A DNA stretch of 39,294 nucleotides from Lacunisphaera sp. (GTDB taxonomy: Bacteria > Verrucomicrobiota > Verrucomicrobiia > Opitutales > Opitutaceae). Position 1 is the first letter of the stretch. Every line of letters begins with the position of its first letter. This document shows, in pieces, positions 1 through 39,294 of the stretch. The stretch lies in the NCBI GenBank assembly GCA_029945855.1, contig JAQSDJ010000063.1, positions 1 to 39,294 of the forward strand, given 5' to 3'. The notes under the pieces were generated by a model. The model was not told the DNA's origin. It saw only the letters and a program-made list of their open reading frames with translations, and did not search any database. Made by a program: the position numbers and the translations under genes.

Positions 1-107
1 AAAAACAGGGAAGTGCAGTTGTCGTCAGGGTCCAGCGATGACTGTCGCTGGGGGCAAAAGTGCGTAACGCACAAATACGTAGTGAGCGCAGAGTCTCTTG
101 CGGGGTC
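1..107. other. Sequence downstream of the last tniQ gene
   Basis: No gene was recognised. A 7-bp stem with a 6-nt loop (CCAGCGA at 32-38, TCGCTGG at 45-51) and a 5-bp stem (60-72) are present. The first could weakly act as a terminator for the leftward tns operon, but no T-tract follows it directly. No TTAATGTC/GACATTAA repeats are present, so this is not obviously a transposon end. Confidence 0.3.
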
Positions 108-2000
108 TTAAGCCGCGGCTTTTGAGCTAGCCCCTAGGGCGCCGTAGTAAACCGCGCGGATACGCTCGGCGTAGTCCGACCTCCGGTCGTAATACTTGTT
201 CAGGTGATTGTCCCGGAGCATGGGTCTTAGGGTTGCCGGGCGGTTGCCATTCTGAATGTTTCTGACCATGGCCTCAAACAACCTTTCGAAGTGCTGGTCT
301 GGGCTCTCCGTCAGTGTGTTTAGCGCCCGATCGAGCAAGAGAAGCTTTTGCCTGCCGCGTGTGGAAAATGTCGTGTCGGGATCAATGATCTTCAAGAGCC
401 CGCGCGCCGAAATTCGTTGATGCGATTGCAGAAGTCTCGCCCTTGCTGATACACCATTCCGAGTCACAAGCTCCGCGCACCGGGAATCCCAAGCTTCGAT
501 CGACGAGTATGCCGACTTCAGCTTAGCGCTGAATGGGGCTCTAGCTTTCACCCGAACGTATGACGGGTCGAACTTCTCCATCCAGCCATATAGATATTGA
601 TTCAACCCTCGTAAGTCTGATTTCATAGCAGATGGATTTTGGGCGACGAGGAGATCCCATTGCTTTCGCTTGTCGTCACGCTCCGTTTTCCAATGGCGCT
701 CTTTTCCGATCATTCGTCGGCGGCTCGCCAGTGACCTCGCTGGCATATCAGGGAGGCCAAGATTTGCAGCGTGGTAGCAAATCTCCGATCGCGAGCGTCC
801 GATTGCCTTACACAAGGAGCCCCAGGTTTGATTGGGATCTCCCCATAGTTCGGAAATTCGGACCGTCCACGCGGGCGGTAGAAGGCTTTTTTTGATTTCG
901 AAGCGGAAGCTGCCGTCTGTATCCTCCATGAGAGGGAGGGGGCGAATGTAGACGGTTCCGCAATCAGGACAGGTAAACCGGGCGGCGCGTATTCCGCCCC
1001 ATGTTCCTTTTCTGATGGTGGTGATCTGATGCTTTCCGGAACAAGGGACTCCGACGGAAACGCATTTCCACGGGCCTAAAGATGGGCGGCATTCGTTCGC
1101 ACGCGCCAGAATTTCAGTAAAAGGGTGCTTCGTGAGAGCGCAAAGCAAGAAGACGTGATGAAGTGCAACTACGCCTCGATGCTTCTTGGTCTCATGATCG
1201 AAGATGATCGCGCGTAAGCAGCCGTGAAAATCATCCTTAGCAGAGCACCCCACATCTTCCAGCGCACCTAGGCCGAACATGGACACCAGCTTGTCCGCAA
1301 CGTTTTGATGGCCTCCGTGAGGCCCGTCCAACGCGCTCGCTTCCTTTAACTTCTCCGCAACCACCTGGAAAAGGTGTGAGCGATCAGATAGATGCTCCCC
1401 TTGGGCAGCTAATGACTCATAGCCCGCAGCAAGTAGCGTTTGGATGTTATTGGACTGGTGCGTTAGTGGCGTTGCTTCTTCCAACGCTTTGCCGGCGGTG
1501 ATGAACGTTTTCTTTTCCGTGATGCTAACCCTCGAACGATATAGTGGCCTCTTGTGCTTGTGGCATATCTTCAGGTGAGGCAGTTGATGTAGTCGGTGCC
1601 AATAGTTGGTGCCGTAGGTTTGGGCATCTTCTTCAACGCAGTCGGGACAAAGGCGTAAAAACTCATCCCTACCTGACGATCTCGGCCCGGGGATGGCCGA
1701 ACGGTAATCGAGCATGGACGCGAGCAGGCGGCTGGAAGCAGCGGCGGACATCAGAGGCGACGTGAATGGGAAGAGTGTGTGGTGGTAGGCAAGGTCACGC
1801 CCGGACTGTGAGTTTTGCCCGATTAAGATTTTAGCAATCGCGGACAAACGACACGGAAACGTTTTTGAACTCGGAAATCCGGTGCCACCGAACAGATCGC
1901 GTAGACCCCGAGGACCTAGTGAAGGGTAACGTTCCAAGATTCGGCCCGGAATGCTCCAGAGCATCTCGTCTGGCAAAAATGATCCAATAAGACTGCTCAT
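108..2000 (-). CDS. tniQ: TnsD/TniQ-family target-selection protein (second copy)
   Basis: Target-site selector of a Tn7-like transposon, expected to bind the attachment DNA and recruit TnsC. The N-terminus has the TniQ pattern. A zinc-binding CxxC...CxxH (C118, C121, C146, H149) surrounds the conserved YWHRLHQLP segment. A second CPDCG motif (C344, C347) precedes a region resembling the C-terminal DNA-binding part of TnsD. At 630 residues it is longer than short CAST-type TniQ proteins and close to full TnsD. The ATG at 2000 is chosen because the upstream tniQ stop ends at 2002, leaving one base between the genes; an in-frame extension to 2132 would overlap that gene heavily. Last gene of the tns operon. 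The family is clear; which DNA it recognises is not shown. Confidence 0.85.
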   Translation of the reverse strand: MSSLIGSFLPDEMLWSIPGRILERYPSLGPRGLRDLFGGTGFPSSKTFPCRLSAIAKILIGQNSQSGRDLAYHHTLFPFTSPLMSAAASSRLLASMLDYRSAIPGPRSSGRDEFLRLCPDCVEEDAQTYGTNYWHRLHQLPHLKICHKHKRPLYRSRVSITEKKTFITAGKALEEATPLTHQSNNIQTLLAAGYESLAAQGEHLSDRSHLFQVVAEKLKEASALDGPHGGHQNVADKLVSMFGLGALEDVGCSAKDDFHGCLRAIIFDHETKKHRGVVALHHVFLLCALTKHPFTEILARANECRPSLGPWKCVSVGVPCSGKHQITTIRKGTWGGIRAARFTCPDCGTVYIRPLPLMEDTDGSFRFEIKKSLLPPAWTVRISELWGDPNQTWGSLCKAIGRSRSEICYHAANLGLPDMPARSLASRRRMIGKERHWKTERDDKRKQWDLLVAQNPSAMKSDLRGLNQYLYGWMEKFDPSYVRVKARAPFSAKLKSAYSSIEAWDSRCAELVTRNGVSARARLLQSHQRISARGLLKIIDPDTTFSTRGRQKLLLLDRALNTLTESPDQHFERLFEAMVRNIQNGNRPATLRPMLRDNHLNKYYDRRSDYAERIRAVYYGALGASSKAAA

Positions 2001-2001
2001 A

Positions 2002-3549
2002 CTATGACGTTTGTTTGGTGGTGGACTGGGCAGATAAAGCTGCAATCTCTGACGCAACCGCAGGCAGTGATGCCACGGCCACAGACAACCCTGAACGAAC
2101 GCGTAGCTCCCAAAATTTGATCGGGTGTCCACTAAGCTTGGCGACTAATCGCACCCGACGGAGCGCGTATTGCTCTGCTGTTTCTGCGCAGTCCTTCATG
2201 GCTCGGATCGCGTTTGGCAGTCGGGGGTGGTCGTAGACTAGCCATGATGGGACCCCGCTGCGACTGGCGATTGCGTTACGGCTGGCACGCGTGAAAGGCG
2301 ATCGGGTCGCAGTTAACTCTGCGGCGATTTTCGGAAGGAGCGCAGCGAGTTCGCGATCTCTTTCCAGCCACTTGGCGCTGACCGGCCTGGCCGGACTTAC
2401 GTTTTTTGGGCGATGCGATGCGAGCCAGTCCGGACAATTGCGCCAAAGCCATGCATACAATGCCGGCTGCTGCTTTCGGAGAGAGCCGGAGGGCTCTGAT
2501 TTTATGAGTTCAAGCCATCGAGTCTGTTTCTTTGGAAGAAGGCGATTGAGACACGTTGCAGACCTAATGCGGTTTACATGGGGTTTCCTTCCAGGTTTTT
2601 CGCCACAAGGCGCAACACCACATGCGGCCACAAGCGCTTCGTTGCACGAAATGCCCAAGAAACGCATCAGCAGCACATGTTGGAGAGGATGCTGTTGGTT
2701 CCTCGGACGCCTAACAAGCCGGGGCAACCAACCCTGGCGTCCACTTTCCCGAACAGAGCAATTCAGCCTTTCGAGCAGGTTATTTCCGAAATGCTGTTCG
2801 AAGGCATCCACTAATCGCCGTAACCGAACGCTGCCGTCGGGGCGAAGAAGTTCATGCTTAGCCAGCTCCTGGATGTAGAACGCGTGGAGCCGGTAAGGGC
2901 CAGGTCGCGGTGCATCGTTTTCAAGCAACCACAGGAGGCTGCGGCCAATACCAACAAGGTGAGGACGCCAGATGGCTTCAATCGTCTCATCATGTAGCAC
3001 CTCGCTGAGATCGGGAACTCCCAGTCGTTGAGATCCAAACACACGATATGGATCAAGTTTCGTTATGGAGAGCGTGGTCTCATGCTCACATCGCGGACAT
3101 AGAAGCATTCCCGGTAGATGATGCTCTCGGTGCCAATAAGGCAGGCCGTATTGCTTCACGTCCTGGGCGAAGCATGTCCGGCAAAGTCGCATTCGCTTCG
3201 GCCCTTTGACCCGCGATGGACCGGTTCCCAAAATGAACGGTAGGTGGCCCGCATTGCACGCCGCAGCGATAGCAATCGCGGCCTTTGGCTCTGTTATGAA
3301 GGGAAGGAATAGCGGAAGTGACGTGTGTCCCATCGCAATGCCTTCGGCGGTCATGCGGGCCGCCGCGGGCAGCCGTTCAGCGAGGAGACCCAGATGACGC
3401 GGAAGTTGGGGATCTGCAGGCGGGGCGTTGTGATCGAAAAGGATGCCCCCACCACTACGGGTCGAGGCGAACCATTTCGCCGAAAAGCGCGAAGCGAGGC
3501 TGAACACGCATTCGCCGGGTAACGGAACTGGTGCAATTGTGAGTGCCAT
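2002..3549 (-). CDS. tniQ: TniQ/TnsD-family protein (first copy)
   Basis: A 515-residue TniQ-family protein. The start matches the family (proline-rich turn, then GECVFSLASRF), followed by a four-cysteine zinc site (C123, C126, C151, C154) around the YWHREHHLP segment that the second copy also has. The C-terminal half keeps TnsD-like features (HPLQHVLLMRFLG, a WLERDRELAALLP helix, and a run ending in ALRRVRL) but lacks the second CPDCG motif. It starts 6 bp after the tnsC stop and ends one base before the next tniQ. Tandem non-identical TniQ proteins could act as a pair or serve two target pathways, as known for some Tn7-like and type I-B CAST elements. No Cas genes are visible, so RNA guidance is not supported here. 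Confidence 0.83.
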   Translation of the reverse strand: MALTIAPVPLPGECVFSLASRFSAKWFASTRSGGGILFDHNAPPADPQLPRHLGLLAERLPAAARMTAEGIAMGHTSLPLFLPFITEPKAAIAIAAACNAGHLPFILGTGPSRVKGPKRMRLCRTCFAQDVKQYGLPYWHREHHLPGMLLCPRCEHETTLSITKLDPYRVFGSQRLGVPDLSEVLHDETIEAIWRPHLVGIGRSLLWLLENDAPRPGPYRLHAFYIQELAKHELLRPDGSVRLRRLVDAFEQHFGNNLLERLNCSVRESGRQGWLPRLVRRPRNQQHPLQHVLLMRFLGISCNEALVAACGVAPCGEKPGRKPHVNRIRSATCLNRLLPKKQTRWLELIKSEPSGSLRKQQPALYAWLWRNCPDWLASHRPKNVSPARPVSAKWLERDRELAALLPKIAAELTATRSPFTRASRNAIASRSGVPSWLVYDHPRLPNAIRAMKDCAETAEQYALRRVRLVAKLSGHPIKFWELRVRSGLSVAVASLPAVASEIAALSAQSTTKQTS

Positions 3550-3555
3550 GGCGGA

Positions 3556-5016
3556 TTATGCAGCGGCATTTGAAACCGCTTGGGCGGGATCAGTGCCTTC
3601 TGCGATCGCTTTCCGATGGGCATCAAGCAGCTTCGTTGTTGTGGCGGCTTCGGCCGCATAGGTATTCGCGAGCGCGTTGGCCTCCCGACCAACGGCAGCC
3701 TTTACCAACTTTCTGCCGCGCTTGTAGGCGTTGGTCGCTGTCCGGACCATTTTAATTCGGCACTTGTCCTTGTAGTCGGCGAGATTGCGCAGCAATTCCT
3801 CCTCGATCATCTTACCGTCCAGTTTAAGGTCCTCGTATAAACTGATCCTCTCAGGGTCACCAGAGGCCAATGCCTTTACCATGGGGTCCACAATCTTGAA
3901 GTGATCATCATACACGGCCTGTAGCAGACCGTCAGAGATTGCCGCCTTTGGCAGCGAACCTTCCATTTCGATCGCATAGCGCTGGGCGACGCGAAAGAGA
4001 GTCACGGCGAGCGCTGGCACGCCTTGTGTTAGTTCATAGAATTTGTCCGACACTTCTTCAAACGGCGTGAACCCGGCCGTAAATTGGTATTTCCAGAGTT
4101 TGCCGATGAAGTCCGCCCACTGAGGCTTATCTTTCTTCAAGTTTGACCATTCAGGTCCAAGCATGCGCCTTGCCTGGCGCATTTGATTGCCAACAACCTT
4201 CTGCGCCAGCGGCGTGCCAACAATCAGGATCGGAATTTGCAGCTTGTTGCCCAGCTCAACCAGGAAGTTTAGAAGCTGCGGCTCCGGCTCCCCGTCGCGA
4301 CGAAGGATGTGCTGGATCTCGTCGATGATCAGCACGCCTAGGCATACATCGAGGCACGCCTGCGCCACATTCTCGACGACCTGTGAAACATTTCCGTCTT
4401 TGAGTTTTGGTGGTAACTTCTCCCCGGTCACCTTCTCAATTGCTGTGAAGATGCTAGAGATCAGGGCACCTCGGGAGTGATTACTGGGGCACTCAACGCA
4501 CATATAAGTGATCATTTTGGCCGGAAGCAGAGGGTTTTTACGGACATCAAACTCCACAATTTGCGCGAGGAGACGAAGGACACGCTTAAGCGTTCTGGTT
4601 TTCCCGGAACCAGACATCCCGATAAGCGCCGCGCCCACCGCTTCGAAATCCACCCCTTCCGCCCACGGGTCAGCCATGCATTCGGCAAATGCGGCCACTT
4701 GGCTTGCACGTCGTGCTATGGCGGCTGCGGTAGGCGGGCGCGAAGAATAGCCATCACGAATCATCTCGATTAAAAGCGCGGCGAGCTGCACATCTCGCCC
4801 GAGCGGGACGTGGATATGCCGAAGCTTCGTCAGAAGAGTTAGTCGACTTGCAGCGGGGAACGCTCGGACGGCCGCGTTAGGAACGGGGGGCAAGTGTTCG
4901 AGTTGCTTCTTTAGTTCGTCACCAGATGGAAAATTGGCCAACGGAGCCAACAAGGGATTCGCGAGAACATTCTGGTAGTAGCCTGCGGGATCAGTTGTAG
5001 CTTCAGCGTTATTCAT
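3556..5016 (-). CDS. tnsC: TnsC-like AAA+ ATPase, transposition regulator
   Basis: ATP-dependent regulator that links TniQ-marked target DNA to the TnsAB transposase. Visible motifs are Walker A GMSGSGKT (residues 133-140) and Walker B GVLIIDEIQ (227-235), followed by the sensor-type stretch ILIVGTPLA. The C-terminal 100 residues are helical and basic (RTATNAYKRGRKLVKAA). The chosen start, ATG at 5016, gives 486 residues and overlaps the tnsB stop by 8 bp; the frame stays open upstream to 5094 but that part lies inside tnsB. The TniB/TnsC family assignment is strong. At 486 aa it is closer to Tn7 TnsC than to the shorter ATPases of type V-K elements. Confidence 0.9.
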   Translation of the reverse strand: MNNAEATTDPAGYYQNVLANPLLAPLANFPSGDELKKQLEHLPPVPNAAVRAFPAASRLTLLTKLRHIHVPLGRDVQLAALLIEMIRDGYSSRPPTAAAIARRASQVAAFAECMADPWAEGVDFEAVGAALIGMSGSGKTRTLKRVLRLLAQIVEFDVRKNPLLPAKMITYMCVECPSNHSRGALISSIFTAIEKVTGEKLPPKLKDGNVSQVVENVAQACLDVCLGVLIIDEIQHILRRDGEPEPQLLNFLVELGNKLQIPILIVGTPLAQKVVGNQMRQARRMLGPEWSNLKKDKPQWADFIGKLWKYQFTAGFTPFEEVSDKFYELTQGVPALAVTLFRVAQRYAIEMEGSLPKAAISDGLLQAVYDDHFKIVDPMVKALASGDPERISLYEDLKLDGKMIEEELLRNLADYKDKCRIKMVRTATNAYKRGRKLVKAAVGREANALANTYAAEAATTTKLLDAHRKAIAEGTDPAQAVSNAAA

Positions 5017-7282
5017 AAGATGAAGGGCGCACGGGCGCGTTTGAGGCGGTGGTTGATGGGGTGCTGTTTGGTGTGCAGGTCGGTGGCGGCCCATGCATCA
5101 CGGTCTCTTGAATTGTTCCGTCGGCTTCGCCATGTGCGTCGCGAACCACCTGCTTGTCGTAGCCCGCGGCCACCTTGTTACGCGCCTTAAAGCTACCATG
5201 TTGGGTCTTAATCTTGTCTAGGTCCTGCTCTGCAGCGGCTCGTTGAGCCTCATGTTGTGGGTCTTTTCTTGCAGCATAGGCGTCTTCGGCGGCCTTATTT
5301 AGGCCCTTCCGGAAATCGCTCTGCATGTCGACTTCCTTGAAACACCGATCCGCGTTGTCGCGGGAGAGATGCGAGATGGGGCAAAGCAGAGGCACGGCCG
5401 TGGGATCTTCGGGCGCCAAATATATCTGTCTTGTCGACAACTCGTCGTAGTAAACAGGTATGGTGACTCGTCCGCTGAAAGTCGTAAGGGCTTTCGCTTC
5501 CTGCAGGTTGTTGTCCTTGGGTAAATCGAAGAAGGTGGTTCCGAGAAGAATACCTTGCGCCGTGATTTTTGCTTCAGCGCGCCTTAATAGGCGCGGCATC
5601 ATGATCGCGGGAACGTATATGTTTGGCGGCCCGCCGAGGTTATCCGCACTCCACTTCCAGAGATTGAAAGGGGTCGGGGCCTTTCGCGTTTTCACGAACT
5701 CCACATCCAATACACGATCTAGCGGCAGCGGACGGTGATTCGCGACTTCGACCACCCATCTCACCAGTTCGCGCGTGAACGTAGACATTGAGACATATGC
5801 TGCTTTTGACGGGTCATCCTTCGCGCGCTGTTTTGGCCCTTTGGTGACACCGAGACTATAAGCATGCACGTAGCCATGGTTGGTCAGCTCGAACGAGGTC
5901 TCGACTTGCGGCTTATCGTCCCCGCGATACGCGCGCGTTAGTCCGAGATCGGTGATCTCTTCAGCGAGGTTCCCGCCGTCAATACTTGCGAGTTGAGCGT
6001 TGTCCGCGACCAGTTCATCAGACTTGCCTTCACAATCCCACGCTTTCGGCGCGAGGTTGTAGCCGATGCTCTTGCACCACGCGGTTTTGTTCGAATATGC
6101 ACAGTGCAGCGCGCGGCCGATATGAGCATAGGTGACGTTGTCCGTAGTGACATAGACGCCAACGATCATGCCTGAATATCGGTCAACCACATAAATGATG
6201 AAGACCCGCCCAATGTTCAGGCCGGTGATGTTATCCACCAGGTGGATATCCGAAATCGCGATGTCGATTTCATAGCGGTGGCCAGCGAACAAGGCTACGT
6301 CCCGATAGTCGCCCGATTGGGCTCGATTGTTGAGATTGGTTTCGCGACTTCCTTTCACATTTCGCAGCATGGCCATTACATTCACCGATTGGCGGCCAAT
6401 GTATTGAACTTGCCGGCGACTCGGCTTGAGCAAGGCGAATTTGGGATAGTCCCTAAGGCCCCGATGCACGTGTTCCTTGATTGCGGTCCAGGGTAAGGCG
6501 TTGCGGCGATCGAGCGAAATACTGATGATCGCCTTATTCATCTTATCGCCGAGGTAATAGTTGATAAGATTCTGAATGATTGGTTCTGCGTCGGGCGGAA
6601 TCGCACAGCCACCTCGCCCGAGCTCGTCGGCTGCCAGGGCGACTTCCGCACCGGGTTCTAAAATCGCGACGATTTTTATTTTTGCGCCCGGTCTGCGCCC
6701 GGAAGCAATCTCTTCTCCGCTAGCGTTTGCGCGGCGGCGACGTTCCGCCCTAGTGGGTGCCCCGCAATTTGTGTAGTCCGGTCCCAGCGCGAGATCGTTT
6801 CCACCGGAGCGCCAGTATGCGATAAGCAACTCGCGGATCCAACTTGCGGACCGTGTCTTGCCGTCAAAATGTCCTGACGCGATTTTGGCGATCAACGCGC
6901 CGCGCACATCGTTAACAAAGGCGCCCCAACCCAGCTCCAAAATTGGTTTAATCAGGGCTGCATTGGCGTCGCGCTTGTTACTAAACTTCTTCCGGCGGCG
7001 CACAGGAACGTCGGCGAGTGAAAGAACTGCCAGCGGGGATGCGTTTTGCGTTGTGTGCGCGAACACCCCGCTTGTAACACGGGCATGAAAGTCCTCCCAT
7101 TTGAGAACGAACGGCAGGGTGCGAGCCCGGCCAATCGTGATCAGGGCAACCTCAGCGCAGGCATCTCCGCGGTTCGCATCCCGCCTCATGCCTGTGACTA
7201 CGTGGAAGCGTTTCGTGACGGGGCACTGCTCCTTCATCCACTCCTCGAACACCATTCCGATTTTCAGCTCCGTTTTTTTCAT
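5009..7282 (-). CDS. tnsB: TnsB-like DDE transposase
   Basis: Retroviral-integrase-fold transposase expected to bind the end repeats and cleave and join the 3' ends. The rve-type core is visible with catalytic candidates D340 (YEIDIAISDI), D427 (ELVADNAQ) and E461 (DKPQVETSF); the 33 residues between the last two fit the DDE spacing. N-terminal residues 1-300 should hold the DNA-binding domains, and the C-terminal 150 include a helical, charged stretch (KAAEDAYAARKDPQHEAQRA). The start overlaps the tnsA stop by 4 bp and the gene overlaps tnsC by 8 bp, showing translational coupling. At 757 residues it is near Tn7 TnsB in length. The predicted binding sites are the GACATTAA-type repeats at 24474-24556. 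Confidence 0.93.
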   Translation of the reverse strand: MKKTELKIGMVFEEWMKEQCPVTKRFHVVTGMRRDANRGDACAEVALITIGRARTLPFVLKWEDFHARVTSGVFAHTTQNASPLAVLSLADVPVRRRKKFSNKRDANAALIKPILELGWGAFVNDVRGALIAKIASGHFDGKTRSASWIRELLIAYWRSGGNDLALGPDYTNCGAPTRAERRRRANASGEEIASGRRPGAKIKIVAILEPGAEVALAADELGRGGCAIPPDAEPIIQNLINYYLGDKMNKAIISISLDRRNALPWTAIKEHVHRGLRDYPKFALLKPSRRQVQYIGRQSVNVMAMLRNVKGSRETNLNNRAQSGDYRDVALFAGHRYEIDIAISDIHLVDNITGLNIGRVFIIYVVDRYSGMIVGVYVTTDNVTYAHIGRALHCAYSNKTAWCKSIGYNLAPKAWDCEGKSDELVADNAQLASIDGGNLAEEITDLGLTRAYRGDDKPQVETSFELTNHGYVHAYSLGVTKGPKQRAKDDPSKAAYVSMSTFTRELVRWVVEVANHRPLPLDRVLDVEFVKTRKAPTPFNLWKWSADNLGGPPNIYVPAIMMPRLLRRAEAKITAQGILLGTTFFDLPKDNNLQEAKALTTFSGRVTIPVYYDELSTRQIYLAPEDPTAVPLLCPISHLSRDNADRCFKEVDMQSDFRKGLNKAAEDAYAARKDPQHEAQRAAAEQDLDKIKTQHGSFKARNKVAAGYDKQVVRDAHGEADGTIQETVMHGPPPTCTPNSTPSTTASNAPVRPSSYE

Positions 7283-8097
7283 GTGTTGGAAAGTAGGGTC
7301 AGCGGGCGGCCGACGCGCATTTCAACGCTCATGTCTACGGGCCAGCGCCTCGTGGCGATGAGGTAACGGGTGATAGACATTACGCTCTGGCCTTGAGTCC
7401 AGGCCGTGCGGGTTGTGAAGTCGCGGGAGAGGATGTTTAATGGGACGGTCGACAAATGCGGCCGCATGAATACATCGACCTCTGCGATCTGGTCAGACGT
7501 GTAAGCCAGCATCGCACCCGGCCGAAGGGTCCCACGAACCAAGCGCAAATTGGTGATGACATTGGCGGGCACCTTTTCACGGGTCATGATCGAGAACGTT
7601 GCGGGTTGTTCACGATCGTTGGTGTGATATAGCTCCTCGATTTGGAGCTTTTCCACAGGTCTCCAGCGCCGGAGTTCGTCAAAGCTCTTGGTGGACCATG
7701 CGAGGTATCTGTATTTCCCCGGCGATACCTCCTCCTTGATGTAAAGGTCAGTGGTCATCACTATGTCCACACCCTTGTAGCAAGGGTGCCTGACCTTTTT
7801 TCCTTTGATTGCCTTCGCTATCGCACGCGTGCGGTCTCGGGTGAGCGGCCAGTTCTCCTTGATGTCGACAAATCTCGGATTCGACTCAGCGAAGAGAAAA
7901 ACGCACAGTTCCAGGAAAGAGAACAGGTGAACGACTCGGCCCAGCTTGGCGCTATACGTCAGCATCCGAAAGCCCATGGACGAAAAGTCGGTGATCCTTA
8001 ACCAGGAGCGATAGTTCGATCCATGACCTTGGCCGCGACCTTCACCGACACGCCGGTCAATTCCCTCCTCGGTGTGGAAGTCAGGTTTAGCGCACAC
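7279..8097 (-). CDS. tnsA: TnsA-like endonuclease
   Basis: Endonuclease subunit that cuts the 5' strands so that a Tn7-like element moves by cut-and-paste. At 272 residues it matches the usual TnsA length. E63 (SFLELCVF), D117 (IVMTTDLYI) and K137 (LAWSTKSFDE) align with E63, D114 and K132 of the Tn7 enzyme. The position equivalent to Q130 appears to be S135. The segment RFVDIKENWPL is typical of the family. Translation most likely starts at GTG 8097: a strong Shine-Dalgarno (GGAGGA, complementary to 8105-8110) lies 7 bases upstream. First gene of the tns operon. Function is assigned from family motifs and its place before tnsB. Confidence 0.85.
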   Translation of the reverse strand: MCAKPDFHTEEGIDRRVGEGRGQGHGSNYRSWLRITDFSSMGFRMLTYSAKLGRVVHLFSFLELCVFLFAESNPRFVDIKENWPLTRDRTRAIAKAIKGKKVRHPCYKGVDIVMTTDLYIKEEVSPGKYRYLAWSTKSFDELRRWRPVEKLQIEELYHTNDREQPATFSIMTREKVPANVITNLRLVRGTLRPGAMLAYTSDQIAEVDVFMRPHLSTVPLNILSRDFTTRTAWTQGQSVMSITRYLIATRRWPVDMSVEMRVGRPLTLLSNT

Positions 8098-8472
8098 CTT
8101 TTGGTCCTCCTTGTTGCGCGCTATGACTCAACCAGACGCAGGGCTCGCAATAGGGAGAGGTATCCCTAGCAGAAACGAATTTTTCGCTGAATTTCATGTG
8201 GAAACATCCAATAGCACGTTGGGGGCAATTAAGCGGGGGTTATGAAATAAAGAGGTAGGCTATGGAGATATCCCTTTTTCCATTGAGTTTTTCCGAAAAG
8301 GAGCGTCTTATGTGCCTGAATTAAAGTGCCGCTGTATCTCCAAAAGAATAATGTAAGATGCTAATAAAAAGATAGATAGTAATACTGAACGAAGCCACTG
8401 ACCCTGCAAGCATCGGACATTGTAAAACAGCAACTTATTGAGGCTTAGTGATCTAATGTATAAAATACTCGA
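8098..8472. other. AT-rich intergenic region between tnsA and the first cargo gene
   Basis: A 375-bp divergent gap, visibly more AT-rich than its surroundings. It holds the tnsA Shine-Dalgarno (8105-8110) and a candidate promoter for the rightward ORF (8435-8464). It should also hold the tnsABC promoter, which I could not place. I searched for TnsB-type repeats, because in Tn7 the right end lies directly upstream of tnsA. Only one isolated GACATT (about 8416) is present, so this is not a convincing transposon end. Confidence 0.5.
8435..8464 (+). promoter_or_regulatory. Candidate sigma-70-type promoter for the ORF at 8473
   Basis: TTATTG at 8435-8440 and TATAAA at 8459-8464 are 18 bp apart. 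The downstream ATG is at 8473, only 8 bases after the -10 box, and no Shine-Dalgarno precedes it. If this promoter is real, the transcript would be almost leaderless. Pattern-based only. Confidence 0.35.
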
Positions 8473-9045
8473 ATGCATACACTTGAGCAAAACCCTTACA
8501 CTAATCCCGTTCCGGTGATCGATTTCTTACTGAAGAAAACGGTCAACGACATCAGGATGGCCGCTACCGCAGGTAAGGTTAGTCGCATTCACATCCTCGA
8601 TAAACGAGCCAGGCGGTTAGAGGTTCTCCTGAGGGATACCAAAACGGTGTTCGAGAACCTCCGTCTAATTCAGGCAGAGATCGCGAATGCCAATCGAAGT
8701 GCGGACGGCATAGAACTACGCTCCATATCGATCAGCATAACGAAGTGCATGATCGACTACAGCATGCTGATTCTCACTCCGCACATCAAGCAGGGCACGG
8801 TTCAGGTCGGCGAGGAGATGGAAGTCCATACCCCGTTTACTGTTTTCACCACAGATGTTATGCGGCCGGGCAACAAGCTAAGGGCACGCGGCCCCATCAA
8901 GCAGTTCTATAGCGAAGGAATGGTGAAGGTCGGAGATGAAGTTGTTCTGAAAGAGACTGCTGTTGGAATCTGGTCTCTGGACACGAGGGTGGCGCTTGAA
9001 TCTGCAGGGGCGGTGAAGAAGCCGCAGATAACGAGTGAGATTTGA
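8473..9045 (+). CDS. Hypothetical protein, helical N-terminus and beta-rich C-terminus
   Basis: A 190-residue protein I do not recognise. Residues about 10-110 look largely helical and charged (a possible short coiled coil around DKRARRLEVLLRDTKTVFENL). Residues 110-180 alternate short beta-type strands with glycines (GNKLRARGPIKQFYSEGMVKVGDEVVLKET), resembling a small barrel. There is no signal peptide, membrane segment or metal motif. Codon use looks coding and the frame is long for this AT-richer stretch. First gene of the cargo, divergent from tnsA. The start is uncertain because no ribosome-binding site is seen. A role in transposon control or cargo function is possible but unsupported. 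Confidence 0.6.
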   Translation: MHTLEQNPYTNPVPVIDFLLKKTVNDIRMAATAGKVSRIHILDKRARRLEVLLRDTKTVFENLRLIQAEIANANRSADGIELRSISISITKCMIDYSMLILTPHIKQGTVQVGEEMEVHTPFTVFTTDVMRPGNKLRARGPIKQFYSEGMVKVGDEVVLKETAVGIWSLDTRVALESAGAVKKPQITSEI

Positions 9046-9140
9046 TTGGAGTAGCCATAACTACCACTAGCAGTCGTGGCCCGCATATTTTCTAAGACCA
9101 AGGGGTTGTGGACTAAGTTTAGGATGTCTGGCCGAAGCGG

Positions 9141-9590
9141 TTATTGCGTAAAGGAAGTTGTCAATTCCATGAACTTTTCATGCGTTATGTGTGCATGTGC
9201 GGCATCGAGTGCTTGCCGGCGCTGATCAGCCGCCACGGGCCCGGACAACTTCATTAGAGGCTTCGCTGTCCCGTTCGCGTCCCAATGATACTCAAGATCC
9301 AGCCGATCGACGCCGAGCTTTGCGTAGACGATTGTGAAACCGTTGAGCTCTGCGCGCCAGACCCCAAGATAGCTATTACGGCCGTGAATTACGTAGATGT
9401 AACCATCTACAAGCTCATTGATTTTGAGGTAGTTCGACGTGGTCATCAGCGCGACGTAGTGCGCATAAGCTTTCGGGGTAGTCGGCTCTGGATAAGGCAC
9501 CAAGTGAAGCTTATCACCCTGTATCCTTCGGTCAACGACCGGATATTTATGCTGTCGCTGCAAGCGGTGGCCGCCCCCTCCGAAGTCCAA
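9141..9590 (-). CDS. Hypothetical small protein
   Basis: Unrecognised, 149 residues if started at 9590, or 101 residues from an internal ATG at 9446 (MTTSNYLKIN). The region after the internal Met is better protein-like: mixed beta strands (GYIYVIHGRNSYLGVWRAELNGFTIVYAKLG) and a helical tail (DQRRQALDAAHAHITHEKFMEL). Neither start has a clear Shine-Dalgarno. It is transcribed away from the lexA-like gene, sharing the 9591-9667 gap, so it could be controlled from the same operator region. No function can be assigned. Confidence 0.5.
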   Translation of the reverse strand: MDFGGGGHRLQRQHKYPVVDRRIQGDKLHLVPYPEPTTPKAYAHYVALMTTSNYLKINELVDGYIYVIHGRNSYLGVWRAELNGFTIVYAKLGVDRLDLEYHWDANGTAKPLMKLSGPVAADQRRQALDAAHAHITHEKFMELTTSFTQ

Positions 9591-9618
9591 CGGCTAACCG
9601 GCTGGCGCTGAGGTTAAC

Positions 9619-9630
9619 CGCAAGCTTGCG
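9619..9630. promoter_or_regulatory. Perfect 12-bp palindrome, candidate LexA-family operator
   Basis: CGCAAGCTTGCG is a perfect inverted repeat in the 77-bp gap upstream of the lexA-like gene (start 9668) and of the divergent ORF. LexA-family repressors commonly regulate their own promoter through such palindromes. It is not the E. coli CTGT-N8-ACAG box. It is proposed from position and symmetry only. Confidence 0.35.
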
Positions 9631-9667
9631 ATTTGCGGGAATACCGCTCAAGTGAGCAGTATCAGCC

Positions 9668-10288
9668 ATGCTTACGGAAAAACAGGAGGCGATTTTGGAT
9701 TTTATCCGACAATACCAGCGGAGAGAGAAGGTCCCACCTTCAAGTCGAATCATTCAATCGCAGTTCAACCTCAAGGCTCAGTCCGGGGTGCGGCAGCACC
9801 TAGCCGCGTTGGCGACGAAAGGGCTCCTTGAACAGTATGCCGATGGTCGATGGGGGGTCAAAGGTCCGGTCCAGACCCATCTCTTCGAGGTCCCCATTCT
9901 CGGATCTATCCCAGCCGGGCTGCCCACCATCGAGGAGCAAGCGAGCGAAGAAATGTTATCAATCGATCCAGCTCTTTTCGGCATCGAGCGATCTAAGCCT
10001 AGCCATTTTTTTGCCCTTCGTGTTGCCGGCGACTCGATGATCGACGCACATATTCTGCCTGGCGACCTGATCCTATGTGAATGGCGCGAGCCGCGAGTGG
10101 GAGATATCATTGCCGCTTTGGTTGATGAAACAACCACCACCTTAAAACAGGTCGTCCGTGATCGTGGCCGGATAATTTTGAGAGCAGCCAATTCGTCTTA
10201 CCCTGACATTCACCCCGATCGCTTGGAGACACAAGGCGTAGTGCGCGGCTTAGTCCGCGCGCATTTATCTCGTTCGCTCAAATTTTAG
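9668..10288 (+). CDS. lexA: LexA-family transcriptional repressor with S24 self-cleavage domain
   Basis: A 206-residue protein with complete LexA layout. A winged helix occupies residues 1-65 (TEKQEAILDFI, then VRQHLAALATKGLLE). The cleavage dipeptide is A83-G84 (GSIPAGLP), the catalytic serine S123 (GDSMID) and the lysine K160 (TTLKQVV). It should repress its target genes and self-cleave when RecA filaments form. Length and motifs match true LexA rather than UmuD or a phage CI. It lies 56 bp upstream of the three-Cys-motif gene on the same strand, so the downstream operon is a plausible target. As cargo it is probably an accessory copy in addition to the host LexA (inference). Confidence 0.88.
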   Translation: MLTEKQEAILDFIRQYQRREKVPPSSRIIQSQFNLKAQSGVRQHLAALATKGLLEQYADGRWGVKGPVQTHLFEVPILGSIPAGLPTIEEQASEEMLSIDPALFGIERSKPSHFFALRVAGDSMIDAHILPGDLILCEWREPRVGDIIAALVDETTTTLKQVVRDRGRIILRAANSSYPDIHPDRLETQGVVRGLVRAHLSRSLKF

Positions 10289-10344
10289 CGGTCGCAGGGT
10301 TTCAACCCTTGCCGCCGCACAACCACATCATACTATTTATCCCC

Positions 10345-11178
10345 ATGGGCAAACATTCACATATCGAATGGACTCACCATACATTCAATCCCTGGTGGGG
10401 TTGCGTGAAAGTCTCACCCGCCTGCCAGCACTGTTATGCGGAGGCGTGGGCCAAGCGCGTCGGCAGTAAGGTATGGGGACATAAAGCCCCGCGTCGGTTT
10501 TTCGGTGACGACCACTGGTCGGACCCGGTCAAGTGGAACGCCGAGGCACTGAAGACAGGTGAACGGGCCCGCGTTTTCTGCGCGTCTATGGCGGACGTTT
10601 TCGAGGCTCGCAAGGACTTGAACGAACATCGCGCGCGCTTGTGGGACTTGATCGAGGCAACACCGGCGCTCGACTGGCTCCTTCTCACCAAGCGTCCCGA
10701 GCATGTGAAGAAGCTTACCCGTTGGGGCGAGAACTGGCCGGCTAATGTCTGGCTTGGCACCACGGTCGAAAATCAGGAATGGGCCGACAAGCGCATGCCC
10801 CATCTGCTCGCCAACCCCGCGAAGGTTCGGTTCCTTTCCTGCGAGCCACTGCTCGGGACACTGGACCTGTCCGCCTATGTGCCGGCGGGCAAGCCTTCCC
10901 CAGTGCACTGGGTCATCGCCGGTGGGGAGAGTGGGCCACACTCGCGGCCGATGGACCCGGAGTGGGTTCGCAACCTCCGAGACTTCTGCCGGAAGCGGAA
11001 GGTCGCTTTTCACTTCAAACAATGGGGCCATTGGGCGCCGTCAGTGCCGGACGAAGCGCCCAAAGCGAAAACAGTAGAGGTCGGCAAGCACACCACGATG
11101 GTAGCGCTCGGGAAGGGCGCTGCCGGCCGTGTTTTGGACGGTAAAACCTACGACGAGCTGCCAACGGTGGCGGCATAG
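10345..11178 (+). CDS. Three-Cys-motif protein, DUF5131 (phage Gp37/Gp68 family)
   Basis: A 277-residue member of the family found in phages and bacteria, starting with the conserved MGKHSHIEWTHHTFNPWWGC stretch. The three cysteines C20, C27 and C30 (spacing Cx6CxxC) resemble an iron-sulfur-binding motif, and the family is often described as radical-SAM-like. The C-terminal half keeps WLLLTKRP, WLGTTVENQ and VIAGGESG. The ATG at 10345 is preferred over an upstream in-frame start because the family begins at this MGKH. It is followed by two TcmP genes; TcmP is named as the partner of three-Cys-motif proteins. The biochemical reaction is not established here; action on nucleic acid is possible. 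Confidence 0.85.
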   Translation: MGKHSHIEWTHHTFNPWWGCVKVSPACQHCYAEAWAKRVGSKVWGHKAPRRFFGDDHWSDPVKWNAEALKTGERARVFCASMADVFEARKDLNEHRARLWDLIEATPALDWLLLTKRPEHVKKLTRWGENWPANVWLGTTVENQEWADKRMPHLLANPAKVRFLSCEPLLGTLDLSAYVPAGKPSPVHWVIAGGESGPHSRPMDPEWVRNLRDFCRKRKVAFHFKQWGHWAPSVPDEAPKAKTVEVGKHTTMVALGKGAAGRVLDGKTYDELPTVAA

Positions 11179-11206
11179 TCGGCGTCAGCACACATGAACC
11201 ACCCCA

Positions 11207-12127
11207 ATGCCAGAAGAGCAATGCCACCTATTTGACCCCTCATCCATTCCGATAGGTGAAAAGAAACTCGAACTAAAGACGGCGGAAGCGCCAGTTTGGA
11301 CGGAAAACAAAGCGCAGCTCATTCAGCGTTACTTGCGTTACTTCGTGTTCATCACGAAGCACGGCACCTATCTCGACGCCTTTTCAGCGCCTCAAAGTCC
11401 TGATCACGCAGACGTATCCTGCGCGGCGAAGCTAGTCCTGGAGAGTGACCCGAAATGGTTCCGCAACTTTGCGCTCTTCGACTTAAGTAAACCCGGTATC
11501 GCGTTCCTACAAAATCTCGCGACCGCGAATACGGTAACCAAACGCACAATCCACGTGATTCAGGGGGATTCGAACGTCGAGCTTCCAGCGTTCCTGGCAA
11601 AAAACCCGATTCCGGAAAAAGAGGCCACGTTCTGTCTGCTCGACCAGCGAACGTTCGAGTGCGATTGGCAAACGGTCGTCGAAGTTGCCAAGCACAAGAA
11701 GACAGGAAACAAGATCGAAGTATTCTACTTTTTGGCGCAGGGATGGCTGGACCGTTCTATCGCGGCCTTGGGCAATCCGGAAGTTGATCTCCTAAAGTGG
11801 TGGGGAAATGATGACTGGAAGGTTTTGGCGAAAATGCCGGGCTCTGAGCGAGGTATCTATCTCGCCGAGCGCTTCAAGAAGGAGTTCGGTTATCGCTATG
11901 CTTACGCTTTCGCGATTTATCAACGGGACGGAATCGATGCGGGCAAGGTGATGTTTTGGATGATCCACGCATCGGATCATGAAGAGGCCCCAAAGCTGAT
12001 GATGCGGGCCTACCGCAACGTCGTTGCTCCATTGGAGCCGATCGAACAGTTGAAAATGGAGTTTGGCGCGGATGCAGCGTCGACCACGGCAAATGGATCT
12101 GTTGCCACAGCCAACCCGCAGCGGTGA
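11207..12127 (+). CDS. tcmP: Three-Cys-motif partner protein TcmP, degenerate copy
   Basis: A 306-residue protein of the TcmP family. The order of blocks matches the next gene: WTENKAQLIQRYLRYF, the Rossmann first strand YLDAFSAPQ, DLSKPGIAFL, and the second core block CLLDQRTFECDW. In the neighbouring copy these read YLELFSGPG and AFIDPTGIS, so the glycine-rich loop and the DP turn expected of an active SAM-binding fold are altered here. That suggests a structural or regulatory partner. The C-terminal part (WWGNDDWK, GYRYAYAFAIYQ, MFWMIHASDHEEA) follows the family pattern. It sits 28 bp after the DUF5131 gene and overlaps the next tcmP by 4 bp (GTGA). Confidence 0.75.
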   Translation: MPEEQCHLFDPSSIPIGEKKLELKTAEAPVWTENKAQLIQRYLRYFVFITKHGTYLDAFSAPQSPDHADVSCAAKLVLESDPKWFRNFALFDLSKPGIAFLQNLATANTVTKRTIHVIQGDSNVELPAFLAKNPIPEKEATFCLLDQRTFECDWQTVVEVAKHKKTGNKIEVFYFLAQGWLDRSIAALGNPEVDLLKWWGNDDWKVLAKMPGSERGIYLAERFKKEFGYRYAYAFAIYQRDGIDAGKVMFWMIHASDHEEAPKLMMRAYRNVVAPLEPIEQLKMEFGADAASTTANGSVATANPQR

Positions 12128-12987
12128 AGTTTATCCCTCTTCAATCTGCTGACGCCACGCCTTGGACAGACGCTGTCTCCTCGAAAGACGGGCTTCCGGT
12201 CAGAGAAAGTGGTAGTTGGATCTACGAGAAGCACAGGAACCTCGTCTACTTCTCTACAATTTTCGCCACGAGCATGAAGCCAACGGCATACAAGCCGGGA
12301 TGGCCGCATCGTATCTACCTTGAGCTGTTCTCGGGACCGGGAAAATGTTTGGTTCGGGAAACCGGGCAAGAGGAAGATGGATCACCGCTCAAAGTCATCG
12401 ATCATGAGTTCACGCGGTTTATTTTCATCGATATGAACACCGCTGCGGCGCGTGCGCTGGAGCAGCGTCTGGCTTCACATCCCAACGCGGATAAGGTTGA
12501 GATCTGGAACGGTGATTGTGCCGAGGCCATTCAGAGGCTGACCATAGAGCGTGGCGCACTGACCTTTGCTTTCATCGATCCTACCGGGATATCGCAGGTG
12601 CCGTTCCATTTGATTCAGACCTTGCGACGGAAAACGCGGTGCGACCTGTTGATAAATTTCCAGCACGCGATGGGTATAAAGAGGAACATGCACCAGTATA
12701 CTCCCGACTCTGACTCTGATTGTGCGCTCACCCAATTTCTCGGCAACGAGTCTTGGAAGGCACTACTTGGACGGGCGCCAAAAGAATTTTTTCTCGAATA
12801 CTTGGCGCTTTATCGCGCTAGGCTCGCGGAGACGGGGTTCGTCCACTCGAACAACCAGGTTATGATTAACATGAACAATCGGACGCCGCTGTATTTGCTT
12901 CTTTTTGCGTCTGGGCACCCGAGAGGACAGGAATTTTGGGACAAGGCGGTCAGTGGGTCGGATCCCCAGTTGGGCCTCGGAATCTGA
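12124..12987 (+). CDS. tcmP: Three-Cys-motif partner protein TcmP
   Basis: A 287-residue TcmP with methyltransferase-like core motifs: YLELFSGPG (glycine loop), FIFIDMN (acidic residue after strand two), IWNGDCAEAI and AFIDPTGIS. It ends with PLYLLLFASGHPRGQEFWDKA, which is where the family usually ends, so the protein looks complete. Translation starts at GTG 12124 inside the stop codon of the first tcmP (4-bp overlap), indicating coupling and probably a 1:1 partnership. The SAM-dependent methyltransferase fold is inferred from motifs; the substrate is unknown. It acts with the DUF5131 protein by family association. Confidence 0.82.
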   Translation: MKFIPLQSADATPWTDAVSSKDGLPVRESGSWIYEKHRNLVYFSTIFATSMKPTAYKPGWPHRIYLELFSGPGKCLVRETGQEEDGSPLKVIDHEFTRFIFIDMNTAAARALEQRLASHPNADKVEIWNGDCAEAIQRLTIERGALTFAFIDPTGISQVPFHLIQTLRRKTRCDLLINFQHAMGIKRNMHQYTPDSDSDCALTQFLGNESWKALLGRAPKEFFLEYLALYRARLAETGFVHSNNQVMINMNNRTPLYLLLFASGHPRGQEFWDKAVSGSDPQLGLGI

Positions 12988-13039
12988 CATCCTGTCTTGC
13001 GCTGTTTTTACAACCCCCTTGTCATCAGGAAACTGCTTA

Positions 13040-16000
13040 ATGTCTCCCCCGAATCCAAGCTCAGGAATACGCGACAACCACTCACGTGGCAGCGTAGGGG
13101 ACTTTCTTCGGAAGGAGCTTAAACCTGGGGCATCCTTGGACCTCGTTACGGCATATTTCACGATCTTCGCTTACGATAAATTACGAACTGAACTGAACCA
13201 GCTTGGACGCATCCGCCTGCTCTTCGGCGAGGCGGCGTTCATCAAAGCCATCGATCCTGACGAAAAAGACGGCGCAGCCTACGTGCTCAAGGATGACGGC
13301 CTCACGCTAGCCAATGGACTCAACCAACGGCACCTCGCTCAAGCCTGCGCTGACTGGATGCGCGACAAGGTCGACGTTCGTTCCGTCACCAAGACCGGAT
13401 TTCTTCACGGCAAAATGTCGCACATTACGCGCGGAGAAGTGACGGCCGCCATCGTGGGCAGCTCTAACTTTACCACCCGCGGCCTTGGCTTGGCCGCAGC
13501 CAATAACAACGTGGAATTGAACCTCGTCGTTGATGGCAATCGCGACCGGGATGACCTTCAGGCTTGGTTCGAGGAGCTTTGGAATGACCAGGCTCGCGTC
13601 GAGGATGTGAAGGAGCGCGTTCTCGACTATCTTCTTCAGGTTTACGCAGACCAGTCTCCTCAGTTCGTCTATTACAAGACCCTCTTCGAGCTATTTAAGC
13701 GATTCATCGAGGAAGGCCAATCGCTCGATGAAGTGCTCCGTCAGATCCGGCTGCCCGATACCGGCATCTGGAAAGCACTCTATTCCTTCCAGCGCGACGG
13801 CGCTAAGTCGGCCATCAACAAGATCAAGCAATATAATGGATGCATCCTCGCTGACAGCGTCGGCCTCGGCAAAACCTATACTGCACTTGCGGTCATCAAA
13901 TATTTCGAGCTGCGCAACGACAAGGTGCTTGTCCTATGCCCGAAGAAACTTCGTCGCAATTGGACGATCTACACCCAGCCCAGTGCGCTGAACCCCTTCC
14001 AGGGAGATCGGTTCGGTTTTCATGTGCTGCACCACACCGACCTCTCGCGCACCACTGGCGATTCGAACGGGCTCGATCTCCGAACGCTGAACTGGGGCGC
14101 CTACGACCTCGTGGTCATCGACGAGTCGCACAACTTTCGAAACAACAAGCTCGCGACACAGCGCCCAGGTGACCAAGAGGAGCGCCGCAGCCGCTACCAA
14201 CGTCTGATGGAAGACATCATTGCTGCCGGCGCCCGCACCAAGGTTCTGCTGCTCTCGGCCACCCCGGTGAACAACCAGCTCGCCGACCTGCGCAACCAGA
14301 TTTCATTCATTGCTGGAGGCGATGTGGCGCGCAATGGTGAGGCCGACAGCGCCTTCGCCGAAAAGCTAGGCGTTCCCTCGGTCAAGGAGACCACCCGCAT
14401 GGCCCAGGCCCATTTTACCACCTGGTCGAAGCGTCCACCCACTCAGCGCAAGACCCGCGAGCTGATCGCCGCGATTGGTGGCGATTTCTTCAAACTGCTC
14501 GACGGTCTGAGTCTGGCCCGTTCCCGTCGGCAGATCGCGGGATATTACGCCGATGAAATGAAAAAATTGGGCGGTTTCCCGAAACGCCCCGCTCCCAAGG
14601 CCATTCATCCGGCCATTGACCTGAAGCGCACCTTCTTGTCGTTCGAGCAACTTGATGACGAGATCAACCGCCTCCGCCTGGCACTTTATCACCCCACGAG
14701 CTTCCTTCGGGATAAAGGGGACCTGCCGGACGAAATTCGCGCAGCCTATCAGGACAAGATCCTTGGCGGGTTCACCCAGGAGGGCCGGGAGAAAATCCTG
14801 ATCTCGATGATGAAGGTGAATTTCCTCAAGCGCCTGGAGAGTTCCGTCGATTCCTTCCGGCTCACACTTGAACGCACCATCGCCAAGATCGATGAACTTG
14901 AGAAGCGCATCACTGGTTTCGAAAAACATCAGAACGAGAATCCGGATCTCGACTACGATTCACTCACACCCGAGGACTTTGAGGATTCTGATTTGGAGGG
15001 TGAGGACTTCACCATCGGCGGCCGTCGTCGCATCCACCTCGGGCATCTAAAGCTTCCTGAGTGGCTCAAGGCCGTGCGAACGGATCGCACCCAGCTCCAG
15101 TTTCTGTTGGAGAAAACTCAGACAGTGGTGCCTTCCCGCGACGGCAAACTCGCCGAACTCAAGGAAATCATCACCGCGAAGGCGCAGGGCCCGACAATCA
15201 ACCGTGATGGCAAGGCCAACCACAAGGTCCTCGTTTTTACCGCCTTCGCCGATACCGCCCGCTACCTCCATGAGAACCTCGCCGCGTGGGCCAGGAAGGA
15301 GCTGAAGATCCACACCGGTCTCGTCTGCGGTGACGGCGGCAATGCCGCGTCGCTCGGGCGGACCGACTTCGACGACATCCTCACCAATTTCTCGCCTATC
15401 GCCAAGCGCCGCGCGGACCAATCCGCAGCGTTCCCGAACCAACGCGAGGAAATCGACCTGCTCATAGCCACCGACTGTATCTCGGAAGGCCAAAACCTGC
15501 AGGACTGCGATCTGCTGGTGAATTACGATATCCACTGGAATCCCGTCCGTATCATCCAGCGCTTTGGTCGCATCGATCGCATCGGTTCGCGCAATGATTC
15601 CGTGCAGCTCGTCAACTTCTGGCCCGTTGCCGACCTCGATCGCTACCTCGGCGTTAAGCACCGGGTCGAGGCACGCATGGCCCTCGTGGACCTCGCCGCC
15701 ACCCAGACCGACAACCTGCTCGATACCACTCAGCTCGAAGACCTCATCAAGGAGGACATGCTCTTCCGTGACCGCCAGCTAAAGCGCCTCAAGGATGAGG
15801 TGCTTGACCTGGAGGATCTGGACGACGCTGTCTCGCTCACTGACTTCTCTCTCGATGAGTTCCGGCAGGACCTGCTCAACTTTCTTCAGGCGCACAAGCA
15901 CGAGCTGGAGCGGGCCCCGCTTGGCCTCTACGCAGTTGTCCCGCCCGTCGACGATATTCCTATGGCGCAGCCGGGCGTCATCTACTGCCTGCGACAGAAA

Positions 16001-16399
16001 GCCGGCGCGACCACCCCTATCAATGAGCGCATCAATCCTCTCGCGCCACACTACCTCGTTTATGTTCACGCCAGTGGCGAAGTGCGCTTGGCCTTTGTGC
16101 AGGCCAAGACCGTGCTGAACCTCTTTCGCTCACTTGCTCTCGGCAAGACCGAGCCCTACGTGGAACTCTGCCGCCTGTTTGATCGCCAGACTGAGCAGGG
16201 GAGTGACATGCGTGTTTACACCAAGCTCGTCTCCAAGGCCGTCGATTCGATTACCTCCTCCTACCAGCAGCGGGTTGCCGATAATCTCAGGGGCAGTCGC
16301 TCCTTTGTTTTACCAACCGCGGACGAGCAACCCCAGGCCAGTGAATCCTCCTTCGAACTTGTCACTTGGTTGGTCCTGCTGGCCGAAAACCAATCCTGA
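13040..16399 (+). CDS. PLD-domain SNF2-family helicase (defence-type)
   Basis: A 1,119-residue protein. Residues about 20-190 are a phospholipase-D-like domain with H123 and K125 (GFLHGKMS) followed by VGSSNFTTRGL. A superfamily 2 Swi2/Snf2 helicase follows: Walker A DSVGLGKT (272-279), DESH box (361-364), LLSATPVNNQ, and motif VI QRFGRIDRIG (840-849). The ATG at 13040 is chosen over in-frame starts inside tcmP because an AGGA lies about 10 bases upstream and the protein-like sequence begins there. It sits 3 bp before the methylase gene. Such PLD-helicases accompany DNA methylases in restriction-like systems, where they translocate on or process DNA. The pairing recalls DISARM, but drmA and drmB are absent. 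Confidence 0.88.
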   Translation: MSPPNPSSGIRDNHSRGSVGDFLRKELKPGASLDLVTAYFTIFAYDKLRTELNQLGRIRLLFGEAAFIKAIDPDEKDGAAYVLKDDGLTLANGLNQRHLAQACADWMRDKVDVRSVTKTGFLHGKMSHITRGEVTAAIVGSSNFTTRGLGLAAANNNVELNLVVDGNRDRDDLQAWFEELWNDQARVEDVKERVLDYLLQVYADQSPQFVYYKTLFELFKRFIEEGQSLDEVLRQIRLPDTGIWKALYSFQRDGAKSAINKIKQYNGCILADSVGLGKTYTALAVIKYFELRNDKVLVLCPKKLRRNWTIYTQPSALNPFQGDRFGFHVLHHTDLSRTTGDSNGLDLRTLNWGAYDLVVIDESHNFRNNKLATQRPGDQEERRSRYQRLMEDIIAAGARTKVLLLSATPVNNQLADLRNQISFIAGGDVARNGEADSAFAEKLGVPSVKETTRMAQAHFTTWSKRPPTQRKTRELIAAIGGDFFKLLDGLSLARSRRQIAGYYADEMKKLGGFPKRPAPKAIHPAIDLKRTFLSFEQLDDEINRLRLALYHPTSFLRDKGDLPDEIRAAYQDKILGGFTQEGREKILISMMKVNFLKRLESSVDSFRLTLERTIAKIDELEKRITGFEKHQNENPDLDYDSLTPEDFEDSDLEGEDFTIGGRRRIHLGHLKLPEWLKAVRTDRTQLQFLLEKTQTVVPSRDGKLAELKEIITAKAQGPTINRDGKANHKVLVFTAFADTARYLHENLAAWARKELKIHTGLVCGDGGNAASLGRTDFDDILTNFSPIAKRRADQSAAFPNQREEIDLLIATDCISEGQNLQDCDLLVNYDIHWNPVRIIQRFGRIDRIGSRNDSVQLVNFWPVADLDRYLGVKHRVEARMALVDLAATQTDNLLDTTQLEDLIKEDMLFRDRQLKRLKDEVLDLEDLDDAVSLTDFSLDEFRQDLLNFLQAHKHELERAPLGLYAVVPPVDDIPMAQPGVIYCLRQKAGATTPINERINPLAPHYLVYVHASGEVRLAFVQAKTVLNLFRSLALGKTEPYVELCRLFDRQTEQGSDMRVYTKLVSKAVDSITSSYQQRVADNLRGSRSFVLPTADEQPQASESSFELVTWLVLLAENQS

Positions 16400-16402
16400 T
16401 AC

Positions 16403-19400
16403 ATGGCTTCCAATCCCGAGCTTCTGAGGCAAATCGAGACCAGACTTACTGCATTCGGCACCTCGCCGCTACTTGACGCCTCGCTTAGTCTATTCGCCAC
16501 TCTTGGATATAAGAGTGAACGGCGGATGAAGCTCCGATCTTCAACCGCTGAAGGTTTCCTTGGCACCTTCGATCGCGCCCAGTTGCTCAATCGCGACCGC
16601 GCCCTCCTTGCCGATTGGCAGTCCGTCGAATTTCTTTTCCAGCTCACTGACGCTGAGGTCCAATCCGCCGCCTCTGGCACCGACGAGCTGGCCTTTGACA
16701 GCAAGGGGAAGTTCGACGGTGCCGAGATCAACAGCTTCCTCTTCCTCGCCATCGAACTGCGTCCCGCTGCCACCCGTGAGGGCGAGCGGAAAGGCCAGCC
16801 CTACACTCGCACCGAGCTGGCCGGCGTCACCCGCGCCCTCAACCGCCTCTTCGATATGCCGGCGCTGCTTGTCTTCAAGCATGGCGACACCGTCTCTCTC
16901 GGCATCATTCACCGCCGCCTCTCCAAGCGCGACACGTCGAAGGATGTCCTCGAAAAGGTCACCCTCATCAAGGACATCGCCTTCGCCGACCCAATCCGCG
17001 CCCACGTTGAAATTTTGCACGACTTCGCGCTGCCGCAGCTCGTCGCCGACTACGCCGTCGCCAACTTTGTCGCCCTCCACGCTGCTTGGCAGAAGCGCCT
17101 TGGCTCCTACGCGCTCTCCAACGATTTTTATCGTGAGATCGCCGACTGGTATTTCTGGGCGCACCACCAGGTGGCCGACGGCGCCATTCGCCTACCCCGG
17201 CACTGCGACACCGAGCAGGAGAAATCCCTCTTCCTCATCCGCCTGCTCACCCGAGTCATCTTCAGTTGGTTTCTCGTCGAGAAACGCCTCATTCCCGCCG
17301 AGCTATTCCGCGAGAATCGCCTCACGAAGCTCATCAAGGACTTCACTCACTCCCGGGACCCGAAGAAACCCGACACCTCGCCCGCCTACTACCGTGCCGT
17401 CCTGCAGAATCTCTTCTTTGGCACCCTCAACATGCCGGCCGACCAACGCGGTTTCCGGGAGAAGGCGCGGAAGTCCGGTGAATACGACAAAAACTACGGC
17501 GTCACCAACCTCTGGCGCTACGAAACCGCCTTTCGCGATCCCGTCGCCTGGCTCAAGCTCGCTGGCCGAGTTCCCTTTCTTAACGGTGGCCTCTTCGACT
17601 GCCTCGACGACAAGTCCGGAAAAAAGAAGGACAATTCCATCCTAGATGGTTTCTCCGACCGTGAGGACTTCGGCTGCCACTTGCCCAACGACCTCTTCTT
17701 TGGCCCCGAGCGTAACGTGGACCTCTCCCGGGACTACGGCGAAGAGGACAAGCGCACCGCCCGCTCCAAGAAGGCCAAAGTCCGCGGCCTCATTGAAATT
17801 CTCTCCCGCTACAAGTTTACCATCGAAGAGAACACCCCACTAGAGGAGGAAATCGCGCTCGATCCTGAGCTGCTCGGCAAGGTATTCGAGAACCTCCTCG
17901 CCTCCTACAACGAGGACACCCGCACCACCGCCCGCAAGGCCCTCGGCGCCTTCTACACCCCGCGCGAAATCGTCAGCTACATGGTAGACGAGGCCCTCAA
18001 GTCCTACCTCTCCACCCAGGTGCCGCGCTGCAAGGCCGCCCTCGACGACCTCTTTTCCAACAAGGCCACGCTCCGAGACATCAAGCCCGACACTCGCGAC
18101 GCCCTCATCGCCGCCATCGGCCGGGTGAAGATTCTCGACCCCGCCTGTGGCTCCGGCGCCTTTCCGATGGGCGCACTCCACCGCCTCGTCGATCTCCTTC
18201 AGAAGCTGGACTCCAACAATGAATCATGGAAACGCGACCGGCTAGCCGAGGCTCGCCGCTACCGATCGATTCTCGAATCGTCCAATAACGCAAAAGAGGA
18301 ACTCGCCGCTTGCGACGCTCGCATTGCTGACATCGAGAAATCCTTTGATACCCGCTACCACGCCCTTGATTTCGCAAGGAAGCTCTACCTCATCGAAAAC
18401 TCCATATACGGCGTCGACATCCAGCCTATTGCCACCCAGATCGCGAAGCTCCGCTTTTTCATCTCGCTGGTTGTTGATCAAAAAGTGGAGCCCGCAGCAC
18501 CCAACCTCGGCGTCCGTCCGCTGCCTAACCTTGAGACCCGCCTCGTAGCCGCCGACACCCTCGTCCCCATCGAAAAGGCGGACGATCACCAATTCGACCT
18601 GCTGGATCAAGAGATTCGCCCACTTCGTCGCGAGCTAGAGAATGTTCGCCACGCGCACTTCAATGCACGAAGTCCTCAAGCAAAACGTAAATGCCGCGAG
18701 CAGGATGCTGAGCTTCGGGAGAAAATCGCAGACCTCCTCAAACAGAGCGGCATGCCTGCCAAGAGTGCCGCCAAGCTCGCTGATTGTGATCTCTACGATC
18801 AAAACAAAAGCCAGCCATTCTTCGACTGCGAGTGGATGTTCGGTCTACCCGTCGGCAAAGTCCGCCTGCAGGGCCCTGCCTCCGCGACCCTCTTGGGGAA
18901 CCTTTCCCTCATCAACGACGCCGGCGGGCAGACCGAACTTACCCCAAGCGCTGCTAGGGAGATCGACAGCGGCTTCGATGTAGTTATCGGCAACCCGCCT
19001 TACATTCGTATCCAGACGCTCAAGCAGAAAGATCCCAAAATCGTCGGCTTCTACCAGGACAACTATGCAAGCGCCGCAAAGGGCAACTACGACATTTACG
19101 TCGTCTTCATCGAAGCCGGTCTGCGGCTTCTAAAATCCGACGGTCACCTCGCATATATCTGCCCGCATAAGTTCTTCAATGCCCAGTATGGTGAGCCGAT
19201 TCGCGAGTTCATAGCCAATGGCAAACACCTTCGGCACGTAGTCCACTTCGGCGAGCAACAGGTATTCCCGGGCGCAAGCATCTACACATGCCTTCTGTTC
19301 CTAGCCAACGCCGGGGCAGCAGACTGCCGGTTTGTTCGTGCTGCCGATCTTGAGGCATGGAAGGCAACGCTCGCCGGAACCGACGGGAGATTCGCCGCTA

Positions 19401-20518
19401 CCACAATCGGAAAAGACGAATGGAATTTCACGGTCGGGAAAGGCAGGGCTGTATTTGAGCGCCTGCAAGCGCACTCTCGAACCTTGGAGTCAGTAACGTT
19501 ACGAATCTTCCAAGGCATCAAGACCAGCGCTGACAAAATCTACATTGTGGAAGAGCGGCACCGGACGAAATCAAAGGTCTGCATCTATTCTCCCGAGACC
19601 GAGCGCGAGCACGAAGTCGAACCAGACCTCTTCCATCCCCTCATCAAGGGCGGCGATAGTCGCGCCTACATCCTCACCAAGACGGACCGGCTCATTCTTT
19701 TTCCGTATGCAGCCGATGAGAATGGCGAAACATCGCTCATTCCAGCCGTGACACTGAAGAAGAATTATCCGCTCACGTGGGCCTATCTCACCGCCAATCG
19801 AAAGTATCTCGAAGCGCGTGAAGATGGCGCGTTCATTGGTCCGAACTGGTATGTCTACGGACGCAGCCAGGCTTTGGACGTGATGTCTCAACCCAAGCTT
19901 TTCACGCCAGACCTCGCGCTTAACGCTTCATTCGCCTTCGACGACACCGGCGAGTTGTTCTTCACCGGAGGCGTGGCTGGCGGCTACGGCATTTTGCCGA
20001 AAGAGGGGATCAACCCGAAATGGCTGCTCAGCTTGCTCAACAGCCGTGTCGTGGATTTCTTCCACCACCAGATCGCCACGCAGATGCGAGGTGGCTGGTA
20101 TAGCTACGAATCGAGGTTCATCAGCAATCTACCGATCGCGGAGGCCTCGGAATCCGAAGTGCCGAGGATGGTGGCGGTCGTCGAAACATTGCGATTCGTC
20201 AGTCGCTACCTCGCCGACCACCCCGAGACGGCCAGCGCGCGGGACCCGTTGATGGTGGCATATTGCGAGCAGATCCTGAACGGGCTGGTGTATGAACTGT
20301 ATTTCCGGGAAGAGCTGCATGCCGCCGGCCTACGTCTCTTCGACCTCGTCACCCAGGCCAATCTGCCGGACATCACCAAAGTCCCTGAAAAGGATCGCCT
20401 GTCCACACTCCGGAAGAAATTCGAGGAACTCTACGACATCGAGCACCCGCTCAGAAAGGCACTGTTTTCGCTCGGTGACCTGGAAGTCGTTCGAATCATT
20501 GAGGGTAAGACCGCGTGA
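16403..20518 (+). CDS. Large Eco57I-type N6-adenine DNA methyltransferase
   Basis: A 1,371-residue class I SAM-dependent DNA methylase. Motif I DPACGSGAF lies at residues 579-587 and the catalytic NPPY at 864-867. Residues 1-570 form a long N-terminal region with conserved blocks (FLAIELRPA, RTELAGVTRALNRLF, WYFWAHHQV, IRLLTRVIFSWFLVEKRL, PFLNGGLFDCLDD). After the methylase core comes a TaqI/Eco57I-like target-recognition region (LFTPDLALNASFAFDD, ILPKEGINPKWLLSLLNS). I see no clear PD-(D/E)XK nuclease motif in it, so cleavage may come from another gene of the operon. Size recalls type IIG enzymes and BREX PglX; no pglZ is nearby. Coupled to the helicase (3 bp) and to the ATPase (GTGA overlap). 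Confidence 0.88.
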   Translation: MASNPELLRQIETRLTAFGTSPLLDASLSLFATLGYKSERRMKLRSSTAEGFLGTFDRAQLLNRDRALLADWQSVEFLFQLTDAEVQSAASGTDELAFDSKGKFDGAEINSFLFLAIELRPAATREGERKGQPYTRTELAGVTRALNRLFDMPALLVFKHGDTVSLGIIHRRLSKRDTSKDVLEKVTLIKDIAFADPIRAHVEILHDFALPQLVADYAVANFVALHAAWQKRLGSYALSNDFYREIADWYFWAHHQVADGAIRLPRHCDTEQEKSLFLIRLLTRVIFSWFLVEKRLIPAELFRENRLTKLIKDFTHSRDPKKPDTSPAYYRAVLQNLFFGTLNMPADQRGFREKARKSGEYDKNYGVTNLWRYETAFRDPVAWLKLAGRVPFLNGGLFDCLDDKSGKKKDNSILDGFSDREDFGCHLPNDLFFGPERNVDLSRDYGEEDKRTARSKKAKVRGLIEILSRYKFTIEENTPLEEEIALDPELLGKVFENLLASYNEDTRTTARKALGAFYTPREIVSYMVDEALKSYLSTQVPRCKAALDDLFSNKATLRDIKPDTRDALIAAIGRVKILDPACGSGAFPMGALHRLVDLLQKLDSNNESWKRDRLAEARRYRSILESSNNAKEELAACDARIADIEKSFDTRYHALDFARKLYLIENSIYGVDIQPIATQIAKLRFFISLVVDQKVEPAAPNLGVRPLPNLETRLVAADTLVPIEKADDHQFDLLDQEIRPLRRELENVRHAHFNARSPQAKRKCREQDAELREKIADLLKQSGMPAKSAAKLADCDLYDQNKSQPFFDCEWMFGLPVGKVRLQGPASATLLGNLSLINDAGGQTELTPSAAREIDSGFDVVIGNPPYIRIQTLKQKDPKIVGFYQDNYASAAKGNYDIYVVFIEAGLRLLKSDGHLAYICPHKFFNAQYGEPIREFIANGKHLRHVVHFGEQQVFPGASIYTCLLFLANAGAADCRFVRAADLEAWKATLAGTDGRFAATTIGKDEWNFTVGKGRAVFERLQAHSRTLESVTLRIFQGIKTSADKIYIVEERHRTKSKVCIYSPETEREHEVEPDLFHPLIKGGDSRAYILTKTDRLILFPYAADENGETSLIPAVTLKKNYPLTWAYLTANRKYLEAREDGAFIGPNWYVYGRSQALDVMSQPKLFTPDLALNASFAFDDTGELFFTGGVAGGYGILPKEGINPKWLLSLLNSRVVDFFHHQIATQMRGGWYSYESRFISNLPIAEASESEVPRMVAVVETLRFVSRYLADHPETASARDPLMVAYCEQILNGLVYELYFREELHAAGLRLFDLVTQANLPDITKVPEKDRLSTLRKKFEELYDIEHPLRKALFSLGDLEVVRIIEGKTA

Positions 20519-22002
20519 AGATTACCCGACTAGAAATTGATGATTTTCGCGCCTTCCCCGGGCCCGACCCTTACCTCTTTGATTTCGCCGGCAAGAATGT
20601 TCTCATCTATGGTGAGAACGGCAGCGGAAAGACCTCCGTCTTCCATGCCATGCGCGAACTTTTCAACCTGTCGGCATCGCCACGCCCCTTCCATCAGTTC
20701 AAGCACCGAGCCACGCCGCAAACCGATGGCTATGTAGCGGTCACTTTCAGCGATGGAAACAGGCATGTTTGGTCATATGGGGCTGAGCGTCCGACTGCTG
20801 TTGACGTGATCGCTCAGACTGCACGGCGGAAAGGTTGCTTGGACTACCGCGGTTTACTCCAAACGAACTTCCTTCACGGTCGGAATCGCGTTAATGTTTT
20901 TGACTTGGTGGTCGGCGAACTTTGGCGAGACCTATCTATGCCTTACAGTGGCGGCACCAGAACCGTCGGGGAGCTTTGGAGCATGGTGGGCCGGGCATTC
21001 CCCAAGAAGGTCGAGAAGCGCGCTGTAGATGGAATTATACGCACGCGGTGGCAACCAGCGACTCACAGGCGAAAGCGCAACGTCGCCGGGCGCCTCGCCG
21101 ATTTCAACACTTCGCTTCGTGCGCAAATACCCGTTTTACAAGCCGAGACCCAGCGTTTGCTCGATACTTACTTTCGTTTCGACCTCTCGGTTCACTTGGA
21201 ATTTCCGGGGGTCGGCCCTGCCCAGAACAGCCGCGCTCCACATTCGACGGAATTGTGGCTCGATGCCGGATTTCGTGGCGCTCGGCTGCAGGAGTTTCAA
21301 AATGAGCTCAACGAGGCCAGGCTCACGGCGCTGGCCCTTGCGTTATATGCAGCGGGCTTACGGCTCAGTATACCGCCAGATCCGACCAAACCTCGATTGC
21401 TGGTGCTCGACGACGTGCTCATTGGACTCGACCTGAGCAATCGTATGCCACTGCTGGAGATGCTTAGTGCCGAGTTCGGCGACTGGCAGGTTGTGCTTTT
21501 GACTCACGATCCAGTGTGGTTTGAGATGGCGAAGGAGTATACCGAGAACACGGGTGAGTGGACCCACCTCCGATTGTTCGACGTTCCCCATCCCAGTCTA
21601 GGTAGCGTTCCGCGTTTAGAATCTGACAAACTGGATTTGGAGCGTGCACGGCAACACCTAGGGACAGGTGACCTTAAGGCCTCGGCGACTTATGCGCGGT
21701 CGGCCTTGGAGAAACGACTCCGCAAGGTGTGCGCAGACAAAGCGGTTCGGGTCCGTTTCCGCAACAATCCCAAAGAGGTAAAGGCCAACGAACTTTGGCA
21801 GGGAATCCTCGGCAGGAATAAAGCTTTCATCGCTGAAGGGAAACCGCCCTTTATTGAGGCCAATTTGGTCAACCGTATTGAAGCCGTGCGATCAGTGGTG
21901 CTGAACGAACTGACCCATTCCCGGATAACGACGCTTACGACCGGAGACCTGAACGCGGCAATTCACGCCGTGGACGAGTTTGAGAAATTTCAATTCACCT
22001 AG
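20515..22002 (+). CDS. SMC/RecF-like AAA ATPase with helical C-terminal domain
   Basis: A 495-residue ABC-type ATPase. Residues 1-40 show MKITRLEIDDFRAF and Walker A GENGSGKT (33-40). The ABC signature-like segment LNEARLTALALALYAAG is at about 263-280, Walker B LLVLDDV at 295-301, and LLTHDPVWF is the H-loop region. Only a short insert separates the two halves, so there is no long coiled coil. The C-terminal 110 residues (GDLKASATYARSALEKRLRKVC, then VLNELTHSRI) resemble helical HEPN/DUF4145-like domains found on defence ATPases; this domain call is tentative. GTG 20515 overlaps the methylase stop. A sensor or switch function is inferred from context. Confidence 0.8.
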   Translation: MKITRLEIDDFRAFPGPDPYLFDFAGKNVLIYGENGSGKTSVFHAMRELFNLSASPRPFHQFKHRATPQTDGYVAVTFSDGNRHVWSYGAERPTAVDVIAQTARRKGCLDYRGLLQTNFLHGRNRVNVFDLVVGELWRDLSMPYSGGTRTVGELWSMVGRAFPKKVEKRAVDGIIRTRWQPATHRRKRNVAGRLADFNTSLRAQIPVLQAETQRLLDTYFRFDLSVHLEFPGVGPAQNSRAPHSTELWLDAGFRGARLQEFQNELNEARLTALALALYAAGLRLSIPPDPTKPRLLVLDDVLIGLDLSNRMPLLEMLSAEFGDWQVVLLTHDPVWFEMAKEYTENTGEWTHLRLFDVPHPSLGSVPRLESDKLDLERARQHLGTGDLKASATYARSALEKRLRKVCADKAVRVRFRNNPKEVKANELWQGILGRNKAFIAEGKPPFIEANLVNRIEAVRSVVLNELTHSRITTLTTGDLNAAIHAVDEFEKFQFT

Positions 22003-22013
22003 CGGATTATCGC

Positions 22014-23978
22014 ATGCTCTCTGTCCTCCAACCAAAGTCGAAGCAGTTGGTTTATGACCTCGTCACGCAAGCCGGCGTGGACACAAGCGACTGGGCCAAT
22101 GTCAAAGGCGGGCACGCTGCGGCCAACCCCAAGTATTGCTACGACTGGGCATTCTGGGATGATGCCAAAAAGGTTGTCGTGTTCTGTCTCTGGTATTCGC
22201 AGATGGATGAGCACGAGGGGCGTGTTTTTGAGGTCCTCAACTATCGCGATGTGGCACGCAAAGCAGACAGTGTGCGCGTAGCGAGAGCCCGGCGTATGGA
22301 CCAAGGGCTTTACATGGCCTTCAGACGCAAGCTGCCAGTCCGGGTGATCGTTGTCGATGGGGCGCGACGCGGTGAGGCTGACGCAGACTTTTCTAAGGTC
22401 GAATTCCGGATGCTCGATCCGGTGCCGTGGTCGGTCGTCAGTTACGATGCAGACACCGGGGCCTGCCGCGTGGAGCGAGAGCAGTCGGCAGTGACGGTCC
22501 GCAGCTTTTTGCTCACTTGGGGTAACTTTGAGGAGACTCCGGACTCCGAGATCGAAGATATTGCCAGGAAGCTCAAACGGGCAAAGACGGTCGAGGGTCA
22601 GTGGAGTAGTGGGAACCGAAAGGATATCAATGTCGGCGAACGCGTCTACTTGCTGAGGCAAGGGCCCGATGCGCCGGGCTTGGTCGGCTGGGGCACGGTC
22701 AGCGAAGAGCCATTCGAAGACGATCACTGGGACCCTGCCCGACGCCGGTCGGGTGTGAAGGCGAACTACATCATGGTCCACTGGCGGGAGATGGTTCCCA
22801 AGGACGCCGGCATTCCGCGAGCACGGTTGGTGGAGCTGGGAGTTGCTGACTCGTTGCTAAATGCACAAGGTAGTGGGGTCATCATCGCGGAAGAAATCTC
22901 GCGCCAACTCGAAGCGGTCTGGAGCGAGAATTACCGGCTACTCAACAAGGCACTGCCAGTTCCTGAGTTCGATTCATTGGAATCTCGTTCTGAACGCAAG
23001 CTGGCTCGCATCGCCTACAATTCCGCCGGCTGGCAGCGGCCAACGGGGGATGCGGGAGAGCTGGAATCAGGCGAGACCTACAACGCCAAGAACAAGTTCG
23101 GGCACGAAGATTGGCTGTTTCGAGCCGAGTGGGTGATCGATGGGTGGCGCTACGCCTTCATCCAAGGCCTGAACAAGCATCGCCTCGCCTATTTTGGTCA
23201 ATCGCTCGATGTGACACTCTACACCTTGCAACCAGACAAACGTCGCCGGTTGGTGGCTACCATCAACGGGCTGGAGAGCCTGGACAACGATCAAGCCAAG
23301 GATGCCTTGGCCGTATTCAAGGAGCGTGGCTGGCTCAGAACGATGCAGAAAGAGGTTAAAGACATTGGTGGGAATGCCGACGCCTTGGGTGATCCGAAGT
23401 GGGCGGAGCATGTCCTGAATGTCCGTTTCCGGATCGACAACGTAGACACCTACCCTCCGGACACTTTCCTGCCAGACGACGACTGGATCCATGACCGGCA
23501 CCGTTACATGCTCTACAAACTGGAGGATGCGGACCGTCAAAGGATAGAACAGAGCCGCCTCGGTCGATCAGGTTCGCAGGAGCCCCCTGAAGTTCGTCGT
23601 CTGTTCCGGCGCGGGACCAATCCGATCGAATACACTCCTGAGCATGGCAAAATGCAGGCCAAACTGATGGCTGAGCTCCAGCAAGAATACGGCAAGGAGT
23701 GCGTCTGCCGGGAGGAAGATTTCGTCGATGTCCGCGTCGAAACCGAAAAAGAACTCATCTACTTCGAGATCAAGACGGACCTCGATCCTCGTGCCGTCAT
23801 CCGTCAAGCTCTCGGACAAATCTTGGAATATGCCTATCATCCAGCCCGTGCAGGCCGCCGGCCTGATAGTCTCGTTATCGTTGGCCGCTTGATTCTCGGT
23901 GAGCAAGACAAGGCCTACCTTGCGAGCCTCAGAGAGAGATTTTCACTCCCGATCAGCTATCGTGTCGTGACGGTTTGA
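22014..23978 (+). CDS. Putative EVE-like domain plus PD-(D/E)XK nuclease
   Basis: A 654-residue protein with three parts. The N-terminus (SKQLVYDLVTQAGVDTSDWAN) resembles the start of McrA-like or modification-dependent nucleases. Residues about 165-300 carry an EVE/PUA-like pattern (WSSGNRKDINVGERVYLLRQG, GLVGWGTV, DDHWD) of the kind that reads modified bases. The C-terminal about 110 residues look like a PD-(D/E)XK nuclease: E554 in AELQQEYG, D572 in FVDVRVE, and E585/K587 in YFEIK, then IRQALGQILEY. It starts 11 bp after the ATPase gene. Inferred role: modification-sensing endonuclease, possibly the cutting component that the methylase lacks. The nuclease motif is convincing; the EVE call is moderate. 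Confidence 0.75.
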   Translation: MLSVLQPKSKQLVYDLVTQAGVDTSDWANVKGGHAAANPKYCYDWAFWDDAKKVVVFCLWYSQMDEHEGRVFEVLNYRDVARKADSVRVARARRMDQGLYMAFRRKLPVRVIVVDGARRGEADADFSKVEFRMLDPVPWSVVSYDADTGACRVEREQSAVTVRSFLLTWGNFEETPDSEIEDIARKLKRAKTVEGQWSSGNRKDINVGERVYLLRQGPDAPGLVGWGTVSEEPFEDDHWDPARRRSGVKANYIMVHWREMVPKDAGIPRARLVELGVADSLLNAQGSGVIIAEEISRQLEAVWSENYRLLNKALPVPEFDSLESRSERKLARIAYNSAGWQRPTGDAGELESGETYNAKNKFGHEDWLFRAEWVIDGWRYAFIQGLNKHRLAYFGQSLDVTLYTLQPDKRRRLVATINGLESLDNDQAKDALAVFKERGWLRTMQKEVKDIGGNADALGDPKWAEHVLNVRFRIDNVDTYPPDTFLPDDDWIHDRHRYMLYKLEDADRQRIEQSRLGRSGSQEPPEVRRLFRRGTNPIEYTPEHGKMQAKLMAELQQEYGKECVCREEDFVDVRVETEKELIYFEIKTDLDPRAVIRQALGQILEYAYHPARAGRRPDSLVIVGRLILGEQDKAYLASLRERFSLPISYRVVTV

Positions 23979-23997
23979 AAACAGGAGAGAATTTGTG

Positions 23998-24432
23998 ATG
24001 AAACCCGCCACCATAGAAGAGGTAGCTACTTTGGCACAGACGACTTATGATAGTATTTGGGAGGACTGGTATGCCCAAATGCCAAATGCAACCAAGGCCA
24101 TGGTGAGCACCTACATCGGGGTGGACAGTGCTGGTTATAGCCACCCAAGAAATCTACTTCAGAACCCAATTGGTGATGGGAACCTGGAGGATTTCGATAT
24201 TCGGAATGTCGAGGGCTGGCCTATCTGGAAAGTGCAGCTTGTTCATGAGATGTTGCATGAGTGGCAGTTCAAGAAGCCCTGTGTCGCGACCGCCCCCGCT
24301 GTCGCTCTTCACGCACAATGCTTAAGAAGGAATTTTACTGGCGGAGGGCACGGCCCTGAATTTTTCCAAGCGATCTTGGAGAAAGCTCCTTATTTCGGGA
24401 TGACTCCTCTGGAGCTCTTTAATCGGATCTGA
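23998..24432 (+). CDS. SprT-like zinc metallopeptidase-type protein
   Basis: A 144-residue protein with the zincin motif HEMLHEW (H83, H87) and a third histidine in GGGHGPEFFQ (H118), as in SprT/Spartan-type proteases. The zinc ribbon found in longer SprT proteins is absent. An AGGAG at 23983-23987 serves either GTG 23995 (7-nt spacing) or ATG 23998 (10-nt spacing); ATG is preferred. Last gene of the run, 19 bp after the nuclease gene and followed by a terminator hairpin. SprT-like proteases can remove DNA-crosslinked proteins, so it could clear a trapped enzyme or target a phage protein; this is inference. Confidence 0.8.
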   Translation: MKPATIEEVATLAQTTYDSIWEDWYAQMPNATKAMVSTYIGVDSAGYSHPRNLLQNPIGDGNLEDFDIRNVEGWPIWKVQLVHEMLHEWQFKKPCVATAPAVALHAQCLRRNFTGGGHGPEFFQAILEKAPYFGMTPLELFNRI

Positions 24433-24445
24433 GCGGGAAAAGCAA

Positions 24446-24484
24446 AAGACCGCAGGAATTTCCCTGCGGTCTTCGACTTTTCTT
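24446..24484 (+). terminator. Rho-independent-type terminator after the cargo operon
   Basis: A perfect 11-bp stem (AAGACCGCAGG at 24446-24456, CCTGCGGTCTT at 24463-24473) with a 6-nt loop is followed within a few bases by TTTTCTTT. It lies 14 bp after the SprT-like stop codon and directly before the transposon-end repeats. It would end the eight-gene operon and may keep transcription out of the transposon end and the convergent rng gene. Confidence 0.8.
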
Positions 24485-24564
24485 TAATGTCAGGTGACGA
24501 CTGAACCTTAATGTCCTGAAACTCTACATTAATGTCTGCGACTCTGCATTAATGTCATCATCCA
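24474..24564. repeat. Transposon end with four TnsB-type binding repeats (Tn7R-like)
   Basis: Four related 18-bp units end in TTAATGTC: 24474-24491, 24498-24515, 24519-24536 and 24539-24556. Consensus is close to CGACTCTGCATTAATGTC. The last two differ at only 3 of 18 positions. Start-to-start distances are 24, 21 and 20 bp. Read inward from the right, the end is TGGATGAT followed by GACATTAATG. Known Tn7 and ShCAST ends also have 8 bases starting with TG before a GACA-type TnsB site, which places the terminus at 24564. Dense packing of four sites in 90 bp resembles Tn7R rather than Tn7L. The exact end and the five-base duplication are inferred. Confidence 0.8.
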
Positions 24565-24569
24565 ATCGT
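24565..24569. other. Predicted target-site duplication / attachment point
   Basis: ATCGT directly follows the predicted transposon terminus and overlaps the last base of the rng stop codon. Tn7-family elements duplicate 5 bp. The matching copy would lie at the left end, outside the window, so this cannot be confirmed here. Confidence 0.4.
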
Positions 24570-26317
24570 TAACGATACTCCTCGTTCGTGTTCGCGTTGA
24601 TGATTTTGAAATTCTCGACGTGGTAGTTCGGGTCGGCGCGGAACGCTAGTTTCACCCCGAAGGTTTTTTCCACCCGCACGAGCAGCTCCGAATCCTCGGA
24701 GCGCAGGCGCTCGAGAATGCTCGGGTGCACGTGGATGCGGAGGGAATATTCCTTGCCGTCCTTCCGCGCCTGGAGGCGGCGGGCGACGGACGAGAGCTTG
24801 CGCTGGAGCTCGACGGACATCGTCGTCGCGGACTTCACCACCGCGCGGCCGCGGCAATACGGGCAGCCGGTGTAGATGTTGGCCGAGAGCGATTCCTGCT
24901 GGCGCTGGCGGGTCATCTGCATGATGCCGAGCGACGAGATGGGCAGGATGTGCGTCTTGGCCTTGTCCTCCGACATGAGCTCGACCATGCGGTCGTAGAC
25001 GGCGTTGCGGTGGCGCCGTTCCTTCATGTCGATGAAGTCCATGATCACGAGGCCGCCGATGTTGCGCAGGCGGATCTGGCGCGAGATCTCGGTGGCCGCC
25101 TCCATGTTGACCTGGAAGATCGTGTTCTTCTCGTCGCCGGAGCGGCTCTTGTGGGAGCCGGTGTTGACGTCGATGGAGATGAGGGCCTCCGTCTCGTCGA
25201 TGACGATCTCGCCGCCGGAGGGCAGCGGGACGCGGCGCTGGAAGGTCTGCTCGATCTGGCGCTCGATGTTGTAGCGCTCGAAGACCGGGATGGACTCCTT
25301 GTAGTAGGCGATCTTGCCGCGCGAGCGGGAGGAGATCTGGGAGACGAGCTCCTGCGTGCGCTTGAAGTCGTCCTCGTTGTCGATGAGCACGCGGTCGATG
25401 TCCTCGGTGAGGAAGTCGCGGACGGTGCGCTCGACGATGTCGGGTTCCTGGTAGAGGCAGGACGGGGCGCGGTCCTGCTCCATCTTGCGTTGGATCTCGG
25501 TCCACTTGGTGAGGAGGAGGTGCAGGTCGCGGACGAAGTAACGCGGCTTCTTGCCCTCGCCGGCGGTGCGGACGATGACGCCCATGCCCTCGGGGATGGT
25601 GAGCTCGTTGATAAGGGTCTTCAGGCGCTTGCGCTCCTGCGGGTCCTCGATCTTGCGGGAGATGCCGCAGCCGTCGGAGAACGGCGTGAGGATGAGGTAG
25701 CGGCCGGGGAGGGAGAGGTTGGTCGTGGTGCGCGGACCCTTGGTGCCGATGGGGCCCTTGGTGACCTGGATGACGATCTCGCTGCCGGGGGGGTAGAGGC
25801 CGGGGATGTCCTTGACGGTCGGCTGGGCGGGGCGCTGGCCGCCGGTGTCCTTCTTCTTGTTGACGCGCACGACCTCGACGGAGGAGTCGGTGGCGGCCGG
25901 GAGCATGTCCCAGTAGTGGAGGAAGGCGTTCTTGTTATAGCCGATGTCGACGAAGGCGGCCTTGAGGCCGGGGTCGAGGTTCTTGATGCGGCCCTTGTAG
26001 ATGCCGCCGACCATGCGGGTGTCGGAATCGCGCTCGATCTCGAAGCGGTCGAGGGTGCCGTCGACGAGGAGCGCGACGCGCTTCTCGAGGGGCTCCGAAT
26101 TGATGACGAGCTCGCGGAAGGAGCCCTTTTCCTTGCGGAAGATGCTCAGGATTTTCTGGAGGATGGGCCGGTCGGCGGATCGTTCCTTGGATTCCTTGCG
26201 AAGTTGTTCGGCCGTGAGGGGCTCCGTGTGCTTCTGGGGCGGGGGCTGCTGGAGTTCCTCTTCATGGCGTGAGGCGGCATCCGAGGGGATGCCGGAGTTG
26301 GAGGGTTGATCGTTCAT
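24569..26317 (-). CDS. rng: Ribonuclease G/E
   Basis: A 582-residue endoribonuclease of the RNase E/G family that cuts single-stranded RNA in rRNA maturation and mRNA decay. An unstructured N-terminal 65 residues precede an S1-type domain ([25 protein letters not shown], with an inserted loop at 143-175). The catalytic acids are D383 (ISIDVNTGS) and D427 (VIMDFIDM), and the zinc-link CPYC is C485/C488. It lacks the long scaffold tail of E. coli RNase E, so it is RNase G-like. It is downstream of rodA on the same strand, a common neighbourhood for cell-shape genes. The predicted transposon end abuts its stop codon, but the gene is intact. GC and codon use change sharply from the cargo. Confidence 0.95.
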
Positions 26318-26421
26318 TTTTTGGGTGGTCCCGGGTGGTTGTGACGGGGCAACCGTGTCCAGCGGGCTGCGAGCAGGAAATTCCGGCAGAGCGGTCCATA
26401 TCGCGTGGCAGGAGACTCATG

Positions 26422-27648
26422 TTAAAAGTCCCTCCGAAAACGATAGACGCTTTGAACCAGTCCTTGCAGCAAGCAGCAGCTGAGCACAAAGGTGCCGCCG
26501 TAGCTAATAAAGGGAAGCGGTATGCCTTTGACCGGCAGCAGGCCGATGGTCATGGCGATGTTGACGAAAACGTGCACGGCCATGAGCACCGTGACCCCCA
26601 GCGCCAGTAACGCGCCGAAACGGTCGCGGGCGAGCCCGGCGATCCGTATTCCGTTCCACAACACCACGCCAAACAACCCGATGACGGTGATGCTTCCCAA
26701 AAATCCCTTTTCCTCCGCGATGACGGAGAAGATGAAGTCGTTGTGCGCGACGGCGCGCGGCAGGTAGCCGAGCTTGGCCTGCGTGCCCTCGGTCCAGCCC
26801 TTGCCGGTCAGGCCGCCGGAACCGACGGAGATGAGCGACTGGCGGCTGTTCCAGCCGCTGCCCAAGGGGTCCATGTTCGGCATGGCGAATGCCAGCACGC
26901 GGCTACGCTGGTAATCCTTCAGCGGCAGGATCGAGTGTTTTTCGTAGGCGCCCCGGTCCTGGACATAATCCAAGCCGTTCTTCTCCATGAAGATGGCGTA
27001 ACGCCACACATCGAACGCGACCAACCCGACGAGAAAGACGAACACACCCAAGGCCCCGGCAAAGAAACGCTTGGAGAGGTTGGAGACATAAAGCATAGCG
27101 AAGACCATCGGCGCTATGACAAGAGCGCTGCCAAGGTCAGGTTCGGCGATTATCAACAACATGGGTATGCCCACCGCAAGGGCCAATTTTACGAGCACAT
27201 GCAGCGAGTCGCGCACGGTGCCCAGCTTGGCGCCCGTGATGATGGAGGCGGTCGCGAAAAGCACGGCGATCTTGGCGAATTCCGAGGGTTGGAAGGCCGT
27301 CACCCCGGGGATGTCCAGCCAGCGCCGGGCGCCCATGTTATGGGTCGTCCCGATGCCCGGGATGAGCACCAGCACCAAAAAGACGATGGCCGGCAGGTAG
27401 ACAAAGTGCGCGAATCGCAGCCAGAGCCGGTAGTCCAGCAGGGAAGTGGCCACATACACGACCAGGCCGAGGCCCAGCCAGATCAGCTGCATCATCCAGG
27501 CATGATCATCGGTGGCGAGCTGGGCGCTGTAGATGAAGAACACGCCGAACATGCTCAGCAACACCACGCCGACCGGGGTGATCCAGTCGAAACGTTCGCG
27601 CGTGGTGAACTTGAAAAAGCTGCCGAGGTCGATGCTGCGGGACTTCAC
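26422..27648 (-). CDS. rodA: RodA, SEDS-family peptidoglycan polymerase
   Basis: A 408-residue inner-membrane protein with about ten hydrophobic segments, starting after a short cytoplasmic tail (TTRERFDWITPVGVVLL). SEDS hallmarks are seen: FQPSEFAKIAVLFA, IIAEPDLGSALVIAPM, the large extracytoplasmic loop with GSGWNSRQSLISVGSGGLTGKGW, then FIFSVIAEEKGFLGS and GIPLPFISYGGTF. It polymerises glycan strands for the rod elongation complex together with a class B PBP. rng lies 104 bp downstream on the same strand. The loop composition and the absence of FtsW-type extensions favour RodA over FtsW. Confidence 0.94.
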   Translation of the reverse strand: MKSRSIDLGSFFKFTTRERFDWITPVGVVLLSMFGVFFIYSAQLATDDHAWMMQLIWLGLGLVVYVATSLLDYRLWLRFAHFVYLPAIVFLVLVLIPGIGTTHNMGARRWLDIPGVTAFQPSEFAKIAVLFATASIITGAKLGTVRDSLHVLVKLALAVGIPMLLIIAEPDLGSALVIAPMVFAMLYVSNLSKRFFAGALGVFVFLVGLVAFDVWRYAIFMEKNGLDYVQDRGAYEKHSILPLKDYQRSRVLAFAMPNMDPLGSGWNSRQSLISVGSGGLTGKGWTEGTQAKLGYLPRAVAHNDFIFSVIAEEKGFLGSITVIGLFGVVLWNGIRIAGLARDRFGALLALGVTVLMAVHVFVNIAMTIGLLPVKGIPLPFISYGGTFVLSCCLLQGLVQSVYRFRRDF

Positions 27649-27713
27649 GAAGTTGAGAGACCGCCACTAAACACCCGCCGGGCCCGCTGGCAACGGCGCA
27701 GTGGACTCCGGCC

Positions 27714-28739
27714 TCACAAAGCGGGCAGCGCCGCCGCCACCGCCCCGGCGGGCGCGTCAGCGAGGAACACCTGTTGCCGGCCGGAGCGCGTCCACGGCTG
27801 GCAATAGCCGAAAAACCCCGGGGTGGTGATCACGACGCACGGCTTGTCGAGGGCGGTGGCGATGTGCCCGGCGGCGGAGTCGGCCGAGAGCACGGCCCCC
27901 GCCTGCGCCACGTGCTGCAGCAGGCGGTCGATCCCGTGCGGGGTTTCGATGCCGGAAATTTCCAGGCCGGCCGACCGGGCGAGTTCCGCGCAATGGCGCA
28001 GCTGCGGGGCCTCGGCCGGGCTGCCGCCCAGCACGATGGGCGCCCGGCTGCCCTCGCGCCAGAGCCGCAGCACCCGGATGACGTGGGCGGGCGCGAGATT
28101 GCGGGCGACGTCGCGGGAGAAGGGATAAACCACCAGCCGGCCGTCGTCGCCCGGCGCCAGCCCCGTGAAGCGCGGCAGGATTTCCTCCCGGCTCACGGGC
28201 CGGCCGAGCACCTGCTCCGCCAGCTCCCGGTGCGCGCGCAGTTCGGTGCAAAGCTCGCCGGCCGTCATCGTCGGATAGCTGGCGGGCAGGAGTCGGAAGT
28301 CCTGTCCGGCATCGATCCAGGAAAGGGCCAGCTCATAGTGCAGCGGTCGCTGGTGGCTGAAACACACCAGCCGGTCGTGACGGACGGAGGAAAGCCGCGC
28401 GCGCTCGCGCCACCACAAGGGCAGGATGTCGCGCGCGAGGCTGCTGCACTCCACGGGCAGCAGCAGGCATTCCACGCCGGGAAATTCAGTTTGCGCGAGA
28501 GCGGCAACGGCGGGGGCGATGACCAGCGTGCAGCCGGCCGGCGCGTGTTTTCCGAGGACGAGGCGGATGCCCGGCAGCGCCAGGACAAAATCCCCGACCC
28601 AACCCAGCGCGAAGACGCACAGCTGCCGGTGTTCGTGGCGCGGGCCCCGGGCCGGGCCGGACAGCCGGGCCCCCAGCCAGTCGCGCAGGCCGGTGGGGAG
28701 AGCCGTGGCCGGCGGGTGCAACTGGGGGGAACAATACAT
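27714..28739 (-). CDS. Glycosyltransferase family 9 (heptosyltransferase-like)
   Basis: A 341-residue GT-B enzyme, probably transferring a sugar from an ADP- or nucleotide-linked donor in LPS core assembly. The N-terminal block LGWVGDFVLALPGIRLVLGKH is the GT9 signature. LVVYPFSRDVARN and DSAAGHIATALDKPCVVI are the C-terminal donor-site blocks. The ATG at 28739 is chosen because it follows the upstream ligase gene by 16 bp; the frame extends further upstream only inside that gene. Part of the leftward polysaccharide block. The exact sugar is unknown. Confidence 0.8.
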   Translation of the reverse strand: MYCSPQLHPPATALPTGLRDWLGARLSGPARGPRHEHRQLCVFALGWVGDFVLALPGIRLVLGKHAPAGCTLVIAPAVAALAQTEFPGVECLLLPVECSSLARDILPLWWRERARLSSVRHDRLVCFSHQRPLHYELALSWIDAGQDFRLLPASYPTMTAGELCTELRAHRELAEQVLGRPVSREEILPRFTGLAPGDDGRLVVYPFSRDVARNLAPAHVIRVLRLWREGSRAPIVLGGSPAEAPQLRHCAELARSAGLEISGIETPHGIDRLLQHVAQAGAVLSADSAAGHIATALDKPCVVITTPGFFGYCQPWTRSGRQQVFLADAPAGAVAAALPAL

Positions 28740-28755
28740 GGGACCCGGGAAAAGT

Positions 28756-30243
28756 TTATGCGCGCTGCTCTGCGCCTGCGTCTCCGTCCCGCGCGGTTTC
28801 CCCCTCGGCCACGACGTCGGCCGCGGCTGCCTCCGGGCCGCTTGGGCTGCCGGCCAGCCCGAGCAAGGTCCAGAACACCACGGCCCCCATCGGCCCCTCC
28901 AGCACCACGCCAAAGGTCGCGCTGCACAGGATCACGCAGACGGCGCACCACAGGGCCCAGTCCGGGGGCCGGTCGGAGCGGTGCAGCGCGCGCCAGGTGG
29001 CGCCCACCACGCAGGCGCAGAACATGCCCCAGACCGCCAGGCCGACGAAGCCCAGGCGCCCGAAGATCGTGATGAAGACATTGTGCGGGCTGCGGATGCC
29101 GAAGTCCTCCGTCAGGTCCGGATAATATTCCTGCACGAAGTCGTGCGCGAGGTCGGCTCCGAAGCCGAGGCCGAAGGCCGGATTTTCCTGCCAGGTCGCC
29201 TCGACCACGTTCTTCCACCAGATCAGCCGGTAGCGGTTGTTGTCTCCCTTGAAGAAACTTTCCTCGCTGGTGTAGGTGCGGGTGCCGGTCACATCGACGA
29301 CGGACTGCAGCCGGTCGGCGACGCCGTGCAGCTTCCGCCGCGCCCAGGTGTTGTCGAAGAAGACGGCCAGGGCCACGACGACGACCAGGGCCAGGGCGGT
29401 GACGCCGCCGTGCAGCGCGGGGAACCGCCAGCGGCGGGCCAGCAGGAGGAGGACGACGGCCACCAGCGCACCGAGCTGCGCGGCCCGGCTGTCGGAGGCC
29501 ATGACGGAGAGAAACAGGCCGGCGGCGACGGGCCACGCCCAGAGGCGCTGCCGGCCTTGCGCCCAGTGGTGGATGAGCAAGGCTCCGATCACCAGATAGG
29601 TGGCGGCGATGTCACCCTTGAAATAGATCAGCGGCGCACCCGCGAAGGTGAGTTGGGTGACAAAGAACGACTCGAAGCCCCGGAACAGCGCGTAGACCGG
29701 ACCCAGGGCGAGGAGCGCAGCCAGCAGGCAGCCGATCAGATAGCGGCGGGCCGCCGCCTCGCGGGCCATGTGCTGGACCAGAAAAAAGAAGACCGCGTAG
29801 TAAACCAGGGCGTAATCGCGCAGGGCCAGGAAGCCGTGGCGCGGCACGTCAAACGGCACCCGCACCGAACCCACGGCCAGCCAGGCCAGGACCGCCCAGT
29901 TGAGCGCGTCCTTGCGGAAAGGCAGCCGCCGCTCGAAGGCGCACCGCACCAGCAGGCAGGCGGTGGCGAGGGCCAGGCCGATCTCGGCGGGCAGCAACGG
30001 CAGGTTGGGCACGGGCATCAGCTGGGCGAAGCCGCGGTTGCCCACGATGTAGCCGATGAGCAGGAAACCGGTGAAAATCGTGTCGAAGGGCAGGCCGATC
30101 AGCCGCACCAGCACCGCGGCGACGATGGTGACCGCCGCCAGCGCCGGCCAGGCGTAGGCGCCCTCCGCGACCTGCCAGCCCAGCATCACCGCGGCCAGGG
30201 AGGCGGCGAGGGCGACCAGGGCCGTGCGCAAACGGGGATCCAC
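28756..30243 (-). CDS. O-antigen ligase/polymerase-like membrane protein
   Basis: A 495-residue protein with about twelve hydrophobic segments and one long periplasmic-type loop (residues about 300-400). The Wzy_C/WaaL-type sequence RSPHNVFITIFGRLGFVGL follows that loop. ASDSRAAQLGALVAVVLLLL and PAFGLGFGADL are also typical. Expected role: joining or polymerising undecaprenyl-linked glycan at the periplasmic face. The C-terminal 30 residues are Ala/Glu-rich and polar. Neighbouring glycosyltransferases and a flippase support a surface-polysaccharide role. Ligase versus polymerase cannot be decided from sequence. Confidence 0.8.
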   Translation of the reverse strand: MDPRLRTALVALAASLAAVMLGWQVAEGAYAWPALAAVTIVAAVLVRLIGLPFDTIFTGFLLIGYIVGNRGFAQLMPVPNLPLLPAEIGLALATACLLVRCAFERRLPFRKDALNWAVLAWLAVGSVRVPFDVPRHGFLALRDYALVYYAVFFFLVQHMAREAAARRYLIGCLLAALLALGPVYALFRGFESFFVTQLTFAGAPLIYFKGDIAATYLVIGALLIHHWAQGRQRLWAWPVAAGLFLSVMASDSRAAQLGALVAVVLLLLARRWRFPALHGGVTALALVVVVALAVFFDNTWARRKLHGVADRLQSVVDVTGTRTYTSEESFFKGDNNRYRLIWWKNVVEATWQENPAFGLGFGADLAHDFVQEYYPDLTEDFGIRSPHNVFITIFGRLGFVGLAVWGMFCACVVGATWRALHRSDRPPDWALWCAVCVILCSATFGVVLEGPMGAVVFWTLLGLAGSPSGPEAAAADVVAEGETARDGDAGAEQRA

Positions 30244-30319
30244 CGTGCCAGCACAAGGTGAAGGACCGGGGCTGGCAACATTCCTCGCGCGCCGGGCTCT
30301 GCTGGAATCAGCATTGCCA

Positions 30320-30391
30320 TGTAGGGTCGCCGCTGGTCGGCGGACCGGCGTTCACCCGCGGAACGGTCCGCCGACAAACGGCGACCCTACA
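30320..30391. repeat. 72-bp imperfect palindromic repeat (REP/MITE-like)
   Basis: TGTAGGGTCGCCG at 30320-30332 is matched by CGGCGACCCTACA at 30379-30391. An inner pair (GTCGGCGGACC at 30336-30346 and GGTCCGCCGAC at 30365-30375) extends the stem. It lies between the ligase and flippase genes, both leftward. Such GC-rich foldback units are usually dispersed non-coding repeats; only one copy is visible here. Confidence 0.7.
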
Positions 30392-30411
30392 GACAACTTC
30401 GTTGTCCTGTC

Positions 30412-31656
30412 TCAATCCCCCTGAAGCAAGGCACGCCGCGCGAGCGAGCGGTTGACCAGCCACGGCACGAGCGGGGCGACGAGGAGCCACCGCTTGAACC
30501 ACTCCACGCCGGCGGCGGCGGCGACCACGCTGCCGGCCACCAGGCACAGCGCCCCGCTGAGATCCGTGCGGGTGCAGGCGGCTTCGCGTCTGGCCGACAG
30601 GAGCAGCAGATGATAGAAGGAGCAGAGCGACAGGGCGGTCGTCGAGAAACCGGTCGCGAGCACGAAGCCCGTGGCCGCCTGGTATTTGATCCCGATCACC
30701 GGTCCGACCAGCAGGGGCAGGCCGGCCTGCAGCGCCCCGGTCAGGCCGAGCGCCAGCGCCGTGTAGAGCAGGGCGGTTCGGTCGATGCGGCGCAGGAGCG
30801 CCAGGCGCTCGCTCCGGCTGGCGTGGTCCGCGGCGAACCAGCCGGGCTGGTGGTATTGCTGCATGATCAGGCTCAGCATGGCGGGCAAAATCAGGCCGAT
30901 GTTGCCGGCGAGGGTGAAATACCCGGAAGTCTCGGCGCCGAAAAACCACAGGACCAGCCAGCGGTTCAGCCCGAGCAGAATCCAGCCGGCGAGGGCGGGG
31001 ACGATGAAATGCCGGCCGGCGTAATGGGGCGGCAGTTCCGGCCGCGGGGCGGCGGCCGGGTCCCGGGCGAACCAGCGGCGCAGGTGGCCGGCGCCCAGCA
31101 GCACGCCGATCACCGCGTGACCGAGGAAACCCGCGAGCAGGGCGCCGAGGCCGGCGCCGCTGAGGTGATAGAGCAACGGTGGCAGGAACGAACGGCCGAC
31201 CGACTGGCCGGCCGTGACTCCGAGGTCGCGCCAGTGCTCGCGCGCGGCCTGCAGCGCAACCTGCGCCAGTCCGGTCAGGCTGAGCAGGTAGGCGCTGACG
31301 AAAAACAGCAGGCCATAAAGAATCCGCTGCCCCGGGGCGGCGGCCACGGCGGCGACGACAGCCGCGGCGACCAGCCAGGGCAGCTTGCGCACCGTCGCGT
31401 GCAGCACCTGCCGCAGCAGGCCGGGGCGGTCGGGCTCGGCCTGCCAGTGCCGGCTGATGAATTTGACCAGGCCGATGTAGATCACCGCCGACCCGACCGG
31501 GATCAGGCTGGTGAAGACACCGTAATGGCCGAAGTCCGCGGGATCGACCAGGTAGGAGGTCAGCCGCACGCCCGCGATGCCGCAGCCCAGGCCGATGCCT
31601 TGCGACAGAACGATCGGCAGCAGCCGCTCACGGACGTTCTCGGGCAGGAACTTCAT
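30412..31656 (-). CDS. Polysaccharide flippase-type membrane protein (MOP superfamily)
   Basis: A 414-residue membrane protein with about twelve hydrophobic segments, starting MKFLPENVRERLLPIVLSQG and followed by RLTSYLVDPADFGHYGVFTSL, the usual beginning of Wzx-like O-unit flippases. The ATG at 31656 is preferred over an upstream in-frame start at 31743, which would run through the divergent GT2 gene. Role: moving lipid-linked glycan units across the inner membrane. The 65-bp gap to the divergent GT2 gene probably holds both promoters. The substrate is unknown. Confidence 0.78.
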   Translation of the reverse strand: MKFLPENVRERLLPIVLSQGIGLGCGIAGVRLTSYLVDPADFGHYGVFTSLIPVGSAVIYIGLVKFISRHWQAEPDRPGLLRQVLHATVRKLPWLVAAAVVAAVAAAPGQRILYGLLFFVSAYLLSLTGLAQVALQAAREHWRDLGVTAGQSVGRSFLPPLLYHLSGAGLGALLAGFLGHAVIGVLLGAGHLRRWFARDPAAAPRPELPPHYAGRHFIVPALAGWILLGLNRWLVLWFFGAETSGYFTLAGNIGLILPAMLSLIMQQYHQPGWFAADHASRSERLALLRRIDRTALLYTALALGLTGALQAGLPLLVGPVIGIKYQAATGFVLATGFSTTALSLCSFYHLLLLSARREAACTRTDLSGALCLVAGSVVAAAAGVEWFKRWLLVAPLVPWLVNRSLARRALLQGD

Positions 31657-31721
31657 CAACCGCCCAAGGCTGCGGGACGTTTTGTTTTTGGCGATGCATT
31701 CTTTTTGTGCATGACTGCGGC

Positions 31722-32663
31722 ATGTCTCCCCGCGACGCAGCAACCGGCCCCGCCGCCGAGCCCGCCGCCGGGGACCGCGTGTGCGCCATCGTGGTCACCT
31801 ACCACCCGGGAACGGAGGTGCCGGGACACGTGGACGCGATCCTGCGCCAGGCCGCGCGCGTGATCGTGGTGGACAACGAGGCGACGGGGGAAAGCCGGGC
31901 GCGGCTGGCGATCTTTGCCGGAAATCCCGCGGTGGAACTGGTGCACAATCCGGAAAACCTCGGCATCGCCACCGCGCTCAACCAGGGCGTGCAGCGCGCG
32001 CTCGCCGCGGGCTACGAGTGGATCGCGACGTTCGACCAGGACAGCGTGGTGCCGGAGGAATTCTTCAGCCGGCTGCTCGCCGCCCACGCGGCCTATCCCG
32101 GCCGGGAGCGCGTCGCGGTGCTCGCGCCGCTTTACCGGGACCGCCACTTGGGGTTCATCTACTCGTCCGCCGGGCCGGTGAAGGAGGCGATCGCGGGCGA
32201 CGTGCCCGTGCCCCTGACGGCGGCCTCCGGCAACCTTGTGGCCGCGGCGGCGTTCCGCGCCGTGGGCGGATTTCGCGACGATTTCTTCATCGATTGCGTG
32301 GACTTCGAGTTCTGCCTGCGCTGCCGCCGGGCCGGCTGGCTGGTGCTCGAGGTGCGCCGCGTGATCCTCGACCACGCCCTGGGACGCTACCAGCAGTTCC
32401 GCTGGCTGTGGCGGAATCCCCGCATCAACGATTACGACGCGACGCGACGATATTACCAAACCCGCAACCGGCTCATCCTCTATGCGCGGCTGGGCGCGGT
32501 CGATCCCGCGTGGGCCCTGCGCGACGCCTGGTTCTACAGCCGCGACGCCCTCAAGCTGCTGTTGTTCTGCACGGGCCGCCGCGAAAAAGTCCGCGCGATG
32601 CTCACCGGCTGCTGGCACGCCGTGACCGGCCGGCGCGGCCGCTGGCAGCCCAGCCCTCGTTGA
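31722..32663 (+). CDS. Family 2 glycosyltransferase (rhamnosyltransferase-like)
   Basis: A 313-residue GT-A enzyme. Seen: AIVVTYHPG at the start, NPENLGIATALNQGVQRAL, and the metal-binding DQDS in WIATFDQDS, a sequence order typical of RfbF-like rhamnosyltransferases. A later acidic segment (DDFFIDCVDFEFCLRCRRAG) is the usual acceptor/catalytic region. The start is taken at ATG 31722; GTG 31707 is in frame 15 bp upstream. It is coupled to the next GT4 gene (2-bp gap). It probably adds a deoxysugar to the cluster's glycan; the sugar is inferred only from family resemblance. Confidence 0.85.
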   Translation: MSPRDAATGPAAEPAAGDRVCAIVVTYHPGTEVPGHVDAILRQAARVIVVDNEATGESRARLAIFAGNPAVELVHNPENLGIATALNQGVQRALAAGYEWIATFDQDSVVPEEFFSRLLAAHAAYPGRERVAVLAPLYRDRHLGFIYSSAGPVKEAIAGDVPVPLTAASGNLVAAAAFRAVGGFRDDFFIDCVDFEFCLRCRRAGWLVLEVRRVILDHALGRYQQFRWLWRNPRINDYDATRRYYQTRNRLILYARLGAVDPAWALRDAWFYSRDALKLLLFCTGRREKVRAMLTGCWHAVTGRRGRWQPSPR

Positions 32664-32665
32664 CC

Positions 32666-33754
32666 ATGGCCGGCGACTCTCCCATGACCGTGCTGCATTA
32701 CACGGGCGCCACCGACGATCAGGGCGGTATCGCGGCCGTCATCAGGAACCTGGCGGCGGCGGAACGCTTTCGCTGCGTGCTCGGGGTCAGTGCGGGATTT
32801 GTCCGGCGGGATGCATCCGGAATGGACGTGCTCGAACTGCCGGCGCTCGCGACGGAGGAAATCGGTCCCGCGAATCTCCTGCGTGCGCGTCCGGTCGCGC
32901 GCGCCGTGCAGGCTTGGCTGCGGGCGGACGCCACGAGGGTGTTTCACGGACACTCGCGCGCCGGCTTGCTCGTCGGGCTCTGGCTGCATTGGTTCGGTGA
33001 GCGGCGCGTGGTCGTGAGTGTGCATTGCTACGGCCGGCAGCGCTGGTTCTACCGCTGGGCGGCGCGGCAATTGGCCAGCCGGCTTTACTGGCTCACGCCG
33101 GCGATGAAACGCCACTACGGCTGCGCCGACCGGACGTGGGCCGGGTGCATGCCCGATGGACTGACGGCGCCGCTGCCGGCCGCGATGCGCCGCGGACCCG
33201 CGGAGGGGCAGGTGCTGCGGCTGGGCGGAGCGGGCGCCCTGGTCCACTGGAAAAGATGGGATTTGGTTCTGGCGGCGCTGGCGCGGCTGCCGGCGGACAG
33301 CAAAGTCCGCTTCACGCATATCGGAGAAAAACTCGCCACGCCGGAATCGCACGCGTGCGCAGAGGCGTTGCGCGCCCAGACCGCGCAACTGGGCCTGGCC
33401 GATCGCGTGCAATGGTCGGGCTGGCAACCGGGATCGGCCGGATTGCTGGGGGAAGTGGACGCCATCGTGGTGCCGTCCGACAGGGAACCCTTTTCCATGA
33501 TCGCGCTCGAGGCGATGTTCGCCGGCGTGCCGGTCATCGCGACGCGCGGCGGCGGGCCGGAGGATTTCATCATCGACGGGAAAAACGGCTGGCTGGTGCC
33601 GGCGGGTGACGCGGCGGCGCTCGCGCAACAATTCCAGCAATGCCTCGATCCGGCGGCGTGGCGGTCGCTGCGGCTGTCGCCGGAGCATTTAAGGAAATTC
33701 TCCGCGACCGAAACCCTGGCGGCGCGCTGGGCGGAGATCTATGCGGCGTTATAG
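32666..33754 (+). CDS. Family 4 glycosyltransferase
   Basis: A 362-residue GT-B enzyme. The N-terminal acceptor domain includes DDQGGIAAVIRNLAAAE and FHGHSRAGLLVGLW. The C-terminal donor domain has LGGAGALVHWKRWDLVLAAL, VVPSDREPFSMIALEAMFAGVPVIAT (EX7E motif) and IIDGKNGWLVPAGD. ATG 32666 lies 2 bp after the GT2 stop; an alternative ATG at 32684 exists. The 3' end overlaps the convergent GT4 gene by 6 bp. Function in exopolysaccharide or O-antigen assembly is inferred from neighbours. Confidence 0.85.
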   Translation: MAGDSPMTVLHYTGATDDQGGIAAVIRNLAAAERFRCVLGVSAGFVRRDASGMDVLELPALATEEIGPANLLRARPVARAVQAWLRADATRVFHGHSRAGLLVGLWLHWFGERRVVVSVHCYGRQRWFYRWAARQLASRLYWLTPAMKRHYGCADRTWAGCMPDGLTAPLPAAMRRGPAEGQVLRLGGAGALVHWKRWDLVLAALARLPADSKVRFTHIGEKLATPESHACAEALRAQTAQLGLADRVQWSGWQPGSAGLLGEVDAIVVPSDREPFSMIALEAMFAGVPVIATRGGGPEDFIIDGKNGWLVPAGDAAALAQQFQQCLDPAAWRSLRLSPEHLRKFSATETLAARWAEIYAAL

Positions 33755-34816
33755 CGTGCGCAAGGCGGCGGCGAGTGCGGCGAGGTGTTTTTCTTCGGTG
33801 AAATGGGCGAGGTAGTGGCGGCGGAACGCGCCGGCCGCAGGCGGGTTTTCGCGGAGCTGGAGGAGCGCTTGCGTGAGCGCGGCGAGGTCGCCGGGTTCGA
33901 CGAGACCGGCCTCGAGGGGCAGCGTATCGGGAATGCCGCGCCAGCGCGTGGCGATGACGGGCAGGTCGTGCGCCATCGCCTCGAGCAGCACGAGCGGCTG
34001 GCCTTCCGCCGGATAGCGCGTGGGCAGGCACAGGCAGGAGCTCTCGCCGAAAAGTTTCATTTTCCCCGCACCATGCACCGGGCCGGCGTAGCTCAAGGCG
34101 GCGGGATGTTTGGCGCACAACGCCCCGAAACGCTCCCGGGTCGCGGCCTCGGGAAATGCGCCGGCGGCCACGAGGGTGAAGCCGGGCCCGGCGGCCAGCA
34201 CCGCCTCGGCGGCACCGAAAAGACCTTTCTCCTCGCTACAGAGCCCAAGGAAAAGAACTTGGAACGGAGCGTCGGGTCGGCGAACCGGTCGTTCGCCGGA
34301 TGCGGCATCCGCGATGCCGTTGGGCACGACGACGATGTTTTTCGGGGCGAGCGCGGCGGCCTCACGGTGCAACGACTCGCTGAGCACGAGCGAGAGATCG
34401 GCGTGGCCAAGCAGCCGCCGGGTCAGCCAGCGCTCGGGCGCGGTGGCGCGGGTGGCGAGCCATTCGCCGAGTCCGGCGGCGTGCCAGTGGAATACGAGTT
34501 TCTTGAGAAACGGCCGGCACAGGAGCAGCACGACCCAGTCGCGGTAGAGCGCGCCGCGTTTGCCGGGGGCGGGCACATAATAAAGCGTGTCGCAGCCGTG
34601 CTGGAATCTTGCGATCACGGTGTGCAAGCATGTGTCGAGGACAGCCGCGATCTTGCCCCAACGCCACCGTCCGATGTCGGCGGCATCGCGCGAAAGGCCG
34701 AGATTCACGTGGTGCACCCCGATGCCGTGGGCCGGCAGACCCTCGACCAGGGACCGCACCATGAGACTCTGCCCGTGCACGGGCGGGGGAGTCTGGGCTA
34801 GGACGAGGAGCTTCAT
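33749..34816 (-). CDS. Family 4 glycosyltransferase, second copy
   Basis: A 355-residue GT-B enzyme starting MKLLVLAQTPPPVHGQSLM, typical of GT4 acceptor domains (glycine turn, then HG). The donor half holds VVVPNGIADAA, VLFLGLCSEEKGL and EGQPLVLLEAMAHDLPVIATRWRGIPD (EX7E). The ATG at 34816 is chosen because family similarity begins there; the in-frame stretch upstream to 34966 overlaps the divergent exosortase gene. It is convergent with the other GT4 gene (6-bp 3' overlap). It shares a 46-bp divergent gap with the exosortase gene. Confidence 0.85.
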   Translation of the reverse strand: MKLLVLAQTPPPVHGQSLMVRSLVEGLPAHGIGVHHVNLGLSRDAADIGRWRWGKIAAVLDTCLHTVIARFQHGCDTLYYVPAPGKRGALYRDWVVLLLCRPFLKKLVFHWHAAGLGEWLATRATAPERWLTRRLLGHADLSLVLSESLHREAAALAPKNIVVVPNGIADAASGERPVRRPDAPFQVLFLGLCSEEKGLFGAAEAVLAAGPGFTLVAAGAFPEAATRERFGALCAKHPAALSYAGPVHGAGKMKLFGESSCLCLPTRYPAEGQPLVLLEAMAHDLPVIATRWRGIPDTLPLEAGLVEPGDLAALTQALLQLRENPPAAGAFRRHYLAHFTEEKHLAALAAALRTL

Positions 34817-34862
34817 CTTCGGCTTGGAAACGGGAGGAGAGACTGGATGATGCGGGGCGACC

Positions 34863-36578
34863 GTGAGCAATCCAGCCGCAAAACACCCCGCCGCATCCCG
34901 GGCGCAATTCATCGCGGCGGGGGTGTGCGCGCTGGTGGGTTTCGCGGTGTTCCAGTTTTCCGGCAACTCGGCGCGCGGCTATATCGCGACGGATTCCCTC
35001 TTTTATTGGTGGGGCTACCAGTGGTCCAATGCGGGGTCGGAGACCGAGCACGGGTGGCTGATCCTGGCGATCAGCGCGTGGCTGCTGGGGCGAAACCTGA
35101 GAGCGAGGAGCGAGGAGCCGGGAGCAGGGAGCCAGCGGGCGTGGGCGCCGACGGCCGCCATGCTGGGCGGGCTGGCGGTGCATCTGCTCGGGTATGCGAT
35201 GCAGCAGGGGCGCCTCTCGATCGCGGGGCTGCTGCTGTTTGCCTGGGGGGTGCTGGCGTTGTTCGGCGGCCGGCGGTGGGGGCGGGCGGCGGCGTTTCCG
35301 CTGGCGTTCATGGTCTTTGCCATCCCGCTCAACGTGCTCGACACGCTCGGCTTCCACCTGCGGCTCGGCGTGATTGAGACCGCCTGGCAGCTGGCGCACG
35401 GGCTCGGGATCGACGTCATCCGTAACGGCACGCAACTGGTCTCGCCCGACGGCCGCTACCAATACGACGTCGCGGCGGCGTGCTCGGGCCTGCGCTCGCT
35501 GATGGCGCTCGCGGCGCTGTCGCTGCTGGTGGGCTACCTGAATTTTCGCGCCTGGTGGGCGCGGGCGTTCATCGGGCTGCTGTGCCTGCCGTATGCGTTT
35601 GTCGGCAACGTCGCGCGCATCTTCGTCATCATCGTGGTGGCGCAGTGGCGCGGTCAGGCCGCCGGCGAGCGGACCCACGACGTGATGGGCTTCGGCGTGT
35701 TTGTGATCGTGCTCGGGCTGGTGCAGCTGACGGTGATGCTCCTGCAGAGATGGAACGTGGGCCGGCCCGGCGAAACCATGGCACGGCGGGAAGATGGCTT
35801 CCGGCCGAATGCCCCGGGGTCTTCGGATATTTGTAACGTAATACGTTACAAATATCCGGTGGCTGCGGTGGTGATATCTTCCGGGATCGTGATGCTCGCG
35901 GCGCACCGGCTCGACACCATCCAGCTGCATCCGCGCGTCGGGATCAGGCTGGCGGCGGACGGGCGCAACCCGGTGGCGCTGCCCGCCTACCTCGGCACGG
36001 CCTGGGAGGGGCAGCCGGCGGAGGTCACGCCGGTCGAGCGCGAGGTGCTGCCGCCGGACACGGGTTTCTCGCGCATGAATTATGTGTCGCTGCACAACCT
36101 CAACACGCGGGTCTTGCTTTCGATCGTGTTGAGCGGGCGCGACCGCACCTCGATCCACCGGCCGGAAATCTGCCTGGTCGGGCAGGGGTGGACGATCGCC
36201 GACCGGACGGCGCATGTCTTCACCTGGCCCTCCTCCGCCAAGGCTTCGGCGGGCAAGCCGGGCCAACCCACCGCCCGCGTGCCGGCGACGGTGCTCCGGA
36301 TCGAGCACGAATTCACCAACCCGCGCGGCGAAAAGGTGAAGGTGCCCGCCTTGTTCGCCTACTGGTTTGTCGGCGCGGACCGGATCGTGGCGTCGAACAC
36401 CGAGCGCGTGCTCCAGGCGTCGCTCGACCGGTTGCGGCACCTCCAGGCCCATCGCTGGGCCTACGTGGTGGTGCAGACGCTGGCGGTCGACGGCGAGGCG
36501 GCGGCGCTCGCCCGCATGCAGGAGGTGCTCGACGGCACGCTGCCGGCTTTCCAGGAACCGCTGCCCGCGGACCGGTGA
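34863..36578 (+). CDS. Exosortase fused to a C-terminal EpsI domain
   Basis: A 571-residue protein. Residues 1-300 are an eight-helix-type exosortase with catalytic candidates C207 ([10 protein letters not shown]), R252 ([10 protein letters not shown]) and H272 (ERTHDVMGF). Residues about 335-571 are an EpsI-like periplasmic domain after one membrane segment ([16 protein letters not shown]), with [13 protein letters not shown] typical of EpsI. Known role: processing sorted proteins with PEP-CTERM-type tails, linked to exopolysaccharide loci. GTG 34863 is the probable start. Two repeat-derived insertions are in frame: the palindrome at 35824-35858 at the domain junction, and a [10 protein letters not shown]-coding repeat near 36229-36262. 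No PEP-CTERM substrate gene is visible in the window. Confidence 0.87.
35824..35858. repeat. 35-bp near-perfect palindrome inside the exosortase gene
   Basis: Arms of 17 bp (CGGATATTTGTAACGTA at 35824-35840 and its exact complement at 35842-35858) flank a single A. It is AT-rich in a very GC-rich gene and is translated in frame as the linker [12 protein letters not shown]. It looks like a small inserted element rather than native coding sequence. Confidence 0.85.
36229..36262. repeat. In-frame GC-rich foldback repeat in the EpsI domain
   Basis: The stretch CCTCCGCCAAGGCTTCGGCG and the bases after it (to GGGCAAGCC) fold back twice (CCGCC/GGCGG and GGCTT/AAGCC). It encodes [10 protein letters not shown], a low-complexity insert in an otherwise EpsI-like region. 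From memory similar units are dispersed in genomes of this kind; only one copy is visible here. Confidence 0.5.
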
Positions 36579-36654
36579 TTGTAAAACCATCCCGACGGAA
36601 AGCCTTCTGCGGTGTTGCCAAGCGGGCGGCCGAAGGTAGGTTGACCGACCCTAG

Positions 36655-38238
36655 ATGATGACCGTCATCGCCGCCGTCACCAAGCAAGTCACGCAAGCCG
36701 CCGCCGAGCCCTACCTGTGGGCCCTGCTCGCGGCCGGGTTGGTTGGCGTGCTGGGCGGGTTTGCCGCGGTCTGGTTCATCTCCCGGCAGACCCGCCGGCT
36801 GGCCGAGGACAGCGCCAAATCCCACCTCGAGCTGGCCAAGCGCGAGGCCGCCGTCGCGGCGCAGGAACTCATCAGCCACGCCGAGGAGGAAATTCGCGAG
36901 CGTGAGGCCGAGCTCAACCGCGACCTGGACCGCCGCAAGATCGAGATCGAGATCATGCTGCGCGAGATCCGCTCGCACGAGGAATCGCTCGCCCTGCTCG
37001 ACTACCAGCTGGAACAGCGCAAGGACCGCCTCGCCCGCGAGTCCACCGCCATCACGCAGGCGCGCGACGCCATGCGCGACCTGTCGAAAAGCCTCCGCAA
37101 GCGCCTCGAGGGCGTCGCCTCGCTCGACGGCGAGGAAGTCCGCAAGCAGCTGCGCGAGGAGGTCGTCTTCGAATGCCAGGAGGAGCTGCGCGCCCTGCGC
37201 AAGGAACTGCTCGAGCGTTCCGAGCAGGATCTCGTGCAGGAGGGCAAGCGCATCCTCGTCGCCACCATGCAGCGGCTGGCGAGCAAGCCGAACAACGACC
37301 TCACCGCGACCATCGTCCAGCTGCCGAGCGAGGAGATGAAGGGCCGCATCATCGGCCGCGAGGGCCGCAACATCAAATCCTTCGAGGCCGCCACGGGCAC
37401 GACGCTGCTGATCGACGAGTCGCCGCAGATGGTGCTCATCTCGTCGTTCGATCCCGTGCGCCGCGAGGTCGCCAAACTGGCGCTGGAAGGCCTCGTCAAG
37501 GACGGCCGCATCCACCCGGCCAGCATCGAGGAATTCGTCAACCGGGCCCGGCAGGACATGGACCTGCACGTCGCGCAGATCGGCGAGGAAGCGGTGGACC
37601 GCCTGAAGATCTCCGGCCTGCACCCCGAGATCATCAAGCTGCTCGGCAAGCTCCGCTTCCGGTTTTCCTACACGCAAAACGTCCTCGACCACTCCCTGGA
37701 GGTGGCGCAGCTCTGCTCCATGCTCGCCTCGGAACTCGGCCTCGAGCCCCACGTCGCCAAGCGGGCCGGCCTGCTCCACGACATCGGCAAGGCGATCGAG
37801 GGCGAATACGAGGGCAGCCACGCGCTGATCGGCGCCGATTTCATCCGCCGTTACGGCGAGACGACCATCGTCGTCAACGCGGTCGCCGCGCACCACGCCG
37901 AGGTGAAGCCGGAGACGATCTACGCCGGCCTCGTCATTCTGGCCGACGCCATCTCCGCGTCGCGTCCCGGCGCGCGGGCCGAGTCCATGACCTCCTACAT
38001 CGAGCGGCTCGGCCGCCTCGAGAAGCTCGCGATGACCATGCCCGGCGTGCAGCAGGCCTTCGCCATCCAGGCCGGCCGCGAGGTGCGCGTGGTCGTGCAG
38101 CCGAGTGTCGTCACCGACGACCAGGCGCACGCGCTGGCCAAGACCCTGCGCCTGAAGATCGAGCAGGAGCTCGACTACCCGAGCACGATCAAGGTCACGG
38201 TCATCCGCGAGCAGCGGTATACCGAAACGGCGACTTGA
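36655..38238 (+). CDS. rny: Ribonuclease Y
   Basis: A 527-residue membrane-anchored endoribonuclease that starts mRNA decay. One N-terminal membrane helix (LWALLAAGLVGVLGGFAAVW, residues 21-40) precedes a long charged coiled coil (45-210). A KH domain follows with GRIIGREGRNIKSFE (230-244), then an HD domain with the metal pair H375-D376 (LLHDIGKA) and AAHHAEVKPET downstream. Length and order match the family exactly. The start may be ATG 36655 or 36658. It stands alone, 76 bp after the exosortase gene, and is followed by an inverted repeat at 38240-38341. Together with rng, the window encodes two unrelated decay-initiating RNases. Confidence 0.96.
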   Translation: MMTVIAAVTKQVTQAAAEPYLWALLAAGLVGVLGGFAAVWFISRQTRRLAEDSAKSHLELAKREAAVAAQELISHAEEEIREREAELNRDLDRRKIEIEIMLREIRSHEESLALLDYQLEQRKDRLARESTAITQARDAMRDLSKSLRKRLEGVASLDGEEVRKQLREEVVFECQEELRALRKELLERSEQDLVQEGKRILVATMQRLASKPNNDLTATIVQLPSEEMKGRIIGREGRNIKSFEAATGTTLLIDESPQMVLISSFDPVRREVAKLALEGLVKDGRIHPASIEEFVNRARQDMDLHVAQIGEEAVDRLKISGLHPEIIKLLGKLRFRFSYTQNVLDHSLEVAQLCSMLASELGLEPHVAKRAGLLHDIGKAIEGEYEGSHALIGADFIRRYGETTIVVNAVAAHHAEVKPETIYAGLVILADAISASRPGARAESMTSYIERLGRLEKLAMTMPGVQQAFAIQAGREVRVVVQPSVVTDDQAHALAKTLRLKIEQELDYPSTIKVTVIREQRYTETAT

Positions 38239-38239
38239 G

Positions 38240-38341
38240 CGAAGGGCCGAAAAGCTGAAGAACTGAAGGGCTGAATCGCCCTTGCGGTCGGGCCTTCGGC
38301 GGAATTTCAGCCTTTCAGCCCTTCGCCCTTTCAGCCTTTCT
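38240..38341. repeat. Imperfect inverted repeat between rny and queF
   Basis: A purine-rich arm with repeated CTGAA units (38240-38277) is mirrored by TTTCAGCC units (38304-38341), with a GC-rich centre also able to pair. It could form a long stem-loop and may act as a terminator or mRNA-stabilising element after rny. The CTGAA/TTCAG unit repetition suggests a dispersed family. Confidence 0.6.
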
Positions 38342-38347
38342 TCCACC

Positions 38348-38707
38348 ATGGCCTCCCAAAAAATCCTCGAAACCTTTCCGAATCCCGCCTCGGCGCGGGA
38401 CTACGTGATCGAGCACACGCACCACGAGTTCACCTCGCTGTGCCCGATGACCGGTCATCCCGACTTCGCGGACATCACCGTGCGCTACGTGGCGGACAAG
38501 AAGTGCGTCGAGCTGAAGTCGCTGAAGCTGTATTTCCACGGGTATCGCAACGAGGGTATTTTCTTCGAGGCGGCGACGAACCAGATCTGCGACGACCTCG
38601 GGGCCGCGCTCAAGCCCCGCAGCCTGGCGATCGTCGCGCGCTGGAAAGCCCGCGGCGGCTTCTCCTCGGTGGTCACCTGCGAGTGGCGCCCGAAGAAGAA
38701 GCGCTGA
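38348..38707 (+). CDS. queF: NADPH-dependent 7-cyano-7-deazaguanine reductase QueF
   Basis: A 119-residue single-domain QueF that reduces preQ0 to preQ1 in queuosine biosynthesis. The catalytic cysteine C32 lies in FTSLCPMTGHPDF, with the proton donor D39 seven residues on, and the family motif ELKSLKLY starts at E55. It is the short (type I, Bacillus-like) form. ATG 38348 is chosen because similarity begins at MASQKILETF; the frame extends upstream into the inverted repeat. No preQ1 riboswitch was recognised upstream. Other queuosine genes are not in the window. Confidence 0.93.
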   Translation: MASQKILETFPNPASARDYVIEHTHHEFTSLCPMTGHPDFADITVRYVADKKCVELKSLKLYFHGYRNEGIFFEAATNQICDDLGAALKPRSLAIVARWKARGGFSSVVTCEWRPKKKR

Positions 38708-38922
38708 GCCAGGTGGAGGTGGCAACCCGTGGGCCAGCGAGCTTGCTCGCGCTCTGCGGGCGCCCGCCAGCGGGCTGCCTCCCGGCGCATTTATTTCATG
38801 AGACAAAGCCAGAGAGAAGTCATGGTTGACCGCCCGAACGCGTCAGGGTGCGGGCCGGCAAGGTTTTTTAAGCCGCGGTGCCAGCTGGACGCGGCCCGAT
38901 AACTGCATTGATTGCGGTCCAC
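38708..38922. other. Intergenic region between queF and the last gene
   Basis: Contains a small foldback (GCGAGCTTGCTCGC, about 38736-38749) inside a GC-rich repeat-like stretch, and a TTTTTT run near 38870. No ORF with convincing coding character was found. The promoter of the following gene should lie in the last 100 bp. Confidence 0.4.
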
Positions 38923-39294
38923 ATGCCTTCCGCCCTCACCAATCCCGCGCCGTGGGTCCGCCGGCAACTCATCCGCCGCAGCATGGAGATGAGTTCGCTC
39001 GAGGGCGTGCTGGCGATGCCCCTGGTCTACATCTGCCTGCCCGGCAACCTGGTGCTGGCCGCGCTGCTCAGCCGCGGGCTCGGCCTGCCGCCGGACGCCT
39101 ACGGATGGATCGTGTCGCTGCCGTATTGGTGCAACTGCGCGCAGCTGGCGCTGATGCCGTTCATCATGCGGCGGTATTCGGCGCGGCAGGTGTTCCTCGT
39201 CACGCTCTGGGCGAACTCGGCGTGCTGGCTGGCCTTCGCGGCGGTGCTCTGGCTGCGGGGCGCCTGGGTGCAGGCGAACGCGGTGAGCGTCGCC
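38923..39294 (+). CDS. Membrane transporter-like protein, N-terminal part (cut by window end)
   Basis: The first 124 codons of a frame that is still open at the window edge, starting MPSALTNPAPWVRRQLIRRS. After a basic amphipathic start it shows three hydrophobic segments (LAMPLVYICLPGNLVLAALL; GWIVSLPYWCNCAQLALMPF; VFLVTLWANSACWLAFAAVL) joined by short basic loops (MRRYSARQ), as in MFS-type carriers. The loop after the second helix is compatible with an MFS motif A region but not diagnostic. The substrate is unknown. Confidence 0.6.
   Translation, partial: MPSALTNPAPWVRRQLIRRSMEMSSLEGVLAMPLVYICLPGNLVLAALLSRGLGLPPDAYGWIVSLPYWCNCAQLALMPFIMRRYSARQVFLVTLWANSACWLAFAAVLWLRGAWVQANAVSVA

What the first reader, a model, noticed from the sequence alone, without database searches (positions are those of the whole stretch)
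10345..24432. Eight-gene operon that may be an undescribed composite defence system
DUF5131, two TcmP, PLD-SNF2 helicase, Eco57I-type methylase, ATPase, EVE/PD-(D/E)XK nuclease and SprT-like protease are all on one strand with gaps of at most 52 bp, several overlaps, and a terminator at the end. Parts recall DISARM, BREX and type IV restriction, but drmA/drmB, pglZ, brxC and mcrBC are not seen.
Basis: partly seen in the sequence, partly recalled or inferred. Interest (0 to 1): 0.85.

Follow-up and report, generated by a model that had tools for sequence, protein, structure and literature searches.

The report
Jumping gene carrying phage-defence modules
The eight genes are cargo of a Tn7-like jumping element and combine a widespread, apparently unnamed cut-or-methylate defence system with unrelated add-on genes, so they are a modular collection rather than one new eight-gene machine.

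Summary
The gene layout is real: eight + strand genes at 10345-24432, gaps -4 to 52 bp, hairpin at the end. The "one eight-gene system" reading fails. The operon is cargo of a Tn7-like transposon: tnsA-like, tnsB, tnsC and two tniQ/tnsD genes lie at 108-8097, and a TnsB-site-like repeat array begins exactly 12 nt past the stop of a neighbouring RNase E/G gene. Two same-genus genomes show the array at the same distance; one carries Gabija there.

Only PLD-Snf2 nuclease-translocase (HEL), Eco57I-type methylase (MT) and RecF-like ATPase (ATP) recur together: HEL accompanies MT in 87 of 102 loci of many phyla, ATP in 33. DUF5131, TcmP and the HExxH gene were found in 0 of 107 loci; DUF5131-TcmP-TcmP is a separate module. 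MT shows recognition-domain replacement (17-25% identity at residues 961-1260 against 77-98% at 61-720), as in restriction-modification. Its N-terminus is homologous to stand-alone DUF4391 proteins beside HEL relatives in type III-like plasmid operons; DUF4391 may dock HEL. No named system I tested matches HEL-MT-ATP, but one key paper was not available.

The parts
108..2132 (-). TniQ/TnsD-type target selector 2 (674 aa)
   Evidence: Pfam TniQ 6e-14, TnsD 5e-11
2002..3549 (-). TniQ/TnsD-type target selector 1 (515 aa)
   Evidence: Pfam TnsD 8e-38, TniQ 7e-10
3556..5094 (-). TnsC-type AAA ATPase
   Evidence: Pfam TniB 4e-12, AAA_22 4e-16
5009..7282 (-). TnsB DDE transposase
   Evidence: phmmer to Tn7 TnsB structure 7pik, 1e-29; no Pfam hit at 0.01; putative D/D/E read by eye in segments starting at 338, 425, 460
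7279..8097 (-). TnsA-like endonuclease
   Evidence: Pfam Tn7_TnsA-like_N 1.5e-4, below the curated cut-off; position beside tnsB
9641..9662 (.). 22-bp inverted repeat, candidate operator of the LexA-like repressor
   Evidence: 27 of 2000 mononucleotide shuffles of the 110-bp stretch hold one as good; found by eye first, the derived pattern occurs once in the window
9668..10288 (+). LexA/S24 repressor, probable first gene of the operon
   Evidence: Pfam LexA_DNA_bind 1e-13, Peptidase_S24 1e-20; Ala-Gly at 83, Ser 123, Lys 160
10345..11178 (+). DUF5131 (three-Cys, radical-SAM-like)
   Evidence: Pfam 2e-85; PADLOC PDC-M41B; weak match to radical SAM pair protein 1e-8, far below its cut-off; Cys 32/39/42 in the numbering of the ORF from 10309
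11207..12127 (+). TcmP 1
   Evidence: TIGR04474 3e-32
12124..12987 (+). TcmP 2
   Evidence: TIGR04474 4e-39
13040..16399 (+). HEL: PLD nuclease + Snf2 translocase
   Evidence: Pfam PLDc_2, SNF2, Helicase_C; HxK and GSSN invariant in 61 of 61; ORF opens at 12905, homology from about residue 46
16403..20518 (+). MT: DUF4391-like domain + Eco57I-type N6-methylase + TaqI_C recognition domain
   Evidence: Pfam Eco57I 7e-40, TaqI_C 2e-7; DUF4391 homology; recognition-domain replacement
20515..22002 (+). ATP: RecF/SMC-head ABC ATPase with a helical C-terminal domain
   Evidence: Pfam SMC_N; model pLDDT 85.7; RecF 2o5v Z 21.1, rmsd 4.5, 320 aligned
22014..23978 (+). NUC: chimeric nuclease-like protein
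   Evidence: no profile match; pieces 1-183, 162-386 and 328-654 match different proteins, several annotated HNH endonuclease
23995..24432 (+). HExxH protein (SprT-like by motif only)
   Evidence: no profile match
24446..24473 (.). bidirectional terminator-like hairpin
24484..24556 (-). right end: four GACATTAA repeats, spacing 20-24 bp, TnsB-site-like
24569..26317 (-). RNase E/G gene whose 3' end marks the attachment site
   Evidence: Pfam RNase_E_G 1e-101; repeat array starts 12 nt after its stop

Best explanation
A Tn7-like transposon (tnsA-like, tnsB, tnsC, two tniQ/tnsD), inserted just after the 3' end of an RNase E/G gene, carries one probable LexA-controlled cargo operon made of modules: LexA-like repressor; DUF5131-TcmP-TcmP; HEL-MT-ATP; a nuclease-like protein and an HExxH protein. 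HEL-MT-ATP most likely works as an ATP-dependent restriction-modification system. MT recognises a short DNA sequence through its C-terminal recognition domain and N6-methylates host sites; HEL, docked through MT's N-terminal DUF4391-like domain, translocates on unmethylated invading DNA and cuts it with its PLD domain; ATP, a RecF-like DNA clamp, senses ends or stalled complexes and licenses or amplifies the attack. DNA damage during infection would cleave the LexA-like repressor and raise expression. Shown here: gene content, transposon context, recurrence of HEL-MT and MT-ATP, replacement of the recognition domain, DUF4391 homology, invariant catalytic motifs. Inferred: every biochemical activity, docking, damage induction, phage resistance.
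For: Tn7 genes. Island GC 0.559 against 0.676 beyond it. Array 12 nt past the RNase E/G stop in the window, L145 and L151 (3 of 12 loci examined; one of the 12 has only 3 bp and one 184 bp downstream); L145's genome carries GajA 3e-149 and GajB 6e-61 there. HEL on the MT strand in 87 of 102 MT loci; of the 15 misses 12 have MT within about 2 kb of the stored start; 45 gaps below 100 bp, 39 of 309-5071 bp, 3 with HEL downstream. ATP in 33 of 102, 25 of them starting -19 to +1 from the MT end. MT against L034: identity 0.77-0.98 per 60 residues at 61-720, 0.17-0.25 at 961-1260, 0.65 at 1261-1320, HEL 0.80. MT-ATP distances r 0.479, 0 of 2000 permutations. DUF4391: profile-profile E 2e-6, probability 89; a profile of stand-alone DUF4391 hits 68 of 111 MT ORFs and 0 of 1221 other ORFs. 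Similarity of the MT N-terminus tracks HEL type in 69 pairs (rho 0.691), that of the catalytic core does not (0.116).
Against: No experiment. HEL-ATP distances are uncorrelated (r -0.001) and HEL-MT only weakly correlated (0.237; 31 of 2000). Within the 52 near HEL pairs, N-terminal coupling is not stronger than that of MT 240-460 (0.344 against 0.358; core 0.250), so docking rests on a between-class contrast that may reflect few events. The loci were chosen for MT similarity. The left transposon end is not in the contig, so no target-site duplication could be tested; TnsA is below its Pfam cut-off. Co-transcription from LexA rests on spacing; predicted promoters are no more than shuffles give (7 against 5.6). 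The classical HKD Asp is not conserved in HEL. Three well-covered MT loci (L071, L078, L082) lack HEL.
Confidence: 0.7

Rival explanations
1. All eight (or nine) genes form one integrated composite system whose parts act together, e.g. DUF5131/TcmP modify nucleic acid or a cofactor used by the restriction genes.
For: Tight spacing, one strand, hairpin at the end. DUF5131-TcmP-TcmP also lies next to genes annotated DNA methyltransferase, DEAD/DEAH helicase and GIY-YIG nuclease on an Acidovorax plasmid. L034 carries a homologue of the NUC N-terminus in its HEL-MT-ATP neighbourhood.
Against: 0 of 107 loci with DUF5131, TcmP (also with profiles of 5 and 10 sequences) or the HExxH gene, 1 of 107 with NUC. 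No HEL or MT relative in the four DUF5131-TcmP plasmid loci read.
Confidence: 0.1
2. HEL and MT are independent genes that merely co-occur in islands; MT alone is a type IIG-like enzyme or solitary methylase.
For: PADLOC scores MT highest as type IIG (1e-93); HEL relatives also sit with type III-like Mod and Res genes; HEL and MT distances correlate weakly.
Against: HEL accompanies 87 of 102 MT loci, 45 with gaps below 100 bp; the MT N-terminus is DUF4391-like, the same domain as the separate gene beside the type III-linked HELs.
Confidence: 0.15
3. The cargo serves the transposon (stability, exclusion of rivals) rather than phage resistance of the host.
For: Cargo lies inside a Tn7-like element; the same attachment site holds a related end with a different cargo.
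Against: HEL-MT(-ATP) sets were found in loci where no homologue of these tns genes was seen (0 of 107); the two roles are not exclusive.
Confidence: 0.15

Closest known systems
Tn7-like transposons with defence cargo (PMC8649781; passages read)
   Same: Tns core genes, arrays of TnsB sites, insertion beside a conserved locus; R-M (their table includes COG1002) and Gabija as frequent cargo; tandem tniQ/tnsD genes are common (1,048 loci in PMC10293859, passages)
   Different: The words ribonuclease/RNase do not occur in the main text of PMC10293859, and in PMC8649781 only in other senses (supplements not seen); DUF5131, TcmP, SprT and Eco57I do not occur in the main text of PMC8649781
Type ISP R-M enzymes LlaGI/LlaBIII (PMC3874165, passages read)
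   Same: Nuclease + translocase + gamma-type N6 methylase + C-terminal recognition domain
   Different: Here two polypeptides; PLD nuclease instead of Mrr-like; extra RecF-like ATPase and DUF4391 domain
DISARM class 1 DrmD-DrmMI, and ARMADA (PMC12458937, passages read)
   Same: Snf2 helicase plus large PglX/DrmMI-like methylase: HEL to DrmD 6e-34, MT to PglX 3e-26 and DrmMI 1e-18
   Different: No drmA/drmB/drmC or YprA helicase among the scanned proteins; PLD domain fused to HEL
Hma / BREX-related DUF499 systems (PMC8565338, PMC12839542, PMC7641849; passages read)
   Same: Helicase-nuclease + methylase + ATPase; type-2 BR helicases carry an N-terminal HKD nuclease; an archaeal set adds EVE
   Different: ATPase here is RecF/SMC-type, not DUF499; methylase is Eco57I-type
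PbeABCD / CxC ABC-ATPase systems (PMC10853773, passages read)
   Same: HKD-helicase plus ABC ATPase, some with a methylase
   Different: No DndE-like gene found and no CxC in the 495-aa ATPase
PADLOC candidate PDC-M41 (DUF5131 + TcmP)
   Same: DUF5131 and both TcmP match it
   Different: It covers only the first module; two TcmP genes here

Membership tests
Tn7-like transposon | DDE transposase TnsB | tested here: met
   Tn7 TnsB structure 7pik, 1e-29 over residues 303-679
Tn7-like transposon | TnsC ATPase and TniQ/TnsD target selector | tested here: met
Tn7-like transposon | TnsA endonuclease | tested here: inconclusive
   Pfam 22.7 bits, cut-off 26.5; right position
Tn7-like transposon | Arrays of TnsB sites at both ends and target-site duplication | tested here: inconclusive
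   Right array present; contig starts at window base 1, no left array found
Restriction-modification (ATP-dependent, type I/ISP-like logic) | Methylase with exchangeable recognition domain | tested here: met
   TaqI_C domain; recognition-domain replacement
Restriction-modification (ATP-dependent, type I/ISP-like logic) | Sequence-specific cleavage and protection by methylation | not testable with these tools
   needs enzymology
Type ISP R-M | Single polypeptide with Mrr-like nuclease | tested here: not met
   Two proteins; nuclease domain is PLD
Type IIG R-M | Nuclease fused to methylase | tested here: inconclusive
   MT matches IIG profiles but its N-terminus is DUF4391-like, activity unknown
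DISARM | drmA, drmB, drmC | tested here: not met
   No such protein among 19 window proteins scanned with Pfam and 10 with PADLOC; DrmA profile matched only the helicase part of HEL, DrmC profile only its PLD part weakly (0.013)
BREX | PglZ and BrxC | tested here: not met
   (same proteins)
Hma / DUF499 BREX-related | DUF499 ATPase | tested here: not met
   ATP matches SMC_N, no DUF499 hit; RecF/SMC fold
PbeABCD / CxC ABC ATPase | CxC hook ATPase with DndE | tested here: not met
   No CxC in the ATP sequence (printed); no DndE profile among hits shown for the operon proteins (PADLOC lists capped at 25 for three proteins)
PADLOC PDC-M41 candidate | DUF5131 plus TcmP neighbours | tested here: met
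   M41B 1e-59; M41A 6e-8 and 7e-20
EVE-containing type IV nuclease (NUC) | EVE domain | tested here: inconclusive
   No Pfam hit for the fragment at E up to 10; model of NUC unusable, pLDDT 35.5
SprT-like protease | SprT family match | tested here: inconclusive
   HExxH only; no profile match

The most novel reading that the evidence does not exclude
HEL-MT-ATP is an unnamed, phylum-spanning class of ATP-dependent restriction-modification in which a DUF4391 domain is a plug that docks one PLD-Snf2 effector onto different methylases: fused to Eco57I-type methylases here, a separate subunit with type III-like Mod elsewhere. In this element the set is put under DNA-damage control by a LexA-like repressor inside a Tn7-like transposon.
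Probability: 0.35. Interest if true: 0.68.

Novelty: new variant of a known kind. Interest (0 to 1): 0.45.

Why it matters
It replaces one speculative eight-gene machine with testable units. The DUF4391 link gives a functional hypothesis for a domain of unknown function and would connect two seemingly different restriction architectures. The shared attachment site after an RNase E/G gene is a place to look for further defence cargo in this genus.

Tried and rejected
Rejected: Hma, because the ATPase is not DUF499; DISARM, BREX, PbeABCD; the whole operon as a conserved unit.

Led nowhere: NUC relatives in viral contigs (none); the 145-aa gene in 273 genomes of the order (only the own genome); TnsB in 273 genomes (only the own genome), so the transposon could not be compared whole; plasmid relatives of TnsB reach only about 25-28% identity in the rows shown; structure of NUC from a single sequence; a HEPN assignment for the ATP C-terminus (R395, N464, H468 invariant in 26 of 26; the window fragment has no Pfam match and one relative only a weak DUF4145 match at 0.096; that DUF4145 belongs to the HEPN group is recalled), left open; the pdb_via table covers mainly residues 1-374 of ATP, so its C-terminus is untested. 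A MADS link for ATP (mad3, 1.3e-15) was not pursued beyond noting that the match is to ATPase segments.

Literature: ten searches; of the papers only listings and passages were seen. DUF5131: 0 papers. DUF4391 with helicase and methyltransferase: 0 papers. Searches joining SNF2, Eco57I, PLD, TaqI or RecF showed, in listings and the passages I opened, no paper describing HEL-MT-ATP. Krishnan et al. 2020 on ABC-ATPase conflict systems, the likeliest place for a prior description, was not held, so priority cannot be excluded.
Full report
OBSERVATION. The eight + strand genes at 10345-24432 exist as described, with distances 28, -4, 52, 3, -4, 11, 16 bp and a strong hairpin at 24446-24473. Family profiles support DUF5131, PLD+SNF2, Eco57I+TaqI_C and SMC_N and TcmP twice. 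The labels EVE/PD-(D/E)XK and SprT have no profile support; only motifs remain.

WHERE IT SITS. The first 24.56 kb have GC 0.559, the rest of the window 0.676. On the minus strand at 108-8097 lie five transposition genes: TnsA-like (below its Pfam cut-off), TnsB (Tn7 TnsB structure, 1e-29), TnsC and two TniQ/TnsD proteins. After the hairpin come four GACATTAA repeats spaced 20, 21 and 24 bp (minus strand); the pattern of two such repeats 6-20 bp apart occurs in the 5.0-Mb genome only here (3 overlapping matches; backward control 0). The first repeat begins exactly 12 nt after the stop codon of an RNase E/G gene. This gene was found in 18 of 21 genomes of the genus, own included, at E up to 1e-100. 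Of the 12 loci returned (one with 3 bp and one with 184 bp downstream), three show the array, all at 12 nt: the window, L145 and L151. L145 (genome G013) has a Gabija pair behind the array (GajA 3e-149, GajB 6e-61) and no relative of the window's tns genes in the next 60 kb (tblastn 1e-3); no second array was seen in the first 40 kb of it. So this is a Tn7-like element at a reused attachment site. The left end could not be tested, because the contig starts at window base 1.

A MISSED FIRST GENE. A LexA/S24 protein (9668-10288; Pfam 1e-13 and 1e-20) ends 56 bp before DUF5131 on the same strand. It keeps an Ala-Gly pair at 83 and Ser 123 and Lys 160, as expected of autocleaving repressors (positions; their role recalled). 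A 22-bp inverted repeat lies at 9641-9662; 27 of 2000 mononucleotide shuffles of that 110-bp stretch hold one as good. Control of the operon by this repressor is an inference.

WHICH GENES BELONG TOGETHER. Neighbourhoods were taken for 13 of the 16 other matching genomes (the single partial hits in G013, G015 and G341 were not fetched). Over 107 loci (L034-L140; five are flanking stretches without MT; lengths 3.0-24.1 kb, 39 under 15 kb), phmmer at 1e-5 found HEL in 87, MT in 102, ATP in 32, NUC in 1, LexA in 1 (opposite strand), and DUF5131, TcmP1, TcmP2, the HExxH gene and all tns genes in 0. Profiles of 5 DUF5131 and 10 TcmP sequences also found 0 among 9546 ORFs at 0.01. With family HMMs HEL lies on the MT strand in 87 of 102; 12 of the 15 misses have MT within about 2 kb of the stored start, and L071, L078 and L082 are real misses. 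Of the 87, 45 have gaps below 100 bp, 39 gaps of 309-5071 bp and 3 have HEL downstream. ATP lies on the MT strand in 33 of 102, 25 of them starting -19 to +1 from the MT end, 22 of these by the 4-bp overlap also seen in the window. Clustering of neighbours shows ATP as the commonest partner (29 loci), then two families in 10 loci each: one contains the L036 protein with DUF4062, HATPase_c_4 and Fic-like_C, the other the L042 protein with DUF1016/YhcG. HEL relatives at about 40% identity were read on six plasmids: next to DUF4391 in 5 of 6 by annotation (the sixth, Vibrio, has a gene of the same cluster annotated otherwise); a methylase gene follows in 6 of 6 (annotated type III EcoP15I-like in one, and in its cluster in four others); a helicase gene of the Res cluster in 4 of 6.

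THE DUF5131 MODULE. Acidovorax plasmid p1-T1 has DUF5131-TcmP-TcmP in the same order. All four DUF5131 plasmid loci read have TcmP next to or one gene from it, and no HEL or MT relative. These four are among the five best of 373 records.

MECHANISM EVIDENCE. MT has the methylase motifs DPACGSGAF and NPPY, invariant in 9 aligned sequences. Against L034, MT is 77-98% identical per 60 residues at 61-720, 17-25% at 961-1260 and 65% at 1261-1320, while HEL is 80% identical; L054 and L057 show the same dip, L055 a weaker one without the recovery. This is the signature of recognition-domain replacement. In HEL, HxK and GSSN are invariant in 61 of 61, as are the Walker GLGKT and DESH; the HKD Asp position is not. 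ATP models well (pLDDT 85.7, 26 sequences) and resembles RecF (Z 21.1, rmsd 4.5, 320 aligned) and SMC/Rad50 heads. Its C-terminal helical domain carries invariant R395, N464 and H468.

THE DUF4391 LINK. A Pfam hint (0.0089, below cut-off) was tested: MT 65-242 against stand-alone DUF4391 proteins of five of the six plasmid operons gives hhalign probability 89, E 2e-6. A profile of those five hits 68 of 111 MT ORFs and 0 of 1221 other ORFs of 200 aa or more (E 0.05 at Z 10000; at 0.001 44 and 0). In 69 of 87 HEL-MT pairs (both ORFs at least 900 aa, MT not cut at its start), similarity of MT 1-240 to the window copy follows similarity of HEL (rho 0.691; partial 0.688 given the core; 0 of 2000 permutations), while the catalytic core does not (0.116). 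The three HEL classes (7, 10, 52 pairs) have non-overlapping N-terminal scores (up to 0, 19-35, 63-427) and equal core scores (medians 274, 266, 268). Against: within the 52 near pairs plus the window N-terminal coupling (0.344) equals that of MT 240-460 (0.358), core 0.250; whole-protein HEL-MT correlation in 27 triples plus the window is weak (0.237), HEL-ATP nil, MT-ATP 0.479. Docking is therefore a hypothesis.

COMPARISON AND VERDICT. PADLOC profiles recognise pieces only: HKD+Snf2 C3a139 1.5e-119, type IIG 1e-93, mad3 1e-15, PDC-M41. Hma is a DUF499 system and does not fit. In function the set resembles type ISP enzymes split in two, with a PLD nuclease and an added RecF-like ATPase. R-M genes including COG1002, and Gabija, are known Tn7-like cargo. 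Hence a new variant of a known kind; the eight-gene novelty claim is not supported.

Noticed in passing
L145 / L156 (genome G013) and L151 / L158 (genome G005), downstream of the RNase E/G gene: The RNase E/G 3' end is a reused attachment site: identical 12-nt spacing to a GACATTAA array; G013 carries Gabija and a PDC-S10-like protein there but no relative of the window's tns genes was seen.
   Followed up: partly
L146 (genome G015), within about 160 bp past the RNase E/G gene: A second copy of the last 30-odd bases of the RNase E/G gene lies downstream, like a footprint of an earlier insertion.
   Followed up: no
L148 (genome G009): A different repeat array (GGGTAGAAATCA type) follows the RNase E/G gene, perhaps another element using the same site.
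   Followed up: no
L036:9329-14212: The MT of genome G027 is split in two ORFs; a foreign stretch and several short in-frame repeats (GADIPVC/QTGMSA type) lie inside it; described only.
   Followed up: no
L036, L038, L042, L049 between HEL and MT: The HEL-MT gap holds other defence-like genes: DUF4062/Fic-like_C (L036), AAA (L038), DUF1016 nuclease (L042), a protein clustering with DUF3800 (L049); 32 loci have at least one such gene.
   Followed up: partly
L180:9780-10619: A 279-aa protein with a weak HNH match shares 38% identity with NUC 162-323; neighbours look like type I R-M by eye.
   Followed up: no
window 8473-9045 +: 190-aa ORF between tnsA and lexA with no Pfam, PADLOC or PHROGs match.
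   Followed up: no
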